Positions 1-64,000 of a stretch of 64,000 nucleotides of DNA are shown piece after piece. The stretch covers positions 1 through 64,000 of the forward strand of contig CAJOKD010000019.1 in the NCBI GenBank assembly GCA_905235085.1, written 5' to 3'. The stretch is from an uncultured Bacteroidales bacterium. GTDB lineage: Bacteria; Bacteroidota; Bacteroidia; Bacteroidales; UBA932. The notes under the pieces were generated by a model. It saw only the letters and a list, made by a program, of their open reading frames with translations. It was not told the DNA's origin and made no database searches. How positions within the stretch are numbered: position 1 is the first letter of the stretch; each line of letters begins with the position of its first letter. Made by a program: the position numbers and the translations under genes.

Positions 1-28
1 TCTTACAGTCTATCAAATACTAACTCTC

Positions 29-166
29 ATGAAAAGAAGAACAAGACCCAGATCTGTTCACATCTCCATAAGGGTGGAGGTTGTGAGAATTGTCAAAGTG
101 AAGGCGTATGTGCGCCGACGCAGAGGCAAGCTCGAAAGGGTTCGAAGCCACTATCGGAGGTATTAA
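29..166 (+). CDS. small very basic protein (45 aa)
   Basis: ATG at 29 to TAA at 164-166; translation MKRRTRPRSVHISIRVEVVRIVKVKAYVRRRRGKLERVRSHYRRY; too short for the ORF track; ends in a VRSHYRRY-like tail. Confidence 0.4.
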   Translation: MKRRTRPRSVHISIRVEVVRIVKVKAYVRRRRGKLERVRSHYRRY

Positions 167-340
167 GGGTGCCAAAGATAGTTGAGCATTAGCCCTGTGC
201 CGTAAGGCACTCTACTCTTTCCCCTCGGTTTTTTCATTGACCACGATATTCGGATCGCAAGGATCTGGAATTATACTCCGCAGTTCCCTGAGGCGTTCCA
301 AGTCCTCAAAAAACAAGTTCGAGAAGATATAGTCCGACGA

Positions 341-385
341 CCCCAAAGCAAAAGCCTCCCTCGCCGGGAGGTTTTTGCTTTGGGG
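341..385. terminator. long hairpin, 20-bp stem
   Basis: ccccaaagcaaaagcctccc - tcgcc - gggaggtttttgctttgggg; one G-U position, 5-nt loop. Confidence 0.6.
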
Positions 386-567
386 TGCGATCGCGCCTAT
401 TATTCATTGAGGGGGCGTTCCCCCTCAAACTCCCCTGAAGTCGCTCCGCTCCAAAGGAAAGCAGCCTGCCGCATCGGCACAGGACCCAGGCTGCGGCGTC
501 CTCATAAAGGAAGCGAGCGACCGATAATCAATCAGTCGCCCGCTTATTCCTTGTTATACCTTGATAA

Positions 568-1887
568 TTACTTGCTCAGGATAGCCTGATACTTCTCGTA
601 CCCAGCCTGATACTTGGCATCCTGCTCACGGAAACGATAGTAGATGTTCTTGAGGTATTCGGCGATGCTGCTCTTGACAACTTCATCCTTGGAGAGTTCG
701 AATGCCTTCTCGAAAGGTTCGATGCCCTGCTTGAGGACAGTCTCGAATTCCTGTACAAGCTTTGTGTACTTGGCATCATCCATCTCGTTCTGAGCCAGAT
801 CCTGAAGCTCGATAGCCTGGTTGTAGCGGAGGATACCCTCGCCGATGTAACCATACTCGTAGTTAGGATCGATCTCTGAGCACTGGCGATAAGACTTGAC
901 AGCCTCCTCGATTTCGCCGAGCTTGGAGTGGATGTTTCCTTCAACATAGTAGAGGGAAGCGTTGTTAGGTTCGTTCTTCTTGGCTTCGTTCAGAAGTTCG
1001 AAGAGACGGCCGGTGTTCTCACCGCTGCTGACATAGTAGTTGATCAGACCGATTAGGAGGCTCTGGCTGCCAGGGAACTTGGTGAAGCCCTTCTCAAGAT
1101 AATCCTTGGAAAGCTCCTGGCCGGCCTTGGATGTGTCGAGCTTGGCTGCGCAGTCTGCGAGCTTTGCATAAACTTCTCCGTTCTCAGCGAAGTAACCATA
1201 ATCGAGGCACTTGTCGAACAAGGTCTTTGCCTTGGTGTAGTCTCCGAGGTTCCAGGAAGTGAAACCAGCATTGTAGAGGGAGCTGGTATCGATCTTCTCG
1301 TAAGGCTTCTGGGCGGATGCATCGAATGCAGCCTCGAAGAAAGACTCTGCCTTCTTGATGTCACCGAGGGAATATGCATTGTAGGCCTCCTGGGTGAGCT
1401 TTTCGCTGATGGTTTTGATACCGTTGGCGATATCCTTGACCTTGGTAGCCTTAGTATCGACCTCGAAAGCCTTCTTGTAGGCCTCAAGTGCCTTCGGAAG
1501 AGCATCCTCGATCACCGGTTTGGTGACCTCGATGATCTCGAGCTGGCCGTTCGAATTGAAATAGAGGTTCTTGTTGTCATAGACCTGCTTGAGGAACTGA
1601 GCACCATTAAGGACTACATTCTCCTCGGAAACAGGCTTCTCACTACCCATCACGAGCTTCAACTCATTGAGGTTGGTTCCCTGAAGCACATTGGCTGCAG
1701 GAGCGTTGTAAGCGTCCATATAGGTCTGAGCAAGCTTCATCCAGGTAGCTACCTTGGCAGCCTTCTTTTCGTTCTGGGAAGCAGCTACAGCGGCCTCTAC
1801 AGCCTTCTTGGCTGCGCCGACACTAACCTGGGCATTCGCAACCTGTACGGAAGCAAGCAATGCCAACACGATTAAAAACTTTTTCAT
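568..1887 (-). CDS. secreted TPR-repeat protein
   Basis: Signal peptide MKKFLIVLALLASVQVANAQ; TPR-like repeats (YNAGFTSWNLGDYTKAKTLFDKCL; LYYVEGNIHSKLGEIEEAVKSYRQCSEIDPN). Start set at internal Met. Confidence 0.75.
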   Translation of the reverse strand: MKKFLIVLALLASVQVANAQVSVGAAKKAVEAAVAASQNEKKAAKVATWMKLAQTYMDAYNAPAANVLQGTNLNELKLVMGSEKPVSEENVVLNGAQFLKQVYDNKNLYFNSNGQLEIIEVTKPVIEDALPKALEAYKKAFEVDTKATKVKDIANGIKTISEKLTQEAYNAYSLGDIKKAESFFEAAFDASAQKPYEKIDTSSLYNAGFTSWNLGDYTKAKTLFDKCLDYGYFAENGEVYAKLADCAAKLDTSKAGQELSKDYLEKGFTKFPGSQSLLIGLINYYVSSGENTGRLFELLNEAKKNEPNNASLYYVEGNIHSKLGEIEEAVKSYRQCSEIDPNYEYGYIGEGILRYNQAIELQDLAQNEMDDAKYTKLVQEFETVLKQGIEPFEKAFELSKDEVVKSSIAEYLKNIYYRFREQDAKYQAGYEKYQAILSK

Positions 1888-1900
1888 TATTCTCAGTGTT

Positions 1901-4420
1901 TTAGATGTTATTTTCTTCTTCGGAATTATTTTCCGCCTCTTCGTTATTCTTTTCAACGGTGGAGACTGCAGCGATCGAGTCTCCCTCCTTGATATTGATC
2001 AGCTTGACACCCTGGGTAGCCCTTCCCGCAACCCTGATGTCGGTAACAGCCATCCTGATGGTAAGTCCCGACTTCTCGATGATCATAAGGTCATTGTTCT
2101 CGGTTACGTTCTTGATGGCTATCAATTTACCAGTCTTTTCAGTGATGTTGATGGTCTTCACTCCCTTTCCTCCCCTCTTGGTAATCCTGTACTCATCAAA
2201 ATCAGTCCTCTTTCCGAATCCGTTCTCACTGACCACAAGTACCGTGTGGTCTGAAGCGTCTTCAGCAGACGGGTCATAATTGATCGCGCCGATCACTTCA
2301 TCACCTTCTTCAATATTGATGCCACGGACTCCAGTGGAGGTCCTGCCCATCTCACGGGCATCTACCTCGTTGAAGCGGCAGCAACGTCCCTCGCGGGCTG
2401 CGATCAGTATTTCATCGTGGCCACCGGTCAGGAGAGCCTCTGACAGCTCGTCGCCTTCGCGAAGGTTGATGGCGTTTACTCCGGCAGCCCTGGGGTGGGA
2501 ATATGCGGAAAGTGCGGTCTTCTTGATAACGCCGCGCTTCGTCACGAGAGCGATGCTGTGCGATTCGACATATTCCTCATCCTTCAGCGTCTTGACATTG
2601 ATATATGCCAGAATCTTGTCATCAGGGATGCTGAGCACGTTCTGGATCGCCCTGCCCTTCGAAGCCCTGGAACCCTCAGGAATCTCGTATACCTTCAGCC
2701 AGTAGCAACGGCCGTTCTTCGTAAAGAGCAGCATAGTAGAATGCATATTGGCTATGTAGATATGCTCGATGAAATCCTCGTCGCGGGTGGCGCTTCCCTT
2801 CATTCCGACACCGCCCCTTGCCTGGGTACGGTATTCTGTCAACGCGGTCCTCTTGATATAGCCCAGATGGGAGATAGTGATCACCACATCCTCGTCGGCA
2901 TAGAAGTCCTCCGGATTGAATTCTTCCTCTGAAGGACGGATCTCGGTACGGCGTGGATCCCCGTACTTGGCCTTGAGTTCCATTGTCTCCTGTTTGACGA
3001 TCTTGAGCTGCTCGACCTCGCTGCCGAGGATCTCGTTGCAGCGGGCGATGAACTTCTCGAGTTCATCATATTCAGCCTGAAGCTTTTCTCTCTCGAGTCC
3101 GGTCAGCTGACGCAGACGCATTTCCACGATCGCGGTAGCCTGGATCTCGGTGAAATCGAACTGCTTGATGAGTTCGGCCTTCGCCTCCTCCACGCTGGAA
3201 GAATGGCGGATGATGCGGATGATCTCGTCGATCACGTCGATGGCCTTGAGGAGTCCTTCGAGGATATGCGCCCTCTTCTGGGCTTTCTCAAGCTCGAACT
3301 TGGTCCTCCTCACGATCACCTCATGGCGGAAATCCACGAAATTCGCGATCATATCCTTTAGCGACAAGGTCCTCGGGCGGCCCTTCACCAGAGCCACGTT
3401 GTTGAAGGCGAAGCTGGACTGGAGCTGGGTGTACTTGAACAAGGTGTTGAGCACCACGTTGGAATTGCATCCCTGCTTTACCCTGATGACCACGCGGACA
3501 CCCTCGCGGGAAGTCTCGTCGTTGATATAGGTGATACCCTCGATCCTCTTGTCTTCGACCATCTGCCCTATCTTCTCGATCATCTCCTTCTTGTTGACCA
3601 TATATGGGATTTCAGTCACCACGATGGTCTCGCGGCCGTTGTCGGCGACCTCGATCTCGGTCCTTGCGCGGACCACGACCCTGCCCCTGCCGGTCTCATA
3701 GGCTTCCTTGATGCCGGAATAGCCCATAATGATGCCGCCGGTCGGGAAATCAGGTCCCTTGATATGCTGCATCAGCCCGTCGGTGTCGATGTCAGGGTTG
3801 TCGATATATGCGCAGATAGCATCGCAAGTCTCGGAAAGGTTGTGCGGGGCCATATTCGTAGCCATACCCACGGCGATACCCGCCGATCCGTTCAGGAGGA
3901 GCAGAGGCGCCTTGGTCGGCAGCACTGTAGGCTCGAGTTCCGTATCGTCGAAGTTGTTGACCATATCGACGGTATTCTTGTCGATGTCCCCGAGTATGTC
4001 CTCGGTGATCTTCTGAAGCTTTGCTTCCGTGTATCGCATCGCGGCTACCGGGTCGCCGTCCATAGAGCCGAAGTTACCCTGACCGAATACGGTAGGATAA
4101 CGCTGGTTCCAGCTCTGCGCCAGCCTGGCAAGAGCGTCATATACGCTGGAGTCACCGTGCGGATGGTACTTTCCCAGTACCTCTCCGACGATCTTCGCGC
4201 ATTTCCTGGTCGGGCCGGAATAAGAAAGCCCGAGGCCATCCATTCCGAAGAGAACCCTTCTCTGGACCGGCTTGAGACCATCCCTGACATCAGGGAGCGC
4301 TCTGGAAACGATTACGGACATCGAATAATCGATGTACGCGGTGCGCATTTCGTGATCGATTTCAACCGGCTCTATGATCCCGCCGGTCTGACCTTCTACG
4401 ATCATTTCCTCACTATCCAT
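1901..4420 (-). CDS. gyrA: DNA gyrase subunit A
   Basis: 839 aa; YIDYSMSVIVSRALPDVRDGLKPVQRRVLFGM and catalytic-Tyr region AAMRYTEAKL; C-terminal beta-pinwheel repeats. Confidence 0.97.
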   Translation of the reverse strand: MDSEEMIVEGQTGGIIEPVEIDHEMRTAYIDYSMSVIVSRALPDVRDGLKPVQRRVLFGMDGLGLSYSGPTRKCAKIVGEVLGKYHPHGDSSVYDALARLAQSWNQRYPTVFGQGNFGSMDGDPVAAMRYTEAKLQKITEDILGDIDKNTVDMVNNFDDTELEPTVLPTKAPLLLLNGSAGIAVGMATNMAPHNLSETCDAICAYIDNPDIDTDGLMQHIKGPDFPTGGIIMGYSGIKEAYETGRGRVVVRARTEIEVADNGRETIVVTEIPYMVNKKEMIEKIGQMVEDKRIEGITYINDETSREGVRVVIRVKQGCNSNVVLNTLFKYTQLQSSFAFNNVALVKGRPRTLSLKDMIANFVDFRHEVIVRRTKFELEKAQKRAHILEGLLKAIDVIDEIIRIIRHSSSVEEAKAELIKQFDFTEIQATAIVEMRLRQLTGLEREKLQAEYDELEKFIARCNEILGSEVEQLKIVKQETMELKAKYGDPRRTEIRPSEEEFNPEDFYADEDVVITISHLGYIKRTALTEYRTQARGGVGMKGSATRDEDFIEHIYIANMHSTMLLFTKNGRCYWLKVYEIPEGSRASKGRAIQNVLSIPDDKILAYINVKTLKDEEYVESHSIALVTKRGVIKKTALSAYSHPRAAGVNAINLREGDELSEALLTGGHDEILIAAREGRCCRFNEVDAREMGRTSTGVRGINIEEGDEVIGAINYDPSAEDASDHTVLVVSENGFGKRTDFDEYRITKRGGKGVKTINITEKTGKLIAIKNVTENNDLMIIEKSGLTIRMAVTDIRVAGRATQGVKLINIKEGDSIAAVSTVEKNNEEAENNSEEENNI

Positions 4421-4453
4421 AAATAAAAAGAATTACCTTTTTGGTTAAACGTA

Positions 4454-4461
4454 CAAAATTA
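4454..4461 (-). promoter_or_regulatory. gyrA promoter -7 element (Bacteroidota type)
   Basis: Reverse complement TAATTTTG (TAnnTTTG) with TTG about 20 nt upstream at 4482-4484. Confidence 0.5.
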
Positions 4462-4537
4462 ACTAAAATATCCGACATATACAACGCGCGCACGCGCGCA
4501 CACGAGGAAGATTCTTGAATATTTTTCAAAAAAAATA

Positions 4538-4564
4538 AGCTTGTGCCTTATATTGGCACAAGCT
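4538..4564. promoter_or_regulatory. perfect inverted repeat, candidate operator
   Basis: AGCTTGTGCC-TTATATT-GGCACAAGCT directly upstream of a TAATTTTG -7 box at 4570-4577. Confidence 0.6.
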
Positions 4565-4608
4565 GGGGCTAATTTTGCATCGTAAACAAGAAACAAACAC
4601 TTTCAGCG

Positions 4609-4737
4609 ATGAAGAATACAGAATACGACCTCACGAAGCTCGCTTCGATGATTTCAACTGAATCCTCCCTCAAAACCCTCCTCGAAATGATGGGAGATAT
4701 GGGTCTCGAAATGGACAGCGCCGTTATGGGCGACTAG
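4609..4737 (+). CDS. small protein (42 aa)
   Basis: MKNTEYDLTKLASMISTESSLKTLLEMMGDMGLEMDSAVMGD; own promoter-like element; stop TAG overlaps the clpC stop in CTAG. Confidence 0.55.
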   Translation: MKNTEYDLTKLASMISTESSLKTLLEMMGDMGLEMDSAVMGD

Positions 4738-7091
4738 TCTTCCTTGAGGGTGACCTGGGTGCTTTCCTTGTCGGGAGAGAGACCGACCTTGAGGACACGC
4801 AGCCCGGTCGCCCCTTTCTTTTTCTTTCCCTGAAGGATCCGGTCGGATATGATGAACTCCGAAACAGGATCTTCCACGTACCTCATCACAGCCCTCTTCA
4901 GCGGCCTCGCACCGAAAGCAGGATCATAACCTGCCTCAGCGATGAACCGCTTCGCCGCAGGAGTGATGGTCAGCTTGTAGCCGGTCTCTTCCGCCCTGTC
5001 GCGGAGTTCCTTGAGCTCGATATCGATTATCTGCTCGATGTCCTCCCTGGTCAGGGAATTGAAGAATATCTGTTCGTCCACCCTGTTGATGAATTCAGGA
5101 GGGAACGACTTCTTTATGGCTTTCTCCAGCACGGTCTGACGGCTCTGGGCAACGTTCTTGCCCGCGGTTGCGAAGCCCACTCCGGTACCATATTCATCAA
5201 GCTCGCGGCTTCCGACGTTGGAGGTCATTATCACAATCGTATTCTTGAAATTGACCACGCGGCCGTTGCTGTCGGTAAGATGCCCGTCGTCGAGGACCTG
5301 GAGCAGGATGTTGAATATGTCGGGATGAGCCTTCTCGATCTCGTCGAGGAGGACTACGCAATACGGCTTCCTGCGCACCCGCTCGCTGAGCTGGCCGCCT
5401 TCCTCGTAGCCGACATATCCTGGAGGAGCACCGATGAGACGCGAAACAGTGAATTTCTCCATATATTCGCTCATATCGATGCGAACCATATTCTCCTCGG
5501 AATCAAACAAGTACTCGGCAAGGCACTTGGCCAGCTGAGTCTTCCCCACTCCGGTAGGTCCGAAGAACAGGAAGGTTCCGATAGGGCGATTCGGATCCTT
5601 CAAGCCCGCCCGGTTCCTCTGTATGGCACGGACCACCTTGTCGATGGCCTCGTCCTGTCCAATTATGCGATCCTGGAGGCGGTTCTTCATCTTCATTATC
5701 CTGTTCCCTTCGCTCTCGGCGACCTTGTTCACAGGGATGCCGGTCATCTTGGAAACCACGGTGGCTATGTCTTCGGCATCCACCACATTCCCGGTCTTCT
5801 TGTCTTTGGTAAGGCTCAGACGGACCATGGACCCGGCTTCGTCCATCGCATCTATCGCCTTGTCCGGCAGGAACTTGTCCGTCACGTAGCGATCCGTAAG
5901 GCGGACGCAGGCCTCGATGGCCTCATCGCTGAAGGTGACGCTGTGGAATTCCTCGTAGTTCTCCTTGATGTTGTTCAGGATGGACACGGACTGCTGAATG
6001 TCGGTAGGCTCCACTACAATCTTCTGGAACCTTCTGTCGAGGGCCCCGTCCTTCTCCACGATCTTAGCGAATTCGTCCATCGTCGTGGCACCTATGCACT
6101 GGAGCTCACCCCGGGCGAGAGCCGGCTTGAGCATATTCGCAGCATCCAGGCTTCCGGCAGCTCCTCCGGCACCGACGATGGTGTGGAACTCGTCTATGAA
6201 CAGGATTATGTCCGGATTGGTGCTGGCCTCCTTGATAATGGCCTTGAGACGCTTCTCGAAGTCACCACGGTACTTAGTTCCCGCCACCACCGATGCAATG
6301 TCAAGGGATATGAGCCTCTTCTTGGCAAGGACCGGGGATATGCTTCCACCTGCGATTCGCTGGGCTATGCCTTCCACAATGGCCGACTTGCCCACTCCGG
6401 GCTCTCCTATGAGCATAGGGTTGTTCTTCTTCCTGCGCCCGAGGATCTCGATAACACGGGCTATCTCGGAGTCACGTCCGACCACCGGATCGAGTTTGCC
6501 TTCAGCCGCAGCCTTGGTCAGGTCGAAGCCGAAATCCTCGATCTTTGTCTTGCCCGAAGTCTTTCCTCCTTCAGCCGGGATACCTTCTTCCTCGTCTTGG
6601 TCGTCATCCTCTCCACCATCATCTTCCTTCCGGCCCTGGTTGCCGTTGTTAAGCAAACCTTCGTCCCTCATCCTGGCAAGGAGCCTTCCATAATCCACAC
6701 CGTGCTGGCGCAGATAAGCCTGGCCGTAATTCTCCGTCGTGCGGCAGAGCGCCAGCATCAGATGCAGGGAGGTCGCCTCCGCAGCATTCATCTTGGAAGC
6801 TTCCATCACAGTGATGCTCAGGACGTTCTGGGCATACCTGGAGAATGAGACCTTGTCAGCCTCCGAATAAGGAATCGATTCATTCGTGAATATATGACTG
6901 TCAATGAAGCGTTTGAATTCGTCCATATCGACCCCGAGCCCCGAAAGGAGGCGGCACGCATCATTGTCAGAATGGCGCATCATCCCAAGGAACAGGTGGT
7001 CGGGGCCTATCCCGTAGCTGCCCGTGCGCATAGCTTCTTCCCTGGCATAGCGGATGATGCTGTTCAGTTCATCAGATATTTTTATTTCCAT
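4734..7091 (-). CDS. clpC: ATP-dependent Clp protease ATP-binding subunit (ClpA/ClpC type)
   Basis: Clp_N repeats, two Walker A motifs (GEPGVGKSAIVEGIAQRI; GPTGVGKTQLAKCLAEYLF), D2 domain. Confidence 0.93.
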   Translation of the reverse strand: MEIKISDELNSIIRYAREEAMRTGSYGIGPDHLFLGMMRHSDNDACRLLSGLGVDMDEFKRFIDSHIFTNESIPYSEADKVSFSRYAQNVLSITVMEASKMNAAEATSLHLMLALCRTTENYGQAYLRQHGVDYGRLLARMRDEGLLNNGNQGRKEDDGGEDDDQDEEEGIPAEGGKTSGKTKIEDFGFDLTKAAAEGKLDPVVGRDSEIARVIEILGRRKKNNPMLIGEPGVGKSAIVEGIAQRIAGGSISPVLAKKRLISLDIASVVAGTKYRGDFEKRLKAIIKEASTNPDIILFIDEFHTIVGAGGAAGSLDAANMLKPALARGELQCIGATTMDEFAKIVEKDGALDRRFQKIVVEPTDIQQSVSILNNIKENYEEFHSVTFSDEAIEACVRLTDRYVTDKFLPDKAIDAMDEAGSMVRLSLTKDKKTGNVVDAEDIATVVSKMTGIPVNKVAESEGNRIMKMKNRLQDRIIGQDEAIDKVVRAIQRNRAGLKDPNRPIGTFLFFGPTGVGKTQLAKCLAEYLFDSEENMVRIDMSEYMEKFTVSRLIGAPPGYVGYEEGGQLSERVRRKPYCVVLLDEIEKAHPDIFNILLQVLDDGHLTDSNGRVVNFKNTIVIMTSNVGSRELDEYGTGVGFATAGKNVAQSRQTVLEKAIKKSFPPEFINRVDEQIFFNSLTREDIEQIIDIELKELRDRAEETGYKLTITPAAKRFIAEAGYDPAFGARPLKRAVMRYVEDPVSEFIISDRILQGKKKKGATGLRVLKVGLSPDKESTQVTLKED

Positions 7092-7149
7092 ATTCTACAA
7101 TTATAGCAAAAAAACGCGGAAAAGACAACTTCGGAGGGATAATCGGAAA

Positions 7150-8325
7150 ATGATTACCTTTGTGGAAACGACCGTTGATGCTATGACTCAAGAAAGGGAA
7201 ACCGACAAGCTGGCAAGGTACATAATGTGGGCCGCTGTCGCTGCGATCATTATCGCTTTATGCTGGTATTTCAGGAACGTCCTGATATATATGGTGTTGG
7301 CCGCAGTGGTCTCCCTCCTCGGCCGGCCGATAATGAAACTGCTCAGGAAACTGCGCATAAAGGGGAAAAGTGCTCCGGACTGGCTCCTGGCCATATTAAC
7401 CCTGATTCTCATACTCGGAATCCTCCTGGCAGTCATCACCCAGGTCATCCCGGTGGTCTCCAGCATCATTTCAAGCGTGTCATCCAACCTTCAGAGTGCT
7501 TCCTTCAATGCATCAGAGATATCCCGTCTGCTTGAAAGGATAAATATCTGGCTCATCGACCGGATTCCGTCCCTCGGAAGGGATTTCAAGGTTCAGGAAG
7601 CTACCGTGAACTGGATCAAGAATGCCTTCGACCTGACCTCGATCACATCTGTGGTCGGTTCGGTAGCCTCAGCTCTCGGATCATTCGGAATAGGCCTGTT
7701 CTCGGTGATGTTCATAGGATTCTTCTTCATTAAAGACGAAACCCTCTTCCGCAGGATAGTAGGTTCCGTCGTTCCGGACAGGCTCGAAGGAGAAGCGATG
7801 AGCGCGGTCGGCGACATCGAGCACCTGCTCACCCGCTACTTCGTCGGACTGCTCACGGAAGTCTCAGGTGTAGCCATCCTGAACTTCCTCGGGCTCTGGC
7901 TGATAGCCAAGCTGGGATTCTACCCTGCGATAGGTATCGCCTTTATGGCTGGTCTGCTGAACGTAATCCCGTACGTCGGTCCCTGGATCGGAGGTGCGAT
8001 CGGAGTCGTCCTCGGCCTCGTCCTGAAATACAGCAATGCTGCGGTGCTGGGAGTCTATCCGAATTTCTGGCTGCTCCTGCTCACTCTCCTGGCTATCTTC
8101 GCTGTCACCCAGCTGGTCGACAATTTCTTCTTCCAGCCGTTCATATATTCGACCAGTATCAAGTCAAGCCCTCTCGAGATATTCATAGTGCTCCTGATGG
8201 CCGGACACGTAGGCGGAATAGTAGGAATGCTCGTCGCTATCCCTACCTACACTGTAATCAGGGTGATAGCGGCGAGATTCTTCGGAACCTTCAAGCCGAT
8301 CAGGAGACTGATAAACGAAAAGTAA
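7150..8325 (+). CDS. AI-2E family transporter (PerM-like)
   Basis: Multi-TM protein with GLLNVIPYVGPWIGGAIG motif; start ATG 7150. Confidence 0.85.
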   Translation: MITFVETTVDAMTQERETDKLARYIMWAAVAAIIIALCWYFRNVLIYMVLAAVVSLLGRPIMKLLRKLRIKGKSAPDWLLAILTLILILGILLAVITQVIPVVSSIISSVSSNLQSASFNASEISRLLERINIWLIDRIPSLGRDFKVQEATVNWIKNAFDLTSITSVVGSVASALGSFGIGLFSVMFIGFFFIKDETLFRRIVGSVVPDRLEGEAMSAVGDIEHLLTRYFVGLLTEVSGVAILNFLGLWLIAKLGFYPAIGIAFMAGLLNVIPYVGPWIGGAIGVVLGLVLKYSNAAVLGVYPNFWLLLLTLLAIFAVTQLVDNFFFQPFIYSTSIKSSPLEIFIVLLMAGHVGGIVGMLVAIPTYTVIRVIAARFFGTFKPIRRLINEK

Positions 8326-8327
8326 TC

Positions 8328-9800
8328 CTATTTTCCGGACTTCCAGAGCCTTGACATATCCTCAAGGGTCTTTCCCTTGGTTTCAGGGACCAGCTTCCAT
8401 ACGAAGACTGCTGCGATGACGCATATCAGTCCATACAGACCGTAGGTGAACCAGTGGCCGAAATCATCCCCCGGGACAAGGTGCATATTGAACATAGGCA
8501 CGAAGGTGGAGCTCACGATGAAGTTGAATATCCACTGGAAAGCCACCGCTATGGCCACGGCAGCACCTCGTATGGTATTCGGGAAAATCTCCGCGATAAG
8601 CACCCAGCAGATCGGTCCCCAGCTGAACATAAAGGAAGCGCTGTAGACCATTATGCTCAACATCGTGATGAAACTCAGGCCCTCCTTTCCGAAGGTCAGG
8701 GCGACTCCAAGCGCACCGATGGCCATTCCGATGGACCCCCAAATGAGGAGAGGCTTGCGTCCCCATTTCTCCACCGTGAACACGGCAAGGAGCGTGAAAG
8801 CGATGTTGACCACTCCCATTATTACAGTCTGAACCATCGGATTGTCCATACCCATATCCTGGAATATCCTAGGCGCATAGTACAGCACCGCATTGATTCC
8901 GACAGCCTGCTGGAAGACGCTCAACATAATGCCGATGAATATGCACATAAACCCGTAGGAGAAGAGTTTCTCCTTCTTCTCAGAAAGAGTTCCCTTGATG
9001 TCCAGTATGATCTCCTTGGCCTTGGAATAACCGTTGATCCTGGAGAGTACACCCATAGCCTTCTCGTCGGCCCCGGACATCACCAGATAACGAGGAGTCT
9101 CCGGAACAAGGCATATCAACACTGCGAACAATGCGGCCGGAACCATCTCGGAACCAAACATATAGCGCCATCCGGAATCGATTGTCCACTGAGCGTCGGT
9201 AAGGTTGGCTATCGCACCGGCAGCATCGTAGATCGGATTGGCGTGGTGGCCGAGGATGAGGAAATTCACGAAATACACCACAAGCTGTCCGAATATGATC
9301 GCGAACTGGTTCCAGCTGACGAGCATTCCTCTGATGTTGCTCGGGGCGACTTCTCCTATGTACATCGGACATATTGCGGATGCCATTCCGACACCTACTC
9401 CTCCCAGGACCCTGAACAGGTTGAATACGACCAGGAGGGTCATCGAAGGCTCGCCGACAGGAAGGAGTCCGTACATCTCGGGATTCATACTTCCCCACGC
9501 AGAGATGAAGAAGCATATTCCCGCTATGATCAACGACTTCTTGCGGCCCAGCCTGGTGGCCAGCAATCCGGAAAGGGCGCTTCCGATTATGCACCCGATA
9601 AGGGCGCTGGAGCACGTGAAACCGTGCATGAAGTCAGTGTAGCTGAAGCCGGACGCTCCCTTGAAGAAAGCCTGGAGGCCCTTCTCCGCCCCGGAGATCA
9701 CGGCCGTGTCATAACCGAACAGCAAGCCGCCGAGGACGGCCACGAGGACTATCGAGAACAGATAGCCCTTGCTGCCTTTTTCCTGATAATTTCCTGCCAT
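8328..9800 (-). CDS. xylE: MFS sugar porter, D-xylose transporter
   Basis: GGLLFGYDTAVISGAEKGLQ, PETPRYLVMSG, PETKGKTLEDM sugar-porter motifs; next to xylA. Confidence 0.9.
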   Translation of the reverse strand: MAGNYQEKGSKGYLFSIVLVAVLGGLLFGYDTAVISGAEKGLQAFFKGASGFSYTDFMHGFTCSSALIGCIIGSALSGLLATRLGRKKSLIIAGICFFISAWGSMNPEMYGLLPVGEPSMTLLVVFNLFRVLGGVGVGMASAICPMYIGEVAPSNIRGMLVSWNQFAIIFGQLVVYFVNFLILGHHANPIYDAAGAIANLTDAQWTIDSGWRYMFGSEMVPAALFAVLICLVPETPRYLVMSGADEKAMGVLSRINGYSKAKEIILDIKGTLSEKKEKLFSYGFMCIFIGIMLSVFQQAVGINAVLYYAPRIFQDMGMDNPMVQTVIMGVVNIAFTLLAVFTVEKWGRKPLLIWGSIGMAIGALGVALTFGKEGLSFITMLSIMVYSASFMFSWGPICWVLIAEIFPNTIRGAAVAIAVAFQWIFNFIVSSTFVPMFNMHLVPGDDFGHWFTYGLYGLICVIAAVFVWKLVPETKGKTLEDMSRLWKSGK

Positions 9801-9801
9801 C

Positions 9802-11118
9802 TTACTTGCTGTAGATATTGACTATCGTCTCGTAGAGTTCCTGCTTGCCGCTGGTCTGGGCAGGCTCGCCGTGCGCCTTTGCATAATCCACGAGTTCTTC
9901 CAGGGTCATCTTCCCTTCCTCGAAGCGTTTGCCTTCGCCCGAATCGAATGATGCGTAGCGCTCCTTGACCATCGCCGGGATAGGAGACTCCTCTACGATA
10001 CGGGCTGCATTGAGAAGCGCACGGGCCATAGCATCCATACCGCAGATGTGGGCGATGAATATGTCTTCAGGATCGGTGGAGTTCCTGCGCAGCTTGGCAT
10101 CGAAGTTGGAACCGCCGTTGCCAAGGCCGCCGTTGCGGATGATCTGCAGCATCGCCTGGGTGAGTTCGAACAGATCCACAGGGAACTGGTCCGTATCCCA
10201 GCCGTTCTGGGCGTCTCCCCTGTTGGCGTCGATCGAACCGAGCAGACCGTTATCCACGGCCACTGCAAGTTCGTGTTCGAAAGTATGGCCGGCGAGGGTC
10301 GCGTGGTTGACTTCGATGTTGACCTTGAAGTCCTTGTCCAGACCGTTCGCACGGAGGAATCCGATCACGGTCTCCGTATCCACGTCATACTGGTGCTTGG
10401 TAGGCTCCATCGGCTTGGGTTCGATGAGGAAGGTGCCCTTGAATCCCTTGGCGCGGGCGTAGTCGCGGGCTGCCTTAAGCATATTGGCAAGATGGTCCTT
10501 CTCTCTCTGCATCTGGGTGTTCAGAAGGCTGGAGTAGCCCTCACGTCCTCCCCAGAAAACATAGTTGGTGCCCCCCAGCTTGATGGTGGCATCGATCGCA
10601 TTCTTGATCTGTACCGCAGCACGGGCTACCACTCCGAAGTCCGGATTGGTGGCAGCTCCGTTCATATACCTCTTGTTGCCGAACACATTGGCGGTACCCC
10701 ACAGAAGCTTGATCCCCGTTTCTCCCATCTTACCGAGGACATAGTCGGTGATCTCACCCATCCTGGCCTCGTATTCCTCGATAGTCGGAGCCTCCTCCAC
10801 GAGGTCCACGTCGTGGAAGCAGAAATACTCGATACCGAGTTTCCGCATAATCTCGAATCCTGCATCCACCTTGTCCTTCGCCCTCTGCATAGGATCAGAG
10901 GCCTCATCCCAGGCATATTCGCGGGTCTGGCCGCCGAACTGGTCTCCGCTGGCCTGTCCTAGAGTATGCCACCAGGCCATCGCGAACTTCAGCCAGTCTT
11001 TCATCGGTTTGCCAAGGACGACCTTCTCTGCGTCATAGTAATGGAATGCCAGCGGATTGGTGCTCTCCGCGCCCTCGAAAGGGATCCTGCCGATTTGCGG
11101 GAAATATTCTTTTGCCAT
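9802..11118 (-). CDS. xylA: xylose isomerase
   Basis: 438 aa; [47 protein letters not shown]. Confidence 0.97.
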
Positions 11119-11131
11119 AATCTATTGTAAA

Positions 11132-12610
11132 TTAATTGTTTATAACTTTATTCAATTCTTCTTTCCATTTTTCATAAGCCTCCAGGTAAACTTCTCCGTT
11201 GGATGGTTCGACCACCTCGAGGCGTTCGAGGGTGGAGAATGCTTCGTCGTGGTCCTTGTAAATTCCGGCACCCATTCCGGCAGCCTTGGCCGCTCCGTCT
11301 GCACCGTTGGTATCGTACAGTTCGATCGAAGCTCCTGTCACTCCAGCCAGCGTTTCACGGAATATCGGGCTCAGGAACATATTCGCGTAGCCCGCGTGTA
11401 TCGTGCTGGCTTCCATACCCATACCGGCGAGGATGTCCATCCCGTACTTGAATGAGAACACGACACCTTCCTGCGCAGCCCTGAGAATATGCTTCCAACT
11501 GTGGGTGTTATAGTTGACACCGAATATCCTGCAGCCGGTCTCGCGGTTCCCGAGCATCCTTTCCGCACCGTTGCCGAACGGAAGGATTCCCACGCCTTCG
11601 CAGCCTGGAGGAACCTCGGCGGCGTTGACGTTCATCTCGTCGTACATCATTCCCTGAGGAATCACGTTGCGCCTGACCCAGGAATTGGTGATTCCGGTTC
11701 CGTTTATGCAAAGGAGTATCCCCAGACGCGGATCCGAAGCGCTGTGGTTTACGTGGGCGAAGGAATTGACCCTGGACTGAGGGTCATAGGTAAGCTCCTT
11801 GCCTATGCCGTACACTACTCCGGACGTGCCGGCTGTGGCAGCTATGTCGCCAGGCTCGAACACATTCAGGGAGAGAGCGTTGTTCGGCTGGTCACCTGCC
11901 CTGTAAGTAACCGGGATCCCCACCCTGAGGCCAAGCTCGGAAGCGGCCTGGGAGGTCAGCCTGCCCTGTTCCGAGAACGTAGGACGGATCTGTGGCAGCA
12001 GTCCCACGTCGAAACCGAAATATTCCATCAGGAAAGTAGCCGGACGGTTTCCCGTGAAGTCCCAGAGCATACCTTCAGAAAGCCCTCCTACCGTGGTGCA
12101 AGCCTCTCCTGTCATCTTCAATGCAATGAAGTCACCGGGAAGCATTATCTTATGTATCCGGTCGAATAGCTCAGGTTCGTTCTCCTTCACCCAGGCCAGC
12201 TTGGAGGCCGTGAAATTCCCCGGAGAGTTCAGGAGATGCCCCAGGCACATTTCGCTGCCAAGGTCCCGGAAGGCTCGGTCTCCGTAAGGGACCGCCCTCG
12301 AATCGCACCAGATGATGGCCGGCCGGAGCGGTTCCATATCCTTCCCCACACAGACCAGACCGTGCATCTGGTAGGATATTCCTATCGCTGCAATTGCAGC
12401 CACGTCGATATCCCTGACCACTTCCGCGGTTGCTGTCTTGACATTCTCCCACCACATAAGGGGGTCCTGTTCAGCCCATCCGATCCTGTGGGATATGATA
12501 TGGGACTCGTGCTTGGGATAGAATGTGCTTGCGACGCTCTTTCCGGTCCGGACGTCGACCAGACTCGCTTTCACTGAAGAACTTCCGATGTCGTAACCTA
12601 ACAGATACAT
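11132..12610 (-). CDS. xylB: xylulokinase
   Basis: FGGY kinase MYLLGYDIGSSSVKASLVD, YQMHGLV, AGDQPNNALS. Confidence 0.92.
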   Translation of the reverse strand: MYLLGYDIGSSSVKASLVDVRTGKSVASTFYPKHESHIISHRIGWAEQDPLMWWENVKTATAEVVRDIDVAAIAAIGISYQMHGLVCVGKDMEPLRPAIIWCDSRAVPYGDRAFRDLGSEMCLGHLLNSPGNFTASKLAWVKENEPELFDRIHKIMLPGDFIALKMTGEACTTVGGLSEGMLWDFTGNRPATFLMEYFGFDVGLLPQIRPTFSEQGRLTSQAASELGLRVGIPVTYRAGDQPNNALSLNVFEPGDIAATAGTSGVVYGIGKELTYDPQSRVNSFAHVNHSASDPRLGILLCINGTGITNSWVRRNVIPQGMMYDEMNVNAAEVPPGCEGVGILPFGNGAERMLGNRETGCRIFGVNYNTHSWKHILRAAQEGVVFSFKYGMDILAGMGMEASTIHAGYANMFLSPIFRETLAGVTGASIELYDTNGADGAAKAAGMGAGIYKDHDEAFSTLERLEVVEPSNGEVYLEAYEKWKEELNKVINN

Positions 12611-12620
12611 ATCCTGATTG

Positions 12621-15470
12621 CTAAAGATTCAATTTAAGAGCCTTCCCGGCATATTCCACTTCGATGCCCTTCTCAGGCTGGGCATAGCCCCGGCCGTTCT
12701 GCGGAGTAACCAGCACGACGTTGAACTTGCGCGTACCGAGCATCCCCGGGAACGAGCCCTCACGGTCGCATATCTCCAAGGTGCGGGCAGCATCGTCATA
12801 TTTGAAGACTATCTTCGAATATGCGCCTTTCTCGTAATTGTAGTTCACGTCTTCGTCTTCGTAGAGGGTGAATTCCCCATCCTTTCCGGCATAGACGTAC
12901 AGGTCTATCAGGTCGGCGGGCTTTTCATCGGACCACTGGATATCAGGTCCGAAAGGAATGACCGATCCGGCCCTCACATACAGAGGCATCCGCTCATAAG
13001 GCGCCTGTGCGGTGATGGACTGGCCGCCGCCAAGGAATGTACCGCTGTAGAAGTCGTACCAGCCTTCGCACTCAGGAAGGTAAACCTCACGAGTGCGGGC
13101 CTTGTATTCATACACCGGACACGGCATAAAGGCCGGCCCGAACATCCACTGGTCATACAGGTCCGTCACTTTCGCGTCTCCCGGGAAGTCCATCGGAAGG
13201 CCGCGCATCAAGGTATAATCCTCGAAATGGATAGCTCCGAGGAGGGAATATACATAAGGCATCAGGCGGTAGCGCAGCTTCATATAGGAAAGGATGCTGG
13301 AATATGCAGGAGTGCCTTCCGGAGCGATGTTCCACAGTTCTCTGCGAGGCCACTGGCCGTGCGTGCGGAAGAGCGGCACGAATGCGCCGAACTGATGCCA
13401 CCTGGTCTGTAGTTCCCTCCACTCTTCCAGGTCAGGAGTCACCTTGCCGGTTGCCTCGAACACGCTTGCAGCCTGGGTGAACTTGTCCATAACGCTGAAT
13501 CCGCCGATATCCATCCCCCAGAAAGGAATGCCGCTCATAGAATAGCTCAGTCCGGCGGCCATCTGGGCCTGCATATCGTTCCAGCAGGTGCCGATGTCGC
13601 CGCTCCAGGTTGAAGTGGAATATCTCTGGAGTCCGGCGAATCCGTTCCTTGTCAGGAGGAACACCCTCTTGTCCGGCTCGACTTTGCGCTGGCCGGTATA
13701 GATTGCCTGGGCGTTGACCAGGGCATAAGCGTTCAGATATTCAGTGGAAGGCCCCAGCGCCGTAGGGGTGGTAAGGGCCTTCAGATAGTCCATAGGAAGG
13801 CAATCCCTGAGGTTCGGCTCACTGGCATCCATCCACCAGGCATCGATCTTACGACCGTATTTGGTATAGAGGCACTCGTCCATCTGCCTCCAGAACATCT
13901 TCCGTCCTCCTTCCGAATAGGCGTCATAGAAGGACTCGACATAACCGAGCCAGTCCTTGAGGCTGTCCTTCTCTGCAAGCGGATAGATGTACCCTGCCTC
14001 CTTGAGTTCCTTGTAGTGGTCGGTGTTGACATAGAACTTCGGCCACACGGAAATCATAAACCTTGCATTCATTGCGTGCACGTCGTCCATCATCTTCTCC
14101 GGATCGGGATAGCGGCTTTCATCGAATTCGTGGCTCCCCCACTGGTCGTTCTTCCAGTAATGCCAGTCCTGGACTATGTTGTCGACAGGAATGTTCCTGC
14201 TCCTGAATTCAGCCAGGGTCCCGACCAGTTCATCCTGGGTGCTGTAGCGCTCACGGCTCTGCCAGAATCCGGCGGCCCACCGCGGCATCACCTGTGCCTT
14301 GCCGGTAAGGGTCCTGTAGCCAGAAATGATTTCGTCATAGTCGTTTCCTGCGATATAGTAATAGTCCAGTTCCGGGCCCATCTCGGACCAGAATGAGAAC
14401 TTGGCCTGTTCTTCATCCGTCTGAAGCTCAGCCACCCTGAGGCCTATATAGGAGACATCTCCGTCAGGAATCCATTCCACCTTCACGGGCGTCTTCTCTC
14501 CCTTGTTCATCCAAGCCGTAAACTTGTATGAGTTGGGATTCCAAGCCGGTCTCCACCGCTCCGACACTACTTCCCGGCCACCGAGGCTGACCTTCTGGAA
14601 ACCGGCATAATAGAGGATGAAATGGTAGTTCCCGTCTTCAGGTGCCTCCAGAAACCCTTCATAAGTGACCTTCGCTCCTTTCAGCTTCACTTCCGGAAGA
14701 TTCCTTATAGCCCATTCGGTCTCATAATAGAGAGAATCCTCCTGGCGTATCACATGATCACCCTCGGCAGGAACGTAAGAAGCAGTCAAGCCTCCTTCAC
14801 TGCCGTCGGAACCATATACCTTGAACTCTTCATAAAGCTGCCTGTACGGTTCAGGATTGCCCCAGCGGCTCAGGGAGTAATTGTCCACCAATATACCGTA
14901 GTTCCTGTTGCTGACCACAAAAGGAACCGAGACCTTCGTATTGTACTGGTACAGTTCCTCGTTGCCGCCCTTGTGGTTGCACTCGAGGGACTGCTGCTGC
15001 CCGAGGCCGTAGAAGGCTTCTCCCTCCGGAGAATCGAATACAAGACGTGTGGAATAGCCATCCCTGCCTTCGACCGAAATCGGGGTGAATGACATCCTGT
15101 TCCCGTCAAGCACGCAGTCACCGTCCTTGGATGCGAAGCTCACGGCCCCGTCGGAGATACGTACGCAGGCCTTGACCGAAGAGGTCTCCAGCAATACCGA
15201 ACCATCGGCTTCACTTACTGAAAAGACGGGCTTGGACTCCTGCGGGACGATGATCAGGCTCTTCCTGCCGGAGAACTTCTTCCCCGGGGTGGCAGTTACC
15301 CTGACCAGTTTGTCTCCCATAACCTGAAGGCGGACCCTGGATGGTCCGTCGACGGTCTTTTCCGTGACCTTGACGGTCACACCTTCGGCATCTTGTTTCC
15401 AACCCTTGCCATTGCAAGAAACGAGAATGGTGACGGCCAGGACAGGCCAGAGGGTTCTTAGTGTTTTCAT
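12621..15470 (-). CDS. glycoside hydrolase family 31 (alpha-xylosidase-like) with PA14 insert
   Basis: GH31 core KIDAWWMDASEPNLRD and GDIGTCWNDMQAQ; PA14-like segment KVTYEGFLEAPEDGNYHFILYYAGFQKVSLGG; SP with C at MKTLRTLWPVLAVTILVSC. Confidence 0.9.
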   Translation of the reverse strand: MKTLRTLWPVLAVTILVSCNGKGWKQDAEGVTVKVTEKTVDGPSRVRLQVMGDKLVRVTATPGKKFSGRKSLIIVPQESKPVFSVSEADGSVLLETSSVKACVRISDGAVSFASKDGDCVLDGNRMSFTPISVEGRDGYSTRLVFDSPEGEAFYGLGQQQSLECNHKGGNEELYQYNTKVSVPFVVSNRNYGILVDNYSLSRWGNPEPYRQLYEEFKVYGSDGSEGGLTASYVPAEGDHVIRQEDSLYYETEWAIRNLPEVKLKGAKVTYEGFLEAPEDGNYHFILYYAGFQKVSLGGREVVSERWRPAWNPNSYKFTAWMNKGEKTPVKVEWIPDGDVSYIGLRVAELQTDEEQAKFSFWSEMGPELDYYYIAGNDYDEIISGYRTLTGKAQVMPRWAAGFWQSRERYSTQDELVGTLAEFRSRNIPVDNIVQDWHYWKNDQWGSHEFDESRYPDPEKMMDDVHAMNARFMISVWPKFYVNTDHYKELKEAGYIYPLAEKDSLKDWLGYVESFYDAYSEGGRKMFWRQMDECLYTKYGRKIDAWWMDASEPNLRDCLPMDYLKALTTPTALGPSTEYLNAYALVNAQAIYTGQRKVEPDKRVFLLTRNGFAGLQRYSTSTWSGDIGTCWNDMQAQMAAGLSYSMSGIPFWGMDIGGFSVMDKFTQAASVFEATGKVTPDLEEWRELQTRWHQFGAFVPLFRTHGQWPRRELWNIAPEGTPAYSSILSYMKLRYRLMPYVYSLLGAIHFEDYTLMRGLPMDFPGDAKVTDLYDQWMFGPAFMPCPVYEYKARTREVYLPECEGWYDFYSGTFLGGGQSITAQAPYERMPLYVRAGSVIPFGPDIQWSDEKPADLIDLYVYAGKDGEFTLYEDEDVNYNYEKGAYSKIVFKYDDAARTLEICDREGSFPGMLGTRKFNVVLVTPQNGRGYAQPEKGIEVEYAGKALKLNL

Positions 15471-15495
15471 TCAGTGTCGTCAATAAGTGTATCTA

Positions 15496-15503
15496 CAAAG
15501 TTA
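15496..15503 (-). promoter_or_regulatory. -7 element upstream of GH31-xylBAE operon
   Basis: Reverse complement TAACTTTG matches TAnnTTTG, 26 bp upstream of the GH31 ATG. Confidence 0.5.
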
Positions 15504-15599
15504 AAATTTCATCAGCTAAAATGAAAGGGCTGTACCCAATCCGCAAAATAATATTCAAACTTTGCTAAAAAAAGCGGAATTGCTATTTTTACTGCAATT

Positions 15600-16127
15600 A
15601 TGTTCAAAGTAAGTGATATCTACGATACTCCGCCAAAGGAGTTTTCCTCAGAACTCCAGAAGGAGGTATATTCGACCTTCGAAAGGCTTGGGATCCCTTT
15701 CGGGAGGGTGGACACCGACCCTGGGATAACGATGGAGGACTGCCAGAACATAGACAGGAAGATCGGTGTGCGCATAGTCAAGACCATTTTCCTCTGCAAC
15801 CGGCAGCAGACAGCGTTCTACCTGTATGTAACCACCGATGACAAGCCTTTCGTTACCAGGGAGTTCTGCAGTGCCCTGGGCATCCCGAGGGTCTCTTTCG
15901 CTCCTGCCGACAAGCTCTGGGACCTTACCGGGGTCCTTCCCGGAGCGACCACCATCCTCAGCGCCGTCCTGCCGCAGGCTTCCGGAGTCCATCTCGTGAT
16001 GGACAGGAACGTAGCAGGAAGTGAATGGTTCGCCTGCACTGACGGCACCGCTACCTGCTTCGTCAAGGCCAGAACCTCCGACATCATAGGGAAATACCTG
16101 AAAGACAAGGAGTTGATATTGATCTAA
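15600..16127 (+). CDS. prolyl-tRNA deacylase / YbaK-EbsC domain protein
   Basis: KIGVRIVKTIFLCNRQQTAFYLYVTTDDKP, LGIPRVSFAPADKLWDLTGVLPGATTILSAV. Confidence 0.85.
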   Translation: MFKVSDIYDTPPKEFSSELQKEVYSTFERLGIPFGRVDTDPGITMEDCQNIDRKIGVRIVKTIFLCNRQQTAFYLYVTTDDKPFVTREFCSALGIPRVSFAPADKLWDLTGVLPGATTILSAVLPQASGVHLVMDRNVAGSEWFACTDGTATCFVKARTSDIIGKYLKDKELILI

Positions 16128-16133
16128 GAGAGG

Positions 16134-17378
16134 ATGCGGCGCATCATATTCCATATAGATGTCAATTCTGCCTTCCTAAGCTGGACCGCCGTGAAGATGG
16201 TCCGGGAAGGCAAGGAGGACATCCGGCTCATCCCTTCGGTAGTTTCCGGCGACCCATCGGACAGGAGGAGCATAATCACCGCCGCCTCGCTTCCAGCCAA
16301 GAAGCTTGGCATCAAAACTGCGGAGCCGGTCTCGATGGCCCTCAGGAAATGTCCCTCCCTTCTGATCGTGAGAGGCGACTGGGAGTGGTACAAGGAGTGC
16401 TCGGAAGGATTCATCGGAATATGCCGTTCCTATTCTCCGGTTCTCCAGCAGTTCAGCATCGACGAATGTTTCATCGATATGAGTTTCCGCTGCAGCGGGA
16501 AGGATCCCGTCGAAGTCGCTGCCAGCCTGAAGGATGAGATCAAGACGAAACTGGGTTTCACCGTCAATGTAGGAGTAGGTCCGAACAAGCTTCTGGCCAA
16601 GATGGCATCCGATTTCGAGAAACCGGACAAGGTCCATACCCTCTGGTACGAAGAGGTTGAAGAGAAGATGTGGCCGCTGGGCGTCAGGGACCTGCTCTGG
16701 GTCGGCAGGAAGACTGAGGAACGGCTTCTCGCATACGGGATAGAGACCATCGGCGACATAGCGCGCCTGGATACCGGCCAGCTTACCCGGCTGGTAGGAC
16801 AGAAATTTGCACAACAGCTGCACGAGAACGCCAACGGCAGGGATGATTCTCCCGTAGAGACCGAAATCGCCGAGGCAAAGAGCTACAGCGCTGAAAGGAC
16901 ATTCAGCAAGGACCTTACGGACCCGAAGGACATCGACAGGGCTTTGTTCAACGTGGCCTGCATCGTTGCGCACAGGATCCGCAGGGATGATTTCAGGGCT
17001 TCGACGGTCTCGATGTTCATCAAGCACAAGGATTTTACGGTGATCCAGAAGCAGTGCCAGACATCCAGGCCGACTAACGTTACCGCAGTGATACTCAATG
17101 AAGCCAGGAGGATGCTCGGTGAGATATGGGATGGAAAGACCCCCTTGCGTCAAGTAGGACTCGGGGTGACAAAGCTGACCCACGAGAGTGCAATCCAGAT
17201 GTCTCTATTCGAAGATCCTGCTATGGAGTATTACCGTGAATGGGACCGGCAATATGATGAAAAGCACACCGGTCCGGACCGTTACAGAAGCAACGCTAAA
17301 AAGATACAAGGAGAAGATGGGAAGACCACCGTCGGGGATATCAGTGTCTGCCCAGGACAGAATCCAGATGGGCAATGA
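16134..17378 (+). CDS. dinB: Y-family DNA polymerase (Pol IV-like)
   Basis: IIFHIDVNSAFLSWTAV, FSIDECFIDMS, GVGPNKLLAKMASDFEKPD. Confidence 0.9.
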   Translation: MRRIIFHIDVNSAFLSWTAVKMVREGKEDIRLIPSVVSGDPSDRRSIITAASLPAKKLGIKTAEPVSMALRKCPSLLIVRGDWEWYKECSEGFIGICRSYSPVLQQFSIDECFIDMSFRCSGKDPVEVAASLKDEIKTKLGFTVNVGVGPNKLLAKMASDFEKPDKVHTLWYEEVEEKMWPLGVRDLLWVGRKTEERLLAYGIETIGDIARLDTGQLTRLVGQKFAQQLHENANGRDDSPVETEIAEAKSYSAERTFSKDLTDPKDIDRALFNVACIVAHRIRRDDFRASTVSMFIKHKDFTVIQKQCQTSRPTNVTAVILNEARRMLGEIWDGKTPLRQVGLGVTKLTHESAIQMSLFEDPAMEYYREWDRQYDEKHTGPDRYRSNAKKIQGEDGKTTVGDISVCPGQNPDGQ

Positions 17379-18405
17379 CGGCCTTCTGCTCTTCTTTCCC
17401 GCAATGATGTTCCCCTTCGAAGAACAGAGTCTTCAACTCACCCCCGGCCGAACGGGATGAGTAATAGTCCTGCATCCTGGAATAGCATTCTTCAACGGCC
17501 TCTTTCGGGAACAGCCGGTCCTTCGTCCCGGACAGGAAGAGATAAGGTTTCGGAGCGAGCCACTTCGCAATATCAGGGAAATCGTACTCTCTTCTCATCG
17601 AGGGAATCAGCATCGAATACACCGATGCGGAATATGGTTCCTTCTCAAGAGCCTTGAGTGTCATCCAGGACAGCGAGACTCCGGTCTTGACGTGCTTGCA
17701 GAAAGCAGTAAGGAGGAAACATCTGTGGGCGCCCATCGACCAGCCGAAAGCCCCTATCCTCCGCTTGTCGACAAAGGGCAGCGACCTAAGCACTTCGACT
17801 GCTGCAACATCTTCGGATAGAGTCATTTCCGCCCAGCATACCCCTCTCGCGGAAAGGCTGTCGTAAACAGCTCTCTGACCCTCATAGACCTCTTCCTTCA
17901 ACGGTTTCAGGGCCTTGAGCGCGGCTGGAGGAAGCGGTTCTCCGCCGAACATCCTTTCCGACCATTCCCGGCATTTCCGTGAACTCCTTCCTCCCCAGTA
18001 TAACTGCTCGGGGACTATCACTACATAACCCAGGGCAGCAAGGCTGTCGGCCAGATAGACTCCGTCGAAGTTCGTGTCTATCCACTGTCGGGAGGACCTT
18101 TTCACGTGCTCGGGAGAAGACGACATCGGCCGTACCAGCTTCTCCTTGCCTATGTCGAACCTGGCTCCGTGGTCGTGAAGCAGCACCAGTCCGGGTCTCC
18201 TGTCCCTGCGAGAAGCCCCGTCCGGCACAAGCAGGTAAGTCCTGAGGCGCTCATTACGGGAAGAGGAATATTCAACCAGCCTGCATTCATATCCTTCCCT
18301 CCTCTCGACCTCGAGCACACGAACGTCGGGCTTGGGAGGCCTGATGGGAGAAACAGGCCAGGACATTGCAAGCAGCAGGGAGAGGATGACGGCGCTATAA
18401 CTCAT
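17341..18405 (-). CDS. alpha/beta hydrolase (dienelactone hydrolase/acetyl esterase-like)
   Basis: GLVLLHDHGARFDIGKEKL; nucleophile elbow IGAFGWSMGAHR; C-terminal EGEHHCG. Confidence 0.75.
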   Translation of the reverse strand: MSYSAVILSLLLAMSWPVSPIRPPKPDVRVLEVERREGYECRLVEYSSSRNERLRTYLLVPDGASRRDRRPGLVLLHDHGARFDIGKEKLVRPMSSSPEHVKRSSRQWIDTNFDGVYLADSLAALGYVVIVPEQLYWGGRSSRKCREWSERMFGGEPLPPAALKALKPLKEEVYEGQRAVYDSLSARGVCWAEMTLSEDVAAVEVLRSLPFVDKRRIGAFGWSMGAHRCFLLTAFCKHVKTGVSLSWMTLKALEKEPYSASVYSMLIPSMRREYDFPDIAKWLAPKPYLFLSGTKDRLFPKEAVEECYSRMQDYYSSRSAGGELKTLFFEGEHHCGKEEQKAVIAHLDSVLGRH

Positions 18406-18790
18406 TCTTTATCAGGTCCAATACTCCGAAGTCGGCAGGAAGCCATTCCACTTCTCCAAGATGGTGCTTTGACAGCCATTTCGCGGCTTCGTGCTCGCGC
18501 AGCTCCAAGTCACCTGAGACGATGTGGCACATATAGCAATGCATAGTAAGGTGGAAGGAAGGATAATCGTAGTCCACCGTACACAGATACCGGTCCACTG
18601 ATATCTCTGTGGCCAGTTCTTCCCGGATTTCGCGCACAAGAGCCTCCTCCGGACTCTCTCCTGCCTCCATCTTTCCGCCCGGAAACTCCCAATAGTCCTT
18701 GAAATCTCCGTAGCCGCGCTGAGTGGCGAAGATCCTGTGTCCCGACTTGATTACGGCAGCGACAACTTCTATCGTTTTCTTCCTGTCCAT
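18395..18790 (-). CDS. mutT: NUDIX hydrolase, MutT-like 8-oxo-dGTP diphosphatase
   Basis: Nudix box GGKMEAGESPEEALVREIREELATEI. Confidence 0.88.
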   Translation of the reverse strand: MDRKKTIEVVAAVIKSGHRIFATQRGYGDFKDYWEFPGGKMEAGESPEEALVREIREELATEISVDRYLCTVDYDYPSFHLTMHCYMCHIVSGDLELREHEAAKWLSKHHLGEVEWLPADFGVLDLIKNEL

Positions 18791-18868
18791 ATCGCCTACA
18801 AAGATAACAATTCCATTGACTATTTGATGGAAATGATTAAATTCGCGTTTTCTTAATTCAATTACGCG

Positions 18869-20296
18869 ATGGGAGGTTTCTTCGGAACTATTTCAAAAAG
18901 GGAATGTGCCCCCGACCTTTTCTACGGCACCGACTACAACAGCCATCTTGGAACCAGACGCGGCGGCCTTTCCACATATGACTCGCAGAAGGGTTTCCTG
19001 AGAGGAATCCACAGCCTGGAAAACGGCTATTTCCGCAACAGGTTCGAAGATGAACTCAGCAAGTTCACGGGCAATGCCGGAATCGGCGTCATAAGCGACA
19101 CGGATGCCCAGCCGATGCTGGTCAACTCTCATCTGGGACGTTTCGCCCTGGTCACGGTAGCAAGGGTCAACAATGCGGAAGCGTTGATGAAGAAATTCCT
19201 GAGCGAAGGTATGTACCTCACCGAGTTCAGCAGCGGCAAGATCAACATTACCGAACTTATCAGTCTCCTGATAGTCAAAGGGAAAGACTTCGTGGAAGGC
19301 ATCGAGAACGTATTCCGCGAAGTCAAGGGTTCCTGCTCGATGCTCATCTTGACCGAAGACGGAATCATCGCGGCTAGGGATACATGGGGACGGACGCCGA
19401 TCGCCATCGGCCGCAAGGACGACGCTATGGCTGTCAGTTCAGAGAGTACTGCATTCGCCAACCTGGGCTTCGAACCGCATTCCTACCTGGGTCCTGGAGA
19501 AATAGTCCGTCTCAAAGCAGACGGTATCGAGCAGCTTCGTGCTCCGAATCCCCGCAAGCAGGTCTGTTCCTTCCTCTGGATATACTACGGCTTCCCTACT
19601 TCCTGCTACGACGGCAGGAACGTGGAGGAATCCAGGTTCCAATGTGGAAAGGAAATGGGACAGGCTGAAGACATCGATGTCGACTGTGTGTGCGGTGTTC
19701 CTGACAGCGGAATAGGAATGGCTGTCGGATATGCAGCCGGACACGGGGCTCCGTATATGCGCACCATCGCCAAATATACTCCGACCTGGTCACGTTCCTT
19801 TATGCCGACCAACCAGAGTATGCGTGACCTGGTGGCGAAGATGAAACTCATCCACAACACTGATATGCTCAACGGCCGCAAGGTTCTGTTCTGCGACGAC
19901 AGCATAGTCCGTGGGACCCAGCTCAGGGACAATACCCGTCAGCTTCACGACAGCGGAGCGAAGGAAGTCCATATGCGTATTTCCTGCCCTCCCCTGGTAT
20001 TCGGATGTCCTTTCCTGAATTTCTCCACCAGCAAGACCGAGATGGAGTTGATTACCCGCCGGATTATCGAGAAATTCGAGGGAGACAGCGACACCAATGT
20101 AGAGAAGTATACGGATTCTACTACTCCTGAATATGCCAGGATGGTGGATGAGATTGCTCGCCAGCTTAATCTTGATTCCTTGAAATTCAATACGATAGAG
20201 ACTCTTGTAAAGAGCATCGGGATGCCGCGAGAGGATCTTTGCCTCCATTGCTTCGACGGTTCTTCCGCCTTCACTCTCGAAGAAGAGAACAAGTAG
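18869..20296 (+). CDS. amidophosphoribosyltransferase-like protein (N-terminal Cys absent)
   Basis: PRPP-binding VLFCDDSIVRGTQLRD; PDSGIGMAVGYA; N-terminus MGGFFGTISKRECAPDLFYGTDYNSHLGTRRGG. Confidence 0.85.
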   Translation: MGGFFGTISKRECAPDLFYGTDYNSHLGTRRGGLSTYDSQKGFLRGIHSLENGYFRNRFEDELSKFTGNAGIGVISDTDAQPMLVNSHLGRFALVTVARVNNAEALMKKFLSEGMYLTEFSSGKINITELISLLIVKGKDFVEGIENVFREVKGSCSMLILTEDGIIAARDTWGRTPIAIGRKDDAMAVSSESTAFANLGFEPHSYLGPGEIVRLKADGIEQLRAPNPRKQVCSFLWIYYGFPTSCYDGRNVEESRFQCGKEMGQAEDIDVDCVCGVPDSGIGMAVGYAAGHGAPYMRTIAKYTPTWSRSFMPTNQSMRDLVAKMKLIHNTDMLNGRKVLFCDDSIVRGTQLRDNTRQLHDSGAKEVHMRISCPPLVFGCPFLNFSTSKTEMELITRRIIEKFEGDSDTNVEKYTDSTTPEYARMVDEIARQLNLDSLKFNTIETLVKSIGMPREDLCLHCFDGSSAFTLEEENK

Positions 20297-20336
20297 CATC
20301 CCAGGTGCCGCACGTTAGTGCGGCACCTGGGATGCT
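20295..20336. terminator. perfect 19-bp stem terminator
   Basis: AGCATCCCAGGTGCCGCAC-GTTA-GTGCGGCACCTGGGATGCT; begins inside the TAG stop of the purF-like gene. Confidence 0.8.
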
Positions 20337-20346
20337 TTGCATAGCG

Positions 20347-20431
20347 CGGAGAGTGAGGGATTCGAACCCCCGGAGCCTTTCAGCTCAACAGTTTTCAAGA
20401 CTGCCGCCATCGACCACTCGGCCAACTCTCC
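20347..20431 (-). tRNA. tRNA-Ser (TGA)
   Basis: Reverse complement GGAGAGTTGGCCGAGTGGTCGATGGCGGCAGTCTTGAAAACTG...GGTTCGAATCCCTCACTCTCC; long variable arm. Confidence 0.93.
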
Positions 20432-20492
20432 AATGATGTGTTCCTTCTCAGGAAGGACTGCAAAGATACTTAAAAAATCTATCTTCCAAAAA

Positions 20493-21092
20493 TTATTTAC
20501 CCTCGGCCGCAGCTTCGGATTCTTCAGCCCGCGTGAAGAACTTGTATTGGAAGAAAATCAGGTAGAGCGCCCCGACGGTGACACAACTGTCCGCAAAATT
20601 GAATACGGGGGCGAAGAACAGCAGGCGGTCTCCTCCGACGAACGGAACCCATTTCGGCCAGATCGTGTCTATGATAGGGAAATACAGCATATCCACCACC
20701 CTTCCGAACATAAACGGAGCATAGCCGAACGCCATACCATAGAACAGGCTGTCGATGATGTTGCCGAAGGCTCCGGCGCAGATAAGGGTCAAACCTACGA
20801 GCACTCCTGTCGGAACTTTATTCTTGCGGACAAGGGAAGTGATCCACCAGCACAGGACCCCGAAAAGAGCGATCCGGAAGAACGACAGGCAGAATTTGCC
20901 GACCGCACCTCCGAACTTCATCCCGAAAGCCATACCCTCATTTTCGATGAAGAGGATCTGGAACCAGTTCCCTATTACATTGAAATGCTCCCCGATCTCC
21001 ATATTGGTCTTGACCAGGATCTTGATAACCTGGTCGATGACCACTAGCAGGACTCCGAGGATAAGGAGTTTCTTTCCCTTTCCAATACTCAC
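20493..21092 (-). CDS. lspA: lipoprotein signal peptidase
   Basis: [49 protein letters not shown] start overlapping the previous stop. Confidence 0.9.
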
Positions 21093-21523
21093 TAGTTCTG
21101 ACCTTTTTTGGCAAGCATTTCCTTGGCCTCGACGGTCAGGGTCGCGTGAGGTACGAGACGGAGTCTCTCCTTCGGAATCAACTTGCCGGTGACACGGCAT
21201 ATTCCGTAGGTCTTGTTCTCGATGCGGATGAGAGCGGCTTCCAAGTTCTGGATGAACTTGTACTGTCTCTGTGCCAGCTGGCTGGCCTCTTCCTTCGAAA
21301 GCTGGTAAGCACCGTCATCTTCGACCGTCTTGAAAGAAGGAGTCGTATCCTCGATGTCGTTGCTGCCATTGTGCATAATCACCTTTCGAAGAGTCTCATA
21401 CTCTTTTCTGGCTTTATCGAGCTTCTCGTTTATGATAGCCCTGAACTCTTCCAGCTCGTCATCGCTGTAACGTTTCTTCTCCACCTCAGGAGTCGGAGCG
21501 TTTCCTTTAACTTCTTCTGTCAT
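21092..21523 (-). CDS. TraR/DksA-family protein lacking the Zn-binding Cys set
   Basis: RIENKTYGICRVTGKLIPKERLRLVPHATL aligns with the DksA C-terminus but has one Cys. Confidence 0.82.
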   Translation of the reverse strand: MTEEVKGNAPTPEVEKKRYSDDELEEFRAIINEKLDKARKEYETLRKVIMHNGSNDIEDTTPSFKTVEDDGAYQLSKEEASQLAQRQYKFIQNLEAALIRIENKTYGICRVTGKLIPKERLRLVPHATLTVEAKEMLAKKGQN

Positions 21524-21542
21524 AGTTCATTAAAATAGTCGT

Positions 21543-24500
21543 TTACTTTCTAGTTAAAACCATCCTGACTTTACCCTCATCCCATTCCACATCGGCGGCT
21601 CCCTGCGGAGCTGAAGCCTCGTCTTCAAGGACTATCGACAGGGCGAGAGTCTGGCTGGCTATATAATCTTCAAAACTTGCCAGGGAGGCGGCGATTTCCT
21701 CGCTCACCTCGCCGGATGCAAATATAACAACTTCTACCTTATCAGTAACCTCGAATCCGCTATCTTTTCGCAAATTCTGGATCCTATTGATAAGTTCTCT
21801 TGCAACTCCCTCTTTCTTAAGCTCTTCCGTAATCTTAACATCAAGAGCTATAGTCAGCGGACCTTCGGATGCTACGAGCCATCCAGGCATATCCTCGGAT
21901 GATATCTCATAGTCCCCTGGATTGAGGGTGACGTCTCCCGAAGGAAGGCTCAGCGTGTAAGCCTCTCCGAGCGATTCGGCAGCCTGGATAGCAGAAATCG
22001 TGCCTTGGTCAAACTGGCCGAAAGCGGCGGCGATTTCCTTCATCTGCTTCCCGTAGACCTTGCCCAAGGTCTTGAAATTAGGCTTTATCTTCTTGGTGAT
22101 GATACCCGTGGTGTCCGAAATGAATTCAGCCTCCTTGACATTCACCTCACCCAGTATAATGCCTTTGACCTGCTCGAGCTGCGAGCGGACCTTGTCCGAC
22201 ATCACCGGGATTATGAGCTTCTGAAGCGGCTGGCGGACCTTGATCGACACCTTGCGGCGCAGAGCCAGGACCATAGAAGTAGCCTTCTGGGCTAGAGCCA
22301 TACGCTCCTCGAGATCGCTGTCGATGACGGTATCGTCACATTCAGGCATAATCACATAGTGGACTGACTCCTCCCCTCCCGTAACCAGGTCCAGGTAGAG
22401 GCGGTCCATATAGAACGGAGCGATAGGTGCAGACAGTACGGCGACATCCACGAGCACTTCGTACAAAGTCTGGTATGCAGCCAGTTTGTCTTCATCCATC
22501 TCGCCGCCCCAGAAACGCTTCCTGTTGAGGCGCACATACCAGTTGCTCACATCATCGCAGACGAAATCCTGGATCAGGCGTCCAGCGGAAGTGATGTCGT
22601 AGTCCTCGTAAGCGGCTACTACCTTCTTCTTCAAGGAATTGAGTAGGGATATGATCCATCGGTCGATTTCCGGTCTCCTGGAATACGGAACCTTACCGGC
22701 AGCCGGGTCGAAGCCGTCCAGGTTGGCATAGAGAGCGAAGAAGGAATATGTATTGTAAAGCGTTCCGAAGAACTTCCTGCGCACCTCGTCGACTCCTGCC
22801 TCGTCGAACTTGAGGTTGTCCCAAGGCTGGGCGTTGGTGAGCATATACCATCTGAGAGCGTCAGCTCCGTACTTGTCAAGCTCCTCGAATGGATCGACTC
22901 CGTTGCCGAGGCGCTTGCTCATCTTGTTGCCGTTCTTGTCGAGCACCAATCCGTTGGAAATGACGGTCTTGAACGCAGGTGTCGCGCTGACCATAGTATG
23001 GATCGAGTGCAGCGTGTAGAACCAACCGCGTGTCTGGTCCACACCCTCGGCGATGAAGTCCGCGGTGCAGCCGAACTTGTCGGAACCAAGGTTCCTCAGA
23101 CCTTCCTGAGCATAAGGCATCGCACCTGAATCGAACCACACATCGATGAGGTCGGTCTCCCTGGTCATCTTCTTGCCGGAAGGACTTACCAGGAAAATAT
23201 TGTCCACATAAGGCCTGTGGATATCTATCTTGTCATAATTCTCCTTGGACATGTCATCCGGATCGAAGCCGTTGTCCCTGAACGGATTGGACTTCATATA
23301 ACCGGCGGCGACCGCCTTGTCCATCTCAAGGCAGAGCTGCTTGATGGTACCGATGCATATCTCTTCCTTGCCGTCTTCCGTACGCCAGATCGGCAGAGGT
23401 GTGCCCCAGAAACGGCTGCGGCTGAGGTTCCAGTCCTGGATGTTCTCCAGCCACTGTCCGAAACGTCCGGTGCCGGTCGACTCCGGCTTCCAGGAAATCT
23501 GCTTGTTAAGGTCTACCATCAGGTCCTTCACTGCTGTGGTCTTGATGAACCAGGCGTCGAGAGGATAATAGAGGACAGGCTTGTCGGTACGCCAGCTGTG
23601 AGGATAGCTGTGGACGTGCTTCTGTATCTTGAAGCACCTTCCGTCCTGCTTCATCATCATACACAGGTCGACGTCCAAGGTAGGCGCATCGGCCGGCAGG
23701 GAATCATCGAAGGCGTTCTTGACATATCTTCCGGAATAATCGGCGTAGGAAGGATCGACGTGTGTCTTGACATATTCAGGATCAAGGTCTTCCAATGGAT
23801 AGAAACGGCCATCGTGGTCCACCTGTGCCTGAAGCTTGCCGTTCTTGTCCTTGACCATCATCCCCGGCACTCCGAAAGCAGCGGCGACTTTCTTGTCATC
23901 CGCACCGAAAGTCGGAGCGATATGGACGATGCCGGTACCGTCCTCGGTGGTGACATAATCTCCGGATATCACCCTGAAAGGCTCCCCTTCCTCCACCGGC
24001 TTGAACCAAGGGATAAGCTGATGGTAGCGGATACCTACGAGTTCGGAGCCGAGGAAGGTTCCGTCAAGCACCTTGTATGGTACGAGCTTGTCGCCCGGCT
24101 TGTATTCCTCGAGTGGAAGATCGGCGGCCTTGGGGTTGAACCAGGCGCCGACAAGTGCCTTCGCAACCACGTATATAGCCTCCTGTCCGGAGTAGGGGTT
24201 GAATGAGAGAACCCTGACATATTCGATCTTCGGACCGACGCAGAGAGCCGTATTGGAAGCGAGGGTCCAAGGAGTGGTCGTCCAGGCAAGGAAATACACA
24301 GGGAGGGACTCCGTACCGAACATAGGCTGCGAGACTCCATCCTTGATGATCTCGAACTGTACGGTCGCAGTGGTGTCGGTCACGTCCTTGTAGCATCCTG
24401 GCTGGTTGAGTTCGTGAGAACTCAGGCCCGTGCCGTCCGACGGGGAATAAGGCTGTATCGAGTAGCCTTTGTAGAGCAGTCCCTTGTCATATATCTGCTT

Positions 24501-24989
24501 CAAGAGATACCAAAGTGTCTCTATGTAGCGGTTGTCATAGGTGATGTACGGATCGTTCATATCGACCCAATATCCGACTCTCTGGGTCATATTCTCCCAT
24601 TCGGCGGTATATTTCATCACCTCGCTGCGGCAAGTCTTGTTATATTCCTCGACGCTTATCTTGGTACCGATGTCGTCCTTGTGGATTCCGAGCTTCTTCT
24701 CCACTCCGATCTCCACCGGCAGTCCGTGGGTATCCCATCCCGCACGGCGGTTGACCTTGAAGCCGCTCTGGGTCTTGTAACGGCAGACCGCATCCTTTAT
24801 GGAGCGGGCCATAACATGGTGGATGCCAGGCTTGCCGTTGGCAGAAGGCGGTCCCTCGAAGAAAATGAACTCAGGGCATCCCTCACGCAACTCAAGAGAC
24901 TTCTCGAAAGCGTGGTTTTTCTGCCATCTTTCAAGGATCTCATTGCCTACAGCTACCAAATCAAGACCTTTGTACTCTTTGAATGTCAT
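21543..24989 (-). CDS. ileS: isoleucyl-tRNA synthetase
   Basis: GPPSANGKPGIHHVMARSIKD (HIGH-like), NKMSKRLGN (KMSKS); start set at MTFKEYKG. Confidence 0.95.
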   Translation of the reverse strand: MTFKEYKGLDLVAVGNEILERWQKNHAFEKSLELREGCPEFIFFEGPPSANGKPGIHHVMARSIKDAVCRYKTQSGFKVNRRAGWDTHGLPVEIGVEKKLGIHKDDIGTKISVEEYNKTCRSEVMKYTAEWENMTQRVGYWVDMNDPYITYDNRYIETLWYLLKQIYDKGLLYKGYSIQPYSPSDGTGLSSHELNQPGCYKDVTDTTATVQFEIIKDGVSQPMFGTESLPVYFLAWTTTPWTLASNTALCVGPKIEYVRVLSFNPYSGQEAIYVVAKALVGAWFNPKAADLPLEEYKPGDKLVPYKVLDGTFLGSELVGIRYHQLIPWFKPVEEGEPFRVISGDYVTTEDGTGIVHIAPTFGADDKKVAAAFGVPGMMVKDKNGKLQAQVDHDGRFYPLEDLDPEYVKTHVDPSYADYSGRYVKNAFDDSLPADAPTLDVDLCMMMKQDGRCFKIQKHVHSYPHSWRTDKPVLYYPLDAWFIKTTAVKDLMVDLNKQISWKPESTGTGRFGQWLENIQDWNLSRSRFWGTPLPIWRTEDGKEEICIGTIKQLCLEMDKAVAAGYMKSNPFRDNGFDPDDMSKENYDKIDIHRPYVDNIFLVSPSGKKMTRETDLIDVWFDSGAMPYAQEGLRNLGSDKFGCTADFIAEGVDQTRGWFYTLHSIHTMVSATPAFKTVISNGLVLDKNGNKMSKRLGNGVDPFEELDKYGADALRWYMLTNAQPWDNLKFDEAGVDEVRRKFFGTLYNTYSFFALYANLDGFDPAAGKVPYSRRPEIDRWIISLLNSLKKKVVAAYEDYDITSAGRLIQDFVCDDVSNWYVRLNRKRFWGGEMDEDKLAAYQTLYEVLVDVAVLSAPIAPFYMDRLYLDLVTGGEESVHYVIMPECDDTVIDSDLEERMALAQKATSMVLALRRKVSIKVRQPLQKLIIPVMSDKVRSQLEQVKGIILGEVNVKEAEFISDTTGIITKKIKPNFKTLGKVYGKQMKEIAAAFGQFDQGTISAIQAAESLGEAYTLSLPSGDVTLNPGDYEISSEDMPGWLVASEGPLTIALDVKITEELKKEGVARELINRIQNLRKDSGFEVTDKVEVVIFASGEVSEEIAASLASFEDYIASQTLALSIVLEDEASAPQGAADVEWDEGKVRMVLTRK

Positions 24990-25020
24990 AATTTTCTTTC
25001 TAATTTTGCATCCGAACTCG

Positions 25021-25028
25021 CAAAGATA
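25021..25028 (-). promoter_or_regulatory. ileS promoter -7 element
   Basis: Reverse complement TATCTTTG. Confidence 0.5.
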
Positions 25029-25062
25029 GTCATTTTCCTGGTTATTTACCAATAAGCTGCAA

Positions 25063-25557
25063 GTGAACGTAATTGACATAATAATATTGATTTGCTGCGT
25101 GCCGGCCCTGGTCCAGGGATTCCGGAAAGGATTCATTTCCCAGGCCGTTTCGCTGGTATCGCTCGTGCTTGGCGCCTGGCTCGCATTCAAGTTCTCAGAA
25201 CCGGTCGGCGAATGGATCAAGACCTTCGCCGATGTCAACGGCGTAGTGCTCCAGGTCCTTTCATTCTCCCTGATATTCCTCGCCGTTTATCTCGTGCTCC
25301 TGCTCATCGGCAAGCTAGCTCAGAAATTCGTGAAGTTCGTGATGCTCGGCTGGCTTGACAGGCTGCTCGGAATGACCTTCGGCCTGATCAAGATGGTGCT
25401 CATCCTCGGACTGGTCATCATCTGCATAGATGCCATCAACGCCACGCTGCCGGTGATTCCTGCGGAAACCCTTGACGGATCGGTCCTGTACCACCCTCTG
25501 AAATCCATCGCCAACGTCATATTCCCGTATCTTAAAGAACTGATATTCCATAAATGA
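25063..25557 (+). CDS. cvpA: CvpA family membrane protein
   Basis: MNVIDIIILICCVPALVQGFRKGFISQAVSLVSLVLGAWLAFKF; 4 TM. Confidence 0.85.
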   Translation: MNVIDIIILICCVPALVQGFRKGFISQAVSLVSLVLGAWLAFKFSEPVGEWIKTFADVNGVVLQVLSFSLIFLAVYLVLLLIGKLAQKFVKFVMLGWLDRLLGMTFGLIKMVLILGLVIICIDAINATLPVIPAETLDGSVLYHPLKSIANVIFPYLKELIFHK

Positions 25558-26249
25558 TGGAAAGCCTGATACTCATAGAGACTTCCACTTCGCTTTGTTC
25601 CGTGGCACTGGTACGGGATGGGAAAGTTATATACGAACGCATCAGTTCCGAGCCTCGCGCCCACGCCTCCCTGACCGCGGTATTCGTCAGCGAAGTACTG
25701 GAAGAATCCGGAATGAAGGCCTCCGGCTGCAGTGCAGTGGCTGTAGGAAAGGGACCGGGATCGTATACCGGCCTCAGGGTCGGGGTTTCCACGGCAAAGG
25801 GTCTGTGCTTCGGCGCGGGAATACCGCTCATTTCTGTCGGGACCCTCGACACTCTGGCCTGGCAGGCCATCGATGGAGGATTGCTTCCTGAAGGCTGCCG
25901 GCACATAGTTCCGATGGTAGATGCACGCAGGATGGAAGTCTACACCGGAATATTCACTGCAGAAGGCAGGCAGACCGGCCCGACGGAGGCCAGGATAGTC
26001 GAAGAAGACTCCTTCGCTTCCCTGCTTGAAGAAGGTCCTGTCCTTTTCATCGGCGACGGTGCCGGCAAATGCCAGGATGTCCTGAATAATCCCAACGCAC
26101 ATTTCATCCAGTGCTGTCCCAAGGCATCCTCGATGCTCCATCCGGCGCTGGATGCATTTTCCAACCATACATTCGAAGACGTGGCGTACTTCGAACCTTT
26201 CTACCTGAAGGAATTCGCCACCACAGTAAGCAAGAAGAAATTGTTCTAA
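25554..26249 (+). CDS. tsaB: tRNA threonylcarbamoyladenosine biosynthesis protein TsaB
   Basis: ILIETSTSLCSVALVRDG...GPGSYTGLRVGVSTAKGLCFG. Confidence 0.93.
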   Translation: MMESLILIETSTSLCSVALVRDGKVIYERISSEPRAHASLTAVFVSEVLEESGMKASGCSAVAVGKGPGSYTGLRVGVSTAKGLCFGAGIPLISVGTLDTLAWQAIDGGLLPEGCRHIVPMVDARRMEVYTGIFTAEGRQTGPTEARIVEEDSFASLLEEGPVLFIGDGAGKCQDVLNNPNAHFIQCCPKASSMLHPALDAFSNHTFEDVAYFEPFYLKEFATTVSKKKLF

Positions 26250-26262
26250 AACCACATACGAT

Positions 26263-26694
26263 ATGAAAATCGGCATTGCCAGCGACCACGCTGGATTTGA
26301 GTACAAAAGCAAGCTTGTCGACCTCCTCCGCAAGAAAGGCTTCGAAGTCACCGACTACGGCACATTCTCCGACGCCAGCTGCGACTATCCGGAGTTCGCC
26401 CACGCACTCGGAAACGCCATAGAGAAAAAGGAAGTAGACGCCGGAATCGCGATGTGCGGTACCGGCAACGGGATGGCCATATCCCTCAACAAGCACCAGG
26501 GCGTACGCGCAGGACTTGCCTGGAACAGCGAAATAGGCAGGCTCGTCAAAGCCCACAACCACGCCAACGTCCTCGTGATGCCCGCCCGCTTCATCTCCTA
26601 CCAGATGGCGACCCGCATCCTGAATATGTGGCTGAAGACCGCCGAAGACGGTGGAAGGCACGACAGAAGAGTCTCGATGATTCCCGTCAAATAA
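26263..26694 (+). CDS. rpiB: ribose-5-phosphate isomerase B
   Basis: MKIGIASDHAGFEYKSKL, GIAMCGTGNGMAISLNKHQGVRA. Confidence 0.95.
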   Translation: MKIGIASDHAGFEYKSKLVDLLRKKGFEVTDYGTFSDASCDYPEFAHALGNAIEKKEVDAGIAMCGTGNGMAISLNKHQGVRAGLAWNSEIGRLVKAHNHANVLVMPARFISYQMATRILNMWLKTAEDGGRHDRRVSMIPVK

Positions 26695-26754
26695 TTGGAA
26701 ATCAAAGCTCTTATAGCCAGCAGAAACCTTGTATCCCAAGGTCTTTCGGGGAGT

Positions 26755-27579
26755 ATGGACGACTACCCCGAGGGAATCCTCATCCCTGTATCCAAGCCAT
26801 ACCGGTGGACTTCGGCCGATGTAATCAGGAAACTCAAGTGGGCTGCCTGCAGGCACTTCGGCAAGAAGAACCTGAAGGTCGGGCACGCCGGAACCCTTGA
26901 CCCGCTCGCGACAGGGGTGATTATAGTATGCATAGGGAAAGCCACCAGGCTTGCCGAGACCATCCAGAAAGAAGACAAGGAATACCTGGCGGGAATATCT
27001 TTCGGTGCCACCACTCCCTCATACGACCTTGAGAAGGCCATCGACAGGATGTATCCGACAGACAAGGTGACTGAAGAAGCCGTGCGGCTGGCGCTGAAGG
27101 ATTTCATAGGAGAGCAGGAGCAGGTCGCTCCCCTGTTCTCCGCCAAGTCCGTGGATGGCGTAAGGGCATACGAACTTGCCAGGAAGCAATACCGAGATGC
27201 CAGGAAAGAGAAGACCGACGTAATGGAAGACTTCGATCATTCCGTGGCGGAAACGCTTCACCATCAGATTATTACAATTCACTCAGCAGAGCTTGAGTGC
27301 TTCCTGCCGGAAGGTCTGCCTGCCCAGGAGATTTCTCCTGACGGGCTGCGTCCCAACCCCAGGATCAACGTCGTGGACACATCGGACCTCCACCTGCCTC
27401 ACGCTGACATCCGTATCACTTGCAGCAAGGGTACCTATGTACGTGCGTTCGCACGCGACCTGGGCGAAGCCCTCGGCACAGGTGCGCATCTGGATTCGCT
27501 TTGCAGGACGAGGTCGGGCGGATTCCGGACCGAAGACGCCCTGACTGTACCAGAGGCAATGGAATTGCTATCAAACTAA
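26755..27579 (+). CDS. truB: tRNA pseudouridine(55) synthase
   Basis: SKPYRWTSADVIRK, KVGHAGTLDPLATGVIIVCIGKATRL. Confidence 0.94.
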   Translation: MDDYPEGILIPVSKPYRWTSADVIRKLKWAACRHFGKKNLKVGHAGTLDPLATGVIIVCIGKATRLAETIQKEDKEYLAGISFGATTPSYDLEKAIDRMYPTDKVTEEAVRLALKDFIGEQEQVAPLFSAKSVDGVRAYELARKQYRDARKEKTDVMEDFDHSVAETLHHQIITIHSAELECFLPEGLPAQEISPDGLRPNPRINVVDTSDLHLPHADIRITCSKGTYVRAFARDLGEALGTGAHLDSLCRTRSGGFRTEDALTVPEAMELLSN

Positions 27580-27595
27580 TATTACCAATACCACA

Positions 27596-28054
27596 ATGAC
27601 AGACAAGAATTTGGAAATGACGCCAAACAAAGTGGTGTCATTCCTCCACAAGAAACAGGAAGACTTCACCAAGGATGACATCATCGGATTCATCCGCTCG
27701 AACGGCATCCGGATGGTGAACTTTATGTATCCTGCCGAAGACGGAAGAGTAAAGACCCTGAACTTCATCATAAACAGCCTCGAATACCTGGAGACAATCC
27801 TCAGCCAGGGTGAAAGGGTGGATGGCTCCAGCCTCTTCCCGTCATTCGTAGAAGCCGGCAGCAGCGACCTTTATGTGATCCCGCGTTTCAGGACTGCTTT
27901 CGTGGACTCGTTCAACGAGATTCCTACCCTCTCGATGCTCTGCAGCTTCTTCGACAAGGACGGAGAAGCCTTCGAGTGCGACCCGTACAATGCCGTGCTC
28001 GCAGCGGCCGAATCATTCCGGGCAAGGACAAGGACAGGCTCCGCGTGCTCGTAA
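27596..28054 (+). pseudogene. truncated glutamine synthetase (N-terminal part only)
   Basis: LYVIPRFRTAFVDSFNEIPTLSMLCSFFDKDGEAFECDPY; ends at 152 aa without the catalytic domain. Confidence 0.75.
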
Positions 28055-28083
28055 ACAGGTATTTCTACTGCGGATAGTCCGAC

Positions 28084-29755
28084 TCAACGGACTTCGAAAC
28101 CAGTCTCTGAATATACAGGGTTCCCGTCGTAGGATATTCCTTCGGCGACTACCCATACCCTGGTATGACGGTGTAAGGACATCGACCTTCAGCCTTTCAC
28201 CAGGTTCGAGGGTGATGACCGGATGCCAGTAGAGGGTATTCCTGAGATCGTCCCCTGCTTTATCCCTTACGGGGCGGGTATATGCCACCGGATAACAGAC
28301 TCCCTGCCAGTCGATGATGCGGACGTCCGGATCGAACCTGAAGGAAGAGATATCCCCCTTCTTGGTCACGAAATCCACGACACCGTTGAAACTGACCCTG
28401 CCCATCATGTATGAATACGGGTAGACAAGGATGTCGCTGACCAGCATCGGATCGAATTCCAGAAGGGCCCTGATGCTCTTCACCGGAACCCCGTCGATCA
28501 GAGTCAGGACATTCCCGGTATACTGAGGCTTGTCGCTTGGAGTACCGTGAAGTGCAAGCTGCATCTGCGGCTCTCCGGCCTTGTCCTTGCGGAGCCGTAT
28601 TCCCGGAATGATTTCGAAGATGGTCTCGGCTATGGTGGTGAAGCGCGTGTAGTCGTCCAGATGGTAAACGGTGCAGTTGGCATCGGCCAGCAGAAGGCTC
28701 TCACGCTTAGGCATATATTCGTAGAGAGTGTCGGCAGGATCGGTCCTCTCGCTCCGGACGAAGCGGTTCCTCCGTGAAAGGGCAGGCTGCAAGGCCTGTG
28801 AAAGCTTCAGGACAGGTATATCCTTCGACTCCAGACCGATGAAAGGATAGTCGATCTCGAGGTGGCAGTCCAGGTCGTTCCCCTGGCCGATGATTTCGCT
28901 GACCAGGTCCCGTTTCCCGTAGACATTGACGGTCTGAAGACGGACAATCCCGTCAGCACCGATCTTTCCGGCATAGACATCTTCCGCGAATCCGGGGAAG
29001 GCGACCACAGCCACCATCTTCGGATCGGAAGCAACCTTGCCAGCGTCACGGCCAGCCAGACGGCCTCTGAATACTTCGCCGCCGTGTTCCTCATCGCTGC
29101 CCGAGAAAGGACGGAACGAAGCCTTGGCGAAATCGACCAGGGAAGGCGAAGCAGGGGGCAGGATTCCGTCGTCGGCGAAGACGGACAGGCTCAGGCTCAC
29201 CTTTGAAGATGATTTGTTCTCAAGATAGACCGCGGTCGCCGAAGAAGTCGAAGCAGCACGGTTCGCCAATACGGAAACCGCACATCCAGCCTGTTTGGAA
29301 TCCCTCCTGAAGGACTCGTATCCGCTCCTGGCAACTAAATCCACTCCTCCTTTCACCCTTCCAGAATTGACTGTGTTGAATATGGACACCGTCTTGGCGT
29401 CAGAGAGCAGGTCGGTGCGTCCCTTTCCCGAGACCGTATATGCGACCAGCTTGTAATTGCCGGTGGAAGCGTTGAAAGGTATGGCTATGGCTCCGGAGCC
29501 CCGTCCGTCGACCAAGCCTATCTTGGCGGTGAGCAAGGTCCCTTGTGCAGAAAAAAGCTCAAGGTATGCCACGCTGTTGGCATCGGACAACCGGTTGGTG
29601 GTGGCGTCGAGTGAGAAAGCTGAACACCAGATCAGTTCTCCGGCAAGATATACATCCTTGTCAGTAGATATGTATACCCTTTCCGCTACCGCCGCGGAAA
29701 TGACGGAAGTTACGCAGAAACAACTGAGTAACAGTATAGTAGCTATCCTTTTCAT
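28084..29755 (-). pseudogene. secreted MG2-like protein of the TonB receptor locus, frameshifted near C-terminus
   Basis: MKRIATILLLSCFCVTSVISAAVAERVYISTDKDVYLAGELIWC; C-terminus resumes in another frame as VWVVAEGISYDGNPVYSETGFEVR* ending at 28084. Confidence 0.65.
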
Positions 29756-29757
29756 TT

Positions 29758-30888
29758 CTATCTCTCCCTAGTTGGCCAGAACGGCGGCTTGTACTTGGTT
29801 CCACCCATCGCCAGGCAATCCACGCATCTCTGCTCGATCCACACTATGTCTGTCTCGGACTGTTCCGGGAATGCAGGGCGGAAACCATTGTAATAAAACT
29901 GATTGAGACGCTCGGGATCCGGATGGAATGTTTCGTAGCGGGGGTGGCCCTCACGATAGTATCCTGCCTCTATGTAAATGGACTTCGTAGCGACCCTGGA
30001 CGCCTCTATGTATCCGATGACGACTTCGTCAGGATCGGTGTCTGAATGGATGTTCCCCAGTATCTGGCTAGGCTCCGGATTGGTAAGTGAGCCGGTAGAA
30101 GTCGAATTGACCTCTATCGTGTGGAGATAATCATAACACTCCCGGGATATTCCCCTGGCCTTGACCTCGATGTAATAGAGGGTCTGGAGACGGAGGTTGT
30201 CCCTGGTGATGCTGTGGAAATCGTGGTCGACTATCCTCTCCCCTCCCGTACTCTTCGCTATGGCAAGCCCGGCCTGGTATGAACCGGAGTATGCCCAGCA
30301 CCAGTAGTATGGGGTATAGTCCTTGTACTTGATGTAGATGCCTTGCTCAGGATCGTAAGTATGGGTAGCCTGCAGCGGGGCGTGGAACTGCCATATCTCA
30401 TCGAAGTCCCACCTGAAGCAGCCCGAGCCCCCGGGACTGGACAGGCTGAGCTTGAGGTCGACCGAATTCTCATCGACCACGTAATCGAGCTTGTCGAACG
30501 ACGGAGCCGGCTGGACTTCCAGCCAATCGGAAGTATAATCCGTGGAAGATGAGCCGGATACAGGATTCATCAGACGCACTCTCAGACGGTAACGTTTGTC
30601 CGGAGACGCCTGTTCCATATTGATCGTGAAGCTGTCGCTGAACTTGTTGGCATCCTCGATGTATCGGTTGCCGTCCTCGTCTTCGATCCATACATTTCCG
30701 CTCACACCCTTGGCATATTCCCCGAAGGGTCTGACGCAGCTCAGTGAAACCCTTGCGAGGTCACCGATAAGGATATCCCCCTCCACGACGAGGCCCCCGG
30801 AATCTTCCGTAGCCACTCCCGCATCGAACGGATAGATACACCCGGCAAGTGCCAGGGCAAGCGATGTCAAAAACAGGAATTTTTTCAT
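29758..30888 (-). CDS. DUF4249 domain lipoprotein
   Basis: MKKFLFLTSLALALAGCIYPFDAGVATEDSGGLVVEGDILIGDLARVSLS; lipobox AGC; next to a TonB receptor. Confidence 0.8.
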   Translation of the reverse strand: MKKFLFLTSLALALAGCIYPFDAGVATEDSGGLVVEGDILIGDLARVSLSCVRPFGEYAKGVSGNVWIEDEDGNRYIEDANKFSDSFTINMEQASPDKRYRLRVRLMNPVSGSSSTDYTSDWLEVQPAPSFDKLDYVVDENSVDLKLSLSSPGGSGCFRWDFDEIWQFHAPLQATHTYDPEQGIYIKYKDYTPYYWCWAYSGSYQAGLAIAKSTGGERIVDHDFHSITRDNLRLQTLYYIEVKARGISRECYDYLHTIEVNSTSTGSLTNPEPSQILGNIHSDTDPDEVVIGYIEASRVATKSIYIEAGYYREGHPRYETFHPDPERLNQFYYNGFRPAFPEQSETDIVWIEQRCVDCLAMGGTKYKPPFWPTRER

Positions 30889-33800
30889 CAGAAGAGAAGG
30901 TTAAGGTTGATATATGGGACTTGGGTAGCGAAGACCGAGACCTTGTAGCCTTGGATGTTGCGCCCGCCGCTGGTCGTATAGAACACTGAATATGCGTTCT
31001 TCCGGCCAGTCACGTTGTAACACCCCAAGGTCACGGACATATGTGTCAGTTTCTTCAGGTAGTGCCCCGGATCGATGTTCAGGGCAAGGTCCAGCCTGAA
31101 ATAGTCAGGGACCCGGTAGCCGTTCCTCTCCGAATATGCAAGACGGTATCCGCCACCGTACTTGAACCAGCCGACCGGAACGGTCACCGGACGTCCGGTG
31201 GAGTAGTCCACGTTCGCGGAAAGGCTGAAACGGGCGGTCAATGCATAATTGGCGACCATCTTGAAGTCGTGAGGCTTGTCGAAAGCGGTCTTGTACCAGT
31301 CGCCGCCGTTGATGGTGTTGGATCCCCTGTCTTCCATTTCCTTCAGGAAAGTACGCGAGTACGTGTAGGAAAGCCAACCGTTCAGTTTACCGACGCTCTT
31401 GCGAGCCATGAACTCGACTCCGTATGCCTTGCCTTTGGTGCGCACGAGGTCGTCGGCAAGGTTCTCGTTCATCACAAGCAGAGCCCCGGACTTGTAGTCG
31501 AGGTAATTCCAGGTATTCTTCCAGTATGCCTCGGTCGAAAGGTCAAGCTTCCCGTCGAACACCGTCCAGTAGATTCCTCCGGCACCCTGCCAGCCCGTCA
31601 TCGGCTTTATATCGGCATCACAGAGTTTCCAGGTATCCATAGGAGATATGGAGGAAGTATTGGAGATCAAGTGGATATACTGCCTGAGAGTATTGGCGCC
31701 CGCCTTGACCGAAAGATTCGGCGTGAAGGAATACTTGGCGGACATCCTGAACTCCGGTCCGAAGTAGAACTTCGCAGGATCCATTGCCAGGAATGATGAA
31801 AGCCTGCCACCATATTCAAGGGAAATCTTTTCATCGATCCTCCAGGTATCGCCGAGGTATGCCGAAGGCTGGATGGCGTATTCGGTCCGGAGCTGACGGT
31901 CCAGGACGAGGGAGTTCTCGTCGAAAGGAGTCATATGGCCGCCTTGCAGGCCAAATCCCACTACCTCGGCTCCATAGCTGAAAGTATGGTTGCCGGCGAG
32001 AGTTTCGAATTTCAGGCGCCCGAATACCTGATGGATGTCGGTATTAAGCCTGTAAGCCTCTGTTATAGTCTCGTAATTCTCGAGTTCGTTGCTGTACCGG
32101 TCATATCCGGCACTGACCACGAATGAAGTGTTCCCGCTGCCCTTGTGCCTCCACCTGAGGGCCGCATTCAGGTTGTTGTAGCGGAACGTGGTGTCCTGGT
32201 TGAAGGAGAACTTGTCGCGGGAAAAGTATCCGAACAGCTGGATGGTGTTCAGGCTGTCCACCCTGTGGGTGATTCCAAGGTTGACATCCGAGAAATCCGC
32301 CTTTCCGTCAGCATAGTTGTTGGATTTCGGAAGCTGGCCGAGGATCCAGTCGGAATAGGTCGTCCTGCCTCCGATTACGAATGTGGTCTTTCCCTTGCCA
32401 AGAGGTCCTTCCATATGGAAACGGCTGGTAATCAATCCCAAACCGAGAGAACCCTTAACTTTTTTGGTGTCTCCTTCCTTGCCTCTCACATTGAGCACGG
32501 AAGAAATCCTCCCGCCATATTCGACCGGGATCGAACTCTTGTAAAGCTCGACTCCGTCCACGACATCCGGATTGAAAGCGGAGAATATTCCGAACATATG
32601 GCTGGGGTTGTATATGGTGCCTTCGTTGAAGAGGATCAAGTTCTGGTCCGAGGCACCACCCCTGACATTGAATCCGCCGGAGGCTTCTCCTACCGTCTTG
32701 ACACCAGGAAGGGCCATCACCGCCTTGAGTATGTCACCTTCCCCGAAAGCGGACGGGATCCTGCTGATCGTCTTCATCGAGACCCTTTCCAGGCCCATCT
32801 TGGCCATCATATGGTTCATCCTGCTTTCGGCGGATATCATCGCGCTGTTCAGTTGGGTGACCTTCTCGCTCATCGAAACATCGAGTCCGCCGTTGCCGTT
32901 GATCTCCACCTTGAGATTCAGCTCCTGACGGGTCATCTCGCTGAAATTGATAACGTTGGATCCGCAGGGCAGAGTAAGTGAATACCTGCCTCTCGAATCG
33001 GTCCTGGTGTAGGAAGAAGTGACATCGTCCCAGACTGTCACGTCAGGCATAGGCTGACCTGTGGCAGCATCCCTCACGGTACCGGAAACCTTGGCCCTGG
33101 CCCTTTGTCCCTTAGATGGATCTCCGATCCTGTATATCTTGTTCTGGTAGAGAGCCTCCACCGAGACTTCGGATGCATCGTCAGACGACTGTGAGGCCGA
33201 CTCCTGGAAATACCCTTCAGGAAGGTCATTCCCGCCTGCGGACTTCAGGACAGGGGCATATACGGAAGGAGTCTCCTTGTGGATGGAAGAGCCTGAAGAA
33301 GGATTCCATATCCGGGCAGCCTCTTCAAGCTGGCCGCCAGTCCCCTCGGACGATTCCGCAAGCCGCATCACCGCCGGATACCAAGTGTCATCCGGGATTC
33401 CCCTGCTTCTGAGGCCGCCGAAAGCCATCCTGGCTTTCAGTTCCCTCTTTCCGGACTTGTACATATTCAGAAGGGCGTTCCTATTCTTCAGCTTCACGAG
33501 TTCTCCGTCCTTGAGATAGAGATATTCGGTGCTGATCTTGAAGAACGACAGTACATCGTGCTGGTAGTTGGAGTCCTCGTAGCCGATCAGGCTCTCGGTG
33601 TTGTGGTTGCCGGTATCCTTGTGCAGGAACTTGTCCACCCTCTTGAGCAGGGAGACATTCCCGTCGAACAGGACCTCATAGAAACCCTCCCTGGCCCCTT
33701 CTACCCCAAGGTACTGAAGGTTTACGAAGCGCTTCCCGCCTCTGGTGAACCAGGAGACCTGGTTGCGGTCGGGTGATGTCGCAGCGATCTCGGGAGACGG

Positions 33801-34049
33801 TTTCACGTTGACCTCGCATAGCGAAGCGTCCACGTTGATATAGACCCCGTCATACCTGTTTCCGTTATACAGGATGTATCCAGGAAGGAATCCATCGGCA
33901 TCCCAGTAAGGAGTACCGTTGAAGTTCGAAGAATACCTGTCGGACATCTTCCCGCGGAAGAGTGCGTCCTGACCGGAAACGTTCTGAGCCCCGCACGGAT
34001 TCAGCATCAGTACGGAGCTCAATAAAATCAGAAGTAGCTTCAATTTCAT
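30888..34049 (-). CDS. TonB-dependent receptor with carboxypeptidase-regulatory-like domain
   Basis: 1053 aa; VSGTVRDAATGQPMPDVTVWDD, plug NVRGGASDQNLILFNEGTIYNPSHMFG, beta-barrel C-terminus. Confidence 0.92.
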   Translation of the reverse strand: MKLKLLLILLSSVLMLNPCGAQNVSGQDALFRGKMSDRYSSNFNGTPYWDADGFLPGYILYNGNRYDGVYINVDASLCEVNVKPSPEIAATSPDRNQVSWFTRGGKRFVNLQYLGVEGAREGFYEVLFDGNVSLLKRVDKFLHKDTGNHNTESLIGYEDSNYQHDVLSFFKISTEYLYLKDGELVKLKNRNALLNMYKSGKRELKARMAFGGLRSRGIPDDTWYPAVMRLAESSEGTGGQLEEAARIWNPSSGSSIHKETPSVYAPVLKSAGGNDLPEGYFQESASQSSDDASEVSVEALYQNKIYRIGDPSKGQRARAKVSGTVRDAATGQPMPDVTVWDDVTSSYTRTDSRGRYSLTLPCGSNVINFSEMTRQELNLKVEINGNGGLDVSMSEKVTQLNSAMISAESRMNHMMAKMGLERVSMKTISRIPSAFGEGDILKAVMALPGVKTVGEASGGFNVRGGASDQNLILFNEGTIYNPSHMFGIFSAFNPDVVDGVELYKSSIPVEYGGRISSVLNVRGKEGDTKKVKGSLGLGLITSRFHMEGPLGKGKTTFVIGGRTTYSDWILGQLPKSNNYADGKADFSDVNLGITHRVDSLNTIQLFGYFSRDKFSFNQDTTFRYNNLNAALRWRHKGSGNTSFVVSAGYDRYSNELENYETITEAYRLNTDIHQVFGRLKFETLAGNHTFSYGAEVVGFGLQGGHMTPFDENSLVLDRQLRTEYAIQPSAYLGDTWRIDEKISLEYGGRLSSFLAMDPAKFYFGPEFRMSAKYSFTPNLSVKAGANTLRQYIHLISNTSSISPMDTWKLCDADIKPMTGWQGAGGIYWTVFDGKLDLSTEAYWKNTWNYLDYKSGALLVMNENLADDLVRTKGKAYGVEFMARKSVGKLNGWLSYTYSRTFLKEMEDRGSNTINGGDWYKTAFDKPHDFKMVANYALTARFSLSANVDYSTGRPVTVPVGWFKYGGGYRLAYSERNGYRVPDYFRLDLALNIDPGHYLKKLTHMSVTLGCYNVTGRKNAYSVFYTTSGGRNIQGYKVSVFATQVPYINLNLLF

Positions 34050-35131
34050 CTTACTCGAAGTTTCCTGCCTGGCCGCAGGATGGTCTTTTCAGAGATTCCG
34101 TTCAACCGGCAGAGGTTCCGCACAGTTGTGTGGTGCCTCCTGGCGATGGAGCCAAGGGTGTCACCTTTCCGGATGGTGTAGTACTGCCTGGAAGCAGCCT
34201 CCCTCTTGGCCTTTGCAGCAGCGGCGGCTTTCTTAGCCTCCTCGGCTTTGCGGATTTCTTCCTGGCGGTCCTGCTCGTCGCCCTCGATGATGTCAATCTC
34301 TTCCTGCTCGCTCTCAGGAACATACTTGCTTCCTGCATTGAGATACTTCTTCTTGAGCACGAAAAGCCTGTGCCTGAGGTTTCCGGAAGGGAAATCTATC
34401 AACCATTCCGGGTCGAAAGCGTAACCTTTGTAACGGGTCTCGAAATGGAGGTGAGGACCAGTGGAGCGGCCGGTGGAGCCACCGAGGCCGATGATCGATC
34501 CCGCGTCCACCCACTGGTCGTTCTCAACATAAATCTTGGAAAGATGGGCGTAGAATGTCTCCAGTCCGTTGTCGTGACGGATCACGACCAAGTTGCCATA
34601 GCCGCTGTGATATTTCGAGATCCTGACCTTTCCGTCGAAGGCTGCATAGACAGGGGTGCCCGTCTGGAGAGGGACGTCCACTCCCTGGTGCCTGCGCCTG
34701 TGGCGGTAGCCGAACCTCGAAGAAGGGTTCCCGATGTGAGGGCAGCGGTAGCTGCTCAGCGTGTCCACTATCCACAGGGCTATCTCGTTCGGCAGTTCCG
34801 ACAAGCCGACTCCATAAGGGTCAGGCCTCTCATGGGTCCAATATTCATTGAAAACCTTGCTGTCCCTCGCATAGCTCGGGTCCTTCCAGTACTTCCAGGT
34901 ATAGTCCGGGAAAAGGAGTATCTTGATGAATGGGTCGGCAGTGTCAAGGGTGTCCATCGCATCGGTCCTGCCATTGAGGGACTTGACGGACTCCCTTCCA
35001 GGCCTCGGGATCAGGAGTTCAGCATCATGTTTGTTCTTGATCGTGGTGTCTTGGGCTTCCGAGGGTGTCGGAGCTGAAATCATCGTGAGGGCCATGACAA
35101 TGGCGCCCAGAGGAAATTGTCTCAGATTCAT
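34046..35131 (-). CDS. M23 peptidase with C-terminal LysM
   Basis: FGYRHRRRHQGVDVPLQTGTPVYAAFDGKV...GPHLHFETRYKG; LysM YYTIRKGDTLGSIARRHHTTVRNLCRLNG. Confidence 0.93.
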   Translation of the reverse strand: MNLRQFPLGAIVMALTMISAPTPSEAQDTTIKNKHDAELLIPRPGRESVKSLNGRTDAMDTLDTADPFIKILLFPDYTWKYWKDPSYARDSKVFNEYWTHERPDPYGVGLSELPNEIALWIVDTLSSYRCPHIGNPSSRFGYRHRRRHQGVDVPLQTGTPVYAAFDGKVRISKYHSGYGNLVVIRHDNGLETFYAHLSKIYVENDQWVDAGSIIGLGGSTGRSTGPHLHFETRYKGYAFDPEWLIDFPSGNLRHRLFVLKKKYLNAGSKYVPESEQEEIDIIEGDEQDRQEEIRKAEEAKKAAAAAKAKREAASRQYYTIRKGDTLGSIARRHHTTVRNLCRLNGISEKTILRPGRKLRVR

Positions 35132-35142
35132 TCGATTCTTCT

Positions 35143-36501
35143 TTAGATTTTGGCATCGAACCTTTCTTCGAGCAATTTCTTCGTCCTGCAGACTTTATCT
35201 TCCAGAAGTTCCGTTGAAGTCGCTTCGCAGATGAACCTCAGGTAAGGTTCGGTGTTGGAAGGACGGATATTGAACCACCAGTCCGGGAATTCGACCCTGT
35301 AACCGTCGAAATCCATCTGGGCGGTTGGTTCCTCCAAGGAAGTGAAATACTCTTTTACGGCGTCCATGGCGCCTTTCTTGTCTTCGATGCGGAAGTTGAT
35401 TTCTCCGGAATTCTTGTAGCGGGCGATCTTGGAAATCAGCTGGCTGAGGGTGATCCCCTTTTCCTTCATCGATGCCACCACCCTGAGGATCAGCATCGAG
35501 GCCAGCAAGCCGCTGTCGGAATAGAAGAAATCACGGAAATAATAGTGGCCTGCGAGTTCGCCGCCCCACACACCGTCGATCTCACGCAACTTGTGAGCGG
35601 CGAAGGCACGGCCGACTTTCCAGGTGGCCATCGTGCAGCCCATAGGAGAGAGATACTCACCCACTGCTTTGGAACTGCGGATATCCTGCAGGACTATCCC
35701 TGTCTGGTGCCTTTCTTCGACGAAATAATGGCCCAGCACGGCAATCATCAGGTCAGGGGATACGAACTTGCCTTCATTGTCAACGAACATCACGCGGTCG
35801 GCATCGCCGTCATAGATGACTCCGATGTCCGCCCCGGTCTTTCCCACCAAAGCCTGAAGAGGCTCCACGTTCTTAGGGATCAGGGGGTTAGGCTCATGGT
35901 TCGGGAAACTGCCGTCAAGGTCTTCGAAGATGTAGGAGGGAGAATCCCCGAATATCTCGCGGGCGTACAAACTGGCCATTCCGTTTGAAAGGTCGAAGGC
36001 AATCTTCAGGTTGGAATAGTCTCCCTTGAACTTGAGAAGGAAATCAAGGTAGTCCTGATGGATGTCCTTCGGAATGACGCTTCCCCTCTTCTCTGCCACA
36101 GGGGTAGGCTTCCCCGTCTCGATCCATTCCTTGATCTGTCCCAGGCCGGAATCCAGGCCCACGGGGAGGGCATTTTCCCTGGAAACCTTCATTCCGTTGT
36201 ACTCCTTCGGGTTATGGGAAGCGGTGATCTGGACTGATGCCTTGAAACCGTAGTTCGCGGTCCCGAAATAGACCATCGGAGTGGTGCTCAGGCCGATATC
36301 GTAGACATCGGCACCGGCATCGGTGATGCCCTTGAGAAGATAATCGTGTATTTCCTCGGAAGACATCCTGCAGTCCCTTCCTACGAGGACTTTGTCCGTT
36401 CCGAGAAGTTCAGGGATGAAATAACCGATCTTGTAAGCTGTGTCCTTGTCGAAGTCAACGTTATAGACTCCGCGTATGTCATAGGCGTGAAAAGCTCCCA
36501 T
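35143..36501 (-). CDS. phosphomannomutase/phosphoglucomutase
   Basis: AYDIRGVYNVDFD, QITASHNPKEYNGMK, YDGDADRVMFVD. Confidence 0.93.
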   Translation of the reverse strand: MGAFHAYDIRGVYNVDFDKDTAYKIGYFIPELLGTDKVLVGRDCRMSSEEIHDYLLKGITDAGADVYDIGLSTTPMVYFGTANYGFKASVQITASHNPKEYNGMKVSRENALPVGLDSGLGQIKEWIETGKPTPVAEKRGSVIPKDIHQDYLDFLLKFKGDYSNLKIAFDLSNGMASLYAREIFGDSPSYIFEDLDGSFPNHEPNPLIPKNVEPLQALVGKTGADIGVIYDGDADRVMFVDNEGKFVSPDLMIAVLGHYFVEERHQTGIVLQDIRSSKAVGEYLSPMGCTMATWKVGRAFAAHKLREIDGVWGGELAGHYYFRDFFYSDSGLLASMLILRVVASMKEKGITLSQLISKIARYKNSGEINFRIEDKKGAMDAVKEYFTSLEEPTAQMDFDGYRVEFPDWWFNIRPSNTEPYLRFICEATSTELLEDKVCRTKKLLEERFDAKI

Positions 36502-36516
36502 ATGCGCAGATTATCC

Positions 36517-37071
36517 TTATTTTATTTTGGTGTTGTACCTTGCAAAAACCTTTCCTTTCGTAATGCTTGCAAGCTTTTTCGTGATAATTTTTTTCCTGAT
36601 CGGCGCCACGTGGTCCACGAAGAGGTCTCCGTCGAGGTGGGACATCTCGTGCTGGACCATCCTGCAGGCGAATTTATCGAAGGTTTCGGTCACTTTCTCG
36701 AAGTTTCCGTCGTAATACTCAACGGTGATGCTCTCCGGCCGCACGACATCACAATAGACACCGGGAATACTGAGGCATCCCTCCGAATATGTAGCCTTCC
36801 TGCTGCTTTCTTCGATCACTACGGGATTGATCATCACCCTCTTGAAGTTCTCGAGATACGGATAGACATCGGCCATTCCGGTGCCGTCCACGATAAGGAC
36901 GCGTACACTCTCGCCGACCTGCGGGGCGGCAAGTCCGCAACCCTCGGCCTTCGCGAGAGTCTCTTCCATATCAGCCACCAGCCTGGTGATCTTCTCCTTG
37001 TCCGAAAGGTCTGCCGGAGCAGCTGTCTCCCTCAACACCTCGGAACCGTAAAGGTAAATAGGCAGTATCAT
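36517..37071 (-). CDS. def: peptide deformylase
   Basis: GCGLAAPQVGESVRVLIVD, EGCLSIPGVY, QHEMSHLDGDLFVD. Confidence 0.96.
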   Translation of the reverse strand: MILPIYLYGSEVLRETAAPADLSDKEKITRLVADMEETLAKAEGCGLAAPQVGESVRVLIVDGTGMADVYPYLENFKRVMINPVVIEESSRKATYSEGCLSIPGVYCDVVRPESITVEYYDGNFEKVTETFDKFACRMVQHEMSHLDGDLFVDHVAPIRKKIITKKLASITKGKVFARYNTKIK

Positions 37072-37496
37072 AATTGTTTGTCTTTATTCTGTCTGTCAAG
37101 ATAGCTCTGGAGGATGATCGCAGCACTGATCCTGTCCACCGATTCTTTCTTCCGGCGGTCCTTGGCCTTCATACCTCCGTCTATCATAGCCCTGTGGGCA
37201 AGCACGGAAGTGAACCTCTCGTCCTCTCTGGTCACGGGCACGTCCGGGAACGCCTTGGCAAGATTCTTAAGGAATATCTCTATGTCAGCGGCAGCCTCCG
37301 AAGGACGGTTGTCCATATTCATAGGGTAGCCTACCACAAAGCGGGTGATGACCTCCTTTTGAGCATAATTTTTGAGATATTCTATTATCTTTGCAGAAGG
37401 AACCGTGTCCAGGGCGGATGCGAATATCCGCAGCGGGTCACTTACAGCGACCCCTACGCGCTTGCGTCCATAGTCTATCCCGATTATCCTGTCCAT
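37068..37496 (-). CDS. ruvX: Holliday junction resolvase RuvX/YqgF
   Basis: MDRIIGIDYGRKRVGVAVSDPLRIFA, VTREDERFTSVLA. Confidence 0.93.
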   Translation of the reverse strand: MDRIIGIDYGRKRVGVAVSDPLRIFASALDTVPSAKIIEYLKNYAQKEVITRFVVGYPMNMDNRPSEAAADIEIFLKNLAKAFPDVPVTREDERFTSVLAHRAMIDGGMKAKDRRKKESVDRISAAIILQSYLDRQNKDKQL

Positions 37497-37519
37497 AGAT
37501 TCCGCAAATTTACAGAAAA

Positions 37520-38371
37520 ATGTCAAAAGAGAAAAAAGGTTCACCTACGGTCAATTACAGGATCAGCATCGCGGATGACGACACCCACGTAAGCCTCTGG
37601 TCCGCGAAGTTCACCAAGATGAACGCCATAATAGCTGCAGTTACCGTCCTGGTGGCGCTTTTCGCCCTTGCCTGGTGCCTGATCGCCTTCACTCCGATGA
37701 AGACCCTGATACCAGGCTACCCTGATGCCAGGACCAAGCACGAAGCCATCCAGAACGCGATCCGGCTGGATTCCCTGGAGAACATAATACTCAAATGGGA
37801 CCTCTATGCGGAGAACCTTCGCAGGGTCGTGGACGGCGAAAAGCCCCTCGATATCGACAGCATCCTGGACGTCAACACGGCCAGGACCCTTTCGGAGACC
37901 AAGGCAAAGAAGCTTGCCGAAAAGGATTCCCTCCTGCGGAAAGAGGTTTCCAGCGAGGATAAGTTCGACATATCTTCCAGCGCTGCCAAGGCCCTTCCTA
38001 TCGAAGGAATGCATTTCTTCACTCCTCTCAAGGGAGTCGTTTCCCAAGGCTATGACAAGGCCCTGCATCCATACATAGACATCACGGCTCCGGGCAATTC
38101 GGTGGTCATGTCCGTCCTGGACGGGACGGTGATATCGGACGGATGGAGAGATGACGACGGCTACACCATACGCATCCAGCACGAAAGTGACATAATCTCC
38201 GTCTACAAGCACAACCAGAAGCTTATGAAGAAGACCGGCGACAAGGTCAAGGCCGGCACCGCGATCGCAATAGTGGGCGGCACTGGCAAGACCGCAGACG
38301 GTGACCACCTGCACTTCGAGCTGTGGCACAAGGGCGAAGCCGTGGACCCAACGAAATATATCAGTTTCTGA
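37520..38371 (+). CDS. M23 family metallopeptidase, membrane-anchored
   Basis: N-terminal TM; HPYIDITAPGNSVVMSVLDGTVISDGW...DHLHFELWHKGEAVDPTKYISF. Confidence 0.9.
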   Translation: MSKEKKGSPTVNYRISIADDDTHVSLWSAKFTKMNAIIAAVTVLVALFALAWCLIAFTPMKTLIPGYPDARTKHEAIQNAIRLDSLENIILKWDLYAENLRRVVDGEKPLDIDSILDVNTARTLSETKAKKLAEKDSLLRKEVSSEDKFDISSSAAKALPIEGMHFFTPLKGVVSQGYDKALHPYIDITAPGNSVVMSVLDGTVISDGWRDDDGYTIRIQHESDIISVYKHNQKLMKKTGDKVKAGTAIAIVGGTGKTADGDHLHFELWHKGEAVDPTKYISF

Positions 38372-39543
38372 TGGAGAAAAGAAGGATAGCCATCCTGGGA
38401 TCGACAGGATCGATCGGAAGGCAGACTCTCGATGTGATACGCGAGCATCCGGATCGTTTCGAGGTTGAATTGCTTACCTGTAGGGGCAACTGGGCCCTCA
38501 TGGCCGCCCAGGCCAGGGAATTCGACGTGAACAATGTAGTCATCTGTGACAAATCCGGTTATCTCCCGCTTTCGCAGGCGCTTGAGGACACCGACACCAA
38601 GGTGTTCGCCGGAATCGACTCAGTCTGCGATTTGGTCGCCAGCGACCGGGTGGACATTGTGGTAGCCGCAATGGTGGGATTCAGCGGACTGGCTCCGACG
38701 ATTTCTGCCATCAAGGCCGGGAAGGTGATCGCCCTGGCCAACAAGGAGACCTTGGTAGCCGCAGGCTCGATAGTCACAGCCCTTTCCAAGCAGCACAATG
38801 CTCCTATCCTCCCTGTCGACTCCGAGCATTCTGCGATATTCCAGTGCCTTATGGCATCCCAGGGCAATGCTATCAGCAAGATACATCTCACTGCATCCGG
38901 TGGTCCTTTCAGGACTTGGGGCAAGGAAAGGATCGCTAAGGCGACCAAGGACATGGCCTTGCAGCATCCGAACTGGAACATGGGAGCCAAGATTACGATA
39001 GATTCGGCAACGATGATGAACAAAGGATTCGAGGTCATCGAAGCCCGGTGGCTCTTCGACATGCCCGCAGAAGGAATCAACGTGGTGGTCCATCCAGAAT
39101 CGGTCATCCACTCGATGGTCGAGTTCGAAGACGGTGCCGTGATAGCACAGATGGCAAGCCCGGACATGCGGGAACCTATACAATTCGCCATCGGTTTCCC
39201 GGAGAGGATGACTCTGGGAAACAAGAAACTGGATTTCACTGCCCTCGGAAGCATTTCGTTCTACGCTCCCGACACTGACAGATTCCCGGCCCTGCAACTG
39301 GCCTACGATGCCCTAGGCAGAGGCGGTAATGTTCCTTGCGCCCTCAACGCCGCCAACGAGGTGGCTGTGGAGGCCTACCTACACGACAGGATTCCTTTCT
39401 ATGGGATTTCAGACATCGCCGCCGAATGCATCGCCGAAGTCCCTTTCATCAAGGACCCCTCCCTCGATGACATATTCAGCACTGACAAGGAAATCCGCAC
39501 TATGGCCATCAGGAAGGTGGAGGCCTTGGAAAAGAAGATTTAG
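38371..39543 (+). CDS. dxr: 1-deoxy-D-xylulose-5-phosphate reductoisomerase
   Basis: RRIAILGSTGSIGRQTLDVI, PVDSEHSAIFQCL, VHPESVIHSMVEFEDG; ATG overlaps TGA. Confidence 0.97.
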   Translation: MEKRRIAILGSTGSIGRQTLDVIREHPDRFEVELLTCRGNWALMAAQAREFDVNNVVICDKSGYLPLSQALEDTDTKVFAGIDSVCDLVASDRVDIVVAAMVGFSGLAPTISAIKAGKVIALANKETLVAAGSIVTALSKQHNAPILPVDSEHSAIFQCLMASQGNAISKIHLTASGGPFRTWGKERIAKATKDMALQHPNWNMGAKITIDSATMMNKGFEVIEARWLFDMPAEGINVVVHPESVIHSMVEFEDGAVIAQMASPDMREPIQFAIGFPERMTLGNKKLDFTALGSISFYAPDTDRFPALQLAYDALGRGGNVPCALNAANEVAVEAYLHDRIPFYGISDIAAECIAEVPFIKDPSLDDIFSTDKEIRTMAIRKVEALEKKI

Positions 39544-39546
39544 GCT

Positions 39547-40884
39547 ATGGTAGCACTCATCAAGACCCTGCAAGTCATCCTCGCACTTTCCATCCTCATC
39601 ATCATCCACGAATTCGGTCATTTCCTGTTCGCGAAGATGTTCGGGATCCGGGTGGAGAAATTCTTCCTGTTCTTCGACGTGGGCGGGACGAAGCTGTTCA
39701 GTACCAAGGGCAAATGGTTCACCAAACTCTGTCCGAAGGCTGCATCCTGGCAGACTGAATATGGCATCGGCTGGCTGCCTCTGGGCGGCTATTGCAAGAT
39801 CTGCGGGATGATCGACGAGAGCATGGACCTGGAGTCCATGAAGAAGGATCCCCAGCCTTGGGAGTTCCGCACCAAGCCAGCCTGGCAGCGCCTGCTGGTG
39901 ATGTGCGGGGGCGTCCTGTTCAATTTCATATTCGCCATAATAGCCTATATCTCCATCCTGGCGATCTGGGGCAGCGGCTACATCGAGAACGAGGGCAACG
40001 CCATCTACACCGATGAGCTCGGAATGGAGATGGGCTTCCGCAACGGAGACCGCATCATCAAGATGGACGACTATGTTCCTGAGAATTTCGGTATGTTGCA
40101 GGCCGACCTGGCCAGGAGAGGGATCGAAAAGGTGACCGTCCTGCGTGACGGGGACACCTTGGACCTCTACATCGACCGCTCAATGATCGGAGACTTCATG
40201 AACGATCCGAACGTATTCGACCTCGCAGTGCCTTTCGTCATAGATTCGGTGATGAAAGCCTCCCCGAACTATTCCTGCGGCCTTGTCCATGGTGACAGGA
40301 TAGTGGCATTGGACAGTGTCAACACCCCGTTCGTGCAGGATTCAAGGAGCTACCTTGCCTCGGTACAGGGAGACACAGTAATGGCTACGGTCCTCCGCGG
40401 TGCCGACACCCTCAGCATCCCTATGGCGGTCGACACCTCCGGAAGGCTGGGAGTTTACATGCAGGTCCCGGGAATCAAGACCAAGGAATATTCAGTCGCG
40501 AGCGCCATCCCGGCAGGTTTCAAACTGACCTTCGAAACGATCGGAGGATATCTCCGCGACCTCAAGCTGGTTGCTTCGCCGAGCACCAAGGCTTATGAGT
40601 CCGTAGGGAGCTTCATCGCCATCGGACAGGTATTCCCTGCAACATGGGACTGGTACAGGTTCGTGAATATCCTGGCCCTTCTGTCCATAATGCTGGGAGT
40701 GATGAACCTCCTGCCAATTCCGGGACTGGACGGAGGACACATCGTCTTCTGCCTGTACGAGATGGTCACCGGGCGGAAGCCAAGCGACAAATTCCTGGAG
40801 ATAGCCCAGATCATAGGCATGCTCCTTCTATTCCTACTGATGTTCCTCGCCTTCGGAAACGACATCCGCAGGCTCATCCATTGA
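39547..40884 (+). CDS. rseP: RIP metalloprotease (site-2 protease)
   Basis: LIIIHEFGHFLFAKMFGIRVEKF, MNLLPIPGLDGGHIVF. Confidence 0.94.
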   Translation: MVALIKTLQVILALSILIIIHEFGHFLFAKMFGIRVEKFFLFFDVGGTKLFSTKGKWFTKLCPKAASWQTEYGIGWLPLGGYCKICGMIDESMDLESMKKDPQPWEFRTKPAWQRLLVMCGGVLFNFIFAIIAYISILAIWGSGYIENEGNAIYTDELGMEMGFRNGDRIIKMDDYVPENFGMLQADLARRGIEKVTVLRDGDTLDLYIDRSMIGDFMNDPNVFDLAVPFVIDSVMKASPNYSCGLVHGDRIVALDSVNTPFVQDSRSYLASVQGDTVMATVLRGADTLSIPMAVDTSGRLGVYMQVPGIKTKEYSVASAIPAGFKLTFETIGGYLRDLKLVASPSTKAYESVGSFIAIGQVFPATWDWYRFVNILALLSIMLGVMNLLPIPGLDGGHIVFCLYEMVTGRKPSDKFLEIAQIIGMLLLFLLMFLAFGNDIRRLIH

Positions 40885-40903
40885 TAATCATTTTTCCGAG
40901 AAT

Positions 40904-42256
40904 ATGAAAAGACGGACTTTCATCAAGGGTACCGCACTGATGGTTGCAGCCGCAGGGGCCTCGAATGCGCTTAAGGCTGCAGAAACGATTGGTAATCAGA
41001 CTGGTTCCGGCTCTTCCAACGAAGAATCCGACGGCAAGCTGATTATATCCGACCCAATGCTCCAGAATTACGCCGAGACTTCAATGGGAATCTCCTTCGG
41101 AGTCAGCGCCCTGACCAACGGCTATGTCCTGGTCGGGGAGCAGCCTGACCTCAGCGATGCCGTCAAGGTGAAGAGCGGCGGATTCAAGATGACCGAGATC
41201 AGCGACAAGGTCGTCCAGGTGAGGCTCACCGGCCTGAAGCCGGCCACCAAGTACTATTACCGCACCGGTGGCGACAGGATAAACTACATCGCCGGGAACA
41301 AGATCAAGATCCTTGGGAACGAGGAGGATCCCAAGATCCACAGCTTCACTACGGCCGGTAAGGCTGCCAAGGCTCATTTCTGCGTCATCAACGATACCCA
41401 CGTCCACTGGGATGCAATCGGGAGGGCCTGGGACAAGATCGCCGCGATCTCGCCTTCCTGCGTGGTCTGGAACGGAGATGCTTCGAATGTAGAAGAGACC
41501 ATCGAAAAGCAGATCAGGATATTCATAAAGCCGGACATTGACAGGAAGGACTACGCCTCCGAGATTCCGTATTTGTTCTGCCCTGGCAACCACGACGACC
41601 GTGGAATGGCGAACAGGCATTTGGAAAAGGTGTGGATGTTCCGCCAGCCTGAGGAAAGGTCTTCAAGGGACTGGGACCTCGGACGCAATTTCGCTGTCAG
41701 GATGGGCGACATTGCGATGATAGGTCTTGACACTGCCGAGGATAAGCTGGACACGAATCCTCGGTACGCTTTCCTGTTCAAGAGCGAGCCTTACCGTGAG
41801 GCCCAGGTCGCCTGGCTGGAGGACGCCCTCAAGCAGAAGGAAATCGCCTCCGCCCCTTACCTGGTGGCGTTCTGCCATATTCCTCTGTTCGATGATGATC
41901 CGACTCACAATCCGGGCGACATAGCGCCTGCCGACACCGACCCTCGGTACAAGCATACCTTCGCGCTTTGGCAGAGGACCTGCGCCAAGCTCTGGGGGCC
42001 TGCTCTGCAGAAGGCCGGATGCCAGCTGCTCATCACCGCGCATCAGCACAAATACCGCTACGATGCTCCTACGGCGGACCGCTGCTGGGCGCAGATAGTT
42101 GGCGGCGGCCCTGAGCTCAAGGAAGAGGTCTATCCTACCGTCATCGAAGGCGAAGTCGTCGACGGGGCCCTCAAGGTCACCGTCCACAACCTCCTCAACG
42201 GAGAGGTCCAGGACACCTTCACCTTCAAACCGCGGAAGAAAGGGAAGAGGAAGTAG
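40904..42256 (+). CDS. secreted metallophosphoesterase
   Basis: NDTHVHWDAIG, WNGDASN, CPGNHDDRGMANRH, ITAHQHKYRYD; Tat-like leader KRRTFIKGTALMVAAAG. Confidence 0.85.
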   Translation: MKRRTFIKGTALMVAAAGASNALKAAETIGNQTGSGSSNEESDGKLIISDPMLQNYAETSMGISFGVSALTNGYVLVGEQPDLSDAVKVKSGGFKMTEISDKVVQVRLTGLKPATKYYYRTGGDRINYIAGNKIKILGNEEDPKIHSFTTAGKAAKAHFCVINDTHVHWDAIGRAWDKIAAISPSCVVWNGDASNVEETIEKQIRIFIKPDIDRKDYASEIPYLFCPGNHDDRGMANRHLEKVWMFRQPEERSSRDWDLGRNFAVRMGDIAMIGLDTAEDKLDTNPRYAFLFKSEPYREAQVAWLEDALKQKEIASAPYLVAFCHIPLFDDDPTHNPGDIAPADTDPRYKHTFALWQRTCAKLWGPALQKAGCQLLITAHQHKYRYDAPTADRCWAQIVGGGPELKEEVYPTVIEGEVVDGALKVTVHNLLNGEVQDTFTFKPRKKGKRK

Positions 42257-42347
42257 GCGGAAGCGAAATGCGAAGCCTATAAACATATGAAAAACTTTGT
42301 AAATGATATATTTTTATATATCTTTACGCAACTAAACAGGAACAACT

Positions 42348-42542
42348 ATGAGAACAATCAAAGTCCGCAAAGTGATAAAACTCTTGCAACAGGACGGCTG
42401 GGAAATCGTAAGGGTTAAAGGAGATCACAGGCAGTTTAAATGCAGGGACAAACCGGGGACGGTGACAGTCAGCGGGAAACTCAACGACGACGTCGATCCC
42501 TTTCTCCTAAACAGCATATGGAAACAAGCAGGTTGGAAATAA
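42348..42542 (+). CDS. hicA: HicA family mRNA interferase toxin
   Basis: VRKVIKLLQQDGWEIVRVKGDHRQFKCRDKPGTVTVSGKLNDDVDPFLLNSIWKQAG. Confidence 0.92.
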   Translation: MRTIKVRKVIKLLQQDGWEIVRVKGDHRQFKCRDKPGTVTVSGKLNDDVDPFLLNSIWKQAGWK

Positions 42543-42562
42543 TAGAATAAATGATCTAGACA

Positions 42563-42967
42563 ATGAATAATATGAAAATACTGATAGACTGGGTTCCGGA
42601 CAACTTTGCGGCAGCTCCGGTCAATGATGAGATAGCCTGCATTGCCACAGGAGAATCACTCGAAGAAGTCAAGAAGAATATTATTGATGCTCTGGAGTTC
42701 CATATGGAAGGCCTTGTCGAAAATGGTGAAGCTATCCCTGAGGAATTCCGCAGCGGAATGCCTCCAGAGTTCATCCTGACGACCAGGGCGCAACTGAAGT
42801 ATTGCGACCTGTACATTACCCGCAAGGCTCTTGCCAAGGAAACAGGTATCAACGAGCGGCAACTCAGCCATTACGCCAACGGGCTGCGCCACCCCAGGCC
42901 AGCGATGAGGCTCCGGATCTCAGAAGGTATCCGCGCCATCCGCGACCGACTCGGCGTCGTTCTTTAA
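42563..42967 (+). CDS. hicB: HicB family antitoxin with C-terminal HTH
   Basis: HicB fold then KALAKETGINERQLSHYANGLRHPRPAMRLRISEGIRAI. Confidence 0.9.
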   Translation: MNNMKILIDWVPDNFAAAPVNDEIACIATGESLEEVKKNIIDALEFHMEGLVENGEAIPEEFRSGMPPEFILTTRAQLKYCDLYITRKALAKETGINERQLSHYANGLRHPRPAMRLRISEGIRAIRDRLGVVL

Positions 42968-42977
42968 TGACTATAAT

Positions 42978-43293
42978 ATGGACAAGATAATAGCAATCAT
43001 TGAAAGGGCGTCAGACGGGACTTATGCCGTTTACTGCAAGGACCAGATCTTCTCCGGTGCCGGATCCTCCATCGAGGAAGCCAAGAAAGACATGGTGGTC
43101 CAGATGGCCTTCTATAAGGACACCGCTTTGAAAGAGGGCTTCAAGTACCCCGCCTTCCTTGACGAAATGTTCGAGATTGAATACACAATTGCGGGCATAT
43201 CTCCACGGCACTAAACCCCGCAAGACGCAGGCGGACCGCATCAGATCCGGATTCAGCACCTTGTACCACGACCTCGGCAGCGCGATGGTGTGA
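42978..43293 (+). pseudogene. second HicB-like antitoxin, disrupted
   Basis: MDKIIAIIERASDGTYAVYCKDQ...FEIEYT then frame change to QLRAYLHGTKPRKTQADRIRSGFSTLYHDLGSAMV* (stop 43291-43293). Confidence 0.7.
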
Positions 43294-43437
43294 ATGCTGG
43301 CCGAGTTCGTGGTTCATTCACTAACGAAAAAATGCCCGGCCCCGCCGAGCATCCTTCTCTATTCTGTCCACCCTGTGTACTCCGCCCACCGGATTCCCGT
43401 TCTCTGAGATTTGCTAAAGAAAGAATAACCCTTGTAT

Positions 43438-44580
43438 TTAGGACAGGGCATTGCATCCCGCAGTTATGTCGAAATAAACCTCCATTTCTTTCGGCTTCTT
43501 ATCCTGGGCGGACTTTACTTCAAAGCAAAGCCGGTCCAGTTTCTTATCGCCCACGCTTATCAGATGCTGGGCAATCATCTTCGATTCCAGATTCTTCAGT
43601 TGGAACAAGATGTCGGAAATGACATACTCAAGGTGGACGTATCCGTCAGTCTCGGTGATCACGATGGGATGCTCCTTGTCTTTTCCTATATGGAATTCGC
43701 AGTCCTCTTTATCAATCAATTCTGAGATATCTATCTTGTTGTCATAGAAAATGCGGGATGCGCCAATAGCATCGCCCAGATCTTCAATATCGAAATTGTA
43801 CCTAATTATTCCTGTTGCCACCATTCGGTCAACCTCAGTTCTGGCCGCCACCCTCGGATTGGGCTGCTGGACATTGATATTCGCCGGCCATCCGAAAACC
43901 CAGGCCTCAAGGTTTCTGACATCTACACCTACCTCGCGGGCAGTCTCACACATCAGCTCGCAGTAGTCATAATAGACATCCTCGAACTTTGTTGACTCAG
44001 CATAAGTCACTGTATTGTCAACAGGGAGATAGTAGAAGAACGGATTCCGTCCTGCTTCCGGCATCAAAGCAAAATGCACAGGCTGCATATTCTCATCATA
44101 AATCAGAGGACGATTGTTTAAATCCATATCAAAGGTAAGGAAGTAAAGCAACTTAGTGAAGTAGCTGGGGCCAATGCCATAGAAATAGTTTTCACCTCCT
44201 CTCTTCAAGGACGCAATGGCACCTTCAATTCTCTCAATGTCGGTCTCGGAGTTGCGTAGCAGCGCAGCAAGTCTCTCCAGTTTGGGCATAGTTGTATTGC
44301 GGTCGTTGTTCAGGGCAATTCCCTCAGCCTGAAAACGGCTGATCCCGCCCCACATGATAGTGGCCACGAAACCCTTGTATAGATCCTCACGGAAGAGTCT
44401 GACTACATCTTCACGAGACAATTCAGCAGGGAGATTCCGGACAACCTCTGCAAAATCGCCATCAGTGGCTTCTGCTCTTCCGACAGGATTGGCGAACCTG
44501 CCTTCGCGCCAATGGATAGAGGGTTGGACATAGTTGTTGATGTCGTCGATGTGGGTTTTGATTAAGTTGATAAATGACAT
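43438..44580 (-). CDS. OGG/HhH-fold DNA glycosylase-like protein
   Basis: FVATIMWGGISRFQAEGIA...ENYFYGIGPSYFTKLLYFLTFDMDLNNRPLIYDENM resembles OGG-fold proteins. Confidence 0.5.
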   Translation of the reverse strand: MSFINLIKTHIDDINNYVQPSIHWREGRFANPVGRAEATDGDFAEVVRNLPAELSREDVVRLFREDLYKGFVATIMWGGISRFQAEGIALNNDRNTTMPKLERLAALLRNSETDIERIEGAIASLKRGGENYFYGIGPSYFTKLLYFLTFDMDLNNRPLIYDENMQPVHFALMPEAGRNPFFYYLPVDNTVTYAESTKFEDVYYDYCELMCETAREVGVDVRNLEAWVFGWPANINVQQPNPRVAARTEVDRMVATGIIRYNFDIEDLGDAIGASRIFYDNKIDISELIDKEDCEFHIGKDKEHPIVITETDGYVHLEYVISDILFQLKNLESKMIAQHLISVGDKKLDRLCFEVKSAQDKKPKEMEVYFDITAGCNALS

Positions 44581-44674
44581 AGTATAGGTATTATAACAAT
44601 GTTAATTTTATTACCTGAAAACCAGGCAAACCTGATGAAGACCATTGCTCGGAAGAATCAGAGCTTAACCCATC

Positions 44675-45286
44675 CTACTCCCAAGGAAACATCTCGTGGT
44701 TCTGTTCCATCATGCTACCGAGTTTCCAGAACACAGAGTCGAGAATCTTCATATATCCGATTCCCTGACAGTTGAATCGCTTGCGGAAACTTCCCACGAT
44801 CGGATGGTCATTAAGCGAACGATAGGTATCAATAATATCAAGATAGATGGAATGCTGGTGGTCCAGGCGTGTCTCATCAGGATTGAATGGTTTCTGGAAC
44901 ACCAGGCCGACCATTCGGTCATAAATCGGATACTCGGCGTCATCCAGGAGATTGAGCATCTTTGTCGCGAAAGAGAAATAAGACTTCCCCATTGCAGGCC
45001 TTAACTCTTCCGTCAACTGCCTCGCACCTACGCCAGTATATGTATTACTGAGCGATTCCATCTTGGAGAAGAATGCCGCCTTACCCTCCCCCGGAACTAT
45101 CCCCATCCCATAGAAAGCAGAGAAAGCCCACTGGAACAAAGGGTTGCGACTGACATCCCCTTTCCGGAACTCATCCTTGAGGAAAGAATAAACCGCCACA
45201 TTGGTAGCGAAATAAGCATCTTCAAAAATCGAAGGGTCATTGGTTAAATAATAATCCAACAACCTGATAGCATTGTTATTAATCAT
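44675..45286 (-). CDS. HhH-glycosylase-like helical protein
   Basis: LRPAMGKSYFSFATKMLNLLDDAEYPIYDRMVGLVF; 203 aa. Confidence 0.4.
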   Translation of the reverse strand: MINNNAIRLLDYYLTNDPSIFEDAYFATNVAVYSFLKDEFRKGDVSRNPLFQWAFSAFYGMGIVPGEGKAAFFSKMESLSNTYTGVGARQLTEELRPAMGKSYFSFATKMLNLLDDAEYPIYDRMVGLVFQKPFNPDETRLDHQHSIYLDIIDTYRSLNDHPIVGSFRKRFNCQGIGYMKILDSVFWKLGSMMEQNHEMFPWE

Positions 45287-45533
45287 ACAGAATAAAATAT
45301 TAAAAACTATTCTTCGGGCTCTTCATTTAATCATCTAGACTTTGAGGTCAAGCGTCTCAAGTGGCAACAAGATTCACATCGGCTCTAATCTATGGGCTCA
45401 ATAAACCCATTAATACCAGATTCCAGGGTTTCTTCGTAAAACTCTCCCCTGCGGGTTTAAAACGATCGATGGACAGATACCACGCCGTCACATCGAAGAA
45501 ATACTGTAATAAGCATGTCGCTTTGTTCCTGAG

Positions 45534-46211
45534 TTATCTCGATCTTTGCCATGTCCAGACAATATGATCAAGATGTCTGGCTGTCATATCAGGATAGCCA
45601 TGCTCTCGGTAATACTCGACCGCATTACGGAATAGCGTTTTAATCTGTTCTTTAGTCAAAGGATGCCCCACTGCAGTCTCAGAAAAGCGTGTTAGCCAAG
45701 TGTCCACTTTAACGCCATCCTCGTCACCGGCAAGCATGAAGAAATAGTCTACAGCAACGTTCTGACCTTTGATACTCTTCAAAGCATTCTTCAAATCGTC
45801 ACTTTCCTCGCATAAACGGTTAACATCTTGAAAAGTCTCAATTCCAAACCTTTGAAAGACTTTCAAATACTCAAGAAATGCTTCCGCTTTGAGGATGCCG
45901 TTTCTCGAACTGGTTTTCTGCTTATTTTTTAATGCTTTCGCAAGCCTATCCCCATCATATCCTTCCAGACGCTTGACAAGATCCGATATTTTTACCTGCT
46001 CCTCTACACTTGGGAGTTTGTGGGGATCAGGAGCAGTCCGGACAATCTTGGTCAAATCGCAGAATCTGTCAAGCAGTGGACTAACAACAGAATAATATCT
46101 CGCCTGTATAGAAAAGACTGCATCTAAAGCACATAACCCGACACAGGAGTAATACTCCATGTCAGGAATAGGAGCTAATGCCCGGTCACAATGTCTTAGA
46201 AACAACTCCAT
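45534..46211 (-). CDS. HhH-glycosylase-like helical protein
   Basis: LKSIKGQNVAVDYFFMLAGDEDGVKVDTWLTRFSETAVG...TARHLDHIVWTWQRSR; start at MELFLRHCD chosen to follow the upstream stop. Confidence 0.45.
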   Translation of the reverse strand: MELFLRHCDRALAPIPDMEYYSCVGLCALDAVFSIQARYYSVVSPLLDRFCDLTKIVRTAPDPHKLPSVEEQVKISDLVKRLEGYDGDRLAKALKNKQKTSSRNGILKAEAFLEYLKVFQRFGIETFQDVNRLCEESDDLKNALKSIKGQNVAVDYFFMLAGDEDGVKVDTWLTRFSETAVGHPLTKEQIKTLFRNAVEYYREHGYPDMTARHLDHIVWTWQRSR

Positions 46212-46215
46212 CTCG

Positions 46216-46575
46216 CTACTTTTCTGTTGATTTTGCGCTGTACATTCCATAGATAACGCCCCAGGCGATAATAGCAAGAAGAAGAACGACAACAATGTAA
46301 ATGTCAACCTTGTATTCAAAGCACGAGAATATGATGTTCGCAGCCGCAATTGCAAGGACCATAATCCAAGAAAAGACCTTGATATTAACGCCCCTGTTTG
46401 CATTTACATATTTCAATCCCATAGCAGGGATAATGACACTCGCTATAGAAACGAATCCAATCGCTAGAGAAATCCAATTCCTGCTCTCAGTTTCAGGCGC
46501 AATTATCTCACATACAAACCCCAAGAGAACCGCAATAGCAAGGGCCAGTATGATTTTTATACCATCAATCTTCAT
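46216..46575 (-). CDS. small membrane protein, about 4 TM helices
   Basis: Alternating hydrophobic segments, e.g. ILALAIAVLLGFVCEIIAP, VFSWIMVLAIAAANIIFSCF. Confidence 0.7.
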   Translation of the reverse strand: MKIDGIKIILALAIAVLLGFVCEIIAPETESRNWISLAIGFVSIASVIIPAMGLKYVNANRGVNIKVFSWIMVLAIAAANIIFSCFEYKVDIYIVVVLLLAIIAWGVIYGMYSAKSTEK

Positions 46576-46576
46576 A

Positions 46577-46918
46577 TTACTTCATTTTAGCAAGGAAAAA
46601 CAGTTTGTTAACCTCCGGGACCTGGGCAGCGGGTGCCCAAACACTCATGCCAGGTTTCCACACCAAGGTCTCGGGCGTCAAAAGATCATTCTGCACCAAT
46701 TTTACTAACTCCTCATCGGAGAAAGGGCCAGCCTGCGTGCCGTCGACGGCAAGGTATGTCTGACTCTGCTCTTTTATTGGAGGCGGTGTAGGAGCGGTCC
46801 CCTGCTCATTCGGCTGAGGCATTACGCTATTGATCATTGCCGGCATCTGCTGAATCATTGACATTCCGATGCCTAATTCCATCATCTTTTCGATGAAGCT
46901 TCCGCTGTCTTCTGTCAT
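46577..46918 (-). CDS. GYF_2 (DUF4339) domain protein
   Basis: YLAVDGTQAGPFSDEELVKLVQNDLLTPETLVWKPGMSVWAPAAQVPEV. Confidence 0.8.
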   Translation of the reverse strand: MTEDSGSFIEKMMELGIGMSMIQQMPAMINSVMPQPNEQGTAPTPPPIKEQSQTYLAVDGTQAGPFSDEELVKLVQNDLLTPETLVWKPGMSVWAPAAQVPEVNKLFFLAKMK

Positions 46919-46920
46919 AG

Positions 46921-47256
46921 CTAAATCATTGAGATAATGTGAAGACAATCTTTGATGAACTTCCATTCCGGCCAGCCTTGTGTCCAAATATAGAAGTCAG
47001 GAGTGATGGCTTCAGCCTTGAGCAAATCCCGGATTTGCGCCAAAGTAAATGGACCTCGTTGTTCGGTCCCAGCTGCAAGTACATACTGCTCTTGCTCCTT
47101 ATTTTGGAAAACCGGGAGGACAACGTGCGGTTGAATGCCGAACTGCGGCACCTCGGTCTGCATTGCCTTGATGCTGTTCTTGGCCTGATCGGCCAAAGCT
47201 TGCCACTGATCTGAAGCAACAAGCTTATCCAAAGTATTAAAATCTAACTGTCTCAT
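46921..47256 (-). CDS. GYF_2 domain protein
   Basis: YVLAAGTEQRGPFTLAQIRDLLKAEAITPDFYIWTQGWPEWKFIKD. Confidence 0.75.
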   Translation of the reverse strand: MRQLDFNTLDKLVASDQWQALADQAKNSIKAMQTEVPQFGIQPHVVLPVFQNKEQEQYVLAAGTEQRGPFTLAQIRDLLKAEAITPDFYIWTQGWPEWKFIKDCLHIISMI

Positions 47257-47261
47257 AGTAA

Positions 47262-48806
47262 TTACGGCTTTGGGATTGGAGGTACACCAGGAATGGGCGG
47301 AGGAACCGTACCAGGAGGAGGTCCGAACAACGCGCTCAGGTCAGGAATAAGCTTCATCGGTTGCCAAGATGGCATACCCGTGCTCCACGCAAGGGTATCA
47401 CCATTAATCTGGCCCGCTGAGAGCATCTGACTAAGGGCGTTTACATCACAAGGGCCATACTGAGAACCGTTTATTGCAAGATACCATATAGCCTGTTGAG
47501 GCGAAGGAATAGGAGGTGGAGTCTGCTGAGGTTGGCCTGCAGAAGCCATTCCTTGCTGCATTGTCTGTCCCATTTGATTCATCATTCCTCCGACCTGCTG
47601 ACCCATCGCTGCGCCCATCATCATACCGGTCATCATGCCGGCAGGATTCATATGTCCATCCCCTCCGCCGAAATTCATCGAACCCATCTGCCCGATGTTT
47701 TCCATTCCTGTCTTGAGGACTTCCGCCTGCTTGTTGATACTGTGTGCGTTGATATATGCGGACTCGCTGCCCAGACCAGCCTGTTTCGCAGCCTGCTCCG
47801 TTTGTGAATGCTGAGCAAACTGGCCTTCCTCACGCATCCTAGCTGTCGCATCTTTTATGTGCTCCATCTGAATCTGCGCCATTTCCTTCGCAGTCTGGTT
47901 GCGAATGTCTGCATCAGTCCGCATCGTCTCTCGCTTAATCTCGAAACTGAGAAGAGTGGTCTTCTCATTCTCAAGGTTGTAAAGCTGTGCCTGATCTTCA
48001 GTGAGACGCTTGAGTTTCTGGTAACCTTCGCTATCCTCATCATATCGGATATCTTCTATGAGGATATCGCTTGCGAAGATGCCGAAACGTTGCATTATCC
48101 GCTCCTGAACACGGGAAAGAATATAATGCCCCATCTCACCTATGAGCTGGTTAAAGTGCATGATGAAAATGCTTGTATCCCTTGGGGCAGTAGCAACAAT
48201 CTGCTTAATTTCCTGAGTCAAGAGAGTCTTCACTTTCTCACGGAATTCCTCCATCTTTGTGTCGGATGTCCCCCATGCTTCCAGGAAGTATTTCACCATG
48301 GCAGGATCTGTCGGGACTTGGAATGCCATAGCCCCTTTTACCGCGACTTCAATGTCATAAGCTTTATACTCCGGTTCTGAAGGAATCACTCGGAAATACG
48401 GAATGGTGAATGGAAGCTCCATTCCACGAGCGAGATTGATATAATAGACCTCAGCTTGGAAAGGAGTGCCCCCTTTATAAGCCATACCTACGATTGAGGC
48501 GAGTACCGGCATATTATCTGTTCTGATAATATCGTCATAAGGCCCCACGATCACATCATACTCCCCTTTGTTCTGATAAAGGAACACTGCCGCCTGGCCC
48601 GGGCGCACTCGCAGGCTGCTCCCATAGCGGATGTTGTTTTCCTTGCGTGAAGCACCTGCTTCCGCCATTGAGTTTGGCCGCCACTTCCAAATGAGAAAAT
48701 CTTTCTCATCACAACGGATGGCATCCATTATGCCACCTTCTTTCCCACGGACTTGGCTTGAAAGCCCTTCCTGATTCGTTTTCTTATTAAAAAGACCCAT
48801 CTTCAC
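47262..48806 (-). CDS. SPFH-domain protein (YdjI-like) with C-terminal GYF_2
   Basis: GSSLRVRPGQAAVFLYQNK...YYINLARGMELPFTIP; Met/Gly-rich linker; IWYLAINGSQYGPCDVNALSQML...LAWSTGMPSWQPMKLIPDL. Confidence 0.85.
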   Translation of the reverse strand: MKMGLFNKKTNQEGLSSQVRGKEGGIMDAIRCDEKDFLIWKWRPNSMAEAGASRKENNIRYGSSLRVRPGQAAVFLYQNKGEYDVIVGPYDDIIRTDNMPVLASIVGMAYKGGTPFQAEVYYINLARGMELPFTIPYFRVIPSEPEYKAYDIEVAVKGAMAFQVPTDPAMVKYFLEAWGTSDTKMEEFREKVKTLLTQEIKQIVATAPRDTSIFIMHFNQLIGEMGHYILSRVQERIMQRFGIFASDILIEDIRYDEDSEGYQKLKRLTEDQAQLYNLENEKTTLLSFEIKRETMRTDADIRNQTAKEMAQIQMEHIKDATARMREEGQFAQHSQTEQAAKQAGLGSESAYINAHSINKQAEVLKTGMENIGQMGSMNFGGGDGHMNPAGMMTGMMMGAAMGQQVGGMMNQMGQTMQQGMASAGQPQQTPPPIPSPQQAIWYLAINGSQYGPCDVNALSQMLSAGQINGDTLAWSTGMPSWQPMKLIPDLSALFGPPPGTVPPPIPGVPPIPKP

Positions 48807-49136
48807 TTACTTCTTTTCTAAATATGCTTTACATATCGCTGGCACATCAGGTGCAAGAATATAACTTGGGTTTCTCCAACCTTTAGTTGTTGAATAGTTG
48901 CTGGATTTACCCCTTTCCTCGACAGAAAGAGAATCCATTCGATCACAAACACTTTTCCACAATGCTCGATCGATGTAGTAATGCCTCCCATCAATACCGA
49001 TGGTCATGATTGTCGCCTCGTTCTCGTACTTGATGTAAAAAAAACTCTCTCCACCAAGCATATCGATTCGTTTAACAACAGGTTTTCTCAGCCAAGTCAA
49101 AATGCGACCGAACTGAACGGATTTTAATTCTGGCAT
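48807..49136 (-). CDS. hypothetical protein in SPFH cassette
   Basis: 109 aa ORF tightly packed 5' of the SPFH gene; no recognised domain. Confidence 0.6.
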   Translation of the reverse strand: MPELKSVQFGRILTWLRKPVVKRIDMLGGESFFYIKYENEATIMTIGIDGRHYYIDRALWKSVCDRMDSLSVEERGKSSNYSTTKGWRNPSYILAPDVPAICKAYLEKK

Positions 49137-49284
49137 ATCATATATACTTTATGTAATTATCAATCAGTCCTGCATCCATAAGAAGAAACTCTATATTATG
49201 AGCGCAGAGTAACTTATAGCTAACTTAGTATCCATTCATGATCCTATTGTTTTCGTAATACTATCATTATTGATAACACGTTGC

Positions 49285-50247
49285 TCACTCGACTTTGTTT
49301 ATTGAGGCGAGCACAGATTCTCGCACTTCCGGATCAGAAATACTAGCTGCCACCACTTTAGCTTGTTGTATTTCGCCTTGCGATATCAAATACGAAACTT
49401 CTTGAGCCGAAATATCATCGATTAGTTTCGTCACATCTCCTGAATACTTATGTGCGGCTGACTTGGCTCCTTGATAATCATTGTTATGAATGCACATCTG
49501 TATCTGATCCTGAACGTTACTATCACTCTTAATCCCTAACGTGATGACGATTCCTGATACTAGAAAGCAAAGAGCTCCAACAATGATAGCAGCGCCATAT
49601 GATGCCCAGAAATCTTTTTTCCTCTTTTTCGAATACGCACTCTTTTTCTTGCCCTCTTGGTCTAATAATGACTTATAATGGCCGAGAAGGTCTCGAATCT
49701 CACTATTTGTATTACTATGTCTTTCCAATGCATGATAGGCTTGAAGAGACTTCCCGCGCCACGCATTTCTCACCGGTTCGCGCTTAGCATCTTTCTCATC
49801 CGTTCCGATAGCAGCATAATTGGAGTAAGACAATTCGAGCAATTGTAATAACCCTTCTTTTGTGGAGGGTATTGTAAAAGTGTTAATTATTGTTGCTTGT
49901 TTTTCGTAATTAGAAACATGACTCAATTTATCTTGAAGTTCGGCAATTTGCTTCCGTGCCATAATGCTAGCATAATTCTCCATCTCCAGGATAAACCCAC
50001 ATTCATGGCACTGGAGTGAAGCATCTGGTATTATGGCTCCACAATTTGGACACTTTCTTCTGTTTTCTCGGCTGCTCTGTCCTTGAATACTGCTGGTGGA
50101 GAATGCGCTCTCTAAATAAAACTCAATCTCATCATCGTCAATCCCATAAGCTTTGGCTTTTTTGAATATTATTTCCCTTTGCTTTGTTGTTAATCCACCA
50201 CTCTCCTTGGCAACGTTAATTAGTTTTTCAATATCAGGAGGATGCAT
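49285..50247 (-). CDS. zinc-ribbon + single TM protein
   Basis: CPNCGAIIPDASLQCHECGF; TM ASYGAAIIVGALCFLVSGIVITLGI; start at MHPPDIEKL. Confidence 0.75.
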   Translation of the reverse strand: MHPPDIEKLINVAKESGGLTTKQREIIFKKAKAYGIDDDEIEFYLESAFSTSSIQGQSSRENRRKCPNCGAIIPDASLQCHECGFILEMENYASIMARKQIAELQDKLSHVSNYEKQATIINTFTIPSTKEGLLQLLELSYSNYAAIGTDEKDAKREPVRNAWRGKSLQAYHALERHSNTNSEIRDLLGHYKSLLDQEGKKKSAYSKKRKKDFWASYGAAIIVGALCFLVSGIVITLGIKSDSNVQDQIQMCIHNNDYQGAKSAAHKYSGDVTKLIDDISAQEVSYLISQGEIQQAKVVAASISDPEVRESVLASINKVE

Positions 50248-50293
50248 ACTAATTTGAATTATAATCTTTGGGTATAACACTTCCCTGTGAATT

Positions 50294-51902
50294 CTATTCA
50301 CTAGGTTCCTTTAATGAAATAACAAAACTCTCCACATCCTTATCATCTACACAGTATTCAACTGTAACATCATCTGATACTACCTGCTCTTTTGACGGAT
50401 AATCAACCGTTGTCTTTCTCCGAATTCGTAGGTTACCATAGTATTCAAAATCATAATAGTATAGCGGAAAATCATCATATTCATCTAATGTCACTATAAT
50501 TTGGTTTAACCGCCCATTCTTATAATCGTAGTGATATGTGTTTGAGCTTAGCTTACTTAATGGGGCTTCATCTTTTTGGAATAACGTATCGATTTGAGAT
50601 CTTTCTAGCAGATACTTTATTTTAACTGTTGAAAGCAAATGTCCTCTATTACCATAGTCATATATAACCTCCTTAGTCGGAATCCCTTTATAAGATATTA
50701 TTTCTTTAGCCAATAAAACACCACCATATTCGAACTCATAAGTCAAGCTATAATAAGGTATATTAATTCTCTCTATGCGATCTGCAAATCTAATTACTTC
50801 TGAATTTCGAATACCCGGATAACCATTTTCCCATGCTTTCCACATATAATGCTGTGAGTAGTAATCTTGAACAAAATCTGGAAAGCGGAATTCGTAAGGC
50901 TCTGGTATTGTTATATCGTTCATGACTTTCAGGTAATCGGACCAAACCATTACGCCTGATCTAAGATTTACCGATCGCTCCATTCTAAGAGACTTGTCTG
51001 CCCTATAATACAGAGTATAACTCGAGTCAGGCTCACTCGCTAAGCCAACATAATGATCTTTTAGAGTATCTTTAAGTGGATAAAACGACATCCGGTCATT
51101 TAACAAACTGTACTTTCCTATTTCATCAACATACAGATGTATAGAATCAGGAGAATTAGTCTTGCCGCACATTATTAAAGCCTCTTTAATAAGACCATTC
51201 TGAGCCAAGATTTCTATTGCTTTGACCTCGCGCATATAGCATATCAGCAGCATTCTCATAAAGTCCTGCTTCAGTAAACACTTCAATTGCTTTATCCTCC
51301 CTTCCTAAAAAACCAAGAAGTCGAGCTGCTACTTGTTCGTTCCCGCTATTGACAAGCAGACTTGGCCAATCATAGAATAATACAAAAGCCACCAGCAATG
51401 CTAAACCAGCCAGACAAGAAAGGAGAGTCCAACGCCTCTTCTTATAATTGCCCGACAGTTTTGTAATAGCCTTTTTATCACCTAGAACCTTGTATTTTTC
51501 TAAGAGATCTTTTACTGAAGCATTCTCTTTTATCCCCTCCAGTCGGCGATAGGATTCCGCCGCCTTGCCCAACCATGCAATAGTCAGTTTTTTATCCCCA
51601 GACTCTTTGCATGCCTCGTAGTTTGAATATGAAAGATGAAGCAGGCGAGAGAGAGACTCCGCCGTATTCGGAACAGGAAATGAGTTAATAATGGATGCCT
51701 TCTTCTTTGACGACGACACCCCTGGGCTAAATACTTTATCCACTGCAAGAAGCTTTTCCTGTAAGTCCAGGATTGCATCAGTCGTGCTCTGGCTCCTTGC
51801 CGTTTCATTCATTAATGTATAACCACACTCCGGGCATTTTAATTCCATACCCGACAATGGTGCCCCACAATTAGGACATAAGTTCTTTCTATCTACGGCC
51901 AT
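50294..51902 (-). pseudogene. zinc-ribbon + TM protein, apparently frameshifted into two ORFs
   Basis: N-part (51186..51902) CPNCGAPLSGMELKCPECGY...AGLYENAADMLYAR; C-part (50294..51286) continues EVKAIEILAQNGLIKEALIMCGKTN in another frame. Confidence 0.65.
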
Positions 51903-51930
51903 TGTTTAGTGTTATTATGTTCCAAATATC

Positions 51931-52275
51931 TTATGCAATAGAATCCAATTTACCCCTGTATTTGTATGTGACAGAATGGCTCTCCTCATCATACTGCACC
52001 TCAAAGACCAGGTCTGTCCCAGGAGCATCGAGATGATTTGCAATGATCCATCGCTTCAGCTCTGCATTAGATACCCCACCTCTCCGGCTATAGTTAACCA
52101 AACGTCTCAGTGAAATCCGAGGATGATTTGGGAGAACAAAGTGCACAGCCGCCACTGCCTGGGGATCCTCACCACATATTTCTCTCCAAACATCAGTTGC
52201 TGTACTATTGCCAATAGCGACGTGACCAAGTGGTGTCACCCCTCGCACAACACGCAGTAAAACAAGTTTATCCAT
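51931..52275 (-). CDS. hypothetical protein, first gene of the SPFH cassette
   Basis: MDKLVLLRVVRGVTPLGHVAIGNSTATDVWREICGED; no recognised family. Confidence 0.5.
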   Translation of the reverse strand: MDKLVLLRVVRGVTPLGHVAIGNSTATDVWREICGEDPQAVAAVHFVLPNHPRISLRRLVNYSRRGGVSNAELKRWIIANHLDAPGTDLVFEVQYDEESHSVTYKYRGKLDSIA

Positions 52276-52426
52276 ACTCCAACAGTTATTAGTTTTGTCG
52301 TACAGTGTAATTTTTCGCCTCAAAAATAAACCTCTCCTTGACACGAATCAAGTTCACATTGGTTCAAATGAGAGCGGGGCAATAAATCCATATTCGCCAG
52401 ACCCGGAACGATTATTAAAAAAAAGA

Positions 52427-52500
52427 AAGTGTGGGCCTCCTAGACTTATCCAGAGGTGGGCTCTCGACAGCCGTGACGTGGATAAGGGATGCTCACACTT
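52427..52500. ncRNA. candidate structured RNA / terminator
   Basis: Three nested stems: AAGTGTGGGC/GCTCACACTT, CTTATCC/GGATAAG, GGCT/AGCC; A-rich tract at 52416-52428 would be a T tract downstream on the minus strand. Confidence 0.45.
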
Positions 52501-52758
52501 CCGCTATAGAATGAGCAGAGCCCATACTAATAGCCAGTGCAAGCGTTCGCTCTTATTCCTCCGTCACTTTGAATTGTCGAGATTCACCTACAAGGAATAG
52601 CTAAACGCTTTCTGTATGTATTATGCTGCATCAAAAACAGCAACTAGACAAATATAATTATTAATCTTTGAGAACCAATCAGAATTTGGTTCAAATTAGT
52701 TCAAAAGATGTTTGCGATTGATTCTCGGATCAATTCCAAACGTGCAGGGTCGTTCAAC

Positions 52759-53709
52759 TTATCTCTCATAGATCAAGTACTTATCCCGATCTACGGATGA
52801 GGAGGCGAAGGGCTTCAAGTACCCATTTTCAACCAAGTCGACTTGGCGACCGGTAATTCTCTCAAGATCCAGTTTGTGCCGGATAATGTCCAGCAAGGAA
52901 ACCTTAGCCTCCGGGGCGTATTCAACCAGCAGATCGATGTCACTCTCAGGTGTTTCTTCCTTGCGAGCGAAAGACCCGAATATCCAAGCTCGGCTGATTG
53001 GGAGAACCTTTGAAAAATACCTCTGGATGTTCCTGAACATTACCACCCTCCCGTCATCTACGAAAGAGAGGCTTTTATCCAATTCATCAGCCACTCCCCT
53101 CCTTGACGCATAGCGCCTCATACGGTCATAATTAACCGGATATACTTCAAGAGCGCGTTGAAAATCAATACATTGAGGGATGCCCTTATTGCCAGTCCGG
53201 CAAAGAGAATCCACGAGATCCTTTTCCAAAGAGGGCACAGGGCAGCCGGACACCTCTTTCATAGGAGCTTCAGAGACTAATGCTCCAACAACAATATAGC
53301 CCTCCAGGGGTACTGGAAACAGGTTGAAGTCTTTAACACTGATGACTTTCTGATATTTCTTCGTCAGCGAGGTAAACACTGTCTGGAGATTGCTCCTGGC
53401 CACCTCAATCCACATATTCAATCCCTTCTGGACTATGCAGTGATCGATTCCAACACATTGATTGTTCAGATACTCATTTACTTCCAGCATCCATTCTGTC
53501 ACAGGGACGACATATTCTGGTCTATGCACTGCCAGATATCGACCGCGCCCAGTCCTCGATAGAACGCCGCTACGAACCAACGACCGGATACGTGAGTGAA
53601 CAGTTTGGAAAGGAAGATCCGGATTGACCGCAACGAAATCAGCAACAGTCAATTCCCCTTCCCGAGCCAGCAGGTCTTCGTATTCAGATTTTGCCATCAG
53701 TGTTCCCAT
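52759..53709 (-). CDS. AbiEi-like wHTH regulator fused to MNT nucleotidyltransferase
   Basis: N-terminal wHTH FQTVHSRIRSLVRSGVLSRTGRGRYLAV; C-terminal AWIFGSFARKEETPESDIDLLVEY (GSxAR...SDIDL). Confidence 0.75.
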   Translation of the reverse strand: MGTLMAKSEYEDLLAREGELTVADFVAVNPDLPFQTVHSRIRSLVRSGVLSRTGRGRYLAVHRPEYVVPVTEWMLEVNEYLNNQCVGIDHCIVQKGLNMWIEVARSNLQTVFTSLTKKYQKVISVKDFNLFPVPLEGYIVVGALVSEAPMKEVSGCPVPSLEKDLVDSLCRTGNKGIPQCIDFQRALEVYPVNYDRMRRYASRRGVADELDKSLSFVDDGRVVMFRNIQRYFSKVLPISRAWIFGSFARKEETPESDIDLLVEYAPEAKVSLLDIIRHKLDLERITGRQVDLVENGYLKPFASSSVDRDKYLIYER

Positions 53710-53734
53710 CGGAAAAGAAACTTGTTCTTTCCTA

Positions 53735-53742
53735 CAAATATA
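53735..53742 (-). promoter_or_regulatory. -7 element of wHTH-nucleotidyltransferase gene
   Basis: Reverse complement TATATTTG (TAnnTTTG), 26 bp upstream of the start. Confidence 0.5.
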
Positions 53743-53744
53743 TC

Positions 53745-53783
53745 AATATTTCGGCAATATCAATCAGAAATTGCCGAAATATT
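53745..53783. promoter_or_regulatory. perfect 14-bp inverted repeat operator
   Basis: AATATTTCGGCAAT - 11 nt - ATTGCCGAAATATT adjacent to the -7 box. Confidence 0.65.
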
Positions 53784-53797
53784 TAAAAATAAACTAG

Positions 53798-54856
53798 CTA
53801 TTCGAACAATTCCGTGGCCTGGCGGAAGACTTCGTCGATGGCGCGCTGGTCGGAGATCGTGGAGGAGTCCTTGCGACTGGCCGACTGCTTGCTCTTTGGC
53901 TTAGGCTTGTCCATTGGTGCGGTAGGTGCGCCCTGTCCGGACACGACAGAAGGCGCCGGAGAATCAGGGAGTACAACGCTATCATCCTGCGAGGCCATGG
54001 TCGCAACAGTATCTGCAACAGCTTCGGGTTCAGCAGGTTCTCGAGAAAGGAGATGCCTCTCCAACGTAGGCACCAGCGCCATAAGAGCAATGAATAGGAT
54101 GAATATCACTCCAGCTACAACCGACCAGTTGCTCTTCAGTGCCTTTGTAACCTCCGCCACAGAAGCATACCGGTTCTCCGGCCTTGGGGAGCAAAGCTTA
54201 CGAACGACTGAAGAATACTTCCTCACAGGGAACAGAGACATCACCATTCCCAGGGAATACAAGTCACTCCGCACGTTCGCCTTGCCGCCCTCACGAACCT
54301 CCGGAGCTGCATAGACTGCTGTCCCGGCCGGGTTCTTCAAGATAGAGGAAGAGTCCGCGTCTGATAGGCCGAAGTCAATGAGCCTGACATTGTTGCCGGA
54401 ATATGTAACGAGGATGTTCGAAGGTTTCAAATCCCTATGCAGGACCTGCCGGGAATGCATATACGACAAGGCAGAGCAAATCTCCCCCACTATCTTGTCG
54501 CAGACGCTCCTTTCCGGTTTCCCCTCGGTCAGGAAAGACTCGAGGGTTCGCCCGTCCACCCATTCCATCTCAATGCAATTGCCGAGCGAAGGGTCCTTTA
54601 TGAATGAATAATACTCACAGATATTCTCGTGCCTAAGGGAATACCCTATTTCGAATTCTTTCTTGAGAAGCCTCTCATATACAGGCACTTCCCTATATTC
54701 CTCCTTAAGGCACTTCAGCACTCGGAAACGCCCGGAACGGTCGATCCTCCAGATTTCGGAATATCCTCCTTCGGAAGAACTGACAAGTTCCCTTGCATCA
54801 GTGGCAGGGGTCGCTTCCGCCGAAGGCGTATCAAAGAATTCCGAGGTATTATCCAT
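53798..54856 (-). CDS. Ser/Thr protein kinase with TM segment
   Basis: VLKCLKEEYR, HRDLKPSNILV, LIDFGLSD, YAAPEVR; TM VAGVIFILFIALMALVP; start at MDNTSEFF. Confidence 0.92.
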   Translation of the reverse strand: MDNTSEFFDTPSAEATPATDARELVSSSEGGYSEIWRIDRSGRFRVLKCLKEEYREVPVYERLLKKEFEIGYSLRHENICEYYSFIKDPSLGNCIEMEWVDGRTLESFLTEGKPERSVCDKIVGEICSALSYMHSRQVLHRDLKPSNILVTYSGNNVRLIDFGLSDADSSSILKNPAGTAVYAAPEVREGGKANVRSDLYSLGMVMSLFPVRKYSSVVRKLCSPRPENRYASVAEVTKALKSNWSVVAGVIFILFIALMALVPTLERHLLSREPAEPEAVADTVATMASQDDSVVLPDSPAPSVVSGQGAPTAPMDKPKPKSKQSASRKDSSTISDQRAIDEVFRQATELFE

Positions 54857-54894
54857 GCCCAAATATCCACATTTTTAAGTACATTTGCAACAGT

Positions 54895-55827
54895 ATGCGT
54901 AGGTTCCTGGTATTCGTAATCATCCTTGTACCGCTGTTCTTCCAAGTAGCGGCATTTGGTCAAGATTCCAAGATGGATCTTGCACTGGACCACTATGAGA
55001 CCATAATCGACAGGTGCATCCTGATGCGTGACAGGGCGCAGCGCGGAGAGAAGATCGAGGCGGATGAACTCAAGTCGTTGCTGGAACAGGTATCCAGCCT
55101 CAGGACTACACTTCAGAATAGTTCAAAAGGAATGACTGCCCGCCAGAGGGAACGATTCGAAAAGATAAAGAGGCGCTACACTGTGGCTTTCCAGCCTGGG
55201 AAGGTTGTGTCCCGGTCTGTTGTTCGGCTGCCAAAGGTGGATTGGGTGCCAAGGGTGGAGGAGATCCTTCGCTTCGCTCAGGATGACAGGTTGGATGCCA
55301 GTTGTCATCCTGAGGGAGCGCAGCGACCGAAGGATCTTCGCTTCGCTCAGGATGAGGCTCCGTGGCGGATAGGGGTGATGGCTATCGGTGGCTGGCAACC
55401 TTCCACCCTGAGTTACGGCGCGATGGCCACAGTGACCCACAACAGGTTGGGATTCTACATCAAGGGGCGATCCAACTTCACGAAGGATATCCATGAGTCA
55501 ATCTGTTCCAGCGACGGGACTTCGGAAGGGACGATCATCTGGAGCACCGGCCGGGAAAAGCATCCCGCGTGGAATCTTGGAGCCGGAGTGATATTCAAGA
55601 TTGCCGGGCCTCTCGGCATATACGCAGGAAGCGGCTACGGAAACAGGACAACTCTATGGGAAGAAGCCTCAGGGAGTTGGGCGAAGGTGGAAGAGTATTC
55701 ATTCAAAGGTGCCTGTGCCGATGCCGGTATAGTCCTGGACATCAGCAATTTCACCGCTTCTCTCGGAATAAGTTCCATCACATTCAGGAACCCTTCCTTG
55801 GAAATGGGAGTCGGACTGCGATTCTGA
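54895..55827 (+). CDS. secreted hypothetical protein carrying an in-frame REP-like segment
   Basis: Signal peptide MRRFLVFVIILVPLFFQVAAFGQ; EEILRFAQDDRLDASCHPEGAQRPKDLRFAQDE encoded by a palindromic repeat; porin-like C-terminus MGVGLRF. Confidence 0.75.
   Translation: MRRFLVFVIILVPLFFQVAAFGQDSKMDLALDHYETIIDRCILMRDRAQRGEKIEADELKSLLEQVSSLRTTLQNSSKGMTARQRERFEKIKRRYTVAFQPGKVVSRSVVRLPKVDWVPRVEEILRFAQDDRLDASCHPEGAQRPKDLRFAQDEAPWRIGVMAIGGWQPSTLSYGAMATVTHNRLGFYIKGRSNFTKDIHESICSSDGTSEGTIIWSTGREKHPAWNLGAGVIFKIAGPLGIYAGSGYGNRTTLWEEASGSWAKVEEYSFKGACADAGIVLDISNFTASLGISSITFRNPSLEMGVGLRF
55261..55354. repeat. REP-like palindromic repeat inside a CDS
   Basis: GATCCTTCGCTTCGCTCAGGATGACA...TGTCATCCTGAGGGAGCGCAGCGACCGAAGGATC plus a second CTTCGCTTCGCTCAGGATGA. 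Confidence 0.8.
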
Positions 55828-55849
55828 TCCGCAGTCCCAGCTGCACATT

Positions 55850-56428
55850 CTACTTGATTATATCCAGTACGTTGAGGCCCTCAGCTTTGGCCGCGACGTA
55901 GGGCGGAGTGCTTGTACCATCCGCCCGGAGTACGGAAGAGATGAAAAGCGGGACGCCCAGGATGAATTCGGAGGACTCGAATCTGTCGCCCTTGTGAAGC
56001 TTGGAGTTTTCTGAAGAAAGCACCTCGAAGGAAGTCCCTCCCAGGAACTTGATCTTCACCACCCTGTTCGGTGCCCAACCCAAGATTACTTCCTCTCCGA
56101 CATTCAGCGAAGAAGCCTCAACCGTCTTGCTGGTGAAGAACGTGGACACGACCGCTCCGGAATCCACCAATGCTTTCCGGAAAGCCTTGAAGTCGTGATA
56201 ACCCAGATAACGGGACAACGTGTCAAGTGTAGATATCCTGGGGCAGGATGAATATGACACATAGCCCCAGAGCCTCTTGAGGGTGGATGCTGAGATCAAC
56301 TCTCCTATCTCGCGTTCAACCACGAATGAGAGAAGTTCAAAGTCGGTCGTCGTGGACAGACGGTGGCCGAACTTTTCCTCCACCTGGCGGAGCAGTTCGG
56401 CGAGTTCCGGTATGAAAGGTGTTCCCAT
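55850..56428 (-). CDS. hypothetical protein
   Basis: LISASTLKRLWGYVSYSSCPRISTLDTLSRYLGYHDFKAF, a pattern I associate with Bacteroidota hypothetical proteins. Confidence 0.6.
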   Translation of the reverse strand: MGTPFIPELAELLRQVEEKFGHRLSTTTDFELLSFVVEREIGELISASTLKRLWGYVSYSSCPRISTLDTLSRYLGYHDFKAFRKALVDSGAVVSTFFTSKTVEASSLNVGEEVILGWAPNRVVKIKFLGGTSFEVLSSENSKLHKGDRFESSEFILGVPLFISSVLRADGTSTPPYVAAKAEGLNVLDIIK

Positions 56429-56491
56429 GATGTTGCAATATTACGGAATATCACCCGGTCCTGTCAAGTCCACAATGGTTCAAATTCAATT

Positions 56492-58321
56492 TCAGTCCTG
56501 CTTGACCACGATCCTGGTCCCGCTCGGAATGCACTTGTCGCTCCGGTTCTCAGTGACGTAAGGGATGACTTGACCAGGAGCGACATACAATACATCCAGA
56601 AGATTCTTTCCGGAGGAATCGTTCATCGGCGAGCACCAGAGGCCATTGGAATTAGGATCCACAGTATTCTTTTTCCCGACTTGCGGGTTGTGTGACAGGT
56701 CTAATGTACGGATTTGGTTCTCCCAGCAACGTATCCACGTGAGTTTCGTGTTATTCGTCAAGTCCAAAGTGGTTAATCCGCAATTCCAACAAGCGAGTTC
56801 TTCAAGTTCCTTATTAGTTGACAGGTCGATGGTTCCCAACTGGTTGCCGTCTATGCTCAGGACTCTCAGAGCCGGATTATGACTGACATCAAGGGATGTA
56901 AGACCTGAGTTGGCACACTCCAAGACACTAAGTGACGGCAATGAAGATACATCCAAGCTACCCAGCGGATTACCCCAACACTTGAGAGTCTCCACACTGT
57001 TTGGCACCGAAAGAGAGGTAATCAGATTATCCCAGATATGTACTGTTTTCAAATTAGTACAAGAAGTTAGGTCAACGTCTGTAATTGCGTTGGAATCAGC
57101 ATAGAGCAACCGCAATTTAGGATTGTTGGAAAGGACCAGCCTGCCAAATATGCTATTTGAACCAATACTTAACACTTCAAGATTCTTCAAGGAACTCACA
57201 TCCACCGAAGTTATTCCGCAATAAGGGTAATGCAATTCTATCAATCCGGGATTGGCCGACAGATCTGAAATGGACAGAGCGGCTTGACTCACAATCAAAT
57301 ATTTGAGATAATGATTTGAAGATACATCTACATTGAGACAAGGCCCTATTACCTGTCCCAGATCATCGACTGGATATTCGAAGGTCAATCTAGCGAGCCT
57401 CTGCATCTTTGACAAATCAGGCACATATGGATTCGTGCAACGTCCCAACGATAATTCTTGTAGATAATAATTCTTGGACACATCAGGATAATCCATCATC
57501 GTGCCGTCCAGATTCAATATCTTCAAATCCGGGTTTCGGGATAAGTCAATGGTCTTTTGGTGCACCCCCAAGGCCGCATTATTATATAGCCAGAGATCCT
57601 GCAACCTCTTATTCTTGCTTACATCGATACTCCTAAGGGTTCCGATAGGGCCATGCCAATGATCTCCTTCTTTACGGAACAAAGGTGACTCAGTATACTT
57701 ATATGGAGAGCTATAAGCCTCATTGCTAGTATTATTCGAATCATACCAATCCCCCGGGCAGTCGATATGGATCAGATTGGGCATATACTCTATGCCTTGA
57801 AGAGATTGGACGTTGTATCTGTTGGTTACAATATGTATCAAATTAATACGTTCCGCCTCATCAAGACTGATTTCTCCATCACCATCGGAATCGTAATTCT
57901 CAACCAGATAAGCCTTGAAACAAGGATCCTCTATCGGTATAGCTTTCGGGTTAAATGGCCTCTCAGGAACTGTAAATGATTCATTCTCAGACTTGATGAC
58001 ACTATTGCCGGCCGTCGCGAAAGCATGCCACTGGTAGGTCTTGCCATATTCAAGACCCTTGGCTACGGCTTTGAATGAATCTCCTGAAGGGAGAGCGAGC
58101 AGGACGCTTTCCTGCTCTCCCGGGATTCCATACGCGAATCCTACCTTTTCTGCCCGCGTAGATGAAAGGACGCAGGTGAAACTGACTGAATCTCCGGATA
58201 CGACAGCCTCGGATGAGACTATACTTGGAGCCACATAGTCTTTGCTGCCGGTTTCCTTCAGGGAACAGGAAGCTGCGGTTAAGGTCAGGGCAGTCAGAAG
58301 GATATTCAGGAATCTTCTCAC
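56492..58321 (-). CDS. leucine-rich-repeat lipoprotein
   Basis: Lipobox LTAASC; LRR ladder (LDVSSLPSLSVLECANSGLTSLDVSHNPALRVLSIDGNQLGTIDLS). Confidence 0.85.
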   Translation of the reverse strand: MRRFLNILLTALTLTAASCSLKETGSKDYVAPSIVSSEAVVSGDSVSFTCVLSSTRAEKVGFAYGIPGEQESVLLALPSGDSFKAVAKGLEYGKTYQWHAFATAGNSVIKSENESFTVPERPFNPKAIPIEDPCFKAYLVENYDSDGDGEISLDEAERINLIHIVTNRYNVQSLQGIEYMPNLIHIDCPGDWYDSNNTSNEAYSSPYKYTESPLFRKEGDHWHGPIGTLRSIDVSKNKRLQDLWLYNNAALGVHQKTIDLSRNPDLKILNLDGTMMDYPDVSKNYYLQELSLGRCTNPYVPDLSKMQRLARLTFEYPVDDLGQVIGPCLNVDVSSNHYLKYLIVSQAALSISDLSANPGLIELHYPYCGITSVDVSSLKNLEVLSIGSNSIFGRLVLSNNPKLRLLYADSNAITDVDLTSCTNLKTVHIWDNLITSLSVPNSVETLKCWGNPLGSLDVSSLPSLSVLECANSGLTSLDVSHNPALRVLSIDGNQLGTIDLSTNKELEELACWNCGLTTLDLTNNTKLTWIRCWENQIRTLDLSHNPQVGKKNTVDPNSNGLWCSPMNDSSGKNLLDVLYVAPGQVIPYVTENRSDKCIPSGTRIVVKQD

Positions 58322-58392
58322 AACTGCCCAAATATACGAATAATTCTAACAAATTCAGGCTGCCAGTTTCCTGACAGCCTGATTGTTTTTGG

Positions 58393-58465
58393 TCGGGATG
58401 ATCCGACTCGAACGGACGACCCCTACGTCCCGAACGTAGTGCGCTACCAACTGCGCTACATCCCG
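58393..58465 (-). tRNA. tRNA-Pro (CGG)
   Basis: Reverse complement CGGGATGTAGCGCAGTTGGTAGCGCACTACGTTCGGGACGTAGGGGTCGTCCGTTCGAGTCGGATCATCCCGA. Confidence 0.92.
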
Positions 58466-58525
58466 ATGCCGGTCCTGCCGGACTTAGCTTGAAAAAGCAG
58501 CCTTCGGGAGACTGCCTTCGCTTTC

Positions 58526-58780
58526 TTAATCGAGTTTGTTGATGTAAACTGCGATACCGCTCTTGAGGTTGGAAGCCTTGTTCTTGTGGATGACTCCGAT
58601 CTTGGCGAGCTTGTCGATCATTGCATAGACCTTCGGTGCTCCCTCTTCAGCCTCTTTCTTGTCGGTTGTGTTCCTAATCGCGCGAATCGCGTTTCGCGTC
58701 GATTTTGCATAATACTTATTATGCAATCTATGCCTTTCGCTCTGGCGAATGGCCTTCTTTGTAGATGCGTGATTTGCCAT
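58526..58780 (-). CDS. rpsT: 30S ribosomal protein S20
   Basis: [35 protein letters not shown]...[23 protein letters not shown]. Confidence 0.95.
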
Positions 58781-58800
58781 CGTTGTTATTTTTTAATATT

Positions 58801-58875
58801 TGGTAGTGGGTAGGAGAATCGAACTCCTATTGCGGGAATGAAAATCCCGAGTACTAACCGTTATACGAACCCACC
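58801..58875 (-). tRNA. tRNA-Glu (TTC), CCA encoded
   Basis: Reverse complement GGTGGGTTCGTATAACGGTTAGTACTCGGGATTTTCATTCCCG...GAGTTCGATTCTCCTACCCACTACCA. Confidence 0.92.
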
Positions 58876-58957
58876 AGAAGTGACCCAAGTAGGCGTTACG
58901 CCAAATTGGGATGCAAATATATGGATTATTTTCGAGCCTGCAAAATAATTTTGCTCC

Positions 58958-59977
58958 TTATTCTGCTTTATTTTCCTTCGATTCTGCCGGTTTGTTCCAT
59001 TCGAAGGAATACAGGAGCGATTCAACCTGCCTCATGTACTGGCGCTTGTCATATTTAGGGGCATAGACCCAGGCATCCAGGACGATGATTTCCTTGCCAT
59101 CGGGACTGTAGAACGAATGGGAGACGAAAGGTCCGCCCATGAAGTCGTTGTACACTTCCCAAAGTCCCCTGGTCTCGGCGAAATCACGGTCGTGGTACTT
59201 GAGGAAGCGGACTCCCGGCTTCACGGCCTCGCTGGTGATCATGTAGGTGTTGTCAAACATTCCCGGCACATTGGCTTTGAGGAACTCGTTGCGCCTGGCG
59301 ATGATGGTCTCGTCAGCGAACGGCTCCGGATCGGTTGCCGGGTACTTGTAGATAAATACTCCCTGGTTGGTGTACTGTTTCTCGTCAGCGATCCAGATGA
59401 AGTCGGAGGTAGCTTTCCTGAGGTTGTAACCTACCGGGAAATGCACCTTGCCGCCGATCATCTTGCTGACCACCTCCGCCAGGTTGCCTTCCTCGTAGAG
59501 AAGGGTGTTGGCAATCACCCTGTTCCTCTCGGCCTGCTCAATGGCCCCGGCGAGGTTCTCTCCATTGCGGTTGAGGACTGCGAGGGCGGAATCGGCACTG
59601 GCAGCGTTAAGCTGGATGACGCACTGGGGATGAGCCCAGACATCCGTCCTGTAGACCACGCCCTGCTTCGCCACCGTAGTGTCGATGTTGAATATGACGA
59701 TGTTCCTATGATACTTGAACATATCAGTGAATGCACCAGGAGTCAGGTTGACGAGTGAATAGAGAGGTTCGCGCTGAGGAAGGTATTCACAGTCCCTCGC
59801 GAGGAGTTCACGTACACCGTTTCCCAGGTTCCCGTCCCAATAGTCCTTGTCAATCACCACTATGACTTCACCGGCCTTGCCGCTGACATTCGGAAGCAGC
59901 ACCTTTCCGTTGCTCTTGCAGGAGACTGCTGCGGCTACCATCAGGGCTATAGCCAAAATCTTGGTCAGTATTCTCAT
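58958..59977 (-). CDS. DUF4837 family lipoprotein
   Basis: Lipobox VAAAVSC; SGKAGEVIVVIDKDYWDGNLGNGVRELLA. Confidence 0.8.
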   Translation of the reverse strand: MRILTKILAIALMVAAAVSCKSNGKVLLPNVSGKAGEVIVVIDKDYWDGNLGNGVRELLARDCEYLPQREPLYSLVNLTPGAFTDMFKYHRNIVIFNIDTTVAKQGVVYRTDVWAHPQCVIQLNAASADSALAVLNRNGENLAGAIEQAERNRVIANTLLYEEGNLAEVVSKMIGGKVHFPVGYNLRKATSDFIWIADEKQYTNQGVFIYKYPATDPEPFADETIIARRNEFLKANVPGMFDNTYMITSEAVKPGVRFLKYHDRDFAETRGLWEVYNDFMGGPFVSHSFYSPDGKEIIVLDAWVYAPKYDKRQYMRQVESLLYSFEWNKPAESKENKAE

Positions 59978-60094
59978 TTCTTTCTGGTTTTACTTTTTAC
60001 AAATATACTGCACTTCAGCTTCCAAACCAAATAAAAACTCTGCCGGATTCTCTCGCCGGCAGAGCCAAGTCACTGATTTCCAATAGGGTCTGGA

Positions 60095-60598
60095 TTATTC
60101 TTCTCTCAAGGGGTCTATTCCCTTATGCCAGAAGCGCGAAGTAAGGTCCGTCAGGCGGTAGTCTGGCTTGCAGGACGTGTCGTGCGTAACCTTGTAGAGG
60201 CGCTGGTTGGTCGTACGGGAATCCAAAGGGCCGAAGTGCTCCATATAGGGGCCGATCTTGACATAGTCGAAGGTGAGATAGAGGTCCTTCTCCACATCCT
60301 TCCTTCCTGAATACAAAGCCACTTCCAGCCCGAGGGTACGGACGTGGTCGGCAAGGCGTATCAAGGTCTGCTGATCGTTCCCCTCCCCCAGGAAAAGGAA
60401 GCAGTTGACCCCGAAGTTCTCCTTGACCAGACGGTCGATGACCTCTTCAGTAAGCTCCTCTCCGACATCCTCTTTCAGGAAAGGAGAATGGCATCCAACG
60501 CAATTACCTTGGCAGTTGCTTATGTCAACCGCCAAGGTAACTCTGTCGGGGATCTCTTCGATGACCACCGAGGTCATCTCCGGGACGTACTTGATCAT
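60095..60598 (-). CDS. nrdG: anaerobic ribonucleoside-triphosphate reductase activating protein
   Basis: Radical SAM CQGNCVGCHSPFL (CxxxCxxC); downstream of nrdD. Confidence 0.9.
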   Translation of the reverse strand: MIKYVPEMTSVVIEEIPDRVTLAVDISNCQGNCVGCHSPFLKEDVGEELTEEVIDRLVKENFGVNCFLFLGEGNDQQTLIRLADHVRTLGLEVALYSGRKDVEKDLYLTFDYVKIGPYMEHFGPLDSRTTNQRLYKVTHDTSCKPDYRLTDLTSRFWHKGIDPLREE

Positions 60599-62850
60599 AC
60601 TTCAGTCTTCACATCCTGCTGCACAGGAACAGTAGCTTTCACGCTCTGCTGCCTTGCACCTTCGTGGATGTAGAAACGATGCTCTGCCTCGATCTGGCGC
60701 ATCTCGCTGAACGAAGATACTCTCTTGAGGTAGCCTATGACCCTGGTGAGGTAGTCGAGGTTGTGGCTTCCGCACTTAGGGCATACTTCAAGCGTGTCCT
60801 TGCTGATGTATCCGCAGTCGTTGCAAACGGTGTTGCGGCAGTTGAAGGTGAAGTAGTTGGTGCCGTAGTGGGCTGCCGTCTTCAGAAGCTGCCTGTACTG
60901 GTCCTTGGAAAGATGCTCGGCCACATTCATATGAAGGGCTGAGCCGCCGTCCAGATGCTTGACATATTCGTTGCCGTGAAGCTTGAACTTGTCGATCATC
61001 GAGAGGCTGTCATCCTCAGGGTTGTAGAAGTAGGAACTGTACATATTGTGCTTCGGAGATACGTAGAAGCCATCCTTCTGGTCCCACTTGTAGTTCTTTC
61101 CGGAAAGGTTCTCGCCCGGAACGAACTCGGTGTTGAACATAGCCTCCGGAGTCCTGTCCTTCCTGTTGCACCTGTTGATGGTCTCGAGGATGGTGTCCAC
61201 GAACTCATTGTACTCAGGATTTGGACTGATCGTAAGCCCGAGGAACTCGGCTGCATCCGTCAGACCGTTGACACCCACGGTGAGATACTGTCTCCTCATA
61301 TCGATGAAGCCGGCTGCATAGACATCCAGCATCCTCGCTGCGAGGAAGTCCTTGATGATCTCGTTGAAGGCGTTCTGGTACTTGTGTACCCTCTCGGTCT
61401 CCTCCGTGACGGCACGTACGATGTAGTCGTAGAGCTGGTTCTTGTCGTAGTCTCCCCTTGTCAGAGCCTTGCCGCCATCGAGCATAATCCCCTTCTTCTC
61501 GAGGAAGTAGCGGCGGGCGGCAAGCTGGATGAGACGGTTTAGGTTGATAGTCATCACTGACTTGGAACCCGTTGAAACCGAAGCAGTTCCCATCGAATAC
61601 TGATGGGTGGTGTGGTTGTGCGACTCATCGGACTTGTCCAGATCGATCAGGGAGTTGCGCAGGCGGCAGCAGCTGGCGAGGCTGTCAGGGCTGTCGGAGA
61701 GGTAGCAGAAGAAGCTGTGCCCCTTGGACCACATCTCAGCCGTGAAGTCCGCATAGGAAGGATCGGCGAAGTCGTCCTTTCCGTCGGTCAGGAGAGCCAT
61801 AGTCTCGACCGGGAAAGTGAGGATGTAGCGGTTCCTTTCCTCGTTGAACCAGTTCATAAAGTGCTTCTGGAGCCAGGACAGTGTCTCCCACTTCGGCGCG
61901 CTGCCGTCAGGGAACCTGAAGTCTCCGAATACGCCGCGGAAGTACGGCTCGTCGAAGTAGCTGATGTTCCAGAACACTGTCTGGTAGCCACGGTTGCCGG
62001 CAGGCATATTCATCGAGTGGACTACCTGCTGGAAGTAGTTGTCGATGACCTTGACAAGTGTCCTCTTCTTGACGTTCATCTCGACGACATCCTCGAGGTG
62101 GTCAAGGTAGTCGTCCCCATAGTCCTTCCTGATGAAATAGTCGAGATACATCAGGAACTCCGGAGTAGCGACCGCTCCCATGAACTGGGAGGAGATCGAA
62201 TACACCAGGTTGATGAACTCGCCGCAGAAGGACTTCAGATCCGTAGGTGCCACGGAAACGCCTCCGAGATTCCTCAGTCCATCAATCAGGAAGGGGTACA
62301 TTGTGATTGCAACGCAGTACGGATACCCCGGTGTGCCGCTCTCATCGTGCTTGTAAAGGACGTGGCTCTCGAGGTCCTTGATGTACTGGCTGGCAAGGTT
62401 GCGTCCATACAAGGCCTTGATCTTGTCCTTCATAATGTAGCGGTTCTGCTTGATGTTGTTCTCCTTGTAGAGTTCCTGCCCGAGGGTGACGATATTCTTC
62501 CTCGTCACGTTGGCATTCGCGTCGAACTTGGAGCCCGTCGCAGCATTTGAAGCGGCGATGTAGTCCTTGATGAAGTCTCTCTTCTTCCTCAAGTCCAGAC
62601 CGGCATCGAACTTCTCGATGTAGGCGATAGCGACCTTCTTGTTGATGGACATCAAACTTTCCTCGACCTGACGTCTAATTTCACGGCTTGTGATCTTGTC
62701 ATAAATGTAGAGGTTTTCCGCTATGGAAACCACAACGGCCTCTTGACACTCTTCGCCGGCCGTTTTGTAGGCCTCGCGAATACCATTCATTAGTTTGACC
62801 TTGTCGTACTCTTCGTACGAGCCATTGGTCTTGCGTACAGTTACATCCAT
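60595..62850 (-). CDS. nrdD: anaerobic ribonucleoside-triphosphate reductase
   Basis: N-terminal ATP-cone VRKTNGSYEEYDKVKLMNGI; Zn site CNDCGYISKDTLEVCPKCGSHN; glycyl-radical-like C-terminus TRVIGYLKRV. Confidence 0.94.
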   Translation of the reverse strand: MDVTVRKTNGSYEEYDKVKLMNGIREAYKTAGEECQEAVVVSIAENLYIYDKITSREIRRQVEESLMSINKKVAIAYIEKFDAGLDLRKKRDFIKDYIAASNAATGSKFDANANVTRKNIVTLGQELYKENNIKQNRYIMKDKIKALYGRNLASQYIKDLESHVLYKHDESGTPGYPYCVAITMYPFLIDGLRNLGGVSVAPTDLKSFCGEFINLVYSISSQFMGAVATPEFLMYLDYFIRKDYGDDYLDHLEDVVEMNVKKRTLVKVIDNYFQQVVHSMNMPAGNRGYQTVFWNISYFDEPYFRGVFGDFRFPDGSAPKWETLSWLQKHFMNWFNEERNRYILTFPVETMALLTDGKDDFADPSYADFTAEMWSKGHSFFCYLSDSPDSLASCCRLRNSLIDLDKSDESHNHTTHQYSMGTASVSTGSKSVMTINLNRLIQLAARRYFLEKKGIMLDGGKALTRGDYDKNQLYDYIVRAVTEETERVHKYQNAFNEIIKDFLAARMLDVYAAGFIDMRRQYLTVGVNGLTDAAEFLGLTISPNPEYNEFVDTILETINRCNRKDRTPEAMFNTEFVPGENLSGKNYKWDQKDGFYVSPKHNMYSSYFYNPEDDSLSMIDKFKLHGNEYVKHLDGGSALHMNVAEHLSKDQYRQLLKTAAHYGTNYFTFNCRNTVCNDCGYISKDTLEVCPKCGSHNLDYLTRVIGYLKRVSSFSEMRQIEAEHRFYIHEGARQQSVKATVPVQQDVKTEV

Positions 62851-62947
62851 TATATATATAAAGTCGAATTTGAATAATCCAGTTACCAGTCAAGTCAGGT
62901 GGTTAAAAGTGGTTCGGACCGTCCGTGCAGCCCGAACCAACTGTCAA

Positions 62948-62955
62948 CAAAGATA
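62948..62955 (-). promoter_or_regulatory. nrdDG promoter -7 element
   Basis: Reverse complement TATCTTTG about 100 bp upstream of nrdD. Confidence 0.5.
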
Positions 62956-63043
62956 GCAGATTAATCGCCGTCTAGGAATAAATAATTTATAAAGTTATTA
63001 ACAACTCCGTAACGTTATTGTTAATTTGCTATCTATCAATTAA

Positions 63044-64000
63044 TTAAAGGAAAATATACTTTAGAATGAATAAAATTGCCAGAACTATCATGAACCAGCT
63101 CACCTTCTTGGTCTTACCGGTGCAGAGGTTGAGGACGACGTAGCTGATGAGGCCGATGAGGATACCGTGCGAGATGGAATATGTCATAGGCATCAGGATC
63201 ATCGTCAGATATGCAGGGATGGATTCCGAGAAGTCCTCGAGCGGGATGTTCTTGATAGGGCTGAGCATAAACAGACCTACGATCACGAGGGCCGGGCATA
63301 CGGCCGAACCCGGGATGGCGGTGAATATCGGAGCGAAGAAGAGGGCAAGTACGAAGCAGGCGGCGGTAGATGCTGCCGTGAGTCCGCTTCGGCCTCCCTG
63401 GGCGACTCCAGAAGCGCTCTCCACATAGGTGGTGACGGTGCTGGTACCGAGGGCAGCGCCGGCCATAGTACCGAGTGCGTCTGCCAGGAATGCCTGGTTA
63501 AGACGGACAGGCTTGCCTTCCTTGTCGACCATATCAGCCTTTGTAGTGACTCCCACGAGGGTACCGATCGTGTCGAACATATCCACGAAGAGGAATGTGA
63601 ATACCACCACGAGCATATCGAGACTGAACACCTGGCTGAAGTCGAACTTACAGAAGATAGGAGCGATGCTCGGAGGTGCCGACATGAAGCCGCCGAACTT
63701 GGTGATTCCCATAGGGATACCGATGAGCGCCGTAGCGATGATACCGATCAGAAGGGCACCAGGGACATTCAGGACCACCAGAATGCCGGTCAGGACCAGT
63801 CCGATGACGGACAGCAGGCCGGGGCCGCTGGTGAGTGTGCCGAGATCTACGAGGGTGGCAGGGCTGTCGACCACGATGCCGCCGCTCTTAAGTCCGATGA
63901 GAGCGATGAACAGACCGATACCGGCTCCGATAGCATTGCGCATCGACTTAGGCAGGGCGTTCACTATGGCATCACGCACATTGGTCAGCGTCAGGATAAC
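63044..64000 (-). CDS. NCS2 family nucleobase permease, 5' end beyond window
   Basis: MRNAIGAGIGLFIALIGLKSGGIV, DMFDTIGTLVGV, GTSTVTTYVESASGVAQGGRSGLTA; frame open to the window edge. Confidence 0.9.
   Translation of the reverse strand, partial: VILTLTNVRDAIVNALPKSMRNAIGAGIGLFIALIGLKSGGIVVDSPATLVDLGTLTSGPGLLSVIGLVLTGILVVLNVPGALLIGIIATALIGIPMGITKFGGFMSAPPSIAPIFCKFDFSQVFSLDMLVVVFTFLFVDMFDTIGTLVGVTTKADMVDKEGKPVRLNQAFLADALGTMAGAALGTSTVTTYVESASGVAQGGRSGLTAASTAACFVLALFFAPIFTAIPGSAVCPALVIVGLFMLSPIKNIPLEDFSESIPAYLTMILMPMTYSISHGILIGLISYVVLNLCTGKTKKVSWFMIVLAILFILKYIFL

Follow-up and report, generated by a model that had tools for sequence, protein, structure and literature searches.

Three open reading frames on the minus strand, designated here P1, P2 and P3, lie together in a 2.8-kb segment of the window, the whole stretch of 64,000 nucleotides analysed from a contig of an uncultured rumen Bacteroidales bacterium. 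They were found at the coordinates, and with the motifs, quoted in an earlier note on this DNA. The features discussed below are:

42300–54000: variable low-GC island with P1, P2 and P3 (composition; synteny with loci L016–L023)
42348–42967, plus strand: HicA toxin (Pfam HicA_toxin, 5.9e-19) and HicB-like antitoxin, island edge
43438–44580, minus strand: P1, 380 aa, OGG-like domain (aa 19–229) and C-terminal module X
43441–43725, minus strand: module X of P1 (alignment, 32–34% identity to free-standing forms)
43894–44526, minus strand: OGG domain (PF21790) of P1 (Pfam)
44675–45286, minus strand: P2, 203 aa, all-helical, no recognised family
45534–46211, minus strand: P3, 225 aa, HhH-GPD-fold protein, family phrog_29694
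46216–49136, minus strand: gene run upstream of P3 (gaps of 4, 1, −67, 5 and 0 nt; Pfam)
52759–53709, minus strand: AbiEi-like (DUF6577) and nucleotidyltransferase fusion

In the ORF listing, the open frame of P3 extends to 46403; a start at 46211 is credible and preferred, since 4 nt then separate it from the upstream gene and the homologs begin to align close to this position. A sigma-70 promoter scan returned no more matches than scans of shuffled sequences, and the Bacteroidota promoter pattern had no match at P1, P2 or P3.

The GC content of 0.39–0.50 at 42–54 kb, as compared to 0.50–0.56 before, and a gene content that differs between related genomes bear out the accessory island postulated earlier, read here as a recent acquisition. 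The defence-rich context that had been claimed along with it was not recovered: locally, only the AbiE-like and HicAB-type toxin-antitoxin genes and a kinase matching PADLOC kinase models generically (and found at the island edge in relatives also) are present, and no complete known defence system was detected within the 64,000-nt window. A HicAB-type pair is found beside P2 in L018 as well. P3 closes a run of genes coding for a 109-aa conserved protein, an SPFH/Band7-GYF protein, two small GYF proteins and a small membrane-like protein; the 109-aa protein recurs in L016, L017, L020 and L021. Between this run and the AbiE-like gene, positions 49285–51902 encode zinc-ribbon proteins in partly overlapping frames, relatives of which are found in the vicinity of P3 (L019) and of P2 (L022).

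Each of the three families is rare. A survey of 197 other genomes of the same order detected P2 in two and neither P1 nor P3 in any; of 81 genomes of the genus, 2 have full-length P1, 3 have P2 and 2 have P3, with P2 accompanying P1 in both P1-bearing genomes (~9e-4, hypergeometric on the genus tallies). One island holds P1 (74–75% identity) together with P2 in each of the rumen MAGs G541, G542 and G544, and G542 additionally has another P2 gene with a P3 relative behind it, all three families thus being present. The rarity of each family in the order, combined with the location of all three genes within 2.8 kb, argues for more than chance. Nevertheless, the single multi-glycosylase module proposed in the earlier note is not supported: spacings of 247 and 94 bp separate the genes, P3 ends a run of its own, and gene order and partners vary among relatives, ruling out a common operon. 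P1, P2 and P3 are co-resident island cargo, as also follows from the varying order and partners.

The neighbouring genes raise the question of whether the proteins belong to other systems, P3 serving the SPFH/GYF membrane gene run and P1 the adjacent toxin-antitoxin-like genes. The 4 nt between P3 and that run, an AbiE-like fusion directly behind P1 in L064 and L066 that is similar to the one in the window, and the occurrence of module X both fused to P1 and after P2 in L022 would fit such roles. Since relatives of P3 occur by themselves on plasmids and in phage genomes, and since P3 has different neighbours in G542, we regard this explanation as quite improbable.

P3 can be assigned an HhH-GPD fold with confidence, judging from its AlphaFold model (pLDDT 87.8). 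All 50 of the 50 Foldseek matches listed were HhH-GPD enzymes, among them bacterial Ogg, mouse and human OGG1 and H. pylori MagIII, with a best probability of 1.00 and TM scores of up to 0.64. A profile of seven relatives matched an Ogg2-type 8-oxoguanine glycosylase/AP lyase in the PDB over the HhH-GPD core (E 0.0047; 0.021 with a 13-sequence profile), and a canonical EndoIII/MutY alignment, small and poor with its four sequences, matched P3 at E 4e-4, VDTH facing VDTW and the catalytic Asp being in register. D170, at the position of this Asp, is invariant; the protein lacks a Lys at the canonical place, and a monofunctional type is therefore expected.

The phage protein family phrog_29694, of unknown function, was matched by 13 of 13 P3 relatives tested; P3 itself differs in residing in a bacterial island gene run rather than in a phage. 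Relatives are encoded on Bacillus, Rhodococcus and Tenericutes plasmids, on IMG/VR contigs (in L056 and L061 at what by eye appears to be a terminase-portal boundary) and by phages AR9, PBS1 and Goe21, and no constant partner was found in the phages or in the Rhodococcus and Bacillus plasmid neighbourhoods. The family members of AR9 and PBS1 have been annotated independently as N-glycosylase or DNA glycosylase. The entry for Bacillus phage AR9 (L082, 4923–5633) reads ‘N-glycosylase’, with the note ‘DNA lyase, endonuclease III/AlkA family enzyme’, and the gene lies about 3.3 kb from a uracil-DNA glycosylase inhibitor gene. A P3-family N-glycosylase is encoded by AR9/PBS1-type jumbo phages, Goe21 included; PBS1 has uracil-DNA.

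Residues 19–229 of P1 correspond to the Pfam family PF21790 (OGG) with an E value of 2.3e-19 and 70.3 bits, well over the gathering cut-off of 27; neither P2 nor P3 matches this model. Membership of P1 in the OGG family is well supported at the sequence level, as is, by way of this Pfam assignment, a predicted HhH-GPD-type fold. The 8-oxoG activity of PF21790 is only putative, so that the designation ‘OGG-like’, as used earlier, is not supported as a statement on activity. Across seven OGG domains, T74, W77, G78, G137, S139, K143, I160 and D162 are invariant. By eye, the GIG hairpin and the D162 loop of P1 match the GVG...VPVD segment of OGG1, and a weak, non-significant profile alignment gives the same register, in which the invariant Lys of P1 is located one helical turn past K249 of OGG1. 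K143 hence appears to be displaced along the helix relative to the canonical position, while D162 is, by its motif, a candidate equivalent of the catalytic Asp. The spacing between K249 and D268 of OGG1, which we take to be 19 residues, is the same as that between K143 and D162, and the register of the P1 Lys may therefore differ from the one-turn-displaced reading. P1 is acidic (pI 4.8), which is unusual in DNA-binding enzymes, and its profile had no match in the PDB.

P1 also differs from the Pfam family by its added module X, the last ~95 residues, which in related genomes exists as a separate small protein (L022:8603–9010, L021:15590–16093, and L069; without Pfam match). The module X gene of L022 shares 4 nt with the end of the P2 gene there. 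The C-terminus of P1 gave a PvuRts1I-like Pfam match at E 0.024, which is below the cut-off, and this identity was not accepted. A 36-residue remnant of P1, 78% identical, in another genome of the genus (L107; G604:C42:201793–201900) suggests gain and loss of the gene. An OGG domain (PF21790, E 2.5e-8) is furthermore found joined to radical SAM and SPASM domains in a protein of ~752 aa (L016:10942–13200, also L017, L020 and L021), a predicted architecture which is unusual.

P2 matched nothing in Pfam, NCBIfam or PADLOC, and 11 of 33 relatives showed very weak similarity to DUF6308 (Pfam). One genome scan yielded 36 loci of the family, ranging from rumen Bacteroidales (54–67% identity) to Flavobacteriia, Patescibacteria, Lysinibacillus and two archaeal MAGs. 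An alignment of 33 sequences shows S105, F106, K109, I121 and D123 to be invariant, K109 and D123 being kept across Bacteroidota, Patescibacteria and Nanoarchaeota. The AlphaFold model (pLDDT 94.3) is all-helical, and its seven best Foldseek matches in the PDB are all HhH-GPD glycosylases, with MutY, Ogg and EndoIII nearest, at values below significance (E of at least 0.3, probability of at most 0.51, TM about 0.35). The weak structural neighbours include a phage amino acid:DNA transferase and human DUF2419 (Qng1). A search of viral structures (BFVD) gave nothing significant, and the P2 profile had no match in the PDB. The Gly-x-Gly hairpin is missing from the P2 sequence, the invariant Lys is seemingly displaced along the helix, and D123 could, by motif, correspond to the catalytic Asp. 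Like P1, P2 has an acidic pI (5.4) atypical of DNA-binding enzymes. Taken together, P2 is a possible distant HhH-GPD relative, and the model lends weak support to a shared fold.

The canonical HhH-GPD model PF00730 matched none of the three proteins; in a whole-genome search of the own genome, it had a single match, on another contig (C14). Comparison of the four-sequence canonical alignment, a poor one, with P1 and P2 gave nothing significant, and no profile relation between the P2 family and canonical HhH-GPD proteins was detected. Common ancestry of P1, P2 and P3 was not demonstrable by profile-profile comparison (probability 3.3 for P1-P2 and 0.3 for the other pairs). An acidic residue is conserved in each of the three families, and the weak P1-P2 alignment pairs [ST]K and I-x-D in register. 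The resemblance of all three proteins to HhH-GPD segments, as noticed originally, is thus upheld for P3 (Foldseek 1.00) and P1 (Pfam OGG) and possible for P2 (probability 0.51). As to the catalytic Lys and Asp, whose inspection the earlier note recommended, an Asp is invariant in each family, aligned with the catalytic one in P3 and equated with it by motif in P1 and P2, whereas P3 lacks the canonical Lys and K143 of P1 and K109 of P2 seem displaced.

If P2 were no glycosylase relative at all, the locus might represent a chance juxtaposition of unrelated orphan genes, a reading to which the low values of its structural matches (Foldseek probability 0.51, TM 0.35) and the BFVD result lend themselves. 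However, P1 and P2, as well as P2 and P3, recur together in related islands, and the weak P1-P2 profile alignment keeps both motifs in register, making such a coincidence highly improbable.

Part of the relatives reside in defence neighbourhoods. In L078 (4295–14850), the OGG gene is located inside a type I restriction-modification operon of the order hsdM-hsdS-OGG-ATPase-hsdR (HsdR identified by Pfam, hsdM and hsdS by eye); the OGG-like gene and a gene for a 1061-aa protein with weak HATPase/NOV_C similarity lie between hsdS and hsdR. In L079, the distance between an OGG gene and a type I RM-like pair, the latter identified only by eye, is 2.3 kb. On a Vibrio plasmid (L084), an OGG gene follows an AbaSI-family endonuclease gene at 83 bp, with a WYL regulator nearby, and a Streptomyces plasmid (L085) has one at 2 kb from a Cas3-like gene. 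Relatives of P2 occur near BrxB/BrxC of BREX (L030), a type I restriction endonuclease and an FRG protein (L051), a type I specificity subunit and an AAA ATPase (L042), and MTase_II and Vsr (L040). On an IMG/VR phage contig, a ParB-N6/N4 methylase gene (L053:2066–3355; Pfam) directly follows a P2 relative; a gene of the same type, without Pfam confirmation, occupies this place on another IMG/VR contig (L054:2044–3273). Around the majority of P2 relatives, no defence gene was recognised. These neighbourhoods agree with the earlier expectation of a defence context as far as relatives are concerned (type I RM and AbaSI for the P1 family; BREX, type I RM and methyltransferase plus Vsr for the P2 family); uncorrected for background frequency, they are suggestive of a defence link only.

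The same neighbourhoods bear on the idea that the three proteins are accessory repair enzymes, i.e., additional base-excision enzymes directed against oxidative or alkylation damage which came to reside on the island by chance. Repair enzymes are indeed the nearest solved folds, and Pfam labels P1 as OGG; but the sporadic distribution, the finding of family members within RM operons, next to a nuclease of the AbaSI family and on plasmids and phage genomes, and the canonical HhH-GPD gene which the genome already possesses render this explanation improbable.

The reading we tentatively prefer, while giving it somewhat less than an even chance, is that P1, P2 and P3 are independent base-excision-type effectors, probably anti-phage. 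Three highly diverged HhH-GPD-related enzymes, each acquired independently, would ride the variable island as cargo, and each would be specific for one modified or otherwise unusual base in phage or plasmid DNA entering the cell. The base would be flipped out and its glycosidic bond cut by means of the conserved Asp (P3) or a Lys/Asp pair (P1, P2), and the resulting abasic sites would stall replication or be cut by host AP endonucleases. Base excision might thus complement nucleases which modified DNA evades, the proteins acting as separate single-gene effectors without forming a joint complex. Catalysis, substrate and anti-phage role are inferred. In favour of glycosylase effectors are the OGG domain of P1, the fold, profile match and Asp register of P3, the AR9/PBS1 annotations, and the nearest PDB structures of P2 with its invariant K109 and D123; an anti-phage function is favoured by the RM, BREX and AbaSI neighbourhoods of relatives, by island gain and loss, and by rarity. 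Several observations argue against effectors: P1-P3 have no PADLOC match and no NCBIfam match of note, most P2 relatives lack a defence neighbour, the fold similarity of P2 is subsignificant and without profile relation to canonical HhH-GPD, P1 and P2 are acidic, P3 relatives in phages and on plasmids have no constant partner, and the OGG-radical SAM/SPASM fusion suggests roles beyond base excision.

Some of these points feed the main rival reading, namely that HhH-GPD folds have been repurposed as base transferases of the hypermodified-thymidine type, as small-molecule or RNA N-glycosylases (Qng1-like), or as plain binding modules. The Lys position of the canonical hairpin is missing from P1 and P2 and the Gly-x-Gly hairpin from P2, a phage amino acid:DNA transferase and Qng1 are among the weak structural neighbours of P2, the radical SAM/SPASM fusion is found in the same islands, and the acidic pI would fit as well. 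The likeness to base-modifying transferases draws on general background and on one weak structural match. Since the invariant Lys/Asp pair of P1 and P2 and the Asp of P3 would suit glycosylase catalysis, and none of the three proteins matches the aGPT-PPlase model of Pfam, repurposing seems unlikely to us. aGPT-PPlase is among the untested defence domains predicted by DefensePredictor (PMC13092281).

Should base-excision effectors be the correct reading, P1-P3 may function like Brig proteins without belonging to those families. Shared features would be base removal from modified phage DNA, as proposed for P1-P3, and single-gene effectors in islands. Brig1 is a member of the uracil-DNA glycosylase superfamily (PMC11078745) and Brig3 resembles AAG (PMC13160076), so neither is an HhH-GPD protein, whereas the P3 model matches HhH-GPD rather than UDG or AAG folds; Brig family membership was rejected, and the analogy to Brig1 drawn in the earlier note extends to the proposed function but not to the fold. 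PabI-type restriction glycosylases, with which restriction by base excision would be shared, have a HALFPIPE fold (PMC10273834) and methylation-dependent self protection; P1-P3 are without a linked dedicated methylase. With the HhH-GPD superfamily (OGG1/Ogg2, MutY, EndoIII, MagIII/AlkA) the proteins have in common the all-helical fold, confidently so for P3, the conserved Asp and, for the P3 family, the EndoIII/AlkA-like annotation in phage AR9; they differ by the missing PF00730 match, the Lys absent from the canonical place in P3 and seemingly displaced in P1 and P2, and the missing hairpin glycines of P2. No report of HhH-GPD anti-phage effectors was found in the literature searched.

A bolder proposal, speculative and on balance rather doubtful, would be an undescribed class of HhH-GPD-fold restriction glycosylases. 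Proteins of the P1 and P2 types, with a displaced Lys/Asp pair, would assist type I RM, BREX and AbaSI-type systems as accessory effectors, stripping phage DNA of its protective modified bases; islands would combine several such enzymes with different base specificities, and phages with dU-DNA, PBS1 for instance, would encode their own P3-type protein. Base-removal defence is known for few proteins, which have other folds (Brig proteins, PabI family). If true, the occurrence of HhH-GPD-type proteins as mobile cargo and within restriction operons would add the best-studied glycosylase superfamily to this list and provide new enzymes recognising modified bases. In the libraries searched, no function is assigned to P2, present in several bacterial phyla and two archaeal MAGs, or to P3, with its phage, plasmid and island relatives.

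As a minor observation, an ORF without Pfam match at E 0.001 is located 3 nt upstream of a P2 relative in L046 (1–498), and likewise in L005; its product starts with VLFVAESPP and by eye resembles the uracil-DNA-glycosylase superfamily.

Follow-up and report, generated by a model that had tools for sequence, protein, structure and literature searches.

In the 64,000-nucleotide stretch of DNA from an uncultured Bacteroidales bacterium that was analysed here (the window), we have identified four genes that form a unit conserved in many genomes, beyond chance neighbourhood, and that probably make up a platform beneath the inner membrane of gut-type Bacteroidota. They encode a zinc-ribbon protein with a transmembrane (TM) helix (ZT), an SPFH protein with a C-terminal GYF_2 domain, a small stand-alone GYF_2 protein and a protein with four TM helices (4TM). 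As a unit the four-gene cassette appears to be undescribed, since the openly accessible literature searched contained no description of an SPFH-GYF_2-4TM cassette. The cassette resembles the membrane-stress complex of Bacillus without belonging to it, and it is best read as a Bacteroidota, PspA-independent analogue of YdjGHI for envelope homeostasis; the unit is firm, and a scaffold function is what we infer for it.

The conservation of the unit was established with the SPFH-GYF_2 protein as sole query, which retrieved 80 loci from species-representative genomes, and the recurrent neighbours were scored with profiles built from the genes of the window. This is the neighbourhood search that the first-pass annotation had proposed: in 74 of the 80 loci a ZT homologue is encoded no more than 2.5 kb from the SPFH gene, with 82 of 83 near matches on the SPFH strand and only 3 matches in the 0.80 Mb beyond 2.5 kb. 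The same distance holds for a 4TM homologue in 71 loci (all 71 near matches on the SPFH strand, 2 matches in the 0.80 Mb farther out), and a stand-alone GYF_2 gene follows downstream of the SPFH gene in 71/80 loci, at least two such genes being present in 13. The usual order is ZT - SPFH-GYF_2 - GYF_2 - 4TM, with median gaps of 17.5 bp, 18 bp and 3 bp respectively; ZT stands downstream instead of upstream in 7 loci. Judged by the record titles, the loci belong to Bacteroidales, Flavobacteriales, other Bacteroidota, Kapaibacterium and Treponema, where Treponema and one Bacillota-like contig are the outliers beyond Bacteroidota.

In the window the run of genes occupies positions 45534-52275 on the minus strand, and the ORF check found every gene that had been named there, in the transcription order a, b, an out-of-frame remainder of b, c, d, e, f, g, h and i; the SPFH (Band_7_1) and GYF_2 assignments are backed by Pfam. 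The core consists of the ZT gene c (49285-50247), the SPFH-GYF_2 gene e (47262-48800), the stand-alone GYF_2 genes f (46921-47256, 111 aa, PF14237 4.7e-12) and g (46577-46918, 113 aa with a PPP linker, PF14237 1.4e-17), and the 4TM gene h (46216-46575, 119 aa, no named family), all on the minus strand. The compact spacing described earlier, with gaps mostly under 10 bp, holds in the 3' half only, from the 109-aa gene d to the glycosylase-like gene i, whereas wider gaps separate c from d (148 bp) and a from b (28 bp). No promoter of the Bacteroides -33/-7 type was detected in a scan of the island.

The whole run had been proposed as one cassette, and in this respect the core has to be separated from the remaining genes. 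Genes a (51931-52275, minus strand, 114 aa), d (48807-49136, minus strand, 109 aa, a variable insert between ZT and SPFH) and i (45534-46250, minus strand) recur in 1, 1 and 0 of the 80 loci, a only in L034 and d only in L035, and neither a nor d has a Pfam match. All three are island cargo outside the co-conserved unit, and the nucleic-acid-enzyme-like gene i drops out as a cassette part. Its glycosylase-like label was weakly borne out: the best PDB matches of its AlphaFold model in Foldseek are helix-hairpin-helix (HhH) DNA glycosylases (probability 0.8-0.96), although at a weak E of about 0.1, so that an HhH-glycosylase-like fold is put forward with low confidence. Among 393 further genomes of the order none yielded a relative of gene i, and profile comparison, with very few sequences at hand, gave no kinship with its neighbours j203 and OGG. 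A 33% identical relative is present in G507 at the same hotspot, where the cassette is absent, thus gene i belongs to the hotspot and not to the cassette.

The 512-514 aa protein encoded by gene e combines an SPFH domain (Band_7_1, PF13421, E 3e-21), a proline-rich linker, a C-terminal GYF_2 domain (PF14237, E 4e-17) and a PPPIP-type tail. The GYF_2 domains of the three proteins of the cassette score 62.0, 45.9 and 63.6 bits against a Pfam cut-off of 25.8. According to hydropathy none of the 80 SPFH homologues has a TM helix. Proline motifs surround the GYF_2 domain nearly always: PPP stands immediately upstream of it in 76/80 homologues and a proline-rich tail follows it in 79/80; one such tail peptide is ...VPPPIPGVPPIPKP. 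Of the 80 SPFH proteins, 52 contain the motif PPP[ILMV]P, as do 12 of 78 small GYF_2 proteins, against 0 of 839 background ORFs. GYF domains bind proline-rich peptides, and extrapolation from the GYF family suggests that GYF_2 may bind PPP motifs within the cassette as well. Among solved structures, the nearest relative of GYF_2 is 7z3c, a GYF domain from a motility protein of Myxococcus (E 1.3e-7).

Both zinc-ribbon proteins with a TM helix that had been described in the window were found, each with one TM helix by hydropathy and with a zinc ribbon just below the Pfam cut-offs, but the upstream copy, gene b (51186-51902, minus strand), is frameshifted and truncated. Its 238 aa align at 57% identity with the N-terminal part of a 573-aa protein that is intact in L036. 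An overlapping 330-aa ORF in another frame (50294-51286, minus strand) matches residues 251-567 of the same protein with 28% identity, beginning where b stops. Read from these alignments, gene b is broken by a frameshift, for which mutation, assembly error and recoding are indistinguishable; no evidence of recoding was found. In the intact ZT the cysteines C66, C69, C80 and C83 are invariant among 43 homologues and form a C4 zinc ribbon, while 27 of 86 ZT homologues lack a TM helix by hydropathy. The AlphaFold (AF2) model of c (pLDDT 89.8) has N-terminal helices, the zinc ribbon, a helical bundle, a long TM-containing helix and a helical C-terminus. The N-terminal helices resemble TerB/DUF533: at E ≤ 0.05 the TerB profile matches 19 of the 43 homologues (best 5e-5) and the DUF533 profile 21 (best 5e-6), both N-terminally and weakly, and the window copy c itself matches neither. 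A fold search with the ZT model returned non-specific helical matches only and no convincing solved fold. Protein h has four TM helices by hydropathy, as do 65 of 73 homologues, and no accepted Pfam match.

The cassette occupies a chromosomal hotspot next to rseP. This gene (at 39547 of the window) and a DUF4837-like gene (at 58961) adjoin in most of the 41 genomes of the genus; the spacing between them is 1.8 kb in G523, 18 kb in the window, where the island lies in between, and 26 kb in G507, where the cargo differs (zinc-ribbon, AAA, PP2C and kinase genes besides the relative of gene i). The GC content is 36-46% across most of the cassette, compared with about 55% left of the island, and the SPFH query matches 18 of 200 genomes of the family, mostly through a distant short lineage, so the distribution of the cassette across the family is patchy. 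Identity to the proteins of G326, a different genus, amounts to 82-96% for e, f and g (96% for f), whereas the flanking kinase is 44% identical in L036, the contig corresponding to G326; this disparity suggests that the core has moved horizontally, that it is under selection, or both. As regards the vehicle, an invertible element was considered and set aside: the window and L034 carry the cassette in opposite orientations with respect to its flanks, yet it is not bordered by long inverted repeats. A prophage or plasmid origin gained no support from the database matches. The sole 'phage' match, MT835670 (UNVERIFIED), encodes ZT, SPFH-GYF_2 and another zinc-ribbon protein; it is bacterial DNA by content, with ABC transporter and two-component-type genes. 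Plasmid matches comprised distant SPFH proteins only, with at most 53% query coverage.

Two further genes accompany the cassette in part of the loci. A Ser/Thr kinase with a TM helix (53798-54862, minus strand, Pkinase 3e-34) lies near it in the window, together with p192 (55850-56428, minus strand), a 192-aa protein that is the habitual neighbour of the kinase. Protein kinases occur in 17 of the 80 loci, with 18 copies over 1.27 Mb where the rate in 59 genomes of the order would predict about 0.6, an enrichment of about 28-fold whose probabilities ignore the relatedness of the loci; even the most kinase-rich genome sampled would predict only about 4 kinases. The p192 gene is found in 25/80 loci and is rare elsewhere, and by coordinates it stands beside a kinase in several other genomes; the pair is missing from most of the 80 loci. 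Among the operonic accessory genes, those downstream are often exported-like (59/102 against 231/706 in the background, p about 1.5e-6, a significance inflated by related loci), and the upstream ones are at the background share. The downstream exported genes are diverse and may include genes outside the transcription unit.

The parallel with the Bacillus ydjGHI operon, drawn already in the first-pass annotation, is sound in anatomy, because the SPFH protein is without TM helices and its neighbours possess them. YdjI, the Band-7 SPFH protein of Bacillus, has no TM helix and requires the membrane proteins YdjG/H (PMC8581546), and ydj-type operons and the links between PspA and band-7 proteins have been covered (PMC11237479, PMC9239133, PMC8581546). 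Like pspA-ydjGHI of Bacillus subtilis (PMC8581546, PMC11237479), the cassette is a compact operon in which the gene of a Band_7_1-type SPFH protein without TM helix is accompanied by genes for two membrane proteins, one of them with a zinc ribbon. However, its SPFH protein bears GYF_2 in place of the C-terminal zinc ribbon of YdjI, separate GYF_2 proteins are present, and the 4TM protein takes the place of the TPM-domain protein YdjH; no TPM match was obtained with Pfam in any cassette protein. ZT, which has a zinc ribbon and a TM segment, may correspond to the zinc-ribbon TM protein YdjG. PspA (PF04012) gave no match in the genome of the window, and among 9 other cassette genomes it is missing from 7, sub-threshold in one and above the cut-off in one, thus by the tested definition this is not a Psp system.

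Other known systems share elements of the cassette. GltJ of Myxococcus pairs a zinc finger with a GYF domain and recruits partners to the membrane. The GYF_2 domain of GltJ/AglX (PDB 7z3c) is homologous to that of the cassette, but these proteins have no SPFH domain and a separate architecture, and they belong to the gliding machinery. NfeD-stomatin/flotillin operons (PMC2636767) likewise combine an SPFH gene with a small membrane protein; the cassette represents a different SPFH subfamily with zinc-ribbon and GYF_2 partners, and no NfeD domain was found in it. The short SPFH-GYF_2 lineage of Bacteroidales (370-410 aa) also joins SPFH to GYF_2 and is often near a zinc-ribbon gene, whereas its SPFH part is only about 23-28% identical, and in the 3.4-kb loci examined neither a 4TM homologue nor a separate GYF_2 gene was seen.

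From the sequences, the products of the cassette may form a complex with sensing or effector roles. We somewhat favour a four-part SPFH-GYF membrane platform serving envelope stress or membrane-protein homeostasis, similar to YdjGHI and working without PspA. The SPFH subunits would build rings or arrays under the inner membrane, and ZT and the 4TM protein would hold the array at the membrane. The GYF_2 domains of the SPFH protein and of the small adaptors might bind the proline tails of adjacent subunits and so crosslink the array; since the cassette encodes the putative receptor (GYF_2) and the ligand (proline tails) together, such self-crosslinking would be the simplest mechanism. The zinc-ribbon/TerB head of ZT could offer a regulatory or client-binding surface, and the platform may handle variable clients, often the exported proteins encoded downstream. 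The kinase-p192 pair, near about one-fifth to one-third of the loci, probably regulates it. A more elaborate form, a kinase-controlled, self-crosslinking and PspA-independent SPFH-GYF scaffold in which GYF-proline contacts, possibly phospho-switched, gate the assembly and recruit locus-specific exported clients, is offered tentatively and is rather doubtful in its full extent.

The excess of exported-like proteins downstream would also suit a role in the quality control of exported and membrane proteins, or as a chaperone of their assembly, in the manner of HflKC-FtsH, and proteases are among the established partners of SPFH proteins; the frequent partners of the cassette, however, included no recognised FtsH-type protease, and we regard this role as improbable. 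A phage-defence or biological-conflict system, where the SPFH platform would sense damage to the membrane and the variable neighbours would act as effectors, would account for a constant core amid changing neighbours (of 111 accessory clusters, 90 are confined to one locus), for the patchy presence and low GC of the island, for the nuclease-like or channel genes that adjoin the cassette at single loci (Mrr, GIY-YIG, Ion_trans) and for the OGG-like, NTase and kinase genes near the cassette in the window. The co-occurrence with defence genes raised at the outset did not emerge: the 133 operonic neighbours showed no enrichment of PADLOC families over 123 non-operonic genes from these loci, the cassette proteins themselves gave only weak zinc-finger matches to PADLOC (E 0.002-0.004), and most operonic accessories are without toxin or nuclease domain, the recurrent ones being DUF6175 (7/133), DUF6591 (5/133) and exported proteins. 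We therefore hold a defence function to be unlikely.

Stomatins regulate channels, and an osmotic or ion-homeostasis complex in which the SPFH protein acts in a stomatin-like way on channels would fit the channel genes that adjoin the cassette (Ion_trans in G186, Castor/Pollux in three loci). A gut salt-tolerance fosmid carries kinase, DnaJ zinc-finger, GYF_2 (DUF4339) and TM2 proteins around stlA (PMC3861447), and a DnaJ-type zinc-finger gene is also present at the G186 locus. Nevertheless channels occur in only a few of the 80 loci, and the fosmid, likened by gene content alone, has no reported SPFH gene, so little probability is assigned to this explanation.

The proposed YdjGHI-like membrane platform would have consequences beyond the window. 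The Psp surveys in the literature searched centre on PspA, and the cassette genomes are mostly without a PspA match. If the proposal is true, Bacteroidota would possess an envelope-stress scaffold with a simple assembly rule, GYF_2 binding the proline tails of its own proteins. Furthermore, two uncharacterised families, the 4TM protein and ZT, would gain partners, and a YdjI-type module could work apart from PspA.

The variable island of the window (42300-58900) is flanked by rseP and a DUF4837-like gene, and the interval between these two genes is a hotspot in the genus of this genome; in another genome, G507, it is occupied by a different system of zinc-ribbon, AAA, PP2C and kinase genes. 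Directly upstream of the cassette of zinc-ribbon (ZT), SPFH-GYF_2, GYF_2 and 4TM genes lies a gene (52759-53709) whose product joins a nucleotidyltransferase to an AbiEi-like DUF6577 region, and for which no toxin partner was identified. A Ser/Thr kinase and the 192-aa protein p192, the latter having no Pfam match, are encoded at 53798-56428, and this pairing occurs at several other places in Bacteroidales.

In the window one ZT gene is split by a frameshift (51186-51286), which may be a mutation or an assembly error. An OGG-like protein (PF21790, 2e-19) and an adjoining 203-aa unknown are encoded at 43438-45286; at the locus L034 this 203-aa protein is found next to the cassette once more, as is the OGG-like protein's C-terminal portion, their relative orientation being inverted compared to the window.

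The compared record L215 (MT835670.1), named Bacteriophage sp. (UNVERIFIED) in GenBank, carries ABC transporter and two-component-type genes and appears to be bacterial chromosome despite its phage name. In L199 (4682-13241) and also in L200 a variant cassette stands amid genes for exported proteins, which belong to DUF6175, to TPR-like families and to families that are unknown. This arrangement recurs in several loci, and the variant cassette together with the exported proteins possibly constitutes a larger envelope system.
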